This document shows, in pieces, positions 1 to 64,000 of a DNA stretch of 64,000 bases. Below the pieces are notes generated by a model that saw only the letters and a list, made by a program, of their open reading frames with translations, searched no databases and had not been told where the DNA came from. Location: contig JASANH010000702.1 in NCBI GenBank assembly GCA_030248295.1, forward strand, positions 80,085-144,084, written 5' to 3'. Origin of the DNA: Mesodorylaimus sp. YZB2_4 (taxonomy: Eukaryota; Nematoda; Enoplea; Dorylaimida; Dorylaimidae). Numbering within the stretch: the stretch's first letter is position 1; each line of letters opens with the position of its first letter. Position numbers and translations under genes: made by a program.

Positions 1-863
1 GTTAGAAGTCCTGAGAGTTTTTGAATTCTTGTATAGTAAAGAGACGTGTTGGGCTTCTTCACAAACGCGACAAAACAAACAGCTGAAAAAAAATTTTTTG
101 GCGTTTTGTTCACGCTCCTCACTTTTTTTTCAAGTATTCCACCTTGTGCGAATGATTGCTTGAAAAGAAGAATAACCAAAATTGCAAAGTTCACGCCCAA
201 GTTCATTTCCATTCTTGAGGATGTTCATGATGATTAATTCATGATTCTTCAGCGTCTGCTGGGGGCTCAACTTAGGGACCTGACGCAGGTGTCCTGAGCT
301 CACGATCAGCACTCTTGAGCTCATATATGTATCAACAATTTTTGCTTTTACAGTGAGTGGACTGAATCTTGGTCTCCACAATTGACCTGCCAGGTCTAAA
401 CTGTATGGTGGATGATCAGTTTGTGTGAATCCTTATTCATCTATAGCAGCCTGGCAATTTCTTGCAGGGGTTTTAGTGAGATGTGCGGCAGTGTAAATTC
501 AAATTTTAACTGCTGCAGCTCATGCGGAAGGTACTTAAGGTGCGGAAGTTTTGAACTCCCTCCATATATATAGACACCAGGAAAAAACCATCACTTCTTT
601 TATGCGCCGATCATATCCGATAGCTTATCCCCTCCTTGAAAACACAATCCAAGATCACCCTCATATTCTTCGTTCACAGTAAGGTGCCTCTGCCACGCGA
701 AATTACATAACAAAAATTCACTTCAGTGATGAAGTCGAACCGCGTACCTTGTAGTTTCGAAACAAATTCTGAACCAATTGAGCTATACAAACTCGAACAT
801 ATGGGCCTTTTTCACGTCATACCCAACTGCCCTTGCAGCGAGAAAAGACGCTCAACTCTAAGC
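1..863. other. No gene recognised
   Basis: I see only short, unconserved open frames and AT-rich sequence here. No recognisable protein motif, LTR or terminal inverted repeat was found. Confidence 0.5.
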
Positions 864-1415
864 GGAATATTTTCGATAATCGATAAGTTAAGAATGTACT
901 AACCAAAAACTTTGTTTTTTGCAAGCTTCGCAAGATAGGTCAGGTCCGCTATCGTGTCACTTTTTATCGAAATTTGTCCGGTAGCTGACGAGCGACGGAT
1001 GAAAGAGGCCAAAATAGGGACTATTTCTGGGAATAACTTTTCGGGCATTGGTGCTTTCGAAAAATGAATATCAAAAAACAGATTCCGGAGGCTGAAGCTT
1101 TCAAAAAAAAACTAAAATTCACAACTGTACGACCTCTGGTTGTTGCTCTAGGCTGATGTTTATCCTTCTCCTCCTCTTCCTGCTCCTTCTTCCTGTCCTC
1201 TTCCCCCCCCCCCCCCCCCTGAACAAGAAATCGCGTGCTCTGGAACGTGACGACGGCGAGATGGATTTTGATAAAGATTGGCAAGATTGTAGACCCGGCC
1301 TATTCTGCAAAGTGTGTGAAAAATCACAAAATTTCTGTCGAACTATTCTCGAGTTATTAGCCGGCGAAAATAGTCCTGCAGCATTGTGCGTCTAGTTGGC
1401 TGGTCTAATCGTAAG
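864..1415 (+). repeat. Dispersed repeat family A, copy 1
   Basis: This stretch matches the reverse complement of 29535-30063 along almost its whole length. Both copies share, in order, a TTTTTTGCAAGC stretch, a GACGAGCGACGG-like block, a pyrimidine-rich CTCCTCCTCTTC run, CAAGAAATCGCGT and TTGGCTGGTCTAA. The short frame rich in Leu and Pro at 1156-1395 is a by-product of the pyrimidine run and is not a gene. The two copies are clearly diverged, so this is an old interspersed repeat, probably the non-coding part of a transposon. The family is not identified. Confidence 0.8.
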
Positions 1416-1877
1416 CAGGCACACTGTTGCAAGGACAGCAATAATTGCTTGGTGTTTACTTTCGATCTGGAGAACACTGTCTGATATGACGTGTCTACTT
1501 TTTGATGAAGACGCCTCTCCGCATAAGAATACCTTCAATTTATTGGCCCAAATCAATAAAAGTATCTAATAGCTCCCTTTGCATACAGTATGTAAAAGCG
1601 GCGGAGTAGGCTCAGTTTATGGGATAGGTGGAGAGTTTTATGTGAACGCAGCGTTCCAAAAAAGTTGCACTTTCTGAAGCCTCACGTCAAAACCATCTGG
1701 CGCTAGATTGGAACTGCTGTCTCTTGCTCTGGATGTCTCATCATCTGTCTTACCAACCTAACACTAGCTAGGCGCCGTTTGAAAGACGCGGATAAGGCTA
1801 TGAAGGCAGCAAGCACTAGCAGTTCTCCGCTTATTCATGGCGCGGCAGTTGTGTAGATGAGATCAATGTTTGATTTT
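1416..1877. other. No gene recognised
   Basis: Nothing recognisable lies between the family A and family B repeats. Confidence 0.5.
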
Positions 1878-2075
1878 TAATGGGTTGCAGTTTCTCTAGT
1901 TTTCCCAAAGCCGTGAAAACAGCTTTACATATCTTTTTGGGCATGGTGAAAATTCAGTTTCTTGAGCTGGATGTGAAATTTGATGTAACGCCAGAAAATT
2001 GTCAGCTGTGGTGAAATTTCTTGAAAAAATTGCAAACACAGCTTTGTTACTGGCACCAATTATAAGCAAAATTTT
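1878..2075 (+). repeat. Dispersed repeat family B, copy 1 (partial)
   Basis: It is similar to 33543-33720 on the same strand and to the left part of 35740-36142 on the opposite strand. Shared blocks include TTTCTCTAGTTTTCCCAAAG, CCAGAAAATTGTCAGCTG and GCAAACACA followed by GCTTTGTTGCTGG-like sequence. Only about half of the repeat is present here. Confidence 0.75.
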
Positions 2076-2655
2076 GTGTCCGATCAATGTTGAAGTCATA
2101 GTCAGGAAGCTCACAATTTCTCGCAGGTCAACGGTCAGGTTAGACAGTTTTTCAAGTGTCCTGTCAATGTCCGAGTAGGGGCTCGTTGCATTGAAGCCAA
2201 TACAAGTCAACTCATTTGGGTCAATTTTTAGGACAACTCTGTTCGGGACAACTAGTTTTCGCGTGTTGTAGCATATAAATGCGTGTAACACGGGTATCGT
2301 AGGAGCCGGCGCGGAAACAGAAAGTTGCCCTGAAACCAGATTTAAAGACGGGGAAAAATTCAAGCGAGGTCGCGGTGCTTTAGCGCCCATGTATTTCTAG
2401 GAGAACTGTTTAGGTCGAGTTCGATTTTGCCGCTCAAGCGACTAAGAAGTTGTTACGGGTGCTGATGGCACAAGTCAACCAATAAATCAGGTGCCTACAG
2501 CAATTATTCTGTCTTGATGTCAGTTGTCTGTTGTTATCCCTGCGCTCACTAATTGTTACTTGATTTATTAGCATTTTGCTACGTATCGTGTGTTTGATAT
2601 TGTGGCGAGTTCAAACGATGACAGCGACGGCGAGGAGCACCTTGACGAGCCGTCG
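2076..2655. other. No gene recognised
   Basis: No convincing coding or repeat signal was found. Confidence 0.5.
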
Positions 2656-2920
2656 CTGTCATCTGTTTGGTTGCTCATTTGAACGTAGAAAGCGATTTAA
2701 ACTGTGCCAGGTTTATAAACTTTATAACGGCCACTATGACTTTCGTAACATTCGTTTTATTCATCAAGATTCCATTGTTCGTACCAGTAATCGATTAGCC
2801 GATACTGATCACCATCTCATCGTGCCACGTCATAACTTAGAATCGTATGAGCGGTGTTTTTTGCATTCTTCAATATCTCTTTGGAAAGATATGCCGTGTA
2901 ATGTAGCCTGGGGGACCTTT
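2656..2920 (+). pseudogene. LINE reverse transcriptase, C-terminal scrap
   Basis: The frame encodes the region after the RT domain of a non-LTR retrotransposon ORF2. It has FERRKRFKLCQVYKLYNGH, then HHLIVPRHNLESYERCF, then LWKDMPCNV, in the order usual for jockey/CR1-like elements (RR.KL..LYK, later VPR......SF, and finally LWN.LP). It closely parallels the 48-kb LINE, which has FERRKMLKICQLHKFYNG and HHLVVPVHNFERFKQSF, so both are probably the same lineage. RT core motifs are absent, so this is a severely 5'-truncated dead copy, as is typical of LINE insertions. Confidence 0.75.
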
Positions 2921-3611
2921 TAGCTGGTTTCGAGAGCATATTTGACATACTGCGTAATTCTATTCTCTATTTTCTTTTTTGACGTTCCATAACTCTGCAT
3001 GTTTCTGGTCTCGAAGTGCACTGTCAGTGTTTGGCTTAGAATAAACAATGATAAATTGCGAATTTGATTCGTGGTAGGTATTCGTAGTGCCACTTGAACA
3101 AGTTCACTTGCTCTGTATACCACTAGAAAAGGGCCATTTGAAGGACCAAGGCCTAGGGCTTAGAAATAAAGGACACAGAGCTGCCACCAAAAAAACATGC
3201 GAAAAATTTCCCCTCTTCACGAGCTTCTCTATTCCTAAGCCCTGACAATCGTTCGCCTAAGATATACGGTGGGCAATATATTGCGTGCCGACTCATATTG
3301 CATAAAACCTTTGCTGCATCGCTTGCATGGTTCCAGTTATTACATTGCGGCGTTTTTCGCTAGTTCGAGTATTTTGCTCGGTGTTTTAAGTGGGCTGTGC
3401 ATTCGATAAATGGACAGTCCGTTATGTCAACTCTAGGCATGTTGGGATTGCAAACTGTAGGTCAATGAATTTAATGTTAATTTCGCCAACGACTGTGTCG
3501 CACAGTCATTGCGTCAAACATCATGTTTTGTGTATATCTATCATGTGAAGCATGATATATAGACACAAAATCTCTATCATGTATTCACATGTGAAGCACG
3601 CTCTATTTCGT
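2921..3611. other. No gene recognised
   Basis: This may include the 3' UTR of the preceding LINE scrap. An imperfect inverted motif ATCATGTGAAGCATGAT lies near 3540-3556. Nothing else was found. Confidence 0.45.
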
Positions 3612-3766
3612 GCTACGCTACTGTTGCCGCTTCAACCAAATTATTTTGTCATCGCAGCTGACGAACCCCACACACATTTTAAAAAAGAGCCAAGGCAAAG
3701 TGCTCGGAGTTTACATTCGACGTTAAATTAAGCAGCGCTTGCTTAACATATTAGGCAGATCTTGAC
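3612..3766 (+). repeat. Dispersed repeat family C, copy 1
   Basis: About 155 bp match the reverse complement of 8091-8244 almost base for base; I see only a couple of mismatches. The high identity contrasts with the decayed neighbours, so one copy arrived or was gene-converted recently. The two copies are inverted and bracket 4.3 kb that contains the lectin gene and a Gypsy gag. Confidence 0.9.
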
Positions 3767-4759
3767 AAATTTCAAATCCCACACAGAATAGCAAACATCG
3801 ATCGGGCGATTAATTTCTGGAAAAAAATGTAAAAAAAATTCGCTCGTGTTGGGCTCTCTGACAAGAGGTGAATTTAAGAGGGCGATTATACTTTTTTCCC
3901 ACTTTTTTATAGATTTCATGAATGGCCCTCGCTGTACAGGTGATTCGATCCTGGCGAACCTCTGGAATCAAGATTTATGTCGAATCACTCGCAGCTGTCG
4001 ACTGCGAGTAGTGTTGGTACGGTGAAGACTATAATGAAGACTACTAAACGCTGAAATATCTTTCTCGCCAAAGAATTTATTTCACTTCCGTTAGAAACTG
4101 TGACAAGTTTTAAGCTTTCTTTAGAAAGTGCTCGATTAGGCTGTTGCTAGTTGCAGGCAACGAAGGCACAGCAGTCATGCTTGGAGATTGAATATGAATC
4201 AGGGTCTTGGTGATTAGTACTCAGTCACCGACCAAAGAGTGAGCCTTTCGTTGGCAGCGTAAGATTCTGGATTGCTCGTTTGTGAGATCAGCCTGAACAT
4301 GGTCACGTAAGTGATGAATATCAGACGTCGCAACAACCCTGACATTTCAAGACGGAGTGCACTATAGGATCGATGTTAGCATTTTCAAAAAATAGCATGA
4401 CATTCAAATTCAGTTAGGGCGAAGAACATTTTTGTGTCAATGTTCTGTGCCAATACATATGCAGATCACATTAGACACAGTTATAGAACATGAAAATCGT
4501 TTATTTAAGTTCTGTCTAATCTGCATGCAAGCACAATCGCGAAGATAAAAGTGCGCAAAGGAATGATGAGCATAACTTTTAGTTTTGAACTTTCGAGGCT
4601 TATAGCCAATGGCAAACATCTGATGTATTCTCTCTTTGAAAAATTTTTAGAACAGTGAAAAAAATCTTATTCCATCTCATGCATTCTGAACACAAAAGCG
4701 CAACAAGCCAAGAAATCACCAGGCATGTTTTATATCATGGGTCCCTACAGGGAGCAGCG
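3767..4759. other. No gene recognised
   Basis: Intergenic. The right part should hold the 3' flank of the minus-strand lectin gene. Confidence 0.45.
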
Positions 4760-5777
4760 CTATGGCACGTAGTTGTAGTGCGAGCAGCTTCCATCACGTG
4801 GCGCTTGAACTGAACTGGGACATGACGGGCAAGCGTCTAAAACTGAGAACGAGAAGAGCTGACAAAATGCATTACAAGTTGCCATATCTCTGAGAAAATT
4901 GAAACTTCGACACCAAACTCTTCGCCAGCATGTATTGGCGCAATCTAGCGGTTGCGTCGCACTGATTGTCTCAATTAGAGTCTCTGTCAGGCACACATTG
5001 GTTTTTCTAAACTCATCTTCCCGGACTGTAAAAGAAAAACCTTCCAGTCGTAATAGCTCGAATTGAATCGTTATTACGAACTCACTGGAAAACTGGCACA
5101 ACGCCAGTAAGGATGAGTTACACCAGACATCTTCGATAATTCCGTCCAACCTCATGGTCATGCAGTAGTCGCCACCAAAATCATTAGCGCCACACATATG
5201 ATATCTAAGCCAAGTGTTGCCAGCGTTCATCCGTGCATTGGGCGATGTCACCCCATCGTGCCAAAATGTGGTGTCATTGGTCACTGAACACGGCCTACCG
5301 ATTGTGGCATCCTGACGTCGTAGTGCGAAATAAGGCATCCCGCCTCCTATCACCTGCAAATAAAAGGTGACTTTCGAGTGAAGAACGAGTACAAAGCGGA
5401 GTGGTACAAAGTTTGAGCCAAAGAGTATTAAAAAAGTCTCACAATCGAGCTTCAAGGGATGATGCCAGGATGGTTTCAGGTATCCCGAAAAGTCTATGAT
5501 ACTAATGCAGGGGACATGTCTCTTGCTCACCCCCCCTCCCCCCTTCGTCATGCGTAGGCTAGATCTTTGGAAATCGAGTCTTGGCACAAGAATTAGGGGT
5601 GTGGAGAAATGCGTCTGATGCATTTCCTGATACCGTCAAGATCTTTTTATATTCGCTGTCTGTATGGATTTGGGCCAATACTGCCCCCTGCGCCTCGCAT
5701 GTTTTCCAGGCATTCTCCCATGTTGATTTATTGCTCATAAGGAAAAAGCATCTTGGTCCGTCCATAACACTTCTCAA
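4760..5777 (-). CDS. C-type lectin + PAN/apple-like domain protein (spliced, 5' end uncertain)
   Basis: A probable secreted carbohydrate-binding protein. Exon 1 (5777-5634) carries the first half of a C-type lectin domain (STWENAWKTCEAQGAVLAQIH), matching the family's W..A...C...GA.LA.I signature. Exon 2 (5353-5086) carries the second half, ending VWCNSSLLALCQFS in place of the usual WND.C....FIC. Exon 3 (5025-4760) is Cys-rich (CANTCWRRVWCRSFNF) and resembles a PAN/apple module. Introns are inferred at 5633-5354 (GT...TTTGCAG) and 5085-5026 (GTGAGTTC...TTTTACAG, 60 nt), and the reading frame stays open across both joins. No signal-peptide exon was found upstream; sequence before the ATG still reads like lectin (FEKC), so the true start is probably in an earlier exon. 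The canonical EPN/QPD sugar motif is not evident. This is the best candidate host gene in the left half. Confidence 0.7.
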
Positions 5778-5823
5778 ACTGGAACACGCGCTTCGAGAGC
5801 ATTGTGGACCTGAAACTGCATGA

Positions 5824-6760
5824 GATACTTCAGAACGTCAAAGTAAAATCTCTGATGACTCGCTTACTTTGTGCTAATATTGGATTTAACCAAAAAAAAC
5901 TGGAAATTACAAATAAGACACATTATTTTGGTCGTATCAATCATCTTCACGGGCGTAGCTACAGTACAGAGGTTGAAAGGAGCCAGAAGCCCTGTTCCAA
6001 AATAATAAGTGACAAGTTTAACAGGTGCTCTCTTGTCAAGCTTTCTTGTCAGTGAGTGTCGCTATGAGCACTGTTGTAGCCATGCTTGACCTTTCTCCGC
6101 TCCCCCACAGCAACTAGACAATGCTCAATAGTCAGGGATATATGTTCAGGTTTTAATTTATTTAATATTACAGATAAGATTCTTTCTTGGCTCGCGATTG
6201 ACGCGAAAACCATTTGACCAGTAATTTCTAATAAGCTTCAAGATCTCGAACATAGCCCGTTACACGTCAACTGTCGAGTTTGCATTCTAACGAAGCTAAA
6301 GTTCTGTAGTGTGCGTCACAGAGAAATTTAAGAAGGGGTTCTCAAGAGATCCAACCGAGGGCTGGTCGGTCAAACGTTTCCACCCTTTTTTATGAGCTCC
6401 ATCAAAGTACTCATAAAACTGAATGTCTAGGTGGAAGTTTGATTTTTTGAAATAATATATATATATATGTATGAAACTGAAAGAAATTGTAGGGTGGTTG
6501 TAGGTGTTGGTAAGGTGGTTTTGGGTTTCTGAGTGGAGCCCTTTTGCGGCTGGGTGTGGCCTGCGGATTCTTTTGCGGCTGGTTGTGGCCTGCGGATTGT
6601 TCGCGGCTGATTAGCCTGCGGATTAGTTGCGATCACTTTGAGTGATCTGCGGATTCTCACCAGCCCACGAGGTTAGGCTTTACTGGGTGTTCGTGTATTC
6701 GCTCGTGTGGCCAGGCTGATCGTGAGATTGAGCAGCCTAATGTTGGAGGAGGTCAGGCTG
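5824..6760. other. No gene; short tandem repeat 6540-6650
   Basis: No conserved frame was found. At about 6540-6650 a TTTTGCGGCTGG...GGCCTGCGGATT unit of about 35 bp is repeated roughly three times. A short (AT)n run lies at 6455-6470. Confidence 0.5.
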
Positions 6761-6810
6761 CGGCTGCGGCTGCAGGGGTAGGCGTAGGAGGAAACGTCGA
6801 CCTGGCGGCG

Positions 6811-7806
6811 TTGATAAACGCGTTGCGGGCTGTTGCTGTCGACCTGAGAAAAGGTCAGCCTTTCTTCTCGTTATACGAGAAAGAGCCGTTGAGAGGGGCC
6901 GTTGATGAAGACGTACACAAATATTTCCAGAACTTTGAGTTCCTGGCTAGTCTGGTTGCCAACATGACAGACGAAATTCGTCTGATTAAGTTGAAGAAGG
7001 GACTAAGAGATAAAGCGCTAGTCGTTTTTCAGTCGGCTACGGTGGAGCAGGTCGATACGTATGAGCACACCAAAGCGTTCCTGATAGAACGGTTGGTGTT
7101 GCCGCATCAGCGCACCGTTTATCGGCAGTCATTCTTGACTAAGAAAAAGGGAGCTGCGTCGGTTAGTGATTTCTATCGGGAGTTGCGTAGGTTAGCTGAC
7201 CTGGCGTACCTGGAAACTCCACCAGACGCTAGAGAGGTCCTGGTGAAGGAACAGCTGGTTGATGGCACAGAGGTGACCACGAAGTTTGACCCCAACTATA
7301 AGATCTGGAAGGCAGGTTTCACACACTCGGGGGAGGATCTAAATGGCGTGTTGAGAGTCATGCAGGCTGCAGAAACGGTACAGAAGTCTGTTTCTTTGTT
7401 GCCAGTGTTTGCGAGTGGTACCTCGGACGACCAATTCACACGTGCAGTCGGCCAGTTGTGGAGCTCGGAAGGTGAGGGATCAAGCCGGGGTCCCCATGGA
7501 GGCTATAAGAGCCGAAATTGGAACGTGCGGAATGCTCGCCCTCGGGGTGGCGGCTTTGGCCGAGGCAGAGCGGTGGTGTCCCGAGCGGCACAGTTGGGGA
7601 ACTCGTCGGACGCTCGAAAGGATTGCTATGGTTGTGGTCAAACGGGTCATATTCGGGCGAACTGTCTGAATCGGAGGGCAGCTGATCAACAGCAGTCAGC
7701 TGGGCGGAACGAGAGTGCGGTGCCGAGGGCGGTAACAAATGCTTTGTATCCAAAGGGTACCAGAGGGCGGTCATCCCGGGGTCGAGGTCGGTCTTCTGAG
7801 TACTGA
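6811..7806 (+). CDS. gag: Ty3/Gypsy-type gag polyprotein (5' end open)
   Basis: A capsid/nucleocapsid polyprotein of an LTR retrotransposon, about 330 residues. The capsid-like part contains YFQNFEFLASLV, LKKGLRDKA, FYRELRRLADLAY and NYKIWKAGF. It aligns along its length with the minus-strand Gypsy gag at 23.9-25.0 kb (LRDLKTLVRQAYLGEP, NYKLWKAAY), so the two belong to one lineage. Near the C-terminus there is one CCHC zinc knuckle, CYGCGQTGHIRANC, followed by an Arg/Gly-rich RNA-binding tail ending SRGRGRSSEY. The frame stays open upstream of the TTG at 6811 through an Ala-rich stretch without an obvious ATG, so the start is unknown. No LTR was found upstream. The element is cut off about 280 bp downstream by a family C repeat. 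Confidence 0.85.
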   Translation: MINALRAVAVDLRKGQPFFSLYEKEPLRGAVDEDVHKYFQNFEFLASLVANMTDEIRLIKLKKGLRDKALVVFQSATVEQVDTYEHTKAFLIERLVLPHQRTVYRQSFLTKKKGAASVSDFYRELRRLADLAYLETPPDAREVLVKEQLVDGTEVTTKFDPNYKIWKAGFTHSGEDLNGVLRVMQAAETVQKSVSLLPVFASGTSDDQFTRAVGQLWSSEGEGSSRGPHGGYKSRNWNVRNARPRGGGFGRGRAVVSRAAQLGNSSDARKDCYGCGQTGHIRANCLNRRAADQQQSAGRNESAVPRAVTNALYPKGTRGRSSRGRGRSSEY

Positions 7807-7821
7807 GGCGAAGGGGGTAGA

Positions 7822-8090
7822 ATGCCCAGGGAAAATCGAAGACATGACAAAGAATTAGGACCTGATCAGCAGGACCAATTTGTAGAGTATGCCGGTGGCT
7901 GGGAGGAGCCATACGGGGACGACGTAGGTGAGGTGGAGGAGTACACGTATCTCACGTTGACCTCGCCCGTAGATGACGATAGGAAACCGTGTGTTGCGCA
8001 GGTGCAGGGCGATGGCCAGTCGGTTTCGATGGTGGCTGGGAATGGTGATACAGCGGGCAGTGGCAGTAACGCGCTCGGTACAAGTGGCAT
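7822..8090 (+). pseudogene. Gypsy gag-pol junction fragment, truncated
   Basis: An acidic open frame (EEPYGDDVGEVEEYTYLTL) directly follows the gag stop, where the gag tail or the start of pol is expected; the large Gypsy at 24 kb also has an acidic region at the end of gag. It breaks at 8091, exactly where the family C repeat begins, and its last codons are read from that repeat. Protease and RT are missing. Assignment rests mainly on position. Confidence 0.5.
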
Positions 8091-8244
8091 TGTCAAGATC
8101 TGCCTAATATGTTAAGCAAGCGCTGCTTAATTTAACGTCGAATGTAAACTCCGAGCACTTTGCCTTGGCTCTTTTTTGAAATGTGTGTGGGGTTCGTCAG
8201 CTGCGATGACAAAATAATTTGGTTGAAGCGGCAACAGTAGCGTA
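8091..8244 (-). repeat. Dispersed repeat family C, copy 2
   Basis: Near-identical inverted copy of 3612-3766, starting TGTCAAGATCTGCC. It truncates the Gypsy fragment on its left, which gives a precise breakpoint for the insertion or rearrangement. Confidence 0.9.
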
Positions 8245-8749
8245 ACTTCAGAACCCCTCCTAAAGTCAATAGAGCACTGAACCGAGTCTACATGGTGACT
8301 TTTAAATCGACTTCTGGTAAACGGCAATCATAAATCACTCTGTTGATGTTGAGGAAGGGGTGAAGCAGAGAATTGACGCATACAGGCCCAACGATGTCCA
8401 TGGTTACATGAAAGAAATAATCGAAAATTTCAGCTGTCACTAGCCGTTGAGCATTTATCTTGTTTCTTGTCGCACTCGCAGGATTTGTTGGGTGGAAAAG
8501 TGTGCTTTTAGCAGCATCAGGCAATATTTTGTTGTGAAATAGCCCTGGTCTGATCTTCTTCACTGCTCAAAAGCACAGTAAATGCCTTTTGCGCGTACAT
8601 GGATCATAGTGTTGTACATGAAAAAATGTCATATTATTTATTTTGGGTTTTATTTTATTGAGTCCAACAAAATCACAAAGTAAGCAAGTCGTTTAAGTTT
8701 TTACTTTTTCGAATATCACATTCAGCTACAGATCTGCAGTGTAACGCGA
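8245..8749. other. No gene recognised
   Basis: A 91-codon minus-strand frame (8288-8563) lacks recognisable motifs. Nothing else was found. Confidence 0.4.
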
Positions 8750-9055
8750 GGGCGTGCCCCAGTTTGAGAAGTGTGGAAGATGAATCACGATATTTTTTTG
8801 TTATGAATAATTACTCAACATGGGAGAACATGGGAAAACATTGTTACTACTTTCGACTTTTTGGAAGTGAAAGAGAGCTGCTTTCTGAAAGACGCGTTAC
8901 ACTTTCAGATGGGAAACAGAATGCCGTTTTTGGCACTTCTACGTCTGAATGACATACGTGGTAAGCCATGCTCAGTAACCAGTGACACCACATTTACTGA
9001 ACAGGAATACCAAGGACTCATTCATGCTCTAATCTCGAGCCCAAATACGATTGAT
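8750..9055 (+). pseudogene. Broken C-type lectin copy
   Basis: A degenerate paralogue of the 4.8-5.8 kb lectin. The first frame keeps a CCCCAGTTTGAGAAGTG-like lead-in and NNYSTWENMGKHC. A shifted frame from about 8900 keeps RMPFLALLRLNDIRGKPCS and VTSDTTF, matching GMPYFALRRQDATIGRPCS and VTNDTTF of the intact gene. The intron is absent or collapsed between the halves. The frameshift and the loss of the C-terminal lectin half and PAN module make it a pseudogene. It breaks off at the Gypsy scrap that follows. Confidence 0.75.
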
Positions 9056-9588
9056 CGATGATCTGACAGAGACGATAGAAATGTGCGCTAATTGTGCGCT
9101 TGTGCGCGTGGTCAAAAACCACGCCTTCCATGTATCGGGAATCACGACTTGTGTAGTGTCCTGCCAACGTTTAAACTTCCCAACGGCCAGATGCGGCAGA
9201 AGTCCCTCTCCTGAGAGCTCATAGTGCTCAGACAATCTCTGTACACCGAGCAGCATGAGCACCTGCTAACAGAGCTTCCTGGTCGCGTTCTAGATAGGTG
9301 ATAAAGGTTTGCCACTGACTATCAGCGCGTTGAGCAGCTCTCACGACCTCATCCAAAAAAAACAGTGTCTTGCTGCGTCTAATCGTGAGTATGGCCGATG
9401 AGCGGAGCAAGCGAGCCATGCGTACTGCACACGGGGCAGACAGGATGACGCGAAACCGCATCGGCCATGGTATTCAGTTTCTTAGGCATGTGCTGAACAA
9501 CCAGCCTACTGTAAGGGACCGGAGAACAGCAGTGACTCAGCCGATTATCATGGCTCACATATCTACCACCTGACTTTGGGTCAGCCAT
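9056..9588 (-). pseudogene. Ty3/Gypsy RNase H-integrase scrap
   Basis: Minus-strand frames carry the end of a Gypsy RNase H/tether region (VQHMPKKLNTMADAVSRHP, the usual ..PG..N..AD.LSR) followed in a shifted frame by LLPHLAVGKFKRWQDT and VVIPDTWKAWFLTTRTSAQLAHI, which resembles the start of the integrase HHCC finger. The RT and integrase core are missing. At least one frameshift separates the two parts, so this is a dead fragment. Confidence 0.7.
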
Positions 9589-10155
9589 GAGTTATGACCC
9601 GCAAGCTGGGCTCTAGGGACTGAACCAAGGATGAGCCCAGCCGCGCTACCTTGCATTACGAGTTTAGAAGAATGCTGAGCCACTGCATCACGGCCGCAAC
9701 AATGCACTGTTTACTGCTACAGTAGTTTTGACAAAGACAGAAAAATGACATGGAAATTACTCAGCTTTAGAAACGCTCTTGGAACATGCTCGGTGAAATA
9801 TTAAAAAATTGAATGAAAAAATTCCTCTCTCCACAACCTTCTTGATGCCCAAGCCGTGATAGTGCCTAACGACCCTTGCAGCTGCCAGCCTGCTACAGAT
9901 TGGTGCTGGTTCATGCAATACAGGTGGCGTGTGTGAGCTGGAATAGCCATACTGCAGTCTGCCTCCTCCTTGATATTAAAAGTGCAGAGACATCTCCAGT
10001 TCTGTCAATAGTAATGTGCGAATGAGGTTGTAGTGAACAGGTCCCTAGCTGTATGTACGACTAGATTATCTGCAATCAGTGCCCTAAAACTATGGCGCTT
10101 GACGGACACTCAAACCAGCTGCCACATGCTGTACAAGAGACTGTTTGCTGGGTCT
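9589..10155. other. No gene recognised
   Basis: No motif or repeat was identified. Confidence 0.45.
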
Positions 10156-10740
10156 CTACTGCACGCGCTGTTCTAGGCGGAATCGGAATGGTTTTATCGA
10201 TGTCTTCAATTCGCCACATGCTCTCATGTAACAATACCGCTCACGCACTACTTGCTGCTCGATGGATATTTCAGAGGCCAAGAGCGAAGAGTCGTCCGCG
10301 AAATTCTTAAGCAACAAAATCGGGAAATCATGCAATAAGCTGTCAACGAACGCATTATACAACGTTGCCTTAGGACACTTCCCTGCGGTACACCACTGGG
10401 GACTGACGCTGTGTTCGACAGGCATCCGTTGATCACAACCCGCTGCGTTCGGCCAGTCAAGTAGGATGATAACCATCTGATAATTTTTGAGGGCACACGA
10501 TGATCATCATGGAGAGCACGCAGCAGTGGTGGATGTCGGACCATATCGAATGCTTTTCGTATGTCCAAATATGGACCAACAACGAAGCTGTACTTTTTGA
10601 AATTCAAAGCAGTATGAATAAATTGACTCGAGCTTATCTTGCACTGTTGATCCCACGCCTCTTCACGAATCCACGCTACCAATCAGAAATAAGCAGGTTT
10701 TCGCCCAGGCGGCACGGCATTCCCGATCTGAAACTTGATT
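10156..10740 (-). pseudogene. LINE reverse transcriptase, central fragment
   Basis: The minus strand encodes the catalytic middle of a non-LTR retrotransposon RT: YLDIRKAFDMVRHPPLL (motif A), SYLTGRTQRVV, GVPQGSVL (motif B) and, after a frameshift near 10400, FADDSSLLA (motif C, ADD catalytic pair). The order and spacing suit a jockey/CR1-type RT. The frameshift and the missing endonuclease and C-terminus make it inactive. Frames to its right (to about 10950) may be further decayed RT sequence but are not convincing. Confidence 0.8.
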
Positions 10741-11129
10741 AGCAAGTGGACCCGTCGAATAATCCAGTTCATACATGGTCCATCACACCAAGTCAACTGA
10801 GTTTTGCTTACCTGGCAGCGCTTATCCACAATGCTTTCATGAAATACGTAGTCATCACGGAAACCCTGAGCTCTGGCAGTCTCTCGAACGCTGATCAGAC
10901 GTTTCTCAGTCGGTTAAATCACTCGGCCCCGAAATACGAGCATCATGCATAGTCACATCAAGTCGGCCTTCTCCGCTGTGTACCATCCGCTGCTCTCAGC
11001 CACTATGGCTAATATTGTTGGATGCAAATGCGACCTGTTTTCCCAGATTTCGGCACGAAAATCCCTATTTTCTTTGACTTTCGTAGCTTTGTATATAAAC
11101 CCTGCGATCCAGAGGTCGAATCGGACTAG

Positions 11130-11275
11130 GCACCCAGGATCGACCGAACACGGTTTTTGCACCGGACCAAACCTTACCGAACTTTTTCTCACATCTCACC
11201 GAACCCGAACCAAGCCGGACCGAGCCGACCGAACCGAACCGAACCTACCTACCGAACCGAACCGAACCGAATTTT
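11130..11275. repeat. Simple repeat rich in CCGAA/ACCGA
   Basis: Degenerate tandem 5-mers such as ACCGAACCGAACCGAACC occur here. A matching array in opposite orientation lies at 12195-12325. Confidence 0.85.
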
Positions 11276-11583
11276 CTATGTTCACCCAAAGCACATCCTA
11301 CATAAAGTATAATCATCTGTATCGAGTGCCATAAATAATGGCCCGCTAATGTTTCGTCTTCTACCAGCCTTAATCGCGGTAAATTCGATACCATTGTGTT
11401 CAGCATTCGATTCTGAGTCAGTTTGACCTATTTTGCTAGCAACTAAATTCTCAATTCGTTTTTAAAACGCGATATAGCCGAAGTACCAACTGTCACAATT
11501 TTTTTCACAATACCCGAACGAATTCGTATCGGCAAGCTTTAACTCAACTTTTCGAGTTGCTTCGGACTTTACTCGATCCCAGT

Positions 11584-11898
11584 TCATCGCATAAGCAAAT
11601 TCTTCCCAGACTGAGTAGGCTCATGGTTTAAATCGGGACTATTCAGAGGCCAACGCTTATCTTCGATAAAATCAGGGAAAGTGATCCCTGCACCGTTTCT
11701 CTGAATCTTTGTGCGTTTGAGCCTTCGCGCCATCTTGCTGAGATGTCCAGTTGTTCCCAAGTACCTTTCTTCCATATGTCTCAGCTGCTGGCAAACCATT
11801 TCCATATGAACGGAATCATTGACTGTGACCTCACCCGACATGATCAGCGGTGTAACTAAATTTCTAAGGTCTTGACTTTTCCCTAGTTGTACAGGCAA
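11584..11898 (-). pseudogene. Tc1/mariner-like transposase remnant
   Basis: The 104-codon frame keeps LIMSGEVTVNDSVHMEM near its start and FPDFIEDKRWPLNSPDLN near its end. The latter matches the F...WP.NSPDLNP block around the second catalytic Asp of Tc1/mariner-type DDE transposases, and the former matches the region downstream of the first Asp. The catalytic core between them has lost recognisable residues, and the right half of the transposase (YVWG and beyond) is missing. Dead fragment. The family assignment rests on the NSPDLN block. Confidence 0.55.
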
Positions 11899-12194
11899 CT
11901 GTTCAGTATTATGGACACTGATATGGTGAGTGCACTGCCCGATAAAGCAAATGCTCTATCTTTCTGTGTTAGTGTTTACTACAACGCGACCACTTCCGTA
12001 GAAAACTAGCCATTTATGTTAGTGTCATTCTTTATGGCACCTGATATTTTCAAAATATTCAGAAGTCACTTTTTTTTAACCATTTTTCAAATTGAAGTTT
12101 TGAAGATAATGAAGGAAGGACCAGATAATCAAGAAAAAGGGACAGAGAAATTTATAGCTAGGACGAAACCTCAAACAAAATGACCGCGTTTTTG

Positions 12195-12325
12195 TCCAAT
12201 AAAAGAGGAAGTCCGAAATTGGTTGTTCGGTTCGGTGGTTTGGTCCAAAAAAGCCGGTTTGGTTCAGTTTGGTAAAAATAGGCAATCCGGTGGTTCGGTT
12301 CGGCCGGTTCAGTGGTTCGGTCGAT
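12195..12325. repeat. Simple repeat rich in GGTTC/TTCGG
   Basis: Degenerate tandem array (GGTTCGGTGGTTTGG, GTTCGGCCGGTTCAG). It is the inverted counterpart of 11130-11275. Confidence 0.8.
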
Positions 12326-12776
12326 GCTAACTAGGCACCGACCCACTTATCGAATCGGTTAGGCTGAATCAAGGGATCATTGGTGGTAGCTGAATCTGGA
12401 TCTTCACTGCTGTCTCACAGCGAGCAACAAAACACAGCCTAAAAATGGGCCAGCTCCAGACACCTGAAACTAATAAACCAGGATGCGCGATAATCAGGTC
12501 GATAACAAATTATAGCAATGACAATGGCTGCTTAAACACAAAAATGACCTGAGTTCCCATATGTTCGATGGACGTCACCACCGTCGGAAAGTGGAAATCG
12601 AGATCCAATCGCCCGAAAAGCCCATTCCAGTTGTGTCTAAATGCAAGTTGTTCCAGTTGCGATCTAATTTGAGCATTATGGTAATCATGTCTTGAGCGCT
12701 CCTGCTACTCGTACCTTTGCCCGATTAGGCCAATGCAAACATCGGGTACAGGCCATGCTGGCTGGTTTCCAGGGTT
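12326..12776. other. No gene recognised
   Basis: Nothing recognisable before the family E repeat. Confidence 0.45.
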
Positions 12777-12845
12777 CATTCTGTCTTTTGTTCGTGGAAT
12801 TGCTTCGATAACTTGATGTTGGTATCTTCATGTCTTCTACACACA
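12777..12845 (+). repeat. Dispersed repeat family E, copy 1
   Basis: GGAATTGCTTCGATAACTTG and ATGTTGGTATCTTCATGTC recur at 18185-18262. Both copies run into a short CATA/TATG microsatellite on the right. Confidence 0.75.
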
Positions 12846-13190
12846 TACATATATTTATGACGCGGCACGTTTCTGCCCATACAAAAAATAGTGAAAATTT
12901 TGAAAAGATTTTCGGTATACACCTTCCCCAACTAGTACCTCATATCCATGCCAAATTTCATCGGGTTTGACCGCACGGTCCACGAGTTATAGCGAAAATA
13001 GATAACCAGGTCGGGATTTCCGCCCTTGCACTCCTTGTCTGAGTGGAGCCCGAACGGATAGATTTTGGAAATTCCTCCGGAAGAACTTAATCTAGTGTAA
13101 AGTTAAACTAAGAAACAAAATTTCATGGCCTCACGACATCGGGCTGTTGAGATATCGCTGTTGGTGTGGCACATGTACTACATGGCCCCC
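12846..13190 (+). repeat. Dispersed repeat family D, copy 1
   Basis: It matches the reverse complement of 60275-60640: GACGCGGCACGTTTCTGCCC, GAAAATTTTGAAAAGATTTT, GAGTTATAGCGAAAA, AATTTCATGGCCTCACGAC and TAGTACATGTGCCACAC-type blocks occur in the same order. It ends just before the BEL element 1 LTR, so BEL 1 inserted at or next to it. Confidence 0.85.
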
Positions 13191-13192
13191 AT

Positions 13193-13416
13193 TGTCGCGA
13201 AATGCGCGATTGATACTAGGAAGCAGCGCCTCGCCCACTGCACAATGCCCGAGAATGGAACACTTCACACCTTTAAATGATATGTGATTTGGTATCGTTC
13301 ATGGGGTGCGTTTTCTTTGTTGACCTGAACGGTCTGTTCCTTCTGTTTTTCTTGATTACTGTAAAGCACTAGACTCGAAGCATTGTCGCCTCTCTCCATA
13401 TTTATATCTCGCGACA
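13193..13416 (+). repeat. BEL/Pao element 1, 5' LTR
   Basis: 224 bp starting TGTCGCGA and ending TCGCGACA, a perfect 8-bp inverted end pair of the TG...CA type. The left end (TGTCGCGAAATGCGCGATT) resembles that of the BEL element 2 LTR (TGTCGCGACGGAGCGCGATT). It is followed after two bases by the same primer-binding site. No matching 3' LTR is present. Confidence 0.85.
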
Positions 13417-13418
13417 AG

Positions 13419-13434
13419 TGGTAGCAGAACGTGG
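13419..13434 (+). other. Primer-binding site of BEL element 1
   Basis: TGGTAGCAGAACGTGG lies two bases after the LTR end and is identical to the sequence at the same place in BEL element 2 (minus strand, about 45653-45668). Conservation in position and sequence marks it as the tRNA primer site. I do not assign the tRNA. Confidence 0.75.
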
Positions 13435-13505
13435 TTGCGACCTACGATCTCGATTCGCACTTCGTCAATTGGCTCGTGGCCGGACGACGGCGTGTGATCT
13501 GCGAA

Positions 13506-14960
13506 ATGGCGTCGAAGATTCGCCAACAGCTTGGCCCTGCTCATAATCGTCTAAAAGAATTGTTGCAATCGGTTGAATCGACGGCCGATCTCGCCGCGGC
13601 GCTGAAGTGCCCGATCGCTGATATTCCGAATATCAAGACGACTCTGGAAATCACGCGGAGCAAATTACATCGAAACTTTGAATCGTACAAGTCTCGCCAC
13701 GATGCGTTCGTCGACATCGCCGATAACGAGGACACGAATGGGTTCGCAGAAGAAGTTGCCTTTTTCGACGAGTTGTCCGCCAAATTCAACGATCTGGACG
13801 TCGAACTGCAGCGTTACCTTCAAGCCCTACAGGAGCGACTTCAGGATGAAGAATGAAAGCGTCATCAGGCGATGGACGAAAAAGAACAGAGGCGACATCA
13901 AGAGCTGCACGAAATCCAAATCGAAAACGAGCGCCGCCGAATCGCGAATCCAGCTCGTCCTGACGCGGCTCCGGAGGCTTCAGAAATCGCTACGGTAAAG
14001 TTGCCAGTTTACGAACCCCCCTCGCTCGATGGAACCCCTTCCAAATTCCGGGAATTCATAGACGCCTTTGAGACCTGTGTGCACAATAGAGCCGATTTAC
14101 CAAACGCTGTCAAATTTCATTATCTAAAAACCCGCCCGAAAGAGGCAAGCGTTGCTGCGCGAGCGATCGAGGGTATAGCGGTTACAAACGATAACTATAA
14201 GATGGCCTTGAGAACGATAAGGGAACGTTTCGAAAATCATCAGATCATCGTTACGCAGCACTATCAGAGCATTCAGAAACTCGCTACACCTCGCACAGAT
14301 GCTAATTCACTCCACATGTTTTTTGACAGTCAAAACTCGCACTGCAATTCGTTAATCGCTCTTGGACAGCACTTAAACCAAGACGCATTACTGCTCGTCA
14401 CGATCCAAAATCTCATCCCCTCATCGGTTCTTAGTCACTTGCGTGAACGGAATAACTATCAGCAGTTCACTGTCGATTCTCTACTGGATCGTCCACGACA
14501 GCATATCGTCAATCTAGAAATGACTGAACAATTCCAGACTCGCCAAGAGCATCCTAAACTATCCATACACGAATCCGCTAGGGAAACGTCGTCGGCTATA
14601 TCGCCAGCGAAACGTGATCTACGACGTCAATCAACTGCCAGTACGTTAACCGTACACAACGCAGCGTCACGTCACTCAAAAGCGAAAGCCATTACCTGCC
14701 AGCTCTGCAACGGAAGCCACTGGGCTAGTGACTGCACAACTTATTCTGACGTTAACTCACGTAAAAAGCGTGTGACTGATTTGAAGTTATGTTTCAATTG
14801 CCTTGGAAATCGACATCGTGTTGACGAGTGCAAAAGCAGCCGGATCTGTCCAACCTGCACACAACAGCGCACAACAGCGTCACCATCGATCAATCTGCCC
14901 TGGCTATGGACAGAAACCAGGTTCTCAGTCTGTCCCCGCTACAACGATAATCACGGAAAA
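13506..14960 (+). pseudogene. gag: BEL/Pao element 1 gag
   Basis: Capsid-nucleocapsid region of a BEL/Pao retrotransposon. The start MASKIRQQLGP matches MASKSRQQLGP of element 2. A TGA interrupts the frame near 13855; reading then resumes with an Arg/Glu-rich linker (QELHEIQIENERRR), the BEL capsid signature YEPPSLDGTPSKFREFIDAF and KFHYLKTRPKEASVAARAI. Two or three zinc knuckles follow (CQLCNGSHWASDC, CFNCLGNRHRVDEC, CPTC). A frameshift at about 14950 separates it from the protease. It is the same lineage as element 2, where this whole stretch is one open frame. Confidence 0.9.
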
Positions 14961-14979
14961 TTCTTCAAAGGCTTCGTTT

Positions 14980-15708
14980 ATGCTCTCAGCCAAAGTGTTC
15001 GTTTCTTGTGGCTCCTCTCTAGCCTCCTTCGAACAAGATGCGGTACTCGATTCCGCTAGTCAGCGTTCATATGTCTCCTCAGAGTTCGCTAAGAAAATCA
15101 ATGCTCGTACTGTGCAAAATGGAAAGATTTTGGTTTCTGCTTTCAGAGGTACCTTTAAAGCTCGCATGGTATCATTCCATATTCGCATAAAATCTGGCCC
15201 TCCGATTTATGTTTACGCCTATGTAGTGCCCACTATCACTGACTCGACGAGTCGACCATTTATCCGTCTCTCCCCTGAAGGCACGCAATTCTTGGAGCAA
15301 CACGACCTCGCAGATTCGATTCCCAGCTCTCCCGAAAATCGCTCTATCGATCTTCTGATCGGCGCTGAATATTGGAATCAAATCTTCTTGGAAACCTGCG
15401 TCCCAGCACCAGGCCACTTCTCTCTTGCGCTCATTTCGTCTCGTCTCGGGTGGGTGTTGACTGGAGCAGGTGAATCTCTTGTTGATACTAGTGCATCCAC
15501 GAATATCGTCTCTCACTTTACGACTCTCTTCACATTGGCATCGTCTCAGGATCAGAACGATCAGCATCAATCTCTAGAGATGGATCCTTGCGCCTGCGCT
15601 GCAGTTGATCCCTCTGTATTCTGGGATCTCGAACAAATTAGCATCAAGGATGCGGCTAAAGATCGCAATGATGAACTCGTCCTTCGGAATTTTGAAGAAA
15701 CCATTTAG
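14980..15708 (+). pseudogene. BEL/Pao element 1 aspartic protease region
   Basis: This is the retropepsin-like segment (DUF1758/A17 type) that processes Gag-Pol. It contains FMLSAKVFVSCGS, the active-site equivalent AVLDSASQRSYVSSEFA (D-S-A-S in place of D-T/S-G), LLIGAEYWNQIF and SSRLGWVLTGAGE, in the usual BEL order. It ends at a TAG (…FEETI) where element 2 reads on, so pol is interrupted here. Confidence 0.85.
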
Positions 15709-15721
15709 TTTTCCAACAATC

Positions 15722-16668
15722 GCTATTACGTGAAATGGCCTTGGATTTATTCAGACTATTACCTTCCAAAAAACAATCAACTGTCTCTTCACCGACTTAA
15801 CCCGATGCTGAAGCGTCATGGCTCTTCTCTAGAGGTTTTCGGTCAGTATCAAGCCGTAATCAATTATCAGCTCGATAAAGGAATTATCGAGAAGGTCCCA
15901 GAATCTGCATGTGCGGCAAAGGAGCACTATATTCCTCACTACGCCGTCATCACCCCGGGCCGCTCCACAAAACTTCGCGTCGTTTACGATGGCTCAGCCA
16001 AGACTAGCTAGTCCGATCTTAGCCTAAACGAATGCCTCCATCGCGGACCAGTCATACTCGACAACATTGTCCATCTTCTCATTCGCTTTCAGCTTCACCC
16101 TATTGGAATCGTAGCAGATATTGAGAAGGCCTTTCTGCAAGTCGGCCTGCAAGAGGAAGATCGAGATGTTACTAGGTTGCTCTGGCTCAAGAACCCGTCA
16201 AAGTTAACTACAGAAAACAATCTACAAATCTTCCGATTCGCTCGAGTACACTTCGGAATCATCACCTCTCCATTTCTCTTGGCAGCTACTGTTGCGCATC
16301 ACCTTAAGAAATATGATACGACTCTGTCGCAGCGCATGCTGAAGGATATTTATGTCGATAACGTTATCTCTGGGGCCGACTCTGAAGACGGAGCGTATCG
16401 ATTCTATCATGAGGGAAAACAAATATTCCACGACGCATCGATGAATCTTCGCGAATGGGAAACCTCATTCTCTGATCTTAGGAAGGCTTTGCTTGGACTC
16501 GACTGCGTCACTAACTCTGAAGTTAAGGTCCTTGGTCTTGTTTGGAACACGGAAACTGATGAGCTTCGTATCGAGGGTTTTTGCTCGCGCTCTCATTCAG
16601 CCACGAAGCGCACTGTTCTCCAGACGATTGCCTGCATCTTCAACCCTCTCGGATATGCCTCCCTCTTC
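15722..16668 (+). pseudogene. BEL/Pao element 1 reverse transcriptase (truncated)
   Basis: RT domain with YVKWPWIYSDYYLP, YIPHYAVITPGRSTKLRVVYDGSAKTS, then a TAG, LNECLHRGP, GIVADIEKAFLQVGL (motif A), FGIITSPFLLAATVAHHL (motif B) and DIYVDNVISGA (motif C, YVDN). It continues to AVKVLGL-like and NPLGYAS, then stops abruptly near 16665 where unrelated SET-domain sequence begins. RNase H, integrase and 3' LTR are gone. Dead copy: nonsense codons plus truncation. Confidence 0.9.
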
Positions 16669-16689
16669 AAATAAGCTTTGTGAGTTGTC

Positions 16690-17219
16690 GGACGCGCAAA
16701 ATTGGCCTGGTTTAGAAGTAGTTCATTTCCAAGATCGAGGACGAGGTGTTGTCGTGAAAGAAGGATATGAGTTCGCTAAGGGCCAGGTCGTCTGCGATTA
16801 TACTGTGAGGGGCGCAAAGTGGGTGAGGATCAGCATCATGAAATGCTCGAGCGTTTAAGAAATAGGACGGATGTGGCAGATCAGCAGAAATATAAGCGCA
16901 TAATCGATTATCATTTCCACGTCTTGTCTGGAAAAATCTATATTTCGGCTCATAAGGAAAAGAAGCAGGTTTCGTAGGGCAGGTTAATAAATCATAGTCG
17001 TTTTCATCCAAACATTCAGCCGGTTGTGAAGAAACTCGTCGATTATAGGGGAGAGTCTCATTTGCTAGTCGTTTTCACCGCTTTAAAACGGTTAAGGGCA
17101 GGCGTTGAGCTTTTGTGAAACTACGTGCAAGACGCGCCTTGGTACAATAATTGTCACTGTTTGGCGTGTTCGCAAAAGAAGGTTCTACAACAACTTCTTA
17201 GCAAACTAAGAGCTTAAGA
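16690..17219 (+). pseudogene. SET-domain lysine methyltransferase-like pseudogene
   Basis: The frame beginning SDAQNWPGLEVVHF shows DRGRGVVVKEGYEFAKGQVV, which matches the GRGV.A...F.KG..V start of a SET domain. After a frameshift near 16830 it continues with YHFHVLSGKIYISA, GRLINHSRFHPNIQPVV (the RLINHS cofactor-binding motif), HLLVVFTALKRLRAGVELL, a TGA where Trp/Phe is expected, NYVQDAPWY and CHCLAC (post-SET-like cysteines). A TAG also precedes GRLINHS. The order and GRLINHS are closest to KMT5A/SET8-like enzymes that methylate histone tails. It has no introns and two nonsense codons, so it is a dead copy. It abuts the broken end of BEL element 1. Confidence 0.75.
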
Positions 17220-18184
17220 AACTTGAAACTAAAAATTTTACAAGAAATATCAATATCTTACAAACCTGTTCGATAGAGTTCAAAGACGAATTGAATAAAT
17301 CCTCTAACGTATTATTCAGAAGGTCTTGACTCTTCCACCTTTACTGTAGTCGGCATATTGCAACAGCATTGATGCAGATAAGCCCTAAGTTTTATACTCA
17401 TAAATCGTTTTTCTTGAATTTTGCTTGTATTAGCTGGCTGATATTATAAATGAAAATCCAAATATAGTGAAGCTGTGTTGTCCTCTCTATTGCGATTGGA
17501 GCACTAGCAAAGTCAAAATTGACTTTTCCGCTGCGCTGTGAAACTGTACTAGGATCCTCAGCTACGCAGGAACTGATGGAGTACATGTAGATTAAAAACT
17601 AAAATACTGAGAATACTTTTGCACGGAACTAAACTACATGCACATAGTAAGAAGCACACCTGATGGGTGATAGATCTTGGTTGGGGCCGAATAGTTCAGA
17701 ACTTGGTCCCTGGGTAGCTGTTTGGTCCTTATCGTAAGACATGCATGTAACCAGGAATGTTGTGACTAGCCTCCATTACTAAATTTTTATGGCTGAAGAA
17801 TTCAGTGATAGTTCCGAACTATTTATCACAGGGTTCCAACCCCTTAAAATCCTCGAAAAAACTCCTGAAATTTGACCTTTAGTTCTTGAATCCTTGGAAT
17901 CAGCTGATATTCTGCTTCCCTCCTCTTTAAAAGTTTGCATTTTCCGTCAAAAATTAGTCTTTTGTATGGTGCTCGAGAAAGTTTGGTTGTTATCTCTGTG
18001 AGAAAAAGTCTGGAGCCATGCTCACCTTCCACCTAGCCAAATAAAGTTTTCACTGCAGACAAGGATTCCCGCATGTTCAATCGTAATAATCTGTTTAACC
18101 AGCCATCAATCTACTTTTGTGCGAGTTGGGCAGTCCAAATGGTAGGCAGACCTGCTGAATAATTTGAGTGGGTTTCTCATATTC
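17220..18184. other. No gene recognised
   Basis: AT-rich, with scattered short frames on both strands. No motif was identified. Confidence 0.5.
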
Positions 18185-18275
18185 AGTAACGCTGTCTTTT
18201 GCGAGTGGAATTGCTCTGATAACTTGATGTTGGTATTTTCATGTCTTCTACTGTACCTATGTATGTATGTATGTA
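18185..18275 (+). repeat. Dispersed repeat family E, copy 2, plus (TATG)n
   Basis: GTGGAATTGCTCTGATAACT and TGATGTTGGTATTTTCATG match 12777-12845. It is followed by a TATGTATGTATGTATG microsatellite. Beyond it (18290-18470) CTTGGCA-type words recur, with a perfect palindrome TTGGCAAGATTCTTGCCAA near 18423-18441. Confidence 0.75.
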
Positions 18276-18610
18276 CCGGCATTTCCTCTCATGGCAATGG
18301 CTTGGCAAGCCTTGGCATGATCTTGCCGAGGTAAAGATACCTTACCACATGTCTTGACAAGACATATTTCTTCCCTATCTCATGCTGATTTCTTGACGTT
18401 TTCAAAATGCTATAGCGGATCTTGGCAAGATTCTTGCCAAGAATGTAATCATGTCATGCTCTTGGCATAATGACGTTTCGTGACAAGGCTGAAGTACGCA
18501 AGCATCGACTCTTACACAGGGCAACTTGGGTTTTGTATCGCACTCTCTTTATAACCCCCTCCCCCACACCATACTGTTTCTACTTATGCAAAATTTAACA
18601 TGTTTCAGAT

Positions 18611-19300
18611 TTGGCTTATGTAGGTCAAAAAAAGCAGACTACGATAACACCGGCCAGTGTCCAGCATCGGTCACTTGGTGGCGCTGCGCAACAAGCGGTA
18701 TGTTTCGATTTGCAGAAACCGGTCACCAAGTATTTGGAACGGTTGAGAGATCTGGGTGCCCAACTTTACCCAGATCACTCGGCCACACAACTAAGAGAAG
18801 AAATAGCTTTCCAGTTCACTACAGGTTTGGTCCAACCGTTGAAGCGACAGGTCACGAAGCAAGTCTTGGTCGAACCGTCACCCGTCTCTTTGGAACGTCG
18901 TGTTCACCTGGCTTGCGAATTTGAAACGTATATCAAGACTGAAACTGCTGGTCTGTCTGGCGCCAAGGCCATGATGGCAGCACACGAATTATTCAGTCCA
19001 TCCGATGAGTACTACGATCATGATGGCAAGGGTCCGAATCGAGAGGAATCTAAAGGTGAGGCATCTTCCTCTATTTCTGATTCTTCTGTTCCTGCCGTCA
19101 GGTTCACCCGCCACCGTGATCGCGGATTCAAACGCTTCAACCAAACATCATCTCGACAGCAGTACGATTCCAAAGGCCAATTCCGTCCCCGTGGTCAATG
19201 GCGAGGAAAGTACAGTACTCGCTATTGGCACAACAGTGGTCGGGAATCGCACCGTTTCGACAGAAATCGATCGTCTGGTCGGTCTTATAGGTGCGCTTGA
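18611..19300 (+). pseudogene. Ty3/Gypsy-type gag fragment
   Basis: An open frame of about 229 codons contains VTKYLERLRDLGAQLYPDHS, LREEIAFQFTTGLVQPLKRQV and SLERRVHLACEFETYI. This resembles the C-terminal capsid domain of Gypsy Gag proteins (Y...L..LA..AYP......E.....F..GL). A basic Arg-rich tail follows, but no CCHC knuckle is seen before the frame stops. It belongs to a different lineage from the gags at 6.8 and 24 kb. No LTR or pol was found on this strand, and it abuts the end of the minus-strand Gypsy element. Confidence 0.6.
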
Positions 19301-19510
19301 TTGTCGATGGGTGTACATACTCGCTTCTGATTGGTCAGGGTATTACGGGGGGATTACGTTCGCTTCTTCACAGGCGGTGGCGATGTTGGTGGTGTGCTGA
19401 AATCAGGAGACGACGACCTACCTAATCTCAGCTCAGAGTGACCCGCCTTACATTTCTCAATCTGCTGCGGTGGTACTGGTTGATGTGATGCTGGTGGTGC
19501 GACCTTACAA

Positions 19511-20743
19511 TCAGGCCGAGGATGCGAACTGTTTGTCTGGGGGGTTAGGTGTCATTAGCGAAATGTCATCGTCCTCTCCATCTTCCATACCTGGTGGAAT
19601 TTCCCAAGGCGCATAACACGATTTCAGTCTGTTATTGTGCACCAATTTCCTGTTTGCCGTTGGCTGCGACCATGAGCGAATGACACTATCTACCGGACTT
19701 GGTTTCGCTACGACAATATAAGGTCCGTCCCAGTTGGCCTGTAATTTCGCCCCAGTTCCTTTGGGTACCATTTGCAGCCATACCAGACTATTCACTGAGA
19801 ACTCATGGGTCTCACGATTTCTGTCATAATGATATTTTTGCCTTTCTTGAGCTTCCCTTAAATTGTTACGGATAATTGCTTTCATGGCGCTCAGCCCTGC
19901 AGCAACATCATCGGCGTAATCCTTCGTGCTTTTGCGTCCTAAAGGTTGCACTGATAATTCGCCTGGGATTTTGGGCTCCCTACCGAACAAGATCTTATAA
20001 GGCGCGAATTTGACCGTTGATTGAACAGACGATCTATATGGAAATAGAATAAACGGCAAGGCGCTATCCCAATCAGTGCCGAATTGCTTGATGTAAATTC
20101 CCAACATCGTACCAAGGACTTTGTTGAATCTTTCAGTCAGCCCGTTACACATGGGATGATAAGCCGTTGTATTTTTCTTCTGAATGTCGCATAATTTGCA
20201 GACTTCGGCCATAACCTGGTTCAGGAACTCAGTGCCTCGATCTGAGATCAGCTCATCGCAACTTCCATAATGGCACAGAAGTTCCCTCACAAATGCATTT
20301 GCGACTGTCTTAGCCGATTTATTTGGGAGGGGCACTGCCTCGACCCATCGAGAGAAATAGTCAGTAAAGACGATGATGTATTCATTTCCTCGCCGTGTTG
20401 CAGGCAACGGACCAAATAATTAAACCCCAACACGTTCCCACGGCCTAGCCGTGGCTGGCATCGACTGAAGCGGCGCGACATTTTTCCGATGAGGGTTTTT
20501 GAATCTAGCGCACCATGCGCACTGCTTTACGTATCTTCCTACATCTTGAAAATAACCATCCCAATAATATCGCTGCGCGAGCTTATCGAACGTTTTTCCA
20601 ACCCCGAAGTGCGCTGCGAATGCGTCACTGTGGCACTGGCGTAGCATTTTCCCTTTCATATTCTGAAGTATTACGATTTGAAAAACTGGCTCAGATTGCT
20701 TGCTCCAACGCATTGGATGTACCAGCAGTCCATCTTCAAACAT
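19511..20743 (-). pseudogene. Gypsy integrase
   Basis: The enzyme that inserts retrotransposon cDNA into the genome. The HHCC finger is visible as HSDAFAAHFGVGKTFDKLA...YWDGYF...CAWCARFK. The core follows as IIVFTDYFSRWVEAVPL (first Asp), ELISDRGTEFLNQVM (second Asp) and TTAYHPMCNGLTERFNKVL (Glu), then FPYRSSVQSTVKFAPYKILFGREPKIP and a WDGPYIVVAKPS C-terminal module. The two parts are joined at VGV-stop-LFGPLPATRRGNEY: a TAA at about 20420 replaces the residue before LFGPLP. Otherwise the catalytic core is intact. Confidence 0.9.
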
Positions 20744-21282
20744 ATATTGAGGTCTTCGAAAACTCGATTCTTCCCTTGATAGTATGATCCATGCGTTGAG
20801 CTATAGCCATCTCTGCATGCTTAGCATGTTCATCCCAAACATTTAGGTCGTAATATGATACCTCCCGTTTCGCCGCAATCACTTGATTGCTGTCGAAAGT
20901 GCTGTCAAACAAAAGGGCTTGCAAGTCAGGTTTTGGGATGCTGGCGCGGGATAGGGCGTCCACATTTGCATGCTTTATTCCAGGTCTGTACCGAACCTCA
21001 AAATGCATGCCTGTCAGGTTGGAGATCCATCTTGCGAAACGGCCGTCATGTTGCTTAAAAATGGCTACTAGGGGAAGATGGTCTGTGATTACAGTGAATT
21101 TTTGACCATAGATGTATGGGCGAAAATGCTTGACTGCCCAATACAAGGCCAGACCTTCTAATTCTGTAGCTGATTATTTCTTTTCGCTGGAGAGCAAGGA
21201 CCAGCTAGCGTAGGCGACGGGGTGTTCCCGTCCTTCTTCGTCGATTTGCGATAAAATAGCGTCCAATCCTTTTCCACTAGCA
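20744..21282 (-). pseudogene. Gypsy RNase H and tether
   Basis: RNase H degrades the RNA strand of the RNA-DNA hybrid during reverse transcription. The C-terminal half of the domain is clear: YWAVKHFRPYIYGQKFTVITDHLPL, then FARWISNLTGMHFEVRYRPG and VDALSRASIPK. The N-terminal part (about 21150-21280) is readable only in shifted frames, with a stop just after the RT frame. The tether contains REVSYYDLNVWDEHAKHAEM, which also occurs in a scrap at 36.2 kb. Confidence 0.85.
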
Positions 21283-22245
21283 TCAGTGTATATAATAAAA
21301 GGCTTCTTCAAAACCCGGGTAAGCCAAAATAGGTGCCGATGTCAAGCGCTCTTTTAGCTCTTCGAAAGCTGTGATGGCGTCAGAGGTCCATACGAACTTT
21401 ACTGCTTCCTTCGTTAATTCAACCAGGGGCCGAGCAATCTTTAAAAAATTAAAAATGAAGCGTCGATAAAATGTGCACATGCCGAGGAATCTGCGCACTG
21501 CTTTCCGATCTGTACGGGCTGGCATGTCTTGAACTGCCACTACTTCACTATTGTCAGTTTTCAAACCTTCGGCAGATACGACATACCCCAAAAATGGCAC
21601 TTCAGCTCTCATTAAATGGCATTTCGACAATTTAAGACGGAGGTTTACTTCATGCAATCGTTTGAACACTGCATCCAGCCTTTGCTTCATTTCCTCAAAC
21701 GTAGTCCCCCACACTAAAATATCATCGAGGTAGACAAGGCAATCCTTGAATGTCATGCCCGCCAATGTGGCGTTCATTAGACGCATGAAGACAGCTGGCG
21801 CATTAGTTAGGCCAAAAGGGAGGACCTTGAACTCATAGTGACCTCCTCCCGGTATTCGGAAAGCTGTCTTCTCCCTGTCTTCTTCCCTTAATTTTATTTG
21901 CCAATATCCCGAGATCAAATCCAAGCTACAGAAAAACTTGGTTCCAGCAAGAGAGTCTAGTAAATCATCCATACGGGGAAGAGGGTACTCATCACGTACT
22001 GTGATCTCGTTCAGTTTGCGGTAATCAACTGCGAAACGGTATTCCCCGTTTTTCTTGCGCACTATACAAGGCGGACTCGCCCAAGCGCTGTGTGAATCTT
22101 CCGCTTGACCGCCCAGTTTCATTTCTGCCACCATTCTTTCTGCTAGTTCCCGCTGCACGAAGGGCATTCGGCGAGGCGGCATATTAACTGGTGGGTGATT
22201 TCCAGTATTGATTACATTCTTGATTTCAATATCTGCAGGTTTCAA
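21283..22245 (-). CDS. pol: Gypsy reverse transcriptase (open frame)
   Basis: A 320-codon uninterrupted frame carries the whole RT core: ASPPCIVRKKNGEYRFAVDY, RKLNEITVRDEYPLPRMDDL, FFCSLDLISGYWQIKL (motif A), AFRIPGGGHYEFKVLPFGL, NAPAVFMRLMN, DCLVYLDDILVWG (motif C, YLDD) and PFLGYVVSAEGLKTD, continuing into the connection domain (PILAYPGF). The catalytic Asp residues are present. The frame is separated by about 10 nt and a stop from the protease frame upstream and stops before RNase H, so a full Pol would need recoding or repair of mutations. Confidence 0.9.
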   Translation of the reverse strand: MKPADIEIKNVINTGNHPPVNMPPRRMPFVQRELAERMVAEMKLGGQAEDSHSAWASPPCIVRKKNGEYRFAVDYRKLNEITVRDEYPLPRMDDLLDSLAGTKFFCSLDLISGYWQIKLREEDREKTAFRIPGGGHYEFKVLPFGLTNAPAVFMRLMNATLAGMTFKDCLVYLDDILVWGTTFEEMKQRLDAVFKRLHEVNLRLKLSKCHLMRAEVPFLGYVVSAEGLKTDNSEVVAVQDMPARTDRKAVRRFLGMCTFYRRFIFNFLKIARPLVELTKEAVKFVWTSDAITAFEELKERLTSAPILAYPGFEEAFYYIH

Positions 22246-22257
22246 GTCAAGCGTGCT

Positions 22258-23850
22258 TTACGCGAATAATTTCTTGTTCGCCCACGGTAAAAGGAACTTC
22301 CGAAAATCCTGTTTTTGGGGCGAAGTAACCAATGGATTGTTAAATTTCAACTGCTTGATTTGCTGGACAGGATCTTCGTGTCCGTCAGTCTGTACTTCGA
22401 ACTTTTGGTCAACGGGTATCACTTCAGCGACCTCCTCTGTATAGCCGATCTTAGTGCCCGCCGATAGGCGCACCGGGTTTTGTAACGTATCCACTAGTTT
22501 TACTGGAAATCGTCCCTTCTTGATGTCAGTCACACAATTCTCCACTAAAACAAGTTCATTAGGGCTAGCAGGCTTGTAGCATCCGCTAAAACAAGCTGTC
22601 TTATTTATGTCCTCTCCTGTGACTTGAGCCCATGCGAATTTGCTGTTTCGTGGTAATATGGTCACATCCTCAGCTAAGCAAACTGTGGCTTCTTTTGAGT
22701 ACTGAGGGTGTCTGTCCGCGTACACCTCCCTGCATAGTTGCACAGTCATATTATTAAGATGTGCGCGTTTGGTTAAATCAAATTTTATTTGACCTAATTT
22801 AGTCATAAGATCTCTACCCAACACAACAGGGACGGGTAGGCCTTCTAGGACGAGAAATCGATGGAAAACGTGTTGCTGCAAGACTTCTATCTGACATGAG
22901 AATTGGTTCTGGGGTACAAACGACTGGCCGTTTATTGCGGTCATAGATGATCGTTTACATTCCTGCATCTCGAGGGAAGTGTCTTTTTGACTGAGCGAGT
23001 CTGCAAAGGTCTCACTGACAAAACTTTCCCCTGCACCAGTGTCCATGAGTGCTCTAGCCCACACATTTGCTGCCACAAACTTTGTGAGTGGGACTGCTGC
23101 AGGTACCTGATCGTCTTCGAGCTCGGCACACGCGCACTCCCATTTTTGATCAACCTGTAAGCTTGCATTTCTCAACCGAATTTCATTAGCAAAATTTTCC
23201 CAAAACACATTAGTCGCCACAAAAACAAGGCCTACCACAACGGGGCCTAGCGTACTGAACGCAAACAGAGACAGAAAACGAAATATATCGATTGCATCAT
23301 CGATCGAATTCACTATCGCCTGGGGGTTTCTCCCTTTCCATCTCTCGCTCGTGTTTGTCGTTATATGCGAGTATCGTCTGGAGGACCACCGTGTGGTGTC
23401 AGCGGGCGGTCGTCGTCCTCGCTTTGTACTGTCCCCGAACCATCGGTGGCAATTTTGGCAAACTGCCTTTGAGGCAGCGACGGCTGAACAGATAAGAGAC
23501 CAAGTAACGGCCAGGTATATTTGACGAAGGCCAGATAATTTTCTTACCATTTGGGGAACTTTGAATGCAGCTAAGTCATGGTTGCTCGTGCTCACATTGG
23601 TTGTACTAGTGGACGGCGTTTCCGTGACTGTACTCGAATTCAAATTTTCGACCACGATCGGACTGGCCGCGAGTGTAGTACTGGCCGTAGTAACTGACTG
23701 TAGTGTCGGGAACGACCGCTCCAAGGAAGGCGTGGTCGGCACAACGGGTGCTGGTGGGTTCTCGACTACCTGTACGGATGTGATATTTCCATTTTGAATG
23801 GCGTTGGTTGTCTGCGACGGTGATAGTGTGGCACTGGTTACAGCCAACAT
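22258..23850 (-). CDS. Gypsy protease with long N-terminal extension and membrane segment
   Basis: A 530-codon frame. Residues from about 255 onward include a retropepsin: ARALMDTGAGESFVSETFA (active-site DTGA) and PVPVVLGRDLMTKLGQIKFD (the flap-to-C-terminal ILG equivalent). The first part is Ser/Thr/Pro-rich and contains a hydrophobic run (FLSLFAFSTLGPVVVGLVFV) that would span a membrane. A hydrophobic span between gag and protease is unusual for Gypsy Pol. It may be a frame-shifted accretion or a read-through of non-coding sequence; the stretch before it (WSSRRYSHITTN) shows no homology I recognise. Downstream of the protease the frame runs into the RT leader (PVDQKFEVQTD). Confidence 0.75.
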   Translation of the reverse strand: MLAVTSATLSPSQTTNAIQNGNITSVQVVENPPAPVVPTTPSLERSFPTLQSVTTASTTLAASPIVVENLNSSTVTETPSTSTTNVSTSNHDLAAFKVPQMVRKLSGLRQIYLAVTWSLICSAVAASKAVCQNCHRWFGDSTKRGRRPPADTTRWSSRRYSHITTNTSERWKGRNPQAIVNSIDDAIDIFRFLSLFAFSTLGPVVVGLVFVATNVFWENFANEIRLRNASLQVDQKWECACAELEDDQVPAAVPLTKFVAANVWARALMDTGAGESFVSETFADSLSQKDTSLEMQECKRSSMTAINGQSFVPQNQFSCQIEVLQQHVFHRFLVLEGLPVPVVLGRDLMTKLGQIKFDLTKRAHLNNMTVQLCREVYADRHPQYSKEATVCLAEDVTILPRNSKFAWAQVTGEDINKTACFSGCYKPASPNELVLVENCVTDIKKGRFPVKLVDTLQNPVRLSAGTKIGYTEEVAEVIPVDQKFEVQTDGHEDPVQQIKQLKFNNPLVTSPQKQDFRKFLLPWANKKLFA

Positions 23851-23883
23851 TTGCGCATTCGTATGCTGTAAGATTGGATTTTT

Positions 23884-25058
23884 TTAATGCTCTACGTAAG
23901 GCTCATACTTATCATATGCATACTCTCCAGGGCCTGTATCAAATAAGCTACACCCGTAATCTGCGTAAGGTTCGAAAAACAGTTCTCCCAAATTTACATC
24001 GTGATCGTCTTTGTTGACTGCTGCGTTATGCACATCGCGTGAACGCATTCCTTGATTCTGATTAGATCTAGTCTGTCTGCCATGGGAGTAGCTAAATCCA
24101 TTTCTTCCATGAGACTGGTTTTTCTGCCTATCTGCACCTATCTCATAAGGATTCTGATTGGCTCTAGTACTTGCCTGATTGCTATCCGTTAACAGGAATA
24201 GGTTTCTTCCACTCAATCGGTTCTTAGCGACCGGATACAAGAAGCAATTCGCCAACACGTGGTTGTGTCGACCACAGAAGCTGCAGCCTTGTCCGCCATT
24301 GGCTGCCAGTCGGTTGCTGGCTCGACTCATCAACCGGCATTGCTTGAAAGGGTGAGGGAACCCATCGTACTTGCACAACTGTTGTTGCTGAGGAGCCGGA
24401 GTGTTCTGCTGCGCATTTTGAACTTGACTATTGGTCATTCTTCCGCCGCGTTGAAAATTATTCTGTCCTCGAAATCCGCCTCTGCCGCGATTATTATTGT
24501 GGCCCATAACTGCTCTGATGCCGTGTACGATGTCAGACGGCGATGGGTTATTGACAATAGCTGAAGAGGATAACGAAAACATTCTTTGATTAATTTCTGC
24601 GGTACTGACAGCAGTTAAGACATCATCTAAGGTTCTAGCGATGTTCATATAAGCGGCTTTCCACAACTTATAATTTGGATGCGACTTATCGCACACTTTC
24701 AATCCTTCGATAAATCGTTCCTTTAAAACTAATTGCTGAGCTTCCTGAGGTTCACCCAGATAAGCTTGCCTTACTAACGTTTTCAGATCTCTTAAATAGT
24801 CAGCTACGGTTTCCTTTTCTTGTTTCCTCCTATTTGAGAACTCCTGTCGCCAAATTGCTAACTGATGAGGTTGCACTAAGCTTGCTAACAACAAAGCTTT
24901 GGCGCGAGCATGGGTATCAATCTGGTTTGCTTGTGCCCCACGGACAGTATTTTGTGCCCTATCTTTTACAGACTTTTTTAATTCTCGCAAACGAATGGCA
25001 TCATTGATTTCTTCGACTAGGTCAGATAAATACTCGAATTGTTCAAACCACTTGGTAG
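23884..25058 (-). CDS. gag: Gypsy gag (5' end disrupted)
   Basis: Capsid polyprotein of the element. The open frame from 24990 contains HQLAIWRQEFSNRR, VADYLRDLKTLVRQAYLGEP and HPNYKLWKAAYMN, alignable to the gag at 6.8 kb. A CCHC-like finger reads CSFCGRHNHVLANC, followed by Arg/Gln/Asn-rich and acidic tails. Gag homology extends upstream to about 25058 (KWFEQFEYLSDLVEEINDA) in the same frame, but stops close to the primer site remove the initiator region. The gag stop (EH*) lies about 30 nt before the protease frame. Confidence 0.85.
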
Positions 25059-25257
25059 CATCATGACCTAAGTCTCCTATTCATGGATTCTTATCTTAAA
25101 TACGATAAAACGTTCGATTCAAACTTGCTAATGCAGCCTCCATTTTCGCAAGAAAAACAAAACACAACTGATGGCCTATTCGAGGACCTACTGATAGAAG
25201 AAGAGGCACTGGTCTGATTAGCGAACCTAGTGCGATTGACGGCTCTCAAACGGGTAA

Positions 25258-25275
25258 ATCCGACCGGCCCCCCAA
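25258..25275 (-). other. Gypsy primer-binding site, tRNA-Pro-like
   Basis: On the minus strand TTGGGGGGCCGGTCGGAT lies two bases inside the LTR edge. It resembles the TGGGGGCTCGTCCGG primer site used with tRNA-Pro, with several differences. Confidence 0.5.
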
Positions 25276-25277
25276 AA

Positions 25278-25585
25278 TGTAACGAAGTTGGGTAGATAGC
25301 TTCTCCTACTCCGATCTCCCTACACTCAATACGACTCACTCATAGAACGAGACCAATAAGGCGACGAACGATAATCACGACGATTTACGAAGCGTGGCAT
25401 ACTGATTTCTTCAGAAACACACTCTGGCATCAACACACACCAACGCGCTACTTATATACAAGTCTGAGCTCCCTATGCAAATGAGACTACTGGTTGGGAA
25501 CACACAATATCTGGTCAAGACCACGCATAAAAACTAGTCAGAGAAAAATAATCAAGACGAGCTGGAAAACTACATTCAACTCATT
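25278..25585 (-). repeat. Gypsy 5' LTR (outer end approximate)
   Basis: The inner edge is TTCGTTACA next to the primer site. The LTR contains a clear TATATAAG promoter box (25451-25458, minus strand). Its outer boundary cannot be fixed because no partner LTR is present; 25585 is an estimate. Confidence 0.6.
25451..25458 (-). promoter_or_regulatory. TATA box in Gypsy LTR
   Basis: TATATAAG on the minus strand, about 175 nt upstream of the primer-binding site, the expected U3 position for an LTR promoter driving the gag-pol transcript. Confidence 0.65.
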
Positions 25586-25599
25586 GTGATTGGATCACC

Positions 25600-26711
25600 T
25601 GAAACTCGATACGCTGGGGGTGGGTCAGCGAGGCCTAGAACAAACAAACTAATTATATCACACCGGCAAAATGAATTGTTCAATCAACGGGATCAATGTA
25701 GCCTTATCCCGACGATCAACGGGCATGGAAACAATTTGTCGAGCCACGTTCTATGCCGCCGAAAATCCATTGCTCCCCGTATTTCCCAAAATGACATTTT
25801 CTAACTAAGATCTTTGCTATTTTCTGACTAAGACTTCCTCAGTTCGTGCTGAAATCACGGGCGGGAAACGGGCGGGAATCCCGCGGAAAACCCGCGATAT
25901 TCGCAGGATGGCGGGATTGGGGAGTGAAGTGCAGAAGTGCCAACTCGGAAACCTCAGAACACCGCCGTCTGGGCTGATTTTGCGTGGACGCGTTCATGGC
26001 AACGATGTCTTGTGGGATATTGTATTGTGGATCTGTGATGCTGGCATCTGCGTGCATTGCGAGACAAGACCTCAGTGTATTACAAGAATTCAACTGCAAG
26101 ACAAGAAGCCAACGCTCGTTGATACTCATGCGAAGTAGCCAGCTCTTCGAAAGAATGGAGCCTGTGTGAACATGTTGAGGATGGGGGGGGGGGGGAATAA
26201 ATGATTGGGATATCGGCTCCAACTTCGATCGATGGACTGGCGCCTACAAGCAGCAAACAGCATTCAACACATCGACTTGAGCTGACTGGTCGTCTTCATC
26301 TCGCTCGGCAATATCGAGCACGCTGCGACCACCCAAACGTCGATGACTCATTCCCATCAGCATTACCCTTCTTTTGTTCGAGAGACATGGTTCGCCAGTT
26401 GGTACCTTGGTGTTGGTGAACATCACGCTCATCAGTGTATGAGCCGTGCTTGCGCCCTTTGTTTCTTTGCGCCCCTGATTGCTAGTGCTTTCTTGGATGC
26501 GTTCTTATTTTGCGGTGCCCTTTTTAGCATATAATCCTTTTGTGTCAGCTTTTGCACTTTGCGCGAGAGGTAAACTGCATAATATGTGGGGCTCTATCTG
26601 CTCTGCGAGGACGCGTTTTTTGCAGTTTTTGGTGGTGGCTCCCAACTTTAATTGCCAGCCAGTATTTACGATGCAACGAGAGAGACCGCAAGGCGACCAA
26701 CTCTAGAGCAA
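25600..26711. other. No gene recognised
   Basis: Contains GCGGGAA-type repeats near 25856-25915 and a poly-G run near 26182-26195. Several short frames overlap on both strands and none has a recognisable domain. Confidence 0.45.
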
Positions 26712-27290
26712 AGGCGAAGTGAAATATTTGGGAATAACTTTTTTGTCTGACATGACATTCTCAGAGCATGCTCAGGAAATTTCCTAGAAATTCTGAATAA
26801 TGTTGGGTGCTTTACGTCGAAAACTTGGTCCGGCACATCAACAGAAAAGTCATCGGTGCTGTTTACAAGTCGTATATTCGATCTATTCTCGATTATGGCT
26901 CATGTGCATGTCCTTGACATTTTAGACTTTTTTCTTTCCAATTCTCAAAAAAGACGTGGAGAACCTCGAAAGGTCTCACCTTCTAGCAGCCAGGATCTAT
27001 CTAAACGATTGGTCTATTATCTCTCCCCCCCCCCCCCCTGACGTGCCTTCGAAGTGAATGGCCTCGCTTGTCTGACAGACGCAAGCACTTGAAATTGACT
27101 TAATTCCACAAGTTTTATCATCAATTCCGTTAATCAATCCTTTTCTGGTCTTCGAAGCAGTTCCCGTTCAACTGCCACTCATCACTTGGTGATCCCTAAA
27201 TTTCAAAAAACTTCTTTCAGGCAATCATTTGAGCTGTCCACTTTTATATTATAGAATGCGTTACCAGATGATACTGTTTTTCCAGATTTG
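26712..27290 (+). pseudogene. LINE reverse transcriptase, C-terminal scrap
   Basis: In shifting frames it reads VKYLGITFLSDMTFSEHAQE, IRSILDYGSCAC, LLAARIYLNDWSI, RRKHLKL..FHKF, ATHHLVIPKFQK and LWNALPDD (some of these split by frameshifts). This is the normal order of motifs after the RT core in jockey/CR1-type ORF2. A poly-C run (27022-27038) sits inside. Dead, 5'-truncated copy. Confidence 0.65.
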
Positions 27291-27299
27291 GAAAGCATC

Positions 27300-28486
27300 T
27301 GTTTTTTACTTGACATTTTAGACTTTTTTCTTTCACCTTGTATTTGTGTCTGTCCCACTAAATGCGCTTCGGCTGCTCCGGGTCACAGTAAAGCATAAAC
27401 ATGAACATGAACATGAAGTTCTCTCTGACGCTCTCTCTCTCCGCGGCTATCTGAAGTTCTCTCTCCGCGGCTATTTGCGGATCATCACTGCCAAGGGCAC
27501 CTCCGACAAAAGCTGGCTGGAGGCTATTATCAGCCTAAGCTTAATTATTACTCCAGACTAAGCTAAAGCCCAAGCCTAGTATCAGTCTACGCCCAAGTCA
27601 TATGCCAGCCTCAGCCTAAGCCCAAGTCTTATACCTAATACCAGCCTCAGCTAACCCATCCTGTGGACCAAACAGCAAAAGTGCCCGACTTCGTGGGATC
27701 CGCACCAGTACGAGGAGAAACAATAACGCAGAGGGCCTAATTTTCTAGTGCTTATTTGCTTATAGGACATCTTGGTTGAAGAGCCGAAATAAAGAAAAAC
27801 AGACATATTTCAGCCAGAGGAATCAAGCCTACTGTACTGCAGTTTATGCTCCTTGCCGAATCACCTTTGAGTACTTTCAGGCCGGAAAATCGGTACAATC
27901 TGATCTACGTACGAGTATATATTTGACTCTTGCATCACCATACATTAGTGAGTACCCCAGTACTCATGGGGTACTTACGACTGAGCACAAAAAATCACGG
28001 GGGCAAAATTTTCACTCGGCAAAGTCTCGGTCGATACTTGCAGAAACCATGTCTAAAAAAATAATTCAACAGTAATCCATGATGCTGTTCAAACAAATTT
28101 GACAAAACTGTCGTATTTTTCGATAAATTTAACCCCTTTCTGCCCTTTTTTCTTCTCACTACTGAAAAATCAAGTCGGATTCAAGGCTTCACGCGCGTGC
28201 GTGATTGATTGAATCTTCAATCTGCTCACTGGCCTTCATATATTAAATCGTTTTTTCTATAGACTCTCCCTGATAGAAAGGAATTCTTTCAGGTGGTATG
28301 TGTATCGATATGTGATAACTTTTTATTAATCGCATGTTTAATTTCAATGTTGGCTGGTTTTTAGGTTCATCGTGCTTGCTGCGAAAATTCCCTTATTGGT
28401 CCAAGATTTCAAGGATTCCTTTGATTCCCGTTTCTCAGCCTCTGTAACTAGAGGACTATCGAATTTCATGGCTTCTTCCCATTTGA
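27300..28486. other. No gene; minor tandem repeats
   Basis: TTCTCTCTCCGCGGCTAT is repeated at 27430-27475. A degenerate CAGCCTAAGCCCAAG minisatellite spans about 27530-27650. No coding motif was found. Confidence 0.5.
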
Positions 28487-29269
28487 TCAGGTCCTCTTTC
28501 TCTGATCCCCCATTTTCAAGTGCGTATCGATGGTTAATATCCCTGCGATTTTCCCGCTAACCCAAGAGTGTACCAGCTGCCAAGTGCAACGAATTGATTC
28601 ATAGAGCAAATTTATCACTTGAATTGGGATTTGGCCGTTCTGCATGTTTCCCGACCCATGTGCAACTGAGATACACGTATCCTGTGTGAGTGGTATGTAT
28701 ACAGCGACGAAACATACTGTCCCGTCTTCCATACTTTCTTCTGTTGCTTCACGATCCGACACAAATTTCTCTGTCCGGGGTGGAATGGTCGCCGGCTCTG
28801 GTAGGAAGACTGCATCTTTTGTGTGCAAAATCAAATTGAACCTTTCCTAAGTTGGCCAATAGGTCACACCCCACTACCAGAGGAAGTAACAAGCCTTTCA
28901 GGACGAAGAACCTGCGCACGAACATTCTGCCCGTTAGGCTAACACTTTGCATACTACCAGTCTTTGGGGTGAAAATGCACTACCGTTAATGGCTGTCATT
29001 AGTGCGGGATCACAAGCTCTAACTTCCATACTTGGATCGTTCCTGCTGAGAGTTTGAAAAACAGCCTCATTTATGAAACTTTTACCAGCTCCTGTGTCCA
29101 ACAAAGCTCTGCCTGTGACATCCGCGTCCATAAACTTAGCGAACGCTTTCGCGGCTGGTACTGTCTGTTTCTCCAACTCCGCCAGCATAAGTCGCTCTTC
29201 GAGTTCTTTACTTGTTTTCTTTCTCTGACAAATAAGCCGATTTCTTGATCTTTTTGTTTGCATGTCCAT
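28487..29269 (-). pseudogene. Second Gypsy protease fragment
   Basis: Three minus-strand frames, read in turn, parallel the protease region of the 19-25 kb Gypsy: TVPAAKAFAKFMDADVTGRA then LLDTGAGKSFINEAVF (active-site DTGA), DPALMTAINGSAFSPQ, FFVLKGLLLPLVVGCDLLAN then LGKVQFDF, and a PPRTEKF region like the PRNSKF stretch downstream of the first protease. Frameshifts between segments show it is dead. No RT follows. Confidence 0.8.
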
Positions 29270-29309
29270 CCAAACGGCGTCGCAAATACGTCACAAAGCC
29301 TGACGGCAG

Positions 29310-29480
29310 AATGTAGCCAGTTGCTCCACTTCCAGTTGCGCCATTCCCAATTGCGCCGTTTCTATCACGCCATTCCCAATGGCGCTGTGTCCCATTTGCG
29401 CTGTTCCCAATTGCGACATTGCTTAATTGCGTCGGAATTCGCATGCGCCATTACCATATGCGCCATTCCCATTTGGGTCT
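29310..29480. repeat. Minisatellite with GCGCCATTCCCAATT-like unit
   Basis: A unit of about 15 bp (GCGCCATTCCCAATT and variants) is repeated about ten times with drift. The Gly-rich frames across it are by-products. Confidence 0.8.
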
Positions 29481-29534
29481 AGTTTTACCATAGGTAGTTG
29501 ATTTTTGTTTTTATGAAATTAGCAGGCGCGGTAG

Positions 29535-30063
29535 TGCCTGTTTAGACCAGCCAACCAGACGCCTTATGCTAAAGGACGATTTTCGCTGGCTGATATCCCG
29601 AGAACAGTTCGACGGAAATTTTTTATTCTTTTTCACGCATAGCAGAATCGGCCGGATCTAGAAACGAGCCAATTTTTTGTGAAAATCCGTCCAGCCGTTG
29701 TCGAGTTCCAGAATACGCGATTTCTTGTTTAGGGGGAAAAGACGAGGAGGAGGAGGAGGTGGAGGATGAAGATCAACCTAGATCAACATCCGGACATCGT
29801 ACAGCAGTGAAACTTGGTTTTTCTAGGAGCTTAAACTTTCGGAATCTGCCTTTCGACGGTCATTTTCTCTAAGCTTCAAGTTCCGAAAAGTTACCTTTGA
29901 AATAGTCACTGCATGAGCTTTGTTGTCCGTCGTTCGTCAGGTACTGGACGGATTTAATAAAAATTGACACGGTTGCAGATCTGACTTATCTTGCAAAGCT
30001 TGCAAAAAAATCAACTTTTTTGATTAATCATTCTTGAGTTATCGACTATCAAAAGTAGCTGCC
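29535..30063 (-). repeat. Dispersed repeat family A, copy 2
   Basis: Inverted, diverged copy of 864-1415 with the same order of blocks and the GGAGGAGGAGGTGGAGGA purine run. Confidence 0.8.
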
Positions 30064-30940
30064 GCTGGTGTTTCTGTTTTATTTTCGGCGCGGAGTTTAG
30101 AAACATCAACTGAGCGGGTTTAGGTGCAGCGCCAATGACTGGCTAGCCTCAGCGCGCTCTCGCAAAGATAGATCTGATGTACCTGAATAAATTTGCCGAT
30201 AGAATATGTGAGCGAATGTAAATGATGTGGAAAAGGTCTCCATGGGCAGGACATGTTTTATTAGATGTGGAGTGATATTGCTGAGAAACATTTGTTCAAA
30301 TAATGATAAGATTCGAGGATCCTTAGTGTTCCGTTTTAGTTTTAGAGGGAGTGCTCTGGGGAAATAAAAGTTAAGACTACCTGAACATGAGCTAGTTCTG
30401 CTTGTGCTTGCTTCGGCTTCGACAAGCTGTTCCATTTGTTCCTCGCGTCCGCCAGCCTTCTCCATATTTTGCATCTTCTTAGCAGTAAGCAGCGAGTTGT
30501 TGCAGAGAATGGCTTCCCGACAACACGTTTGTTTTGCGACAATGAGGCTCTGTTCGACTCCTTGACGGGGAAGAATTTTTGATTTTTGTTTCCTTTTTCC
30601 TCACAGGACAGAGAAACGTCATTGTGAACAAGAAATATGAGGGTGACTGTAGTATTTTTTGCGCAATTGAAGATAAGGTATTGGGTACGATAGAGGCATA
30701 AAAGAAGTAATTCTGTTGTTTTCCTTGTCGCCTGTATATCGAAGTACATTTCAAAAAAATCTGTGCAGTTTATCGGTCAGAGTTGGGTTAACGTTCTGTT
30801 TTAAGCTCAAGTTTTTCTGAGCTTTAGAAGAGGGCGTATGGTAGTCACTCAATTCTATCTTTTGATTTATATAGGGACAAGTGTTTTGGCCAAACTATGT
30901 AGTTTGTAGCAAAAAAAACGAAAAACGGTGTTATTATTTT
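30064..30940. other. Unrecognised minus-strand frames
   Basis: Open minus-strand frames of 122-135 codons (30106-30749) contain WRRLADARNKWNSLSKPKQA but match nothing I know. No splice or promoter signal supports them. Confidence 0.35.
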
Positions 30941-30947
30941 TGAAAAA

Positions 30948-31177
30948 GTCTGTTATGACAGACTTGAAACTTTGAGACCAGCCAATGCACACAGTGGAAG
31001 CAGGGCTTAGGATGGCTGGTCTACTGGGCCGCTGCACGGTTCAGGAAAAATGTTTGCAGTGCCTAACATGTCAGGGCGCCTCTCCTTTTCTTGTGGCCGA
31101 GTAGACCAGCCATTCTTAGCCCTGGTTCCACTGTGTACATTGGCTGATCTTAAAGTTTCGAGTCTGTCATAACAGAT
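30948..31177. mobile_element. MITE-like element with about 82-bp inverted arms
   Basis: The left arm (30948-31030) and the reverse complement of the right arm (31096-31177) share TCTGTTATGACAGACT, GAAACTTT, CAGCCAATG, ACACAGTGGAA, CAGGGCT and ATGGCTGGTCTACT in order with few differences. About 65 bp separate the arms. The RNA or single strand would fold into one long hairpin. It has no coding capacity, so it is a MITE or foldback element. The outermost motif GTCTGTTATGACAGAC is itself nearly palindromic. Target duplication not resolved. Confidence 0.85.
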
Positions 31178-31889
31178 TTTTTTGGAAATTTCGTTAGTGG
31201 CTCGCAACAAATTGATGTTATTCCTAAATTCGCGCTCGTGGCAGACATTACTGCTTAGCTTAGTGCGGGCATATGGCCTTACTGGGCAGCAACCGCAAGC
31301 TTCTCGCACTGGCGGGAAGGTGCCAACTTCGGCCACATATATGCCGCTCATGCGCGTCCCAACTAGGAGCACCTCCACACAATCTTCGATTGGACACCGA
31401 CTTTCTTGGACGATGGCGGAATCTTTTTCTCTGGATCTGCTACAATCTTATAACACTGTTTGGCTGCATGTTATGAGATTAGTCCGGGGTACCAGCCAAC
31501 CTTAACCTCGCTGTGCCGTTTACGAGCATGCTCATCATCAAATGGAAAAACGAAGAGAGAAATTCCGAGGACGCTACAATTGTCTACATATTGTGGAATC
31601 TGCCTAACTTTGACCCTCTCAGTTTGCACAGCAAAATCCATGAAGTCATCAGCATCAGCAATGCAATGAGTAATATTTGTTTCATATAGACCTTGTCCTC
31701 AATTCAATGGTGTATATAACACCCACACCATTACATTGAAGACAGAAGCTGAATATTGGAGGCAAACTCAATTGCAATTATCGAACCAGTACTGGAAACT
31801 CGTGAAAGCAATGTGCATGTAGTGTAAGTATATACGCTCGCCTAGCTCTTGACGTGACTGCGCTAGTGTTAGAAATGACCTCAAGGTAG
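31178..31889. other. No gene recognised
   Basis: Short overlapping frames only. The RC-like pair ACACCATTGAATTGAGGAC / GTCCTCAATTCAATGGTGT near 31693-31740 hints at a small hairpin. Confidence 0.45.
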
Positions 31890-32095
31890 GTCAGAATTCT
31901 TGGCCAAAGCCTTTGACCGACACTTGGTCACAGTCAGGGTCCAAGTCAGAAAATTTTTTTCAATCTGGTCAATGGCAGGGTCAGGTCAGAAAATTTTTTT
32001 AAGGGTTGGTCAAGATCAGGGTCAGGTTAGAGCATTTTTTAAGTCGGTCGGTCAGTGTCAGGTCAGAATTTCTTGCACCCGGTCAGAGTGTTTTG
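31890..32095. repeat. Degenerate tandem repeat rich in GGTCAGG
   Basis: About four drifting units of roughly 50 bp containing GGTCAG, CAGGGTCAGGTCAGA and AAAATTTTTTT. A similar sequence in reverse orientation lies near 35650-35730. Confidence 0.7.
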
Positions 32096-33334
32096 CAAGC
32101 GAAAGAAAGTAAATTTAGTAAAATGTTGGTGAGAACATTTCAAGCTCCTGCCTTCCTGGGTAGGGATCTGGGGGGGGCAGGTTTTCACAGTTTTAAATCC
32201 CAAATCATGTCCTAAATTCTGGGACAGTCGTAAGCCATTTCAGAATCAGCTTGGTATCCCTCCCAAGGACACCGGGCAGCAGTACACGAACTTTAAGACA
32301 CACACTACCTGGTGTCTTTATTTCCCAGCCGCGCTGTCAGGCGCAGGGCAATTTCCCTTGATCAATGGCAATTTTGAGCTGATCTTTCTAGAGCAAATTT
32401 GTGGGCGTCTTGGGATTGGAACATTTGCGTTAGCTCTCTAGGCCGCAAAAATAGTTCTTTTTCAGCTGAGCTAAAATTCTGTCGTCCCTTTTTTAACCGT
32501 TGAGGCCAGAGAAGGACGACCGAATGCCATTAGTATTATTTTACTCCTTCTTCACTCAAGCAAATACATACACTTGACAGGGGAGGGAAACACAGTTTTA
32601 ATTAAAACTTGTACGCGTGATAGAGTCACTAGCAAGAACGATCCCATGGGAGAGAATCCCGTAAAACAGTCGCAGAAAACACAGAACTCTGTGGACTCGA
32701 AATTATGACTTGGAAGAAAAAATGATGTGGTTTGCGCAGTCTTCTGACATGACGGTCAAATTTTGTGCATAAAACGAGGATTTTGAAATAATAAAACCTA
32801 TGTTAACTCTCATAAAATGAACGCAATTTGGAGCGTTTACAAAGCTCATATAATGCGGACCAGCCTGCCTCAGCCGAGGCATCCTCGAGACGTAGTAAAA
32901 TTATTCATATCCGATGGCACAGCAAACTTCGACCAGTAATGGGTGCCCAGCTTACACGTACAGTATTTATTTCTCGCGTTAAATTTTTAGGTCGGCTACA
33001 ATGTCTGAAGTCAACTTTTTTAGCTGTGAAATAAGATGAGACCTGTCTTAGGACGTGCCTAAATCTACGGACAAGGCACCCCTATAACAGCTATTGTGAA
33101 GCGTCCGAAATTAGTTTCTTAGCGTTGTCCCAAGTCGCTGTCCGAAGTTGCTGTCTAATAGCGCCCTCAATTCGTACTGTGAAAAATTAAAATCGCGCTG
33201 TGAAACTGACCCCTGCTGATTGTTAGTCATGTACCAGTGCAGTTGTCCCACTAGTCCAGTAACCTACCAGCCCAACTGCATAGACTACTGTGTGCCAGCC
33301 GAGTGTGTGCTTGCGAGTGCTATCCATCGGTGGT
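32096..33334. other. No gene recognised
   Basis: No conserved frame, terminal repeat or RNA gene was identified. Confidence 0.5.
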
Positions 33335-33730
33335 AAAGCCATCCCTATGTCTTCTCATTCGTTCATATTCAAACTTGGCATCATTGGAGCGAGGTATTCT
33401 GGCTGTACCACCCGATTTCAGCCTGGTGACGCTCCTGTTCTCGCAAGCCAGCATTGCGATTGGTAGGAAAAGATATCGATTATGCAGCAGGCAGTTTGAG
33501 CAGGAATCGATGTTATAACGAATTAGACTTACTTTCGATTTTCAATGGGTGTCAGCTTCTCTAGTTTTCCCAAAGTCATCGGAAACAGCTGTGAATTTTG
33601 ATGAAAATTTATTTTCTTGGACTGCTCGTGAAATTTCACGTAATGCCAGAAAATTGTCAGCTGTAGTAAATTTTCTTGGTAAAACTGCAAACACAGTAAA
33701 GCTTTGTTGCTGGTGCCGGGTGCCTCATCA
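33335..33730 (+). repeat. Dispersed repeat family B, copy 2 (left inverted arm)
   Basis: Nearly full-length match to the reverse complement of 35740-36142, sharing CCATCCCTATGTCTTC, GGTATTCTGGCTGTACCA, GCTCCTGTTCTCGCAAGCCA and CAGGAATCGATGTTATAACG. The pair forms long inverted arms around 2.0 kb. Confidence 0.9.
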
Positions 33731-35394
33731 GTGTCGCCATATTTGCTTTCGCGAACTAATCTTAATAAAATTATTAAAAAGATAAATAGAGTTTTCCTGA
33801 TTTTTGTTTACAACGACTTATCCGATGCAGGTACCGAAGCTAAAGCTCGCAAAGGACACTTTAGGCTGCTTTGTGGATGCGCAGTGAGACGGAAGACATA
33901 TTCGCTGAGCAAAACCGAGCTAGGTTCCAAAAAATTAGCTTTTTTGCATTTATCAATGTGCAGACGTTCTTCTCGATGTCATGCGGCTATCTAGACATGT
34001 CTGCTACGCAGTGGGAGCACGGAACAGGAAAAGTGATAAGTGTTTAATGCAATGAGCATTGAACCTGGGTTGTCGGCTTGAAAGTAAGGCGCAATACTGC
34101 TATCAGGGGCGTAGCCAGCAGGGGCTGCGGGGCTGCCCCTGGCATGAATTCTCGTGTACAGGTACTACTCGGTACTACCTTGGCGCTTTTTGGTGCTCTG
34201 AAAAGCACTGACCACCGACAAAGAATGGGTAGAATTTGAATAGTCCCGCGAGTGCTACTTATAGTTTTCAAGCACGATACGTCCTCATTAAACAGTATCC
34301 AGGTAGACACCAGATCAGGTCGGGTTGAAGCCGACGCCGACCCGACCCGACCCGAAAGTCACTGACCCGAAATTTCTGGTCCTGTTGACCCGAATTTGTC
34401 ATGAGCAGCTGAAGTTCCTCGCGATCAAAAGCATTCATGAATCCTCAGAACGTGGTGGCACTGTTTAAAGGTGAGTGTGTGAAAATATAAGATGGAGACA
34501 TCTCACGCACGCGAATTTTCATCTTTTGTTATTCCCCAGTTATCCTTTGTGAATGCGATAACATTCCTTCATATTTCCCAGACTAGGGGTCAAATAATTT
34601 TTTTAAAACCCCAGTAGATTTATAAGCGACTAGGGTCTGTCCACTAGAGGCAAGAAGATTCAACCAATTCAAATAATAGGCGCGAATAATAAAAAAAACT
34701 CTGTCATAACCTTCACATTCAGTGGCAGGCTACTGGCTAAACAAAGAAATACCTAAATATGTAAACATTAACCCCATGTTAGAGTTGCATCTAGTCTTCA
34801 CAAAAGATATTGCTTACAAAGTCATATTGTGCTGGACACTAGCTCCTGCCAGAACCTCCACTTCTGATGAAGAATGTACTGTAAGGGTAGTCTCACCCAT
34901 TCGTCAGAGTTGACAAGAATGTTCATGAGAACTCTTAGATATGGACCCTTCCCTTTGCAGGAATTACTCAGAAAAATTAGTCATTCCCACAGCTTACAAT
35001 TTGTCTGACATTCGTGGAAGTTACGCAGAATGAAAACGGGGAATGCAAGACTTTATGCATGCATGCATGGAGCATATCCTGCGAATTCGGGAGTCGAACA
35101 GCTGTGAAAAAGGTTCTGTAGCTGCTCATAGTAGTAACTTGCAAAATTTTTGTATTTTTGACCCGTTTGACCCAATCTTTAAAAAAAGTGACCCGACCCT
35201 CATGGCTTTCTTATTTGTTGACAAACTAGAGAAAAGACGGAGGAGAAGTGAAATTGTGGATCACTCACGATCTTTGGCGCTAGCGAACTTGAAAGCGAAC
35301 TTGTCGCACAACCGACAGCTGAAATCGAAAACGCCTTTATCACCCTGGGCGACCATGATTCATCCATTTCCGCATCTGGACCGCGGAAAAAGCT
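33731..35394. other. Interior between family B arms; CCGAC repeat
   Basis: No transposase or other conserved protein was found between the arms. A CCGACCCGACCCGACCCGA simple repeat lies near 34330-34352. Confidence 0.5.
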
Positions 35395-35622
35395 TTAGAA
35401 ACCATCGAATGCCAAGCGAACGAGCTGCAAGGCAATGTCGGAAAGGACAATACAGATCACTGATCCGTTAGAACAAGAGGAGTTGGAGGACCTGGAAGCA
35501 GAACGGGGGCAAACCAAAAGGACTTGGAGGCGATCATTGAGCATTATAGAGGCGTTTATGTCCTCTACCGAAACCGACTCGGAAACCGGGGAAATAGAGG
35601 AAACTCTCAGGATCAACGAGTA
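35395..35622 (+). pseudogene. Possible N-terminal gag piece of BEL element 3
   Basis: A frame rich in Glu/Leu (DPLEQEELEDLEAERGQ, then SLSIIEAFMSSTETDSETGE) resembles the helical, acidic region found before the BEL capsid, and lies upstream of the clear BEL 3 gag on the same strand. Similarity is compositional only. Family B copy 3 separates it from the rest of gag. Confidence 0.25.
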
Positions 35623-35739
35623 AGCTAGTGTTCCAATGACCAGGGTTTTTTACTGTCTGACCTGACCTTTGACCTGCGAGGAACTGTAAATTTTCTAGCT
35701 CTGACTATGACAGTGACCGGACAAAAAATTTTGCTTTAA

Positions 35740-36142
35740 CGGCACCAGCAACAAAGCTTCTCTGTGTTTGCAGTTTCACCAAGAAAATTCACTACAGCTG
35801 ACCATTTTCTGGCATTACGTAAAATTTCACAGGCAGTCCAAGAAAAAAAATTTTCATCGGGTTAAAAAAAAAATTCAAAGCTCTTTCCGATGACTTTGGG
35901 AAAACTAGAGAAGCTGACACCTGTTGAAAATCAAAAGTAAGTCAAATTCGTTATAACATCGATTCCTGCTCAAACTGCCTGCTGCATAATCGATTTCTTT
36001 TCCCACCAATCGCGATGCTGGCTTGCGAGAACAGGAGCGTTACCAGGCTGGAATCGGCTGGTACAGCCAGAATACCTCGCTCCAATGATGCCAAGTTTGG
36101 ATATGAACGAATGGGAAGACATAGGGATGGCTTTCGGCAAAA
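35740..36142 (-). repeat. Dispersed repeat family B, copy 3 (right inverted arm)
   Basis: Inverted counterpart of 33335-33730. It sits beside a minus-strand Gypsy tether scrap. Confidence 0.9.
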
Positions 36143-36164
36143 TACCAGCTTCCACGAAATCAAT

Positions 36165-36290
36165 CCTGGCTAAGCATACTACCATTACGTTGTTGCAAGG
36201 CCAAATCCATCAAATTAGCATTCTCCTCCCATACATTCAAATCGACTTGTGAGACTTCCCTTTCTATTGCTGCCATCGTGCTGAATCCAC
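36165..36290 (-). pseudogene. Gypsy tether scrap
   Basis: The minus-strand frame reads AAIEREVSQVDLNVWEENAN, which aligns with AAKREVSYYDLNVWDEHA between RNase H and integrase of the 19-25 kb Gypsy. It is about 40 codons, flanked by family B on the left and BEL 3 gag on the right. Confidence 0.6.
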
Positions 36291-36304
36291 AAAAATAAAA
36301 GCAT

Positions 36305-37377
36305 TTCAAACATCGATAAAATGAACTATCTGATTGGGCTTCTCAAGGGGGACGCGTTCAAGACCGTCTCATCGTTGTCCGTTACCGAAACTAATTACGA
36401 GGTCACTATTGCCATGCTGGATGAGCGCCATGGAAACAAAGATGTCGTAATTGACGCACATTACACGGCTCTAGCCGATTCGCCTCCAGCATTAAACATG
36501 GAGGGTTTACGCACGGTGATCGACAGCATTGAGCAGCATTTGAACTCGCTGAACGCCTCGGGCGAGGATACAAATTATCGCCACTTTCGTCGTCCAGCTG
36601 GAGAAAGAGCGTGACGATAATGAGGAAGAGTGGAACGTCAACAAATATCGAGACAATTTTCTGCGCCATATCAAGCTGTATGAAATGGCCTATCAGAAAC
36701 CTGATGAGTTCATACCTCAAACCCTCAGCACAGCAACAGTCAAAACCCTCGAAGCATCGTTTCACAATCTAGCAGGTAAGCGCACTTCTCGTTTTACTGC
36801 AAGTTCGCTTATTTCGCAGACTCAGTCGTCTGGAGATGCAAGTTCACGATCAGGTGGTCAGCAGCATCGCCCTTTTCGCGAAGGCACAAATCAAGCTCGT
36901 ATGGGTCAATTAACGAATCGCCTAGTCAACCAGTCCAGTCACAGCGACCGCACCGCCACCATCACACAACACGTCGGGGAGTGTCCCTTCTGTGAACGAA
37001 AAGGTCATTTTGCCGACGACTGTCGCTCAATTCCTGACTTGTCTTCTCGACGGGAGAAACTGAAGTCCAAGCGCCTTTACCTGAATTGCCTCGGCCCTGG
37101 TCATCACTTCCATCACTGCCTTCGCACAAAGCCATGCTTCACATGCAAGAAGGTCAAAGATCACCATTCTAGCATTTGTCCTGACAAATATCGCGATCAA
37201 CACAATTCCACAGAAGCTGCATTCGTCGCCAGCAACATGGCATCCAGCAATTCCAGTCGCAACGACCCGACAACCATCCAAAGTTCTCTACTGGCCACAA
37301 ACGAAGTTTCCTTGCTACAGACAGTTACAACTGGCCTCTTATCATCTGACAACAAAACCCAAATCACTGCTCGTTGA
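36305..37377 (+). pseudogene. gag: BEL/Pao element 3 gag
   Basis: Capsid and nucleocapsid of a BEL/Pao element from a lineage different from elements 1 and 2. It starts mid-capsid at DKMNYLIGLLKGDAFKTV and continues with VTETNYEVTIAMLDERHG and LRTVIDSIEQHLNSLNASGE. After a frameshift near 36595 the open frame carries a Ser/Gln-rich linker and three zinc motifs: CPFCERKGHFADDC, a degenerate knuckle YLNCLGPGHHFHHC (first Cys replaced by Tyr) and CFTCKKVKDHHSSIC. It ends at a TGA before the protease VFDNGSQRSYI. The capsid N-terminus is missing or lies upstream in pieces. Confidence 0.9.
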
Positions 37378-37932
37378 GTCTTCGACAACGGTAGCCAACG
37401 CAGCTACATTACGGACAAACTGGCCCACGAGCTAAAATTACCCATCATATCTCATGCCAAACTGTCAGTTTTCACCTTTGGCTCTATTCCGCCAAAGGAG
37501 CTTAACACCAAGGTGGCGGAGGTACGCTTACGCCTCCGCGACGGAAATCTCTTTAAATTTTGCGCGAATGTGGTTCCTGCGATCACTGGAAATATTTACC
37601 GGGCCGCGGTGGATACACTTTTCAAGAACTTTCCACTGGCTGATTCAGTGCCTATAAAACCCGAAATTACTCATGTTCATTTCCTCATTGGTTCAGATTA
37701 CATGTGGGATCCAATTACTATGGATAAAATGTCCCTGCTCAATGGCCTGCACCGCATCAGCTCCAAACTAGGATGGCTTTTGGGTGGCCGACAACCAACT
37801 TCAGGATACAGGTCCGCTACTACCTTGTTTACAACGACTCTGTTTACGACTACGTTATCTTTGAATTCTGCATCACCATTCGAGAAGGCGGATCCAGTCA
37901 TTCGTCACGCATTTGATCCGACGTTTTTGTAG
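37378..37932 (+). pseudogene. BEL/Pao element 3 protease region
   Basis: Aspartic protease (A17 type). It begins in one frame with VFDNGSQRSYITDKLAHEL (DNGS at the active site) and continues after a shift with FKFCANVVPAITGNIY, VHFLIGSDYMWDPITMDKM and ISSKLGWLLGGRQPTS. A Thr/Phe repeat (TTLFTTTLFTTTL) replaces conserved spacing late in the region. It ends at a TAG before DLGTIGIKD, where BEL elements normally read on. Inactive. Confidence 0.85.
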
Positions 37933-38071
37933 GATCTAGGAACTATCGGCATCAAAGACTCAGCTTCCGACCCTAGTGATGAGGCCGCCATGAAAGTATT
38001 TAACGACTCCGTCATTTTTCGAAAATGAGCGCTACTGTGTTACGTGGCCGTGGAAAGAAAACGGCTAAGAT

Positions 38072-38837
38072 TTGCCCTCCAATTATCAACTTGCTTTGGA
38101 TCGCCTAAACTCGCTGTTGCAACGTTACAAAACCACTCCCGAGGTCTTCGAGGAGTACCAAAAGGTCATCGACAGCCAATTAGAAAAGGGCATCATCGAG
38201 CGAAAGGATGATACTGTAGCAACTGGAATTTTTAAACATTACATTCCACATCATGCCGTCATCACCCCAGAACGTTTAACAAAATTGCGCATCGTCTATG
38301 ATGGCTCAGCTAAATCTCGGCAAGATCGAAAGAGCCTGAACGAAATGCTTCATCGAGGCCCTGTTATGATCGACGATGTTGTGTCGATCTTAATCCTGTT
38401 CCGACTAAATCCTACCGCTATTAGGGCGGATATTTAAAAGGCCTTCCCCCAGGTCGGACTGCAGGAGCCCGACCGAGATGTTTCTCCGATTTTTGTGGAT
38501 ACGCGATACGAATATTCTTTCCACTGAAAACAACATTCAAGTTTATCGCTTTACACGAGTGCCGTTCGGCATCATCTCCAGCCCGTTTCTTTTGGGTGCC
38601 ACGATCACCCACCACTTACAAAAAGATGGTGGAAAAATTGCACTGAATTTTCGCCATAACATTAACGTAGACAATATCATCACTGGCGTCTCAACTATCG
38701 ACGAAGCCAGGCTATTCTACGACGCAGCAAAGAAACTGTTTGCTGCAGCATCGATGAACCTACGTGAGTGGATGACAAATTCCTCCCAGCTGCTTGAGCA
38801 TATACCGGTGCATTATCGTATGACTGGACCACCTTAA
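38072..38837 (+). pseudogene. BEL/Pao element 3 reverse transcriptase
   Basis: RT core with YQLALDRLNSLLQRY, HYIPHHAVITPERLTKLRIV, YDGSAKSRQDRKSLNEMLHRGP and [16 protein letters not shown] (motif A with a TAA in place of Glu). In the next frame come [20 protein letters not shown] (motif B), [11 protein letters not shown] (motif C, here NVDN rather than YVDN) and [14 protein letters not shown]. Nonsense and frameshift mutations and the altered YVDN box make it inactive. Confidence 0.9.
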
Positions 38838-39059
38838 ATTCTTGGCCCCTGTGGGACCCGGATTCTGATACATTATCGATTAGGGGCCCTACATCTTGCA
38901 ATTTCGCTGCTAATAGGCGCGCCATTCTGCAATTTCTCTTCTCATTTTTCAACCCACTGGGATTATTGTGCCTTATTTTTTGAGCCTGGAAAGATCTTCC
39001 TTCAACGTCTGTGGCTCGATAAGATAGATTAGAATAGGCCCTTTCCAGCTGACCAACAG

Positions 39060-40001
39060 TCCCGGTGGAATGAAATGATCTCTGAGTTTCATCATCTACG
39101 TGATTTTCGAGTACCCCGACTCATTGGCCCACCCCTACAACAAGATGTCACCTATGAACTTCATTGTTTCACTGATGCGTCACAGCACGCCTACGGGACA
39201 CGCATCAATCTCTGAATCATCACTCCAGACCACGTCACATCTCATCTTCTGTTCGGCAAGGCCCGCCTTGCCCCGGTTCGTGGATCTATGACTATTCCAC
39301 GCCTCGAGTTACTAGCTGTTCACATCGGTGTCAAGTGCCTCAACTTTATTGAGCAGAGCTCGCCATTTCCTGTACTACGCAAAATCATTTGGACCGATTT
39401 GAAGTGCGTGCTTCATTGGTTACACTCCGACAAAGCATCAACTGTTTTCGTGCGCAATCGCATTCGCGACATACGCCAGTACCCAGGCATCGAATTCCGC
39501 TATCTCCCCACTACCGACAATCCTGCTGATTTGGCTTCTTGTGGTACAACTGTATCGATCTCATCAAACCAACGACAGTGGTGGCATGGCCCCTCCTGGC
39601 TTTGTGATCATTCTGCTGCTTCATGTCCTGTAACTGACATCGGTACCACGCCAGCTTTACAACAGCCAATCGAATCTGAGAAACAAACAACAACGACAAC
39701 GACAACAACGGTGGCATCCGAAGGTCCTTCGCCAGGAGTTGGAATGTTTATCGACCATCATCCTCATTCATCCCTTACAAAACTGCTTCGTGTATCAGCT
39801 TATTGCCTGCGCGTCTTCGAGAAGAAAACTCGCCTAGACGGCGCGCTGACTAATCCGACCGCCGATGAAATTCGGGCCGCGAAGACTCTGTGCCTCAAGT
39901 ACATGCAAAACAAACATCGCCTTCTCATTCTCGACGCACTCGCAAAGAATCGACCACATCCTTTAATCACGGAGCTGGCATTGTGGATCGACCACGACTG
40001 A
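39060..40001 (+). pseudogene. BEL/Pao element 3 RNase H and spacer
   Basis: The region opens with HCFTDASQHAYGT (first RNase H Asp) in one frame. In the 237-codon frame that follows it continues with MTIPRLELLAVHIGVKCLNF, KIIWTDLKCVLHWLHSDKAS (WTDS-like, catalytic Asp) and FRYLPTTDNPADLASCGTT (NPADL.S). A Thr-repeat and the pre-integrase helix TADEIRAAKTLCLKYMQ and LILDALAKN lead into the integrase. Only the first part is frameshifted. Confidence 0.85.
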
Positions 40002-40773
40002 CTCATTCGCTGTGGCGGTCGCATCCAACATTCCCGCTTGCCAGAGTCGGCCTTACATCCTATTTTGCTTCCTAAGAAAGACCATTTTACCACCCTTATC
40101 ATTCGCAATTATCACCAAAAGCTTTTTCATGCAGGTGTTTCCCGTACACTCTCCCAAATTCGGCATGAGTATTGGATTCCTGCAGGACGTTCGGCCGTTT
40201 TCAACGTTGTTCGTGGCTGCCTACCTTGCAAAAAATTCGATGGAGGTCCTTATCGAGCACCTCAAATGCCCCCATTACCTGCGTCGCGTGTCACCCTAAC
40301 GTCTCCGTTCACAACTGTCGGCCTGGATTACATGGGTCCTGTTCATATCAAGCACCCCTCTCCAGGCTCGCCTGCACAGAAAGCTTGGATTTGTCTTTTT
40401 ACCTGCTTGGCCACTCGAGCAGTTCATTTGGAGTTACTACCATACATGTCTGCGGCTTAATTTCTCATGTGCCTCAAACGATTAATAGCACGACGTGGAG
40501 TCCCTTTTGTGATCATTTCGGACAATGCTCGACAATTCAAATCGGCCAGTTCCACTCTGAAAAAACTGTGCTCCTGGCTTCTTAGTAGTTCTCCCATTCA
40601 GTCGCACAGTAGCGCCAACGGTGGAAATTCATCACTGAGCGTGCCCCTTGGATGGGCGGTTTTTACTAACGTTTAAATCGTCTTGTCAAACAAAGTCTCA
40701 AAGAGACTGTGGGCAGAAGCCTGCTCACGTTTCTTCAACTTAAAACCGTGCTAGCCGATATCGAGGCAATGAT
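40002..40773 (+). pseudogene. BEL/Pao element 3 integrase, N-terminal and core part
   Basis: It runs from LIRCGGRIQHSRLPESALHP and HHCC-finger residues (HQKLFHAGVSRTLSQIRHEY, GCLPCKKFDGG) into the core: TVGLDYMGPVHIK (first Asp), CLFTCLATRAVHLEL, VPFVIISDNARQFK (second Asp). After shifts it reads NRLVKQSLKETVGRSLLTFLQLKTV, then LADIEAMI. A TAA replaces Glu before FLMCLKRLIARRG. The frame stops in the codon after IEAMI exactly where the TTAA element is inserted; the rest of the protein resumes at 47047. Confidence 0.9.
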
Positions 40774-41899
40774 TAAAGGACATAAGTCGGGCTGTTTGAA
40801 CAAGTTATGTGGCCGCCAAGGCTAATAAATTAGTGAACCTTCCAATTGTTTTCACGGCTAAACCCTTTTGTTCTCTGCCTCTGCGTGTCAATAATTGATA
40901 AGGCGCAGCTGGCGTGAGTTGATGCCTGCCTTATGACTGCCTGCCCAAATCTTGTACCTAGTCTCTTATGAGCAGTAGGCCAACAGGTAAAGCTGAATGC
41001 TAAATAAAACGGTGAGCTTGCAGGAGACATGCAATTGTACAGTTATAAAATAAAAATGGGTACAGTATGAAATCTTTGCGGTTTGCTCAAAAAGTCCAAA
41101 AAATTGCCCGAGAAGAGAATCGAATCCATGAGTTATATGCCTACGTGTTGCTTAACCCGCCGCGTTCATCACCTGCACAACAGCCGCTATTCTTCTCGGT
41201 ATGATAGCTGTTATTTTCACATGCAGGGGTCTCTTAGAGATAATGGTGATCATCACGGCAATTTCCATTTGGTGAATAATCGATTGACGTTTAGCGACCC
41301 TTGCAGTGGCCAGATGACACTTCTGTTTGGCTGCTGGAGCTTTACAAGAACCTGGCTCTTTCATCAGCATTTATTATTATCTAAGCATTTATTATTATCT
41401 GAGCCACCCCTACTTCTGATAACCTGATGGATGACCAGTGGTCGAAATGCTCTAAATCGCATGCAAAAAAAGCAGTGGGATGTGAAGTCAATTGCGTGTG
41501 TTCTCGTATGTTATCTGGGGTTTTCTCATAACGGAATCGGGTTTGTTCATTGAAGTCAAGTCAAGTGTAGAGGCTGACTCCCGTTTTTCGGTACAAATAA
41601 GATTTTATTTACGGCTCGTATCTGTGCATTTGCGCCAAGCAGCCTGCGTTGGTAGATCTAGGCAAGTGACCGGTTTTGAAAAGAAAATAAAGATCAGTAT
41701 GTTTTCAAAGTCAAAAATTCCAGCCACTGGTGAATTCGAACTTTATGTTACCAGCTTCATGTACTGCTGCATCGAACGGCTTCACCACCATGATCCTGGG
41801 GTAAATGCTGCGAGAACAGTGGTTTCATACTCTCATCTTATACCTGCTATTCTCCGCATACTTTTTGTACACGTATCTGCCCTGTGCTGGGAACACTAT

Positions 41900-42242
41900 T
41901 GTAGCGAGATAAGCGTTGTGGAAGCGTTTAGCAGCAGAGAGAATGATCGAACTTGTAGCGAGATAAGCGTTGTGGAAGCGTTTAGCAGCAGAGAGAATGA
42001 TCGAACCGACTGCTCTGGTCGGCTGACGACGAGAGACTGAGTATAGACAAACTTCGTTACACTGTCTTTATGGACAAAGGTAAGCAGGCGACCTCTCTGG
42101 TCGGAGACAGAACGAAGAATGAGCCACAGGAGAGCGAACTAGGCATAAAAGAGGAAAAGAGTCAAATCGTAAAGTCACGGATCGACGATGCTTCTCCTGG
42201 GCTGTAATGTGAGCGTTGAATCAATCGCGCTCCGTCGCGACA
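41900..42242 (-). repeat. BEL element 2, 3' LTR with internal 54-bp tandem duplication
   Basis: 343 bp. The 54 bp beginning TGTAGCGAGATAAGCG occur twice in direct succession (41900-41953 and 41954-42007), whereas the 5' LTR has only one copy. The duplication sits at the U5 end of the LTR and so arose after or during insertion of this copy. Confidence 0.92.
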
Positions 42243-42436
42243 CTCCGGCGGGCGAGAGATGCCCAGGGAAGGGAAAAGTTGGGACCAGAGTTCATGGATT
42301 CCTGAAGGGATTTGCTCACGAGGGGGTTCTATCAGAAAGGTATTGTATATTATAGTGGGATTTGTCTACCAAAAAGAGAAAAGGGAGCCTTTAGAGACTA
42401 CAGAAGAGTTATTCATGCGAAAACCGAACTTTCCGA

Positions 42437-45400
42437 TCAAACTTTAGATACGTATTTAGATAAACTCGACGAACGACCTTTATATAAGACATACAGTAGA
42501 TAGATCTCAGACGTATTTGTATGCTCTATACATCTGACTGATGTGCATGCGAGGCTGCGCATTCGAGAGGGCGATTTCGGAACGATTTCTCCAAGATGCG
42601 GAGTACAGCAGGACTTGATCCGAGATTTGCGATGCAGCCAGCGAAGTTTCTTCATTAGGGACGACGGGATAATGTTCGATGCACAAATCGTGGGGTAGGA
42701 CACGATGCAGTTTAAGTTCTTCTCCAAGTCGACTTTCGTCTTGACCAGGAGGCGACCAGGATAGCCGGGGTCAGCGACAGGGAGCGTTTTCATGACTTGG
42801 ACACCGGGAATAGGAGTAAACAGGTCAGCAGGATATGAGCCACCATCGAGGCGTTTTCGTACCAAGCGATTTCGAATTATGGAGGAGGCGACAGGTTGAC
42901 GAATGGGTTTACCGATCCTTTGCCGAATAGCGGGCGGAGTATGCGACACTCCGATGTGTTTCAGGCGAACATCGGCGCCAAAATTGAGAGGGCGAGAAGA
43001 TACATTACGTTTTCGAAGCAGTAAGGAATTCTTTGCTTTGGCCAGAAGATCGGCTTTGCCCAAAAGTGAGGTACTCGTACATCGGATGATGCCCTCTGCG
43101 TCGACGAAGGTGTGTAGATTTGAAATTTTCTTTGATGGCGTACTTTCGCGATTTTGTAGATCATGGGCTACTGTAGCTGCAGGAAGGGAATGTGAATCGA
43201 TGACGTCAGGAGCTGAGATTTTCGAAGGAGTGGGCCACTCGTTGGGCGACTTGAGAAGGAAATCAGGTTCTTTCAAACACGAGATGAGCGTAGCGGCAGT
43301 TTCCAAGGAGTCATATGGCGATGCTGTGTGTGTTGGACTTGAATTTCCGGGAACGAAGCTAGACGAGATCGTAGAGTGTAGATCATTCTCGAACTTGCGT
43401 AGTACCGATTTATCGTTAGCATCAGATGAACAATCGCGAATTCCGATTTGTTCAGGTTTCAAATTTGTCAAAGGATCGGCCATTTTTATGGCATGCGAGT
43501 CGGAAGAGTTCAGACAAGGCGAATCGATTTCAGAATGAGTGTTTGTGAGAAGAAGGGTCGTATGCGAGACGATGTTTGCCGATTCATTCGTAGCAGATGG
43601 AGTTGGTGATCCTCCTTTTCCAGTAAGGATCCACCCCAGACGAGAAGGAATGAGAGATAGCGGAGTGCTTCCCGGCACTGAGACACTGGAGTCAGCGAAG
43701 ATTTGATCCCAGTATTCTGCGCCAATTAGAATGTCGACAATACGGGACTCCGAAGCATACGGAATAGTATCGGCTAGATCGTAGGACTGCAGGAATGTCT
43801 CAGCTTCGGGAGATAGGGTTGCCATCGGGCGAACCGTCGGGTCGGTTATCTTCGGAATCACATAGGCTGTGATGCTGAGATCGAAGCCATCGCGAGTGCG
43901 AATGGAGAAAGCTACCAAGCGGGAACTGAAGGAATTCATGATGCCACCGAAAGAAGAGACGCGAATCTGCTCTGTTCGAATAACAGGAGCACCAATTCGC
44001 CTAGCGAATTCTGAAGAAACGTAGGATCGTTGACTTGCAGAATCAAGTACAGCGTGGCCATCGAAGAACGGCTTTGATGGACCAGAACGAGCGGTGACCT
44101 TGGCGGACAACATGAAAGAAGAGCGGAGAGGACTTGGAGCTATGCAGGATGTTGTTTGCCCAGATGAGGGGCCGGTCGTAGAGTGAGATGTAGCAGAGAA
44201 GGAGGAAGAACCGCAGAGCGAACGATGATGCCTTCCACGGCAAGATGGGCAGTTCTTAGTACTTTTGCAATCACCAATGCGATGACTGCTAGACAGACAG
44301 TTGAAGCAGAGTTTCTTTTCTGAACATTGCTTCTTGCGATCGTTGGGCGTCGGATACTTCGGGCATTCGCTGGGCCAGTGACTACCATTGCAGAGCTGGC
44401 ACATCGGCGGTTTCGTTTGAGAGGACCGAGAGCCACGGTGGCTATTCGTAGCGGGGTTACTTGAAGCGAGGTTCATGGTTGTGAAGACGCGACCATGACT
44501 CTGATGGCTAGCTGGGTTCCGGGCAGGGGACCGGTTCCTTACGCGTTCAGACCTTTCAACTTCAGGGGGCGACGCAATATTACGAGAGCTATGTTCCATG
44601 TATTCCGAGGTTTCGATATGATCTTGGAGTAGGACGATCAGAGATTCGACAGTGAATGGCTTCTTTCCATTTTCTTCGAACAACTTCATTGCGAGACCCG
44701 GAGGGAGTAGGTCTTCAAGCATAATGGCGAGGCTGTGCTCGGTTTGCATTGGAACGCCTAGAGCAATCAGCGAGTTGTTTGCGTTCAGTTCGTCAAAGAA
44801 ATTACGCAGCGCGCGTGCCTCGTTCTTAGGTGCCGTGAGTGCGTGAATGTTCTGCAAGTGCTTCGTGACTATGAGATCCTTTTTCCCAAAACGATCTTCG
44901 ATCGTTTTCAAAGCGACGGCGTAGTTCTCGCTCGTCACGGATAACCCTTCAATAGCCCTAGCGGCCGGACTTCCCTCTTTCAGGTGGGACTTAAGATAGT
45001 GAAGTTTCAAGACATCCGAGAGATCCTCCTGACTATGCACACAAGCCATAAAGGCGTCCATGAACTCCTGGTACTTGGAGGGGGTCCCGTCAAACATAGG
45101 GGGCTCAAAAGAAGGCAATCGTACCTTGTTTCCCTTTTGGACCACTGGAGGCGCGGCGGGAGCTTCAGGGATCGCCAGACGTCGCCGTTCGTTCTCCATC
45201 TGAATTTCGTGCAGTTCCTGGCGACGTTTCCTTTCTTCGCGGCGTTCTTCAATTTCGACTCGACTGTCGAGAATCTTAAGTATGCTCGCGAATTCGGCGT
45301 CGAGATCGTAGTACTGGGAGGACAGTTCGTCGAATTGCGCGATTTCTTCTCGGAAGCCATTGACTTGTTCGTCTTCCGACGCATCGACGAACGCGTTGTA

Positions 45401-45586
45401 CCGAGTTTCATAGGCCACGAACAGTTTCTGGAGTTTCGATTTTGCTAATTCGATCGTAGACTTTGCGTCTGGAATTTCGTCCAGGGCGCAATTGGTTGAG
45501 CCGTCTTTGTCGATTTGAGTAGATCGGAGCGCCTTTCGGAGACGTTCGCGAATAGGACCAAGCTGTTGCCGAGATTTCGAGGCCAT
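42437..45586 (-). CDS. gag: BEL element 2 Gag-protease-integrase remnant, single open frame
   Basis: About 1,050 codons without a stop, starting MASKSRQQLGP. Gag comes first: QELHEIQMENERRR, FEPPMFDGTPSKYQEFMDAF, then zinc motifs CQLCNGSHWPSEC, CFNCLSSSHRIGDC and CPSCRGRHHRSLC. The protease follows with AVLDSASQRSYVSSEFARR, LIGAEYWDQIFA and SRLGWILTGKGG. RT and RNase H are absent: shortly after VLRKFENDLHS the frame passes into NLHTFVDAEGIIRC and KHIGVSHTPPAIRQRI, which belong to the start of the integrase. The integrase finger has lost its second Cys pair (RNRLVRKRLDGG against RGCLPCKKFDGG in BEL 3) and no complete catalytic core remains. The length of the undisturbed frame is striking for a defective element. 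Confidence 0.9.
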   Translation of the reverse strand: MASKSRQQLGPIRERLRKALRSTQIDKDGSTNCALDEIPDAKSTIELAKSKLQKLFVAYETRYNAFVDASEDEQVNGFREEIAQFDELSSQYYDLDAEFASILKILDSRVEIEERREERKRRQELHEIQMENERRRLAIPEAPAAPPVVQKGNKVRLPSFEPPMFDGTPSKYQEFMDAFMACVHSQEDLSDVLKLHYLKSHLKEGSPAARAIEGLSVTSENYAVALKTIEDRFGKKDLIVTKHLQNIHALTAPKNEARALRNFFDELNANNSLIALGVPMQTEHSLAIMLEDLLPPGLAMKLFEENGKKPFTVESLIVLLQDHIETSEYMEHSSRNIASPPEVERSERVRNRSPARNPASHQSHGRVFTTMNLASSNPATNSHRGSRSSQTKPPMCQLCNGSHWPSECPKYPTPNDRKKQCSEKKLCFNCLSSSHRIGDCKSTKNCPSCRGRHHRSLCGSSSFSATSHSTTGPSSGQTTSCIAPSPLRSSFMLSAKVTARSGPSKPFFDGHAVLDSASQRSYVSSEFARRIGAPVIRTEQIRVSSFGGIMNSFSSRLVAFSIRTRDGFDLSITAYVIPKITDPTVRPMATLSPEAETFLQSYDLADTIPYASESRIVDILIGAEYWDQIFADSSVSVPGSTPLSLIPSRLGWILTGKGGSPTPSATNESANIVSHTTLLLTNTHSEIDSPCLNSSDSHAIKMADPLTNLKPEQIGIRDCSSDANDKSVLRKFENDLHSTISSSFVPGNSSPTHTASPYDSLETAATLISCLKEPDFLLKSPNEWPTPSKISAPDVIDSHSLPAATVAHDLQNRESTPSKKISNLHTFVDAEGIIRCTSTSLLGKADLLAKAKNSLLLRKRNVSSRPLNFGADVRLKHIGVSHTPPAIRQRIGKPIRQPVASSIIRNRLVRKRLDGGSYPADLFTPIPGVQVMKTLPVADPGYPGRLLVKTKVDLEKNLNCIVSYPTICASNIIPSSLMKKLRWLHRKSRIKSCCTPHLGEIVPKSPSRMRSLACTSVRCIEHTNTSEIYLLYVLYKGRSSSLSKYVSKV

Positions 45587-45652
45587 CTTCACACCGCACC
45601 GCCGCCTTCCAGGCGAACCAGTCGACGAAGGGCGAGGCGAAGATTGGACGAA

Positions 45653-45668
45653 CCACGTTCTGCTACCA
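45653..45668 (-). other. Primer-binding site of BEL element 2
   Basis: TGGTAGCAGAACGTGG on the minus strand, two bases from the 5' LTR, identical to that of BEL element 1. Confidence 0.75.
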
Positions 45669-45670
45669 CT

Positions 45671-45959
45671 TGTAGCGAGATAAGCGTTGTGGAAGCGTTT
45701 AGCAGCAGAGAGAATGATCGAACCGACTGCTCTGGTCGGCCGACGACGAGAGACTGAGTATAGACAAACTTCGTTACACTGTCTTTACGGACAAAGGTAA
45801 GCAGGCGACCTCTCTGGTCGGAGACAGAACGAAGAATGAGCCACAGGAGAGCGAACTAGGCATAAAAGAGGGAAAGAGTCAAATCGTAAAGTCAAGGATC
45901 GACGATGCTTCTCCTAGGCTGTAATGTGAGCGTTAAATCCATCGCGCTCCGTCGCGACA
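45671..45959 (-). repeat. BEL element 2, 5' LTR
   Basis: 289 bp, TG...CA ends on the minus strand, followed outward by the ACTAT target duplication. It contains a CTTTTATGC (minus) / GCATAAAAGAGG (plus) segment. No clear TATA box is visible on the minus strand. Confidence 0.92.
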
Positions 45960-45964
45960 ACTAT

Positions 45965-47031
45965 GTAAATCTTGACCGCGCCGCTCGGGCCTTCTTCAAA
46001 CCCAAGTGAGCCCTCGCCTTCCCGGACGGAAAACAAATAAATACCAGAGCAAAAAAGCGCAGAAACTAAAACCCAGAGAAAATGGCTTTCGATGAAACAA
46101 AATGCACACCAATTATGTTATGACAAAACCCCTGCAAGAATTCTGATTCTTAGAGGCAACCATGCATCGCGGTTTAGCGAAAAGCCGTGAAACTTGCTAA
46201 GAATAGTTCGGTAGAGGGAAACCTGTCTAGTGCAACAAAAGTTGGCACTGACCATTGTCCACTCAGATTTAAGAAATGGTCTCTTGGTCACTCTTCATTC
46301 ATCCCCACTGTTTAGCGCAAGATAGTCCATGACGTGCAAACTTCATATAGCGCAGCTAAGGCTGGACAATTCTGTCATTTGATTCAATTCGTCCTTGCTG
46401 TCTCCAAAAGAAAGATTTCATTCCAGATATCCACCATTTCTGCTCTGAGAAAATCCCTTTCGATGTGACAGGAAAGGCCTGAAAGGGGTCTAAAAGCGCT
46501 TGTCTTTTGACTTCTGCTAGAAAGGTATGAACTTTCTGGCGCAGAGGACTTTTGACGCACAATTTCTAGAATCGGGCCGTTGTGCACTATGGTTCGAGCC
46601 CTTCCAAGCTCAGTTCTTTTTGACTTCTTTATTCATTCTTATTTTCGTCCAAAAGCAGGAATTCCTATACGTTAATTATTGATGTATTCTGTTGTATTTT
46701 TGCTCTAATAATTTCAAAAATCACTCTTCTACTTTTTGCGCTGAAATCCTTGTCATGTAAACCTGAAGACGTGCAGTCCGTATTCGTGCATTTAATTTGA
46801 AACCAGAAAAATCTCAACAATACATTACGAAAAATAAATAAAAACAACATCATCATAAAAGAAACTGGCAATCGCCCCGTGCGAGATAGTTTCTGACTTT
46901 TGGCATTGCTCAGGTGAGCGCTATAGTAACTTCAGCCCGCACCATCTTTCTTCACCGTTTGAATCTTACGCCATTTGTGATAGACGGCTAAAAACGACCC
47001 TGCCTGAGGTAATTCCTGGCACCAGAAATTT
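45965..47031. other. Right remnant of the TTAA element, no gene
   Basis: Carries only short frames. Nothing resembles a piggyBac transposase. Confidence 0.5.
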
Positions 47032-47046
47032 CCCGACGCGTGTCCT

Positions 47047-47693
47047 TTAATTCGCGCCCTTTGGTCTACGTCGGCGCTGATTTTGAATCTGGATACATCA
47101 TTACTCCAGCACACTTCATTATGTTAAACCCAAAAGCTAGTTTTTCGCCAATTCCAGCGAATACTTTAGCTGATGTCGAATATATTGAAAAACTTTCCTC
47201 AAAGGACAATTTACTTGCCCTATGGAAAAAGGGCGAACGCTTACTTTCTACATTTCGGGGCCATTGGCAGAAAGATTACTTGCTCAGCCTCAACGAGCGT
47301 AAGCAAGCTTCTTCGGAACAATCGCACTGCAAAGCGCGATCGCAACCCCGCCGTGGCGATATCGTGCAGATTTTCAACAATAACCCTTGCGGCACCTGGA
47401 CATTGGGGACTATCATTCAATTTATCCAGAGTGCGTATTGCCAGATTTGGCCAGCGAACGTTCGCACCTCATCTGGCAAGGTCTTTACCCGTTTAGTCAC
47501 CGATCTGTACCCTTTGCAATGCGACCAGGCGGAACCTTCCGACTTGCCACCAGTTCTCTCTCCGCCAACCACTCCACGCCCATCATGTCCCCAACGCCGC
47601 GCCGCTCAAGAGGCGCGAGCCCGCATCCAAGAGTTGGCTCCACATCTCCAAGATTCATCGCTTTTCAGGCTCACTCTGCTGGAAGCGATATAA
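47047..47693 (+). pseudogene. BEL/Pao element 3 integrase, C-terminal part
   Basis: Resumes the integrase with NSRPLVYVGADFESGYIITP, AHFIMLNPKASF, KGERLLSTFRGHWQKDYL, SQPRRGDIVQIFNNNPCGTW and TRLVTDLYPLQC, the usual BEL integrase tail (NSRPL.Y, TPAHFL, W...YL..L, GD.V.I, LYPL). The frame is open to its stop at 47693 and joins in phase to 40773 once the TTAA insertion is removed. No 3' LTR could be paired beyond it; a LINE follows at 47.8 kb. Confidence 0.9.
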
Positions 47694-47797
47694 AACGACT
47701 GATAAGGAAACATCTCCAAGCACTTCCCAAACGACAACCAACAGTACAGTATCGACCGAGGGTACCATGCACTTTCAACCTAACGTCAACATTATTC

Positions 47798-48985
47798 ATT
47801 ATTCTATCTATGTATCTATGTATCTATCTATCTATTTTATTCTTGCTGAAGCACCTGACTGCGCACTCGATACAGCAAGCCACACAAAAAAGAATACATA
47901 AAATAACAAACTGTCATAACAAATCGTCATAAATGCATTTGCAAGTACATTGTAATACAGCACGCTGGAACGATACAGGATTGGTAATCGATGCTACCTC
48001 ATAAGGTAATGTATTCCACATATTTGTTCCCGAACATAGAAACTCTGCTTAAAACGTTCAAAATTGTGAACTGGAACAACCAAATGATGAGGTTGGTGCA
48101 ACCGAGTACTAAAACGTATACCGCATTCAGATTTATGAACAAAAGAAACATTCGGAAAATCGTGGATACCATTATAAAACTTGTGTAACTGACAAATTTT
48201 CAACATCTTTCTACGTTCAAAAAGAAACAACTAACCATTACGCGCTAAAGCTGTCTCATATGAAACTTTCCAGTCTTTCATAACAAAACGAAGAGCAAGA
48301 AACTGAGATCTTTCTAATTCATCAATGTTTTTCTTAAGGATGGGGTCCAACGACAAACATCCATATTCCAAAGTTGATCTTACACGGGCATTATAAACAG
48401 CTTGGAAACTTTACCAGGAACAGAACGACCAAATTTTCGATTTATGGCACCCATCATAGAGTTCGCCCGCTTACATGTTTCATGAACGTGATCAGAAAAC
48501 TTCAAGTCAGGAGAAAAAAGAGCTTCAAGATATTTGACAGTGCTAGAAATTTCCAAAAGCTTATGTCCCAAAAAAAGTGCTACATTACCAAATTCAGGCT
48601 TAGGACCATAACAAAAAATTAATACCTGCGTTTTTGCTGCGTTCAAGGCTAACCCGGCCATATTTATCCAAAGTTCAATGTAATCCAAGGCAGGTTGAGC
48701 TGATTGGTTAATGTCATCGAGTGTTTCGGCAGGTACCAATAAAAGAAGATCGTCCGCATATGCTTGCAATCTGAATTCCGAAAACTGATTTTCGAATTCG
48801 CATAATAATTCATTGAAATGCGCAATGAATAGTGTTGGGCCAAGAATGCTGCCTTGAGGAACACCACTGAAAATCGAAACCAAATCAGACGCACATCCTT
48901 TGACCGACACATATTGCATTCTCCCTTTCAAATAAGATTCAAGCCATCGAGTAATTTTTGGTTGCAGTTGGTGCTTTTCAGATGA
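47798..48985 (-). pseudogene. 5'-truncated LINE with reverse transcriptase
   Basis: Non-LTR retrotransposon RT on the minus strand: KITRWLESYLKGRMQYVSV, GVPQGSILGPTLFIAHFNEL (motif B), LQAYADDLLLLVP (motif C, YADD), INMAGLALNAAKTQVLIF and VKYLEALFSPDLKFSDHV. After a frameshift it continues with RSTLEYGCLSLDPILKKN, FERRKMLKICQLHKF and HHLVVPVHNFERFKQSF. The 3' end is a TAGA/TACA microsatellite (47798-47838 on plus: CTATCTATGTATCTATG), a common tail for CR1/jockey-like LINEs. Motif A and the endonuclease are missing, so it is a dead-on-arrival insertion. Confidence 0.85.
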
Positions 48986-48988
48986 AGA

Positions 48989-49655
48989 ATGGAGCGTGTA
49001 TTCCATTGTCCAGTTACTGGGTACTGCTATGATTCCACAGCTCAGCCGACACCCCCACCAGATTCGGCGACACGAGTTTGTGCTTCGTGCCATCAAGTTG
49101 GTCATTTCGCTCCGCTGTGCCCACAACGCCTTCCTTGTCAAGTGCGAGGCTGCAACCGTACACCCGGCAATGGCCCATTCCGCTTCCCATTACTGTATGG
49201 AGCGGATATGGCTGAAGCTGTGAGAAACCAAGCGTCTGGCACCATCTCTCAGTCGACAGTCCAGCAACAATTAGCCAGCATCAACTCATATTCAGTCGAC
49301 CAGTGGTCAAACGAACGTCAAGTCCAGTGACAAATCGACCGATTCACCTGAAACATCGACAATCGCCCGAAATCGTTATTGGTATCGATGGTCATCAAAC
49401 GCAAGTCGTGCCAGATTCTGGTGCCAATGTCACGATCATGAGCCACATGGCGTACAAACGTGTCCACACGAATTGAACTAGAAAATGCGAACCCTGTTCT
49501 CTTAACATCCGTACTGTTAACAACACGAATCCAGATATCATGGGAGCCAGGTATGTGAATCTGACATTTGGTACTGTTACAGTCATGCATGAAGTCGTCG
49601 TCTTGTACGATCCTGACGAGTCATTCACCATGCTGATTGGACAAGATATCAATTA
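48989..49655 (+). pseudogene. Retroelement gag knuckle and DSGA protease fragment
   Basis: The first frame has one CCHC knuckle, CASCHQVGHFAPLC, near residue 31. After a frameshift near 49330 a second frame reads VIGIDGHQTQVVPDSGANVT (retropepsin DSGA) and ends MLIGQDIN (the ILG.D equivalent). This is the nucleocapsid-protease junction of an LTR element unlike the other Gypsy copies in the window. RT is not found. Frameshift and stop show decay. Confidence 0.7.
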
Positions 49656-49689
49656 ACAATATGGCGCTAAGATTTGCCATCATTCTCAA

Positions 49690-50298
49690 ATGGTCAAGTT
49701 AAATGTCGGGTTTCTAAAGAAAGTCAAGCTTCTATTCGTGCGCAATCGACCTTCAGCGTCAGGTAAAGGCACGACTGTCAATCGTTTCATAGCACTGCAG
49801 CCACGTGGAAGAGAAGTCAAGTCGATCAAATCAGGCAATACGAAACAATCAAGCGACAACCAGCTGCTTCCGCACAAGCAACGTGACGGCCATTCTGCCC
49901 GTTACGGGTTGGTTGTCAGTCCTCGTTCACTGCGTTCGTCTGAGCAAAAGGTGAGGAAACAATCAAAAGCCAACGACATTTCGCCTGTTCCATCTTTAAT
50001 TAGCCCAACCCCCAACGTCGAAAGTGGTGAGGTAGACTCGACTACACATACGAAAGCCGCTCGTGCAACCACCAGCTCCACCAACCGACGCACTACGACT
50101 GGCATCAAATATTTTCCAGCGACCAATGGCACTCGAGCAGATATCGTATCTAATCGAACGTCGGTTCCGAAATCAATGGCACTAAGGCAATGGGAATCGC
50201 GATATCGACAGCAACTACTGTGCGCCTACTGCTGCGTACCTGTCCAGTCGTCCGGCCACTTCAAGCATCAGATGGTCGACGAGACGATGTCCGCTTAA
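49690..50298 (+). CDS. Unrecognised 202-codon frame after the protease fragment
   Basis: Basic, Ser/Thr-rich polypeptide continuing the same retroelement. It has no RT motif. The C-terminus contains LLCAYCCVPVQSSGHFKHQM, a Cys/His cluster (C..CC....GHFKH) that could bind zinc. It may be the linker between protease and RT or an unrelated element-encoded protein. No start codon context or promoter supports independent expression. Confidence 0.35.
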   Translation: MVKLNVGFLKKVKLLFVRNRPSASGKGTTVNRFIALQPRGREVKSIKSGNTKQSSDNQLLPHKQRDGHSARYGLVVSPRSLRSSEQKVRKQSKANDISPVPSLISPTPNVESGEVDSTTHTKAARATTSSTNRRTTTGIKYFPATNGTRADIVSNRTSVPKSMALRQWESRYRQQLLCAYCCVPVQSSGHFKHQMVDETMSA

Positions 50299-50658
50299 AA
50301 GCCTTGAGACGGCCCGCGGCACGCAGAGGGTTTCTCCTCCGTCTTTTATAGTTTATTCATTGTGTTTTTTTCTTTTTCAAGGGCATAATTTAACCCGTCA
50401 GGATAACAGTCAGCCACTGATTCCCAAATGCTCATCGCCTTCTACAACGAAATTCCCACTACGGTTGCCTTAGGCATATTTCCCTTTAGTCACACGATCA
50501 ACTACAAGCTCAGTGCCAGTCAGGCGCCACCAGCTCAATTCTTTCAATGGAGACGGCTTTTAAACAAATTCGTGTTCGTCTATTTCTATTGCGGAGGATG
50601 GAATCCTAGGCACCATCACCACGTCGCCTCCCAGTTACTGGCCAGGGCTAGGAGCGAA
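50299..50658. other. No gene recognised
   Basis: Transition between the retroelement fragment and the Maverick integrase. A short plus-strand frame (50428-50673) has no known motif. Confidence 0.45.
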
Positions 50659-51930
50659 TCAACATCGACGTGATGGCATCGTCTGCATGTCCCCTGCCCT
50701 ACACTTAACTCTCGCCTGTCTCCCCTGTCCACCCAACAAACCCGTCCTCATAGCGCCTTGTCGCTTCCCTCCAGCAGTAGCCATTCCTGGTTGCCGCCTG
50801 CCCACCCGCCTCTTGTGGCTAGCATTGATCAAGACCCCCTCGTGGTTCAGTCTTTGCCACTTGACGAGCAGTTCACGCTCTCCGTCTTCCGTTGTTCGTC
50901 GACGAAAAATTTTTTTAATTCGGTAAAATCCAGGTGTCACTTTTTGTAATTCTTCCGCATAAAATGTCCCCTCAATCGGTCCAGTGTCCGATGCTAGCTT
51001 GTACACAATCGGTTTACGTCGAACAATAGCCTTGACTTTGAATATTTTGTCTAACCAGGTAGATAAATAGCTTTTATGGAAAGTAAGTCTCTCTTTGGCG
51101 ATGCGAACTGAGTCACCGACTGCGAATTTTGGGTTTTTTTTTCTTAGCATAAATGTGTCAATTCTCAGAATACAAATTTTTAAATATCACATCACTGTTG
51201 TCGGGCGTGCAATTATTTGGCGCCATTTTAGTATGTCGACTGACACTGTTATTGTAAGATTCCACCAACTCAGGCAAGGCTTCAATGTATCGTCGGCTTA
51301 AATTGTAGAACAAGAATTTTAATATTTTTCCTTCCAAATCCGGATAGCACGCTCGGCAATGCTAGCTTTAATTTCGCTAGACGTAGAGTACATGGTTATG
51401 CTCATCTTTTTGAAAATGCCTTTGACTGGTTTATTGTAGAATTGGGTACCGCGATCGACTTGTAACCATCGTGGTCGCTTTGCCTCATCAGCGTACAGGT
51501 TGACAAATGCCTCATGCATGGTCTGTGCACTTTTGTTTTTCACTGCCACCACATACCACTTTTTGCTAAAGGCATCCACCACGATCAGTAGGTATCTGTA
51601 CCCGTCATTCCAGTGCGCCTATTTTTGCATGTCGTCCAAGTCAGCCATATGTAATGGACTAATCTTGGACGTGTGGACTCGATTACGTTGGAAGTGTTGA
51701 CGTTTAGGCTTGACTAGAGTGTACGAGTCAACACCAGACAAAAATTCACGTACATCATTACGTGTTACAGTATGACCAGCACTGATAGCAGCAGCATATA
51801 ATTTTTCGACACAACTGAAACCAGAAACACTGCTAGGATCGGTATACAACTTGAGTAGCTGAGCATCCATTGTACACTGGCATATAAAAATCTTGGATGG
51901 CCAGATAATTTCTACAAAACACACCATCAT
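50659..51930 (-). pseudogene. Maverick/Polinton retroviral-type integrase
   Basis: Integrase of a Maverick/Polinton (adintovirus-like) element; the family includes the C. elegans F54H12.3-like proteins. In order on the minus strand: LYTDPSSVSGFSCVEKLYAA, VREFLSGVDSYTLVKP, HMADLDDMQK (first Asp) then a TAG (51619-51621), VVDAFSKKWYVVAVKNK, LQVDRGTQFYNKPVKGIF (second Asp), SEIKASIAERAIRIWK (Glu). After a frameshift come RRYIEALPELVESYNN and a chromodomain-like tail with KFAVGDSVRIAKERLTFHK, GTFYAEELQKV and ELLVKWQRLN. All three catalytic residues remain, but the TAG and two frameshifts inactivate it. Other Maverick core genes (DNA polymerase B, capsid, ATPase, protease) are not in the window. 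Confidence 0.9.
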
Positions 51931-52029
51931 ATCTTTTGAGAATTGGAGTAGGCGCTTCTTCTTCTTTCTCCTTAGCCTTACTTACAATGGGAGGTACTTC
52001 CAGTGCAATGCCCAATACTAGGTGAGTAA

Positions 52030-52350
52030 TCACGTCGTTCGACTTGATAGCAATCCATTGCAGCTCCTGTACTTGTGTGTCGGACCTCGCATGGAGAAAC
52101 AAATATTGCATTCGAAATAATGCTTGTCGTGCCACTTCTTGTTGAGCAGAGACAGCGTTGTCTGGCAGTACTCGCAGGAATAAGTTTTACCAACTATTTC
52201 GAAAGACGACAGGTGACACAACTGGGCTAATCGTATTCTGCTCATCCTTATACAGACACTGATCACCTGACTGGACAAGTCATAACACGTCACCAGCTCG
52301 CCCGTTTTAGAAAACCTATATAAGTAGGCCAATTTCTGCAAGACACTCAT
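52030..52350 (-). CDS. Possible small zinc-binding protein of the Maverick block
   Basis: From the Met at 52350 a 107-codon frame contains SCEYCQTTLSLLNKKW, then HDKHYFECNIC: two CxxC pairs and paired His that could form a zinc site. An open frame continuing in another phase (51833-52135) reads VLGIALEVPPIVSKAKEKEE, so a frameshift may have split a longer protein. It lies between the integrase and the plus-strand gene, whose TATA box it overlaps. Family unknown. Confidence 0.3.
   Translation of the reverse strand: MSVLQKLAYLYRFSKTGELVTCYDLSSQVISVCIRMSRIRLAQLCHLSSFEIVGKTYSCEYCQTTLSLLNKKWHDKHYFECNICFSMRGPTHKYRSCNGLLSSRTT
52317..52324 (+). promoter_or_regulatory. TATA box for the 52414-52941 gene
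   Basis: TATATAAG, 90 nt upstream of the first ATG. A start about 30 nt downstream would give a 5' leader of roughly 65 nt. Confidence 0.6.
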
Positions 52351-52413
52351 TGTCCTGGTTTTGGTTTGGTCGTGAGCAGTCGGTTGGTTTCTCTCTCCTG
52401 TGAAAGTCGAACG

Positions 52414-52941
52414 ATGGATTCTCCTAAATTTCATCAAAAAGCTTTAAGCGCCTACATGCAATAGGTCAAAGATAATCATCAAGTGGAATTAGAAATGATA
52501 GTACCTCCAGCCTTGCCGGAATCCTTTTATTTACTGGCCAGAACTCCTGGCGCCATTATGAGGAACAAGAAAGGTAGTGGCCAATTATGTGTCAACCAGT
52601 CGGTGTGGCAACCAAGTTTTGGCAATTCCTTGACGGTGGAGAAAATTGCCATGAAAAGAACAAACTTCTATTTGGAGCAAGAGAACGTAAAGTGGAAAGT
52701 GAAACAGTTTAGCCATGTCAGTTTAGCCTGTCAGAATATTATGATGATGTTTGGTTATGAAAATATGGACCTGATTCGTCACAGTGACAGGAATGGAAGT
52801 ATTTTAATTGTATCTGTCAGGTTGGATAGAGATATCTTTTACAGTTATATGGATGCTTTAAAGAATTATCTGAATCAAGTATGGATTGTATCGATTTTGG
52901 TCAGTGATGGATTTATGTTTCTGAGTGACTTGAGAATGTAA
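52414..52941 (+). CDS. Unknown small protein of the Maverick block (in-frame TAG at codon 17)
   Basis: The frame starts MDSPKFHQKALSAYMQ, meets TAG at 52462-52464, and then runs open for 159 codons (VELEMIVPPALPESFYLLAR ... LSDLRM). If the TAG is a mutation the original protein had about 175 residues; alternatively translation starts at the Met in LEMIVPP. A TATA box precedes it, and AATAAA overlaps the stop region (52942-52950), so promoter, frame and polyadenylation signal form a compact unit. No known domain is recognised. It is hydrophilic, with alternating hydrophobic residues and no membrane segment. Confidence 0.6.
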
Positions 52942-52942
52942 T

Positions 52943-52950
52943 AAACTGTA
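52943..52950 (+). terminator. Polyadenylation signal after the 52414-52941 gene
   Basis: AATAAA lies immediately after the last sense codon and overlaps the TAA stop, as in compact viral genomes. Confidence 0.55.
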
Positions 52951-53238
52951 TACTTGACTTTTTTCATTTTCTTCCAATACTTAGCTGCTCAAACTCCAGA
53001 TAAATAGGAAGGGACTGGGTTATAAAAACTCATTTGATGGCCCGATGCTGCCACAGAATTTTTCTCTTCTCAATCATTGTGTCAGTTGGGTATGTCCACA
53101 AATGAGCTAAGCTGATTTTATTCCTTCCACAGCATACAGTATAAGCCGTCTACATCTAATTTAAAAAACAAGTAAGGACGCAATCGTTCACTTTGAATTT
53201 TTTCAAAACAATATGTCGTTGACACTGACTCGGTGTTT

Positions 53239-53520
53239 TCAAAGTGCATCTGCGATAGGTGGCAAAGAGGCCGTCGGTTTCATTAGTGAAGCATATATGC
53301 TCATCCCTGGCTGGTCGTATTGTTCGGTTGCAGTAGCGATAGTAGGAGAAGTGTTTTGCTTTGCTGTCCTTGTATTTCGACACGAAAGGTGCCTTAATTG
53401 ACTTGCCAGAATGGTAATGACAATCAGGGCGACAAGACTGAGGATAATCTTTTTCTTATGCTCTGTTCGAAAGTGGATGCGGCAGCTACCATCGACTTGT
53501 TCTTGTCTTTCAGACTCCAT
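53239..53520 (-). CDS. Small single-pass membrane protein of the Maverick block
   Basis: 93 codons from MESERQEQ. Residues 1-24 are hydrophilic. Residues 25-41 form a strong transmembrane segment (IILSLVALIVITILAS) preceded by HKKK, suggesting a type II or tail-in orientation. The remainder is Thr/Ala-rich. A TATA-like box (TATAAAG, 53552-53558, minus) lies about 32 nt before the ATG. The frame ends at a TGA; a shifted frame beyond it is open to 53156 (KFKVNDCVLTCF), so a frameshift near the end cannot be excluded. No family recognised. Confidence 0.5.
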   Translation of the reverse strand: MESERQEQVDGSCRIHFRTEHKKKIILSLVALIVITILASQLRHLSCRNTRTAKQNTSPTIATATEQYDQPGMSIYASLMKPTASLPPIADAL

Positions 53521-53551
53521 TTTTGCAATGACACAACAAAAAATTCACATT

Positions 53552-53558
53552 CTTTATA
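53552..53558 (-). promoter_or_regulatory. TATA box of the membrane-protein gene
   Basis: TATAAAG on the minus strand, 32 nt upstream of the ATG at 53520. Confidence 0.5.
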
Positions 53559-53592
53559 TGCTGTCAGCGCTCACAAAAATAGAAACACATGA

Positions 53593-54057
53593 TCAGTAGG
53601 ACCATAGCATCAAACAAAGCAGCAAAACGGCTAGCCTCAAAGTGACTGCCACTATCTCACAAGTGGTCATTCTTGTATCAATATATAAAATCATAAACTG
53701 ATCCCACGTATGTTCTCTGAACCATAAAGCCAGTTCGTTGGTGCCGTACGATTCCAGAAATTGAAACAGACATTGAGCGCTGGTTGGAGAATACCTGGCC
53801 GTGTGTACGACATAGGCAAAAAAGATGACTATCTTCGTCCAGCTGACCCCGTTGTGGAATATTTTGTTGGCCAATCGTTTGAGACTAGTGATATTCACTC
53901 CTCGCACGTCGACTACTAGCAAGAATTGTCGATTGTTGAGAAATTGATTCACAGCTTTGCGCATGACTGCAGCATACTGACTCGGTGTTGGTCCTGCATC
54001 GCCAACTCCGCATAAAATCAAATAATTTACCACTTGTCTGGTCACCTGAGCAGCCAT
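53593..54057 (-). CDS. Bcl-2-family apoptosis regulator with C-terminal membrane anchor
   Basis: 154 codons, intact, MAAQ start. The Bcl-2 helix order is visible. A BH4-like first helix (VTRQVVNYLILCG) comes first. A BH3-like helix contains MRKAVNQFLNN, with N-x-F where family members have D/N-x-F. BH1 reads IFHNGVSWTKIVIFFAY, matching the F..G..NWG/TRIVAFF consensus. BH2 reads LALWFREHTWDQFMILY, matching the W.....GWD.F..LY consensus. A final hydrophobic helix (EIVAVTLRLAVLLLCLMLW) would anchor it in the mitochondrial or ER membrane. The size (about 155 residues) and compactness resemble viral Bcl-2 proteins rather than long host ones. A TATA box lies about 50 nt upstream. It sits in the same small-gene block as the Maverick integrase, so it was probably carried by that element. 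Family-level role: blocking BAX/BAK-type apoptosis; a pro-apoptotic role is not excluded. Confidence 0.85.
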   Translation of the reverse strand: MAAQVTRQVVNYLILCGVGDAGPTPSQYAAVMRKAVNQFLNNRQFLLVVDVRGVNITSLKRLANKIFHNGVSWTKIVIFFAYVVHTARYSPTSAQCLFQFLESYGTNELALWFREHTWDQFMILYIDTRMTTCEIVAVTLRLAVLLLCLMLWSY

Positions 54058-54105
54058 TCCTGGAGAGCACACTCAAGCAGAATGAGATGCAAGGGTTGCT
54101 TGCAG

Positions 54106-54114
54106 CCTTATATA
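54106..54114 (-). promoter_or_regulatory. TATA box of the Bcl-2-like gene
   Basis: TATATAAGG on the minus strand, 49 nt before the ATG. This predicts a 5' leader of about 20 nt. Confidence 0.65.
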
Positions 54115-54216
54115 GCCGACTGTAGTGGGCGAAGTGTGTTGTGCGACATTATGCGCTGTAAGCATGGTTAGAACAGCTTATGCACAAAACACATACACCG
54201 ATTTATTATCTTACAT

Positions 54217-54540
54217 CTACGGTTTATCATACCTCGGATAAGCGGTTATGACCGCACCATTTTTAGCCACCACGTGAATTGCATTCACAGAGCTATTATA
54301 ACCAATCACTCGATCAAAGTACAGCCGAAAAATGATATCCTTTCTGAATGTGTGCGAAAAGCCCTTTTCCACCGCCTCGTAAATTATTTTTCTCTAATTA
54401 CGAACCACGAAATACGATATGGTCTCTTCTCGCTCTTGCTTGGAAGCATTGGACCGACAGCCATGCACCTTCTTCACCTCCTCCATCGACCATTTGGGGA
54501 CACTGATCACACATTCCGAACAAGAAATCAAAGTCTTCAT
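54217..54540 (-). pseudogene. Unknown 107-codon gene with one in-frame TAG
   Basis: The likely start is the Met of MKTLISCSECV (54540), because the Met at 54582 is only 12 nt from the TATA box. The frame contains VPKWSMEEVKKVHGC, FVVRN, then TAG (54394-54396), and continues in the same frame with RKIIYEAVEKGFSH, VIGYNSSVNAIHVVAKNG and ITAYP to a TAG at 54217. Continuity of plausible coding sequence on both sides suggests a single recent nonsense change. The last third (IGYN...VV...ITAYP) is faintly reminiscent of small barnase/EndoU-fold nuclease domains, but I cannot support that by more than pattern. Confidence 0.45.
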
Positions 54541-54593
54541 CTCAAGGACTAAAATGATTGCTCCATCTGATGCTTGTGACATTTTTGCTCCAG

Positions 54594-54601
54594 CTTTTAT
54601 A
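54594..54601 (-). promoter_or_regulatory. TATA box of the 54217-54540 gene
   Basis: TATAAAAG on the minus strand. CCAAT boxes (ATTGG on plus) lie 50-135 bp upstream, which completes a textbook core promoter. Confidence 0.65.
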
Positions 54602-54609
54602 GTCAGACT

Positions 54610-54910
54610 TTTTGGCGAAGCTACTCGGACGAAGCTTCTTTGCATCTGATTGGCTATCGGCTTTGGGCGAAGCTAGTCCACGCATGTGATTGGTTATTGG
54701 CTATGGGCGAAGCCATTCGATGCACCTGATTGGCTGATGTCTTTGGGCGAAGCTTAGATGGGCGGAGCTGAGGCAGGCGAAGCTTGGGCGGGCGAAGCTG
54801 AGGCAGGCGAAGCTGGGGCGGGCGAAGCTGAGGCAGGCGAAGTTGGGACAGGCGAAGCTGAAACGGGCGAAGCTAAGATAGGCGAAGCTAATGTGGGCGA
54901 AGCTGCTCAA
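54610..54910. repeat. CCAAT-containing and GGCGAAGCT repeat array (enhancer-like)
   Basis: About three units of roughly 55 bp (TGATTGGCTATCGGCTTTGG then GCGAAGC) are followed by about ten 15-bp units (GGCGAAGCTGAGGCA and variants). Each longer unit carries ATTGG, i.e. CCAAT on the minus strand, placed upstream of the TATA box at 54594. The Ser-Phe-Ala-Cys frame across the array is a by-product. Confidence 0.85.
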
Positions 54911-55659
54911 TCGAAGCTCGAACCTGATTGATCGAAGGCTTATTCTGTTCAGCATACACTAGCACTGGATTTTGAATTCGCGCCAAGGCCTAGTTTACAA
55001 TCAGTCTTTCCAAACTGCTATTATATTTTTTTTATCAGACATTACAACACACACCAAATCAATGGCTAAAAATCGACCATGCACGGGTCATCCATGAAAG
55101 GCGCAAGTTCAGCTTCAGCGCACAAGCGCTGAATACAGGTCAACGCGGCATCGACCTGCGCGTTCTCGGCGACGTTGGTGGTGGTGGCGAAAGATGGCGG
55201 GCCGTGAGATGGAGGGGCAGCGGTGGTGGTGCTGCTGGCGTTGGTGGCTGTTTCTTCGACCAGCTTTCTCTAAAACGGTCGATACGGGCGCTGAGAACAA
55301 GAAGAAAATGTTGGCACTGTTTCGAGGTCACTTCTATAGCTTTCAGTAGATCGGTAGTCTCCACCCAGCTCTAATCATACTCGTAGAAGCCTGAACTACA
55401 TAATCAGCTGGCCTAAGAATACAATACTGTACCTAAGTAGTCAAAGAGAATGTGACACTGCTTTAGTTACGTCATTATCCCCTGATATATGAGGTCTTAC
55501 TGTAGGCTGAGTCTCAACCCAATTTTTGGCATGCCCAAAGGAGCCTTAGCTGACCTATTCTTACAGTAGTGTGCCTATGCACAAATCGTCAGTTTGAGAA
55601 ATCACTTACTTTGTGTAATAGATGCCTCCAGTGGTTACTCTATTTGCATGGGGCATCTA
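54911..55659 (-). other. Mostly non-coding; weak 74-codon frame 55140-55364
   Basis: The minus-strand frame from 55364 (METTDLLKAIEVTSKQCQHF) becomes Pro/His-rich after 35 codons and has no TATA box or known domain. Otherwise nothing was found. Confidence 0.3.
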
Positions 55660-55770
55660 GTGTGAACAGAGGCACATCAGACTATTTGTCAGACATCTAG
55701 TGTGCACACGATGCACAGACTATCTGTCAGACACCCAGTGTGCACACGAGGCACAGACCATTTGTCTCCC
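55660..55770. repeat. Short tandem repeat, about 46-bp unit
   Basis: CATCTAGTGTGCACACGATG, then GCACAGACTATCTGTCAGAC, and variants are repeated about two and a half times. Confidence 0.7.
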
Positions 55771-56346
55771 TCCCTGGTCAGGGCCGAGCTGACTGGTTTC
55801 CCTAACATGCGAGGGATTGATATGACTAGTCCTTTGACCCCGAGCATCGCCTATATGAAGGCCCTGCTCCTTGCCTGAAAAATTCTTCTTATTTTTCTGG
55901 CTTTTACGTTTCTTGGACTATTGTTAAAGACTTTTCTTAGCTGGACCAGCCTTTCCCAACAAAGAGAACAAATATAATCGATCAAAGGCGGTTATTTCTA
56001 GCGCGTGGCTGATCTGCCATGATCTGCCATGAAACTTATTTTTACCGTGTGCGCGACGTCTGGTAGCTTGTTGCTTCTGCGTATGTCAATACGACATCAT
56101 TTAGCCATACAGTAATTCACTCTGCGCATTTTTTCATCAATTTTTGTGAAATTGATCACTGATCAAAGTTCAGCCGATTTTGATCATTATTTTCAGTCAT
56201 CGTAGCTCTAACTGGTGCAAAGATTATTCAAAATTTCTTTTTAAATTCTGTTCGTATGATACTAGAAAGTATGTTTTTAGTCTTTTTTACTTTATCAGCA
56301 AAAGCAACATGATCACAGCTTATTCGATCGACTGAAAAACAAAAAT

Positions 56347-56360
56347 CCACCAATTGGTGG
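56347..56360. repeat. Palindrome CCACCAATTGGTGG, left of piggyBac gene
   Basis: A perfect 14-bp palindrome that recurs at 59116-59129. Including flanks (GGANCTCCACCAATTGGTGG then ATTTTTG) the two sites are inverted relative to each other, as subterminal repeats of one transposon would be. Confidence 0.65.
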
Positions 56361-56401
56361 AGCTCCATGATAGCGTAGTATGAATAGGGAGTTTGTTTTA
56401 G

Positions 56402-58880
56402 ATGCCGAAAAGCAATAAGGTGTCGGCGGACGATGCTGTAATCGACCTCGTTCAAGTAGGAGATGAGTTCGATGCGCTTTTTGGAAATAAAGACGGTGAT
56501 TCTAATGAGGAAGAATTTGGTGGTGGTAGTGAGATGATGGATAGCGATCATATCGATCAAAGAGATATTGGTAAGTCTATCAAATGTTAGTTCTCACTTG
56601 GTGTGGGAGTTCCAGATTTGTTATGCATTGTGAGCTTTGTTATCCTTGATCTACGAATAATCGATCGATCGATTGATCGATCGATTCCCAGGTTCAGTGA
56701 TCGATTGAAGTAAATTTTTGAAGGAGACAGCTTTTCGATTTCAGACGCTGTAAACCGAATGGAGAATTTGATGAACCATCTGTTGACGGAAACATCCGAC
56801 GATAATGATCAAGAGGATCAGATCGGCGCTATTGGTGATCAAAACGACCGAAATGAAGGAGTGCGTGATCAAGAGGGTCAGATAGCGCTATTGGTGATCA
56901 AATCGACCGAAATGAAGGAGTGCGTGATCAAGTGGCAGCAACTGCAACAAGGCCAAAGCGTACAGCTGTGAGGAAGACGGCGAAAGCTGCCAAGCCATCG
57001 GTTCAATGGAAAAGAAGCCCTTTCGTTGAACCGGCGGGGGGCGAGTTCAAGGGGAAGGTAGATGAAGATGTTCCGAACTGGCCATTACCGACGCCATTGG
57101 AATACATAAAAAAATTTATTTCGGAACCAATGCTGACCTTGATGGCCACTGAGTCCGTTCGATATTATACCCAGGTAAGACTGCACTTGTTTTGTTTTTG
57201 GTACAGACTTATAAAAGGTGTTTTGATGATACATTTTCAGAGATGCCGGGCTAGTTCTGCGCCGCCCATTTCTAATTCAGCAGCTTCCAGCTGCCGTTCG
57301 GCTGATTCAACAAGCACCTTGGTCAGTTCGAGAAGTGCGTCACTTAGTAGTAGAACTCGTGTCGCAAGATCGATTTCGGTTTTTGATGCGGAATCTGCAT
57401 TTTGTCGATACAGAGGATGCGACTGAAGAGATCAAGGAAGATCGGATTTGGAAAGTGCGTCCATTTTTGGGGCTTTTGCAAGAGGGATTTTTGAAAGTGA
57501 CCCCGACCAAGCAACAATCGATCGATGAGCAAATGGTCGCCTTCAAGGCCTGGCATGGATTGAGGCAGTTTCTGAAAGATGAGCTGATCAGGTTTGGCTT
57601 CAAGGTGAAACATAAGCTGTTTCGTCATATCCAGTCACTCCAATATTTCTTCCTATTTAGGTGTGGGCCAGAGCGAGCCCCGATGGATTTGTACACGATT
57701 TTGAAGTATATTAGGGAAAGGCAACGGATTTGGAAAAGAATCAAGCAGACGAAATTGGAGTGAATTTGAGCGAATACGCTGTGGGCAAAATGTTGCGCCA
57801 TCTTCCTCCAAATTGCAGCTATAAACTGTACGCCGACCGGTATTTCAGTGGCATCAAACTGGCGCGTTATGTCTTGGAACGTGGTGACCACTTCACTGGT
57901 AAAATAAATCTGCATTACTTCTTACAGTATTTTTGAGTATTAGTGACTGTTCTTGCAGGAACTATTTTGTCTAATCGATTGTGTGGCGCCACCGACCAAA
58001 AGCAGAAGATCAAATTGAAGAGCAATGCCGAGTTGGAGAAAGAGGGCCGTGGCTCATTCGATGCGTTGACGACAAGCGATGAAAAAATCGCTCTAGTAAA
58101 ATGGATAGACTCTGGCGTTGTCCATATGATCTCGACCATACATGGAGCTCATCCAGTTTCGACTCGCCAACGAGCGTAAGTTTCTTGATTGATTTACAGT
58201 ATTGTGCTCTAGTTTACAATAAGTTTTTGAATTTGGGTTTATAGAATCAAGAACAAAGAAGGAAAATGGGCGAAGATAAATGTGCAACGGCCAGCCATGA
58301 TCAGCCAGTACAACGCGAACATGGGCAGTGTCGATCTCTCCGACATGTTTCGCTCTAAATATTTCAAATCGATCAAATGTCGCTGATGGTAAGTGATTTG
58401 ATGCAAAGCATTACACTTATGGCACAGTTTATTATTTAGGTATTTGAACCTTTTCCACTACGGCATCAATTTGGTGATCAGACACGCTTGGGTTTTGTAC
58501 AAGCGAGATTTCTCGAGGATCTGGGGCGAGGGCGATTTGGATCAAGAACCTCCCAAGATGATGCCTTTGTTTGATTTCGTCGACGATGCTTGTCGATCGA
58601 TTCTGCTAGAGGCGGCCACTTTGCGCACGAGCTCCTCGCTTCGATTATCAGCGGCTGGCACATCGAGGCCCGACTCTATCTGATATGACGGGGTTGGCCA
58701 CTGGCCCGTATCGATTGTCGAGAGTGCCAAATGTGATGATGGCCGAAGCCGACGTTCAACGTGTCCAGTATGCAAAGCCAGAGGTCGGCGATCCGAGACG
58801 AACACGTTTTGTAGCAAGTGTGATGTGGCGCTTTGCATTACAGAAGGAAAAACGTGTTTCATTGATTATCAGACGAAGCA
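56402..58880 (+). pseudogene. piggyBac-type transposase, spliced, inactivated
   Basis: DDE_Tnp_1_7-type transposase. An acidic N-terminus (MPKSNKVSADDAV) is followed by an intron (56571-56744). Core blocks include MRNLHFVDTEDATEEIKEDR, KVRPFLGLLQEGF, SIDEQMVAFKAWHG (first Asp), DGFVHDFEVY then TAG (57712-57714), LYADRYFSGIKLARYVL (second Asp), GTILSNRLCG, MISQYNANMGSVDLSDMF (third Asp) and WYLNLFHYGINLVIRHAWVL. The C-terminal Cys-rich domain reads CPVCKARGRRSETNTFCSKC in another frame. Introns with good sites are seen at 57175-57240, near 57900-57958, 58178-58244 and 58389-58439. Damage: a 60-bp tandem duplication near 56819-56937 whose second copy lacks one base, the TAG above, a TGA before WYLN (58384-58386) and shifted frames. 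All three catalytic Asp are preserved. Confidence 0.9.
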
Positions 58881-58989
58881 ATAGGAGTAAGTAAACGATT
58901 TGTTGACAAGTGGCTTGCAATTTCTAAAAATCATCAGTGTAGCAATACCAGTCAGGCCCCCCTGATAGGATGGAGGGTTCACAGAGAGG

Positions 58990-59140
58990 CCTTAGGTGAG
59001 TCACTCAGATCCGTTATTGGGTGCCTCCACATTTCCATGGAACACCGTTACTGGGTGCCTCCACAAATTTGTGTATTTTTGATTTCTGATCAGTAACACC
59101 GTTACTAGGGACCTCCACCAATTGGTGGATTTTTGATCTC
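58990..59140. repeat. Tandem CCGTTACTGGGTGCCTCCAC repeats
   Basis: Three drifting copies of AACACCGTTACTGGGTGCCT then CCAC, spaced about 45-55 bp. The last includes the palindrome at 59116-59129. They lie downstream of the transposase and before an AGAGGG-TTAA (59255-59264), a plausible piggyBac right end. Confidence 0.65.
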
Positions 59141-59460
59141 TGATCAGGGGGGTCCAGAATTTTTTCTAACATCAGAACTTTTGTTCCTGGGACCCAGGGA
59201 CCCTATTTACAAGATTTCATGCAAATCGGTGATGGTCACTTTTGCTTCCATATTAGAGGGTTAAAACTCATTGAAAATCTTTGTTTTCAGGTCTACATTG
59301 CACTTTTCTACTCAAAAAATGTGAGAATTGGACAACCGAGCATGATGCTCATCAGAAATGACAAAATTCAAGACTTGTGAGCGTGATTTAGGGCGAGACG
59401 CAGAAATTCAGAAAATTTGAATGTTGTATCATTTTATTTAAAAGCAATTTCTTGTTGTCA

Positions 59461-59461
59461 G

Positions 59462-59490
<29 letters not shown>
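59461..59490. repeat. (CA)n microsatellite
   Basis: About 15 perfect CA units. The Cys-Val frame on the minus strand is a by-product. Confidence 0.95.
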
Positions 59491-59492
<2 letters not shown>

Positions 59493-59567
59493 AAGCAGAA
59501 AGAAATTGAACAAGACATATAAAATAAAATTATAATACAGAACCTGCGAGTCAACACAATTTACCCT

Positions 59568-59780
59568 ACTGTAATGTACCTGCACATCAGCAAAATATAT
59601 CCGAATGTCAGGCACCTGCACATCACAAAATATATCCTACTGTAATGTACCCGCACATCAGCAGGATATATCCCAATGTAAGGCACCTGCATATCACAAA
59701 AATATATTCTACTGTAATGTACCCGCACATCAACAAATAATATCCTAGTGTAATGCACCTGCACATCAGCGAAGTTGCCA
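59568..59780. repeat. Minisatellite, about 36-bp unit
   Basis: About six units of the form CACCTGCACATCAGCAAAAT followed by ATATCCTACTGTAATG. Alternating variants suggest a two-unit (about 72-bp) higher-order period. Confidence 0.85.
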
Positions 59781-60274
59781 TATACAATACTCCTTTGTAA
59801 CTCAGCTGGGAACATGGGGACTCACAAGCAGTCTGTCAACCAAAAACGACACCCTCAGTCCCTTCACTTGAACGGTACACTGCAAAGTGCCCTTTACACC
59901 ATCTTCATATTGCGCGCTTTTCACTTTACACTTTACACTGCACGCATGCTTTTTACACTACTTTTTGCACTGCCTATGCTTAACCATTGTGCCACACAAA
60001 GTGAGCAATGAAGCACTCGACGCTAGTACTACTGAGAAGTGTGACTTTAAAATTTGGCTCCAAAATTAGGCCTAGAGCACAGTTTTAGGTAACATATTTA
60101 CGTGTTAGACCCATTGCAAAAACTGAATGCACATAACGTACGGAGTTTTATCTTCAGACTTCCGATTAAGTGCACTCAGGAAAACACACCAGCAACAGTG
60201 TCTCCGCTCGGAGCACAATCATAAATTACATCAGCAATTTCGCCAAACATTAATATGATATATATTTTCATCCA
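59781..60274. other. No gene recognised
   Basis: TTTACACTTTACACTGCACG-like words recur at 59925-59965. No coding signal was found. Confidence 0.45.
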
Positions 60275-60668
60275 TTGGGCCGCGGTAGCGTCCCCCATGT
60301 AGTACATATGGCACACTAACAACGATATCTCAACTCCTTGATGTCATGAAGCGATGAAATTTCGTTTCTTAGTGTAACTTCACACTAGATTCAGTTCTAC
60401 CGAAAGAATTTTCAAAATCTTTTTCCGTGCGGGCCCCACTCATGCTAGGCGTGCGAGAGCGAAAAACCTGACCAGGTTTCTTGTTTTCGCTATAACTCGC
60501 GATACATGCAGCCAAAATCGATAAAATTTGGTATAGGCATAGGGGACTAGTTAGGGAAGGCGCATACCGGAAATCTTTTCGAAATCTTCACTGGTTATCC
60601 TTTTATGGGCGGAAACGTGCCCGCGTCATACATGTATATGTATGAATGTATGTAGGTATGTATGTATA
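60275..60668 (-). repeat. Dispersed repeat family D, copy 2, with (TATG)n
   Basis: Inverted, diverged copy of 12846-13190 (GTAGTACATATGGCACAC, TTTCGCTATAACTCG, GGCGGAAACGTGCCCGCGTC), ending in a GTATGTATGTA microsatellite as in copy 1. Confidence 0.85.
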
Positions 60669-61384
60669 GACCCGATAGATCATAACGCCGATCGGGAGCT
60701 GTGTGAGATTGGGGGATCCAGCTATTTGTTTAAACAACAGGGTAACATCACTAATTGTGCCCTTCAATATTGATTTTGACCACGTATTGCCTCAAATTGT
60801 TGTGGGGTGCTCAGACGGGGGTCCACTCAGGTGAAATTATCATTTTTTGCAGTTTTAGACCCCATAAAAACCGTCTGGAGAGGCGCAGGGCAACTTTTTA
60901 TAGCTTGAAGGGCGGGTATATCGAAGCGAAGGCGTGAGTGGTCGCGTGGTCGCGAACACTCTGCTAAGGGCGCCGCGTGATCGCGTCCTTAGGTCTTGAG
61001 CAGTCGCGTGACGCGCACAGTCCACGAGCAGCTAACTTAGTAAGGAAAAGATCACATGAAAAACGGCAAGCTGTGCTGTGCGACAGTTACAAGTTTAACT
61101 TCTACTCTATTCATGAGACTGTTTTTCTAGGTAGTGATCTTTGTATGCATTGCATTCGGTATGGATATGCATGAGCACGCTGCAGAAGTGTGCTGTGATT
61201 TGTTCAAGTCGAGGTAACTATGTACTGTAAGAAGCAATGTTGCAATCAAAAAAGTCATTGGTCATAGAAAGTTCAAAAAAAAACAAACAAAAATACAGTG
61301 GTCAGCAATGGTGGCAGACATTGGTCAAATAACTTTCACAAAAACGAATTTTTTGCAAAAGCAATATAATTGCACAAAAATCAC
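60669..61384. other. No gene recognised
   Basis: GTCGCGTG-type words cluster at 60935-61020. No coding motif was found. Confidence 0.45.
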
Positions 61385-61687
61385 TCAATTGCCAGCTAAC
61401 TGATTTCCGACTGGGACAAACGCAATAGGAGGATGTTGTACACTAGGCCTGGGGCCGGAGTTTTGTTGGCACCGTCGCCTTAGCAGGATGAAAATAATAA
61501 AGCCAATTAAGGCAGCAACAGCGATGGCGATAATGGTGTTGATAATTGATTGAACTCCCCCACGAAGAATTCCATTCAGTCCGCTGGTGAAAAAGGTTGA
61601 CGCCTCATCCCAAGCATTTTTGACTGTGTAGGCCACATCCTCGGGCGTTGTAGCAAATGAAGATCCGTAGTCGACTATGACGTCAAT
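61385..61687 (-). CDS. C-terminal exon of a membrane protein
   Basis: An open frame of 100 codons preceded by an acceptor-like CTTCGTCGGCAG, with no ATG at its start, so it is probably a last exon. It reads IDVIVDYGSSFATTPEDVAY, an amphipathic stretch (NAWDEASTFFTSGLNGIL), a long hydrophobic span (IINTIIAIAVAALIGFIIFI) and LLRRRCQQNSG, then a Pro-rich tail. An ectodomain-amphipathic helix-TM-basic tail layout fits the end of a viral class III fusogen or similar envelope protein, but no ectodomain is present to test this. It is divergently oriented to the Bcl-2-like gene at 61846. Confidence 0.5.
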   Translation of the reverse strand: MDVIVDYGSSFATTPEDVAYTVKNAWDEASTFFTSGLNGILRGGVQSIINTIIAIAVAALIGFIIFILLRRRCQQNSGPRPSVQHPPIAFVPVGNQLAGN

Positions 61688-61845
61688 CTGCCGACGAAGG
61701 CGAAAGTAGTATAGACGGGGTTATAGCCGGTTTAGGCTCTGCCCCGATCCCTGATCAATCACCCATCGATCAGACCTGATCGACCAATTACCGAGCACCA
61801 TTTCCACCCACCCACCCTCTCATCCATCCCATCGAACGGACGACG

Positions 61846-62796
61846 ATGCCGTCTAGCGACGCAATACGTCTCCCCCCCAGCCATGGCCATATCGATCCTG
61901 TTCGCAGGATCGATCGATCGGAAAAATCGGCCAAATCAACCGTCGCTACAACGACTTTCGTCGCTACAACAACATTCGTCGCTACAACAACATTCGTCGC
62001 TACAACGACAGGCGCCGCGCAACAGGGTACCTCCGACATTTTAGCGGAAATTTTAAAACGCCAGAATAACTAAATCGTTCCATCACTACGATCGATAGGA
62101 CCTACACACTAATTACTAACACCAATTTTCACAACAGTGAGCCCTCTAGCGACAGACCCGCCCTCTACACAAAACCAACCAATCCATACTACAATAGCTG
62201 ACATCATTCGACAAAAACCAATCGATGATCGAGTCCATCGAATCACAAACCAGCCCTATTACAATATAAACTCACGTCTCAACCAAAAAGCTCATTTATT
62301 CGGAATGTTAATGCTTCTAAGGATTATAGCGGATCTAATGGCGTCACAATCATCAACAGCCAGAATGGAATCGAACGACCAACTTAGAATGATCATCCGA
62401 TATTGCATACAATTGAAATTTCGCGAATTCGGCCTCCTTATCCCATACGCTCCCACCAAGATCGAGTTCTGCGTACAATGGGCGAGCCAGAAATACGAAG
62501 CGACCTACAATTTTAATCGGATCATTACATTTATCAATCAAATGCGAATCACATTGAAAAATGGTCAGGCAAAAATTGTGAGCATATGTTCTACTGTGTT
62601 GAAACGTGGACAGATCACGTACTGGCGTGCTATCGCATTCTTTGTGTTCATTCAATACTTAGCCATTACCTTTTATCAACGCGATATGTTCGATCACATT
62701 GATGCTATAGAAGACTGGGTCCTAAACGCGTCCTTAGCCTACGAGTTCGATCTGAATGGACTGCTTTGCATGTACTCAGTTGCCGTCAAAAAATGA
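61846..62796 (+). CDS. Second Bcl-2-like protein, probably two exons
   Basis: The 3' exon (62138-62796) encodes a Bcl-2 fold. A BH4-like helix reads QLRMIIRYCIQLKFREFG. A BH3-like helix reads IEFCVQWASQKYEATYNF, followed by FINQMRIT as in AAQLHVT of the family. BH1 reads VLKRGQITYWRAIAFFVF (G...W.R.IAFF.F). BH2 is weaker (IEDWVLNASLAYEFDLNGL). There is no C-terminal anchor. An upstream ATG frame at 61846 (Ser/Thr-rich, with FVATTT repeated three times) joins in phase if an intron 62027-62137 (CAGG|GTACCT...TTTTCACAACAG) is removed, giving about 279 residues. Otherwise translation may begin at the Met of FGMLMLLRIIADL, giving about 163 residues. It is clearly a different paralogue from the 53.6-kb protein. 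Confidence 0.75.
61930..62010 (+). repeat. 18-bp tandem repeat coding for FVATTT
   Basis: CGTCGCTACAACAACATT occurs four times with small differences and lies within the first exon of the Bcl-2-like gene. Confidence 0.85.
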
Positions 62797-63026
62797 AACC
62801 TGTTGCCTAGTTCCGTGTTGTTTACACACATACCTAACGAGTGCAAAACAGGACAAGATGACCTACTCCTCGAAAAAACTAGTCCAAGAAGACAGAAAGA
62901 GCCTCATAAAAATAATTGGCTGGCCTATCAGTAAAAACTGGATTTCTCCTCCCTTCATCCCCGTAGAAATAAGTCTTATCAGTCTCATCATCGAACGTTC
63001 ATACAGAAGAGTCGCCTATCAACGAA

Positions 63027-63697
63027 ATGTTTGTTTTCCTTTGCACCTTTTTTGTTTTCATCACCAAATTTCAATTAATCCAATCATATTGCGAATGCAT
63101 CGGACCAACATCCCTCTATTGCAACAACCATCAACTCGACATCGGCTTACTTACTATCCTTCCATGCGCCAGTCACACCAACACGCTTATTCTACCTCAA
63201 ATCGACACGCTCAACTGCAATAATTCCGACATCAAATCCAAGCTACCCCTCATCAAAAAACTAATTACACCAAAATGCTTCGATTTCTGCACTTGCTCCA
63301 TTCCTCAAGTAGAATGCACAGGATCAGCCAACGACTGCGACTGCATCTGCCCAATATCGTAAGTTCCTCCATTCGATAACTTTCTTGCATACTAAAATGC
63401 GGTTAGTGTTTCAGCACCTCTCCTAAATCCACCCAACCGCCAAAACCGACAATCATATCTCAATGGACCAAATCCATACCCCAACCATCCTCACCAATAA
63501 CTCACATTACTGCCAGGCCTATATACATCGTGTAAGTTACTCTATAAACCTAAAAATTAACAATAAGAGACTGCAATTGTACATTTAGATTATTGATAGT
63601 CATACTGCTAGGCATCGCTATGGTAATAATTATTGTCCACGTCATACGATTTAAACGCATGTACTATTTTCAAATTCTACAGTACAAAAAGAAATGA
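63027..63697 (+). CDS. Cys-rich type I membrane protein, three exons, alternative fourth exon
   Basis: Exon 1 (63027-63358) starts with a signal peptide (MFVFLCTFFVFITKFQL) and a Cys-rich ectodomain with 13 or so cysteines (SYCECIGPTSLYC, CFDFCTCSIPQVEC, CDCICP). A 56-nt intron (63359-63414) leads to exon 2 (63415-63531), a Pro/Ser/Thr stalk. A 57-nt intron (63532-63588) leads to exon 3, a transmembrane helix (VLLIVILLGIAMVIIIVHVI) and basic tail ending YKKK-stop, a KKXX-like ER-retention pattern. Both joins preserve frame; the product is 185 residues. If exon 3 instead splices at 63681 (GTACAA) to TTTTTCAG|TACAATG (63861), the frame stays open to 63953 and the tail gains YEPVYNSTI, a tyrosine-containing segment. 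Receptor or virus-like glycoprotein; family unknown. Confidence 0.65.
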
Positions 63698-63860
63698 CTC
63701 GAAATCCAAAATTTTTTCTAGACGCCAGACCCCCCAATCGAGTTTCTCACATGGCCATCACAAGGAAATTGGTTCGCTGAATTCAATTGAATTTAGCAAT
63801 GAGTAAAAAGACAAATTTCAAAAACAAACATTTGATTTACGTTTTTAAATTTTTCAGTAC

Positions 63861-63953
63861 AATGACGCTCCCTGGGTCCTACGAACCAGTGTACAACAGT
63901 ACGATAATGGAGAACACCGAGACCATCAGTTCAGTGATCGAGACAGCTGTTTA
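63861..63953 (+). CDS. Alternative last exon of the Cys-rich membrane protein
   Basis: It is preceded by a polypyrimidine tract and TTTTTCAG. It reads in frame (HTMTLPGSYEPVYNSTIMEN, then TETISSVIETAV-stop) after a donor at 63681. It would replace the YKKK tail with a longer acidic one carrying YEPV. The donor GTACAA is weak, so usage is uncertain. Confidence 0.4.
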
Positions 63954-64000
63954 ACATATGTTATAAACACGTTCAATGTTTTTTTGTTATGCTAATACCA

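Follow-up and report, generated by a model that had tools for sequence, protein, structure and literature searches.

A Bcl-2-family gene as a recurrent component of Maverick/Polinton-type elements in the nematode Mesodorylaimus sp. YZB2_4

Organization of the locus

The window analyzed here is a stretch of 64,000 nt from Mesodorylaimus sp. YZB2_4 (C231:80085-144084, in a genome of 145 Mb). The common nematode spliced-leader pattern, sought with one mismatch allowed, gave no match. Its minus strand contains an intronless gene of the Bcl-2 family (53593..54057), termed type A in the following, which runs from ATG to stop and encodes a protein of 154 amino acids with BH1- and BH2-like motifs and a hydrophobic C-terminal tail (mean Kyte-Doolittle value of 2.39 for residues 133-151). 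On the same strand, a TATATAA motif (54108..54114) begins 57 nt 5' of the ATG. The uninterrupted 154-codon frame, the C-terminal anchor and the separate TATA box, all proposed in a first-pass annotation of this DNA, were recovered, the anchor in the form of the hydrophobic tail. Across 22 type A loci including the window, TATATAA is located 57 nt upstream of the gene in six cases and 70 nt upstream in one, TATAAAA is found at 54-59 nt in four and at 90 nt in one, and neither pattern is present upstream of the gene in ten of the 22. When the 3 kb around the window gene were shuffled by mononucleotide 500 times, an ATG frame of at least 154 amino acids arose in 10 cases. Consequently, frame length alone is weak evidence and the case for a Bcl-2 gene is carried by homology; it is homology, not length, that rules out a chance frame.

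Similarity common to other copies defines a Maverick element fragment of about 5 kb around this gene (50850..55877, no strand assigned). Since the match of five other copies starts at exactly position 50850, the copy in the window is cut at this point, and no inverted repeat of at least 60 bp flanks the fragment, as expected of a truncated copy. Adjoining Bcl-2 is the gene of a one-pass membrane protein (53159..53520, minus strand), which comprises 119 amino acids in several relatives and whose match is split over two frames in the window; part of it is cysteine-rich. A small gene designated UP (54226..54540, minus strand) is situated upstream of Bcl-2. The small gene P6 (52465..52941) occupies the plus strand, opposite to Bcl-2, and is followed on the minus strand by P5 (52030..52443), in which a CxxC/H pattern was judged by eye to be zinc-binding. 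The integrase had been described as broken, and its parts indeed occur in separate frames of the minus strand: an N-terminal part at 51619..51981 and a C-terminal part at 50659..51186, which shows a weak chromodomain match (E = 0.0087) and loses its similarity to other copies at 50850. The contig carries another copy, with 99% protein identity to the window Bcl-2 and 95.5% DNA identity over 4.4 kb. What the window retains is a truncated remnant, whose Bcl-2 frame is presumably still open because the copy is young.

Elsewhere in the window, long frames resembling, by eye, Gypsy and BEL/Pao retroelements and a PiggyBac-like transposase are found at 6646-7806, 13425-17000, 19511-25080, 36553-40460, 42437-45784 and 56869-57763, and a frame of 291 amino acids on the minus strand (4760-5635) appears C-type lectin-like by eye.

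Homology to the Bcl-2 family

The annotation of the gene as a Bcl-2 homologue is supported by profile searches. The window protein matches PF00452 with an E-value of 1.4e-4 and a score of 22.8 bits, which falls short of the 31.4-bit cut-off, and the type A copies L029 (31.9 bits) and L030 (33.4 bits) exceed this cut-off. A phmmer search of the PDB returned Bcl-xL as the top match (E = 1.7e-4), the alignment covering residues 52-127 with the BH1 and BH2 regions in order and at the right spacing. A profile built from 10 type A copies matched 146 PDB sequences at E ≤ 1e-3, again with Bcl-xL at the top (3.4e-8), and each of the best 60 of these 146 matches is either a member of the Bcl-2 family or a fusion containing one. 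PF00452, and no other Pfam family, was matched at E ≤ 0.01 by 23 of 23 aligned sequences, of which 11 are the window gene and copies retrieved with its sequence as query; the other 12 (types B, C and D and host genes) had been selected partly on Pfam matches and do not constitute an independent test.

The first-pass annotation had listed BH3-like, BH1 and BH2 motifs in this order. A BH1-like motif, NGVSWTKIVIFF, is present at a position where five host-like genes have W(G/S)RI, the R of the BH1 core (WGR) being absent from the window copy, and the BH2-like motif WFREHTWDQF corresponds to W(I/V)xxxGGW in the same five genes. The BH3-like part did not hold up to the same degree, as it is positional only: VMRKAVNQF is aligned with VMRALGDEF of the host gene C80, and no G-D pair of the BH3 core L-x3-G-D is found in it. 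The nearest host-like gene, C82 (TMRRMVEQI), likewise carries no such pair. The BH3 core is not required for membership of the groove-type Bcl-2 proteins, and the loss of its G-D pair would be in keeping with a binder of BH3 ligands, as opposed to a killer acting via a BH3 of its own.

Single-sequence AlphaFold models reached a mean pLDDT of 50.3 for the window protein (P0001) and 40.3 for P0002. With the low-confidence P0001 model, Foldseek returned no match at E ≤ 0.001, and the best Bcl-xL row appeared at rank 6 with an E-value of 1.1. A search for outside homologues of P0001 among 5.8 billion proteins yielded 29 candidates, none of them at E ≤ 0.01, and viral contigs searched with the window protein, the 10-copy alignment and the capsid-like protein described below yielded no relatives.

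Genomic copies and gene order

A genome search with the window protein produced 48 matches, which were merged to 33 loci at E ≤ 1e-3, and gene order was read in 22 of them. The most constant neighbor is the membrane gene, which in 19 of the 22 loci lies on the Bcl-2 strand, downstream of that gene, at a distance of 365-570 nt from center to center. P6 is found on the opposite strand in 17 loci, P5 near Bcl-2 in 16, the N-terminal part of the integrase in 15 and its C-terminal part in 11, and UP upstream of Bcl-2 in 12. A capsid-like gene is present on the Bcl-2 strand in seven loci and on the opposite strand in two more, and a packaging ATPase in five and two, respectively. These loci are partly dependent, as C216/C960 and C604/C964 show identical match scores and the two C231 proteins are 99% identical; many are truncated through decay, at contig ends or by the extent read, which necessarily depresses the counts for distant genes. 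One of the 22 loci, L024, contains none of these neighbors. In three loci, a gene designated POLN lies upstream of Bcl-2; it is a frame of 436 amino acids with C2H2-like fingers (L010:218-1528 and relatives) and may be either a further element gene or the N-terminal part of a polymerase.

Fourteen of the 33 loci are located within 10 kb of an ATPase or capsid-like gene among the matches listed (binomial 3.9e-12, with all 269 ATPase and capsid-like matches listed as background and the clustering of repeats ignored). The recurrence of the same neighbors in the 22 loci leads to the conclusion that type A Bcl-2 belongs to the regular gene set of a Maverick lineage. The earlier guess that the gene had been Maverick cargo is thereby substantiated: elsewhere in the genome it lies beside integrase, ATPase and capsid-like genes and at one locus beside the polymerase, and it was not found as an ordinary host gene in a conserved setting free of Maverick genes.

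At locus L028 (C713:1-10000), Bcl-2 and the membrane gene stand in one row with P5, pieces of the integrase, a gene of 128 amino acids, a capsid-like gene of 432 and an ATPase of 214 amino acids, and three small genes; the other strand carries a polymerase frame of 698 amino acids. The ATPase (L028:5347-5991) matches Pox_A32 with 24.3 bits, above the cut-off of 22.8. A full-length relative of the integrase (L025:3840-4958) matches Chromo above the cut-off (4.6e-6) and rve slightly under it (6.3e-7, 30.0 bits, cut-off 32.6). The polymerase lies outside the part of the element retained in the window and was found together with Bcl-2 at this one locus among those read; polymerase-like pieces were also noted by eye in L034. 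The frame itself (L028:7749-9845) has no Pfam match at E ≤ 0.1 and no match in the PDB. Its homologues P0008 (55%) and P0010 (32%) match PF03175 (DNA_pol_B_2) at 2.1e-10 and 1e-10, respectively, which marks the frame as a family B polymerase, putatively protein-primed. Comparison of polymerase and ATPase with phage families gave weak matches only. The 432-aa gene preceding the ATPase has no Pfam match, nothing meaningful in the PDB and nine homologues, all without a named function; its place, size and a motif suggest a capsid protein. Genome-wide, at least 151 ATPase and at least 118 capsid-like matches were counted, with pieces counted separately, and the genome is rich in Maverick-type elements. 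Near-identical Maverick-type copies were observed on several contigs.

Host-like relatives and the origin of type A

A Bcl-2 profile search of the genome gave 50 matches, 20 of them above the cut-off, two of these only together with their neighbors. The strongest matches are located on C80, C82, C2, C217, C29 and C546. In all five host-like loci that were read (C80, C82, C2, C217 and C29), a GT splice donor follows straight after GGW, and these are therefore taken for host genes; none of the five is accompanied by an ATPase, capsid-like or POLN gene among the matches listed. In a tree of 21 rows, which excludes C217 because of its long branch, type A groups with C82 at support values of 100/99 (99/96 with C217 included), so that the phylogeny against host Bcl-2 genes called for earlier places type A with a host-like gene. 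In BLASTP comparisons, the window protein exhibits 28% identity to C82 over 124 residues and 18% identity to C80 (E = 0.095), and a profile comparison of type A with three host genes gave an E-value of 2.6e-11. C82 differs from the element gene in having the splice donor after GGW and an NWGR core, whereas type A reads through this position without an intron, has SWTK instead and carries its hydrophobic tail in frame. The position in the tree and the read-through of the host splice donor argue for a captured host gene, and in the simplest reading type A is apparently a processed, intronless copy of a C82-like gene.

Other Bcl-2 types

A second Bcl-2-like frame, type B, is located on the plus strand of the window (62305..62796 within an open frame at 62113-62796) and matches PF00452 at 1.8e-5 (25.7 bits). 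Type B has 23 matches genome-wide and forms a separate branch in the tree. At its copy on C1061, an ATPase match lies 1.7 kb away on the other strand, and type B is perhaps a Maverick gene as well. A cysteine-rich, secreted-looking frame was noted by eye just downstream of type B in the window and in L036-L038.

Types C and D comprise 12 short Bcl-2 frames found by profile search; all types were named before the first tree was made. In eight of the 12, the matches listed include an ATPase on the same strand no more than 0.3 kb downstream of the frame; none is listed as near at C475, C540, C14 and C483. Nine of the 12 loci (all except C566, C483 and C811) were read. In all six loci with enough flank (L042, L043, L046, L047, L050 and L051), which were picked partly by the nearness of an ATPase, the ATPase follows Bcl-2 on the same strand. 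These ATPases were named by their similarity to that of the type A element, the Pox_A32 match being 15.9 bits in L047 (below the cut-off) and absent in L051. Maverick lineages other than that of type A, situated on other contigs of this genome, possess Bcl-2 frames of their own immediately ahead of the ATPase. Type C in L042 matches PF00452 above the cut-off (36.5 bits). Types C and D form one clade (97/97) and share the place before the ATPase. AU tests, performed with C217 left out, rejected a common clade of A with C/D (p = 0.0016) and of A, B and C/D (p = 0.0053), and also a grouping of the four host genes (p = 0.0067); with the long branches in this tree, they are good but not final evidence.

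Selection

The 12 Bcl-2 copies compared give 66 pairwise comparisons, in many of which dS is saturated. Deeper pairs yielded dN/dS values of 0.36 (window-C216), 0.29 (C88-C216) and 0.38 (C246-C216), and a second clade of copies 0.49-0.74. Bcl-2 is constrained over the longer run. Close pairs gave 0.70 (window-C466), 0.91 (window-C246), 1.12 (window-C88) and 1.55 (C246-C466), values which rest on few changes and carry no significance test, and the window gene differs from the second C231 copy by a dN of 0.006 with zero synonymous changes. The adjoining membrane gene shows dN/dS of 0.20-0.27 where measurable, including 0.27 in C246-C466, and stays below Bcl-2 in the same pairs. As the close-pair values of Bcl-2 range from 0.70 to 1.55 while the membrane gene is at 0.27, recent constraint on Bcl-2 is not supported. 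The high values may stem from post-insertion neutral drift, from relaxed or diversifying selection, or from recombination.

Proposed function and alternative explanations

We regard it as probable that type A is an accessory gene of Maverick/Polinton elements, derived as an intronless copy from a host Bcl-2 gene, whose product blocks apoptosis of the host cell. As judged from its sequence, the protein is likely a tail-anchored, groove-type death blocker. It would sit on mitochondrial or ER membranes by means of its hydrophobic tail, and the groove formed by BH1 and BH2 would bind pro-death BH3 proteins of the host. While the element is replicating, integrating or producing particles, its host cell would thereby be spared from apoptosis. 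The membrane target, the binding in the groove, the anti- rather than pro-apoptotic action and the time of expression are all deduced.

That the window gene is an ordinary host Bcl-2 gene lying by chance beside an integrase remnant is very improbable. Its frame is open and its nearest row in the tree is host-like, but the gene recurs at 33 loci with Maverick neighbors in the 22 that were read, it lacks an intron at the place where all five host-like loci read have a donor, and the host-like genes themselves are situated on other contigs, without Maverick genes among the matches listed. The repeated element context leads to the rejection of this identity. Derivation from a Maverick followed by domestication of the window copy, as an antiviral or survival gene of the host, is quite unlikely. 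The persistence of an open frame and a TATA box while the integrase and the membrane gene are broken would fit this scenario, and the first-pass annotation had suggested, as one of two possibilities, that the host kept the gene; against it stand dN/dS values of 0.70, 0.91 and 1.12 relative to C466, C246 and C88, although based on few changes, and the near-identical second copy on the same contig, from which no synonymous change separates it. Rather improbable, too, is a pro-death protein or a Bcl-2-fold protein with a non-apoptotic role, for example in autophagy or calcium regulation. Proteins of this fold are known to include killers and members with other roles, and type A does not retain the WGR core of BH1; yet it lacks the BH3 core required by killer proteins, and the known viral Bcl-2 proteins are mostly blockers.

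Since a common clade of the element types was rejected, the tree suggests that Bcl-2 capture by Mavericks probably happened more than once. The competing explanation, a single Bcl-2 gene inherited by all elements with types A, B and C/D having merely diverged fast, is doubtful. It draws on the fact that all types are short, intronless and placed on long branches, that both C and D are positioned ahead of the ATPase, and that a profile comparison of A with C/D gave a probability of 4.3%, so that sequence says little at such depth. The AU tests count against it, not only for the element types but also for the four host genes, whose grouping was rejected as well, and the places of the gene in the element differ between types. 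Multiple capture is also the basis of a broader scenario, which is speculative and of low probability: host Bcl-2 would have been taken up at least twice and perhaps three times (A, C/D and B) and kept as a survival module that, besides aiding the production of particles, acts selfishly in the germline. In this scenario, germ cells with an active element would escape quality-control apoptosis after integration damage, and the element would bias its own transmission.

The presence of type A in these elements bears on the question whether Mavericks of animals are to be seen as transposons or as viruses that have an infectious phase. A captured and probably re-acquired death-control gene is what would be expected of elements that burden the host cell as viruses do. 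One small protein offers a concrete handle on the germline persistence of such elements in animals, and the same genome gives access to the likely family of donor genes.

Comparison with known systems

Bcl-2 genes are well known in DNA viruses, namely adenoviruses, herpesviruses, poxviruses and iridoviruses. Type A resembles these viral genes as a small captured gene with BH1 and BH2 kept, but its carrier is an integrating Maverick/Polinton and its capture a separate one. Among related systems, a preprint describes anti-apoptotic genes in mammal-associated adintoviruses, a related class with PolB and integrase (PMC11071296); "bcl" occurs zero times in its main text. A BCL2-like motif is described for the planarian Burro retroelements (PMC6431247), which are likewise mobile elements with a Bcl-2-like domain but differ in that it belongs to the polyprotein of a giant Gypsy-like retroelement rather than to a Maverick. 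Vertebrate Mavericks share the core genes for polymerase, ATPase, integrase and capsid, which are flanked by accessory regions (PMC8097293), and the main text of that report contains "bcl" zero times. No report of a Bcl-2 gene in a Maverick/Polinton was found in the literature searched, which does not prove its absence in print. Viral Bcl-2 is thus a known kind of gene, and what is new here is probably its Maverick carrier and its recurrent capture.
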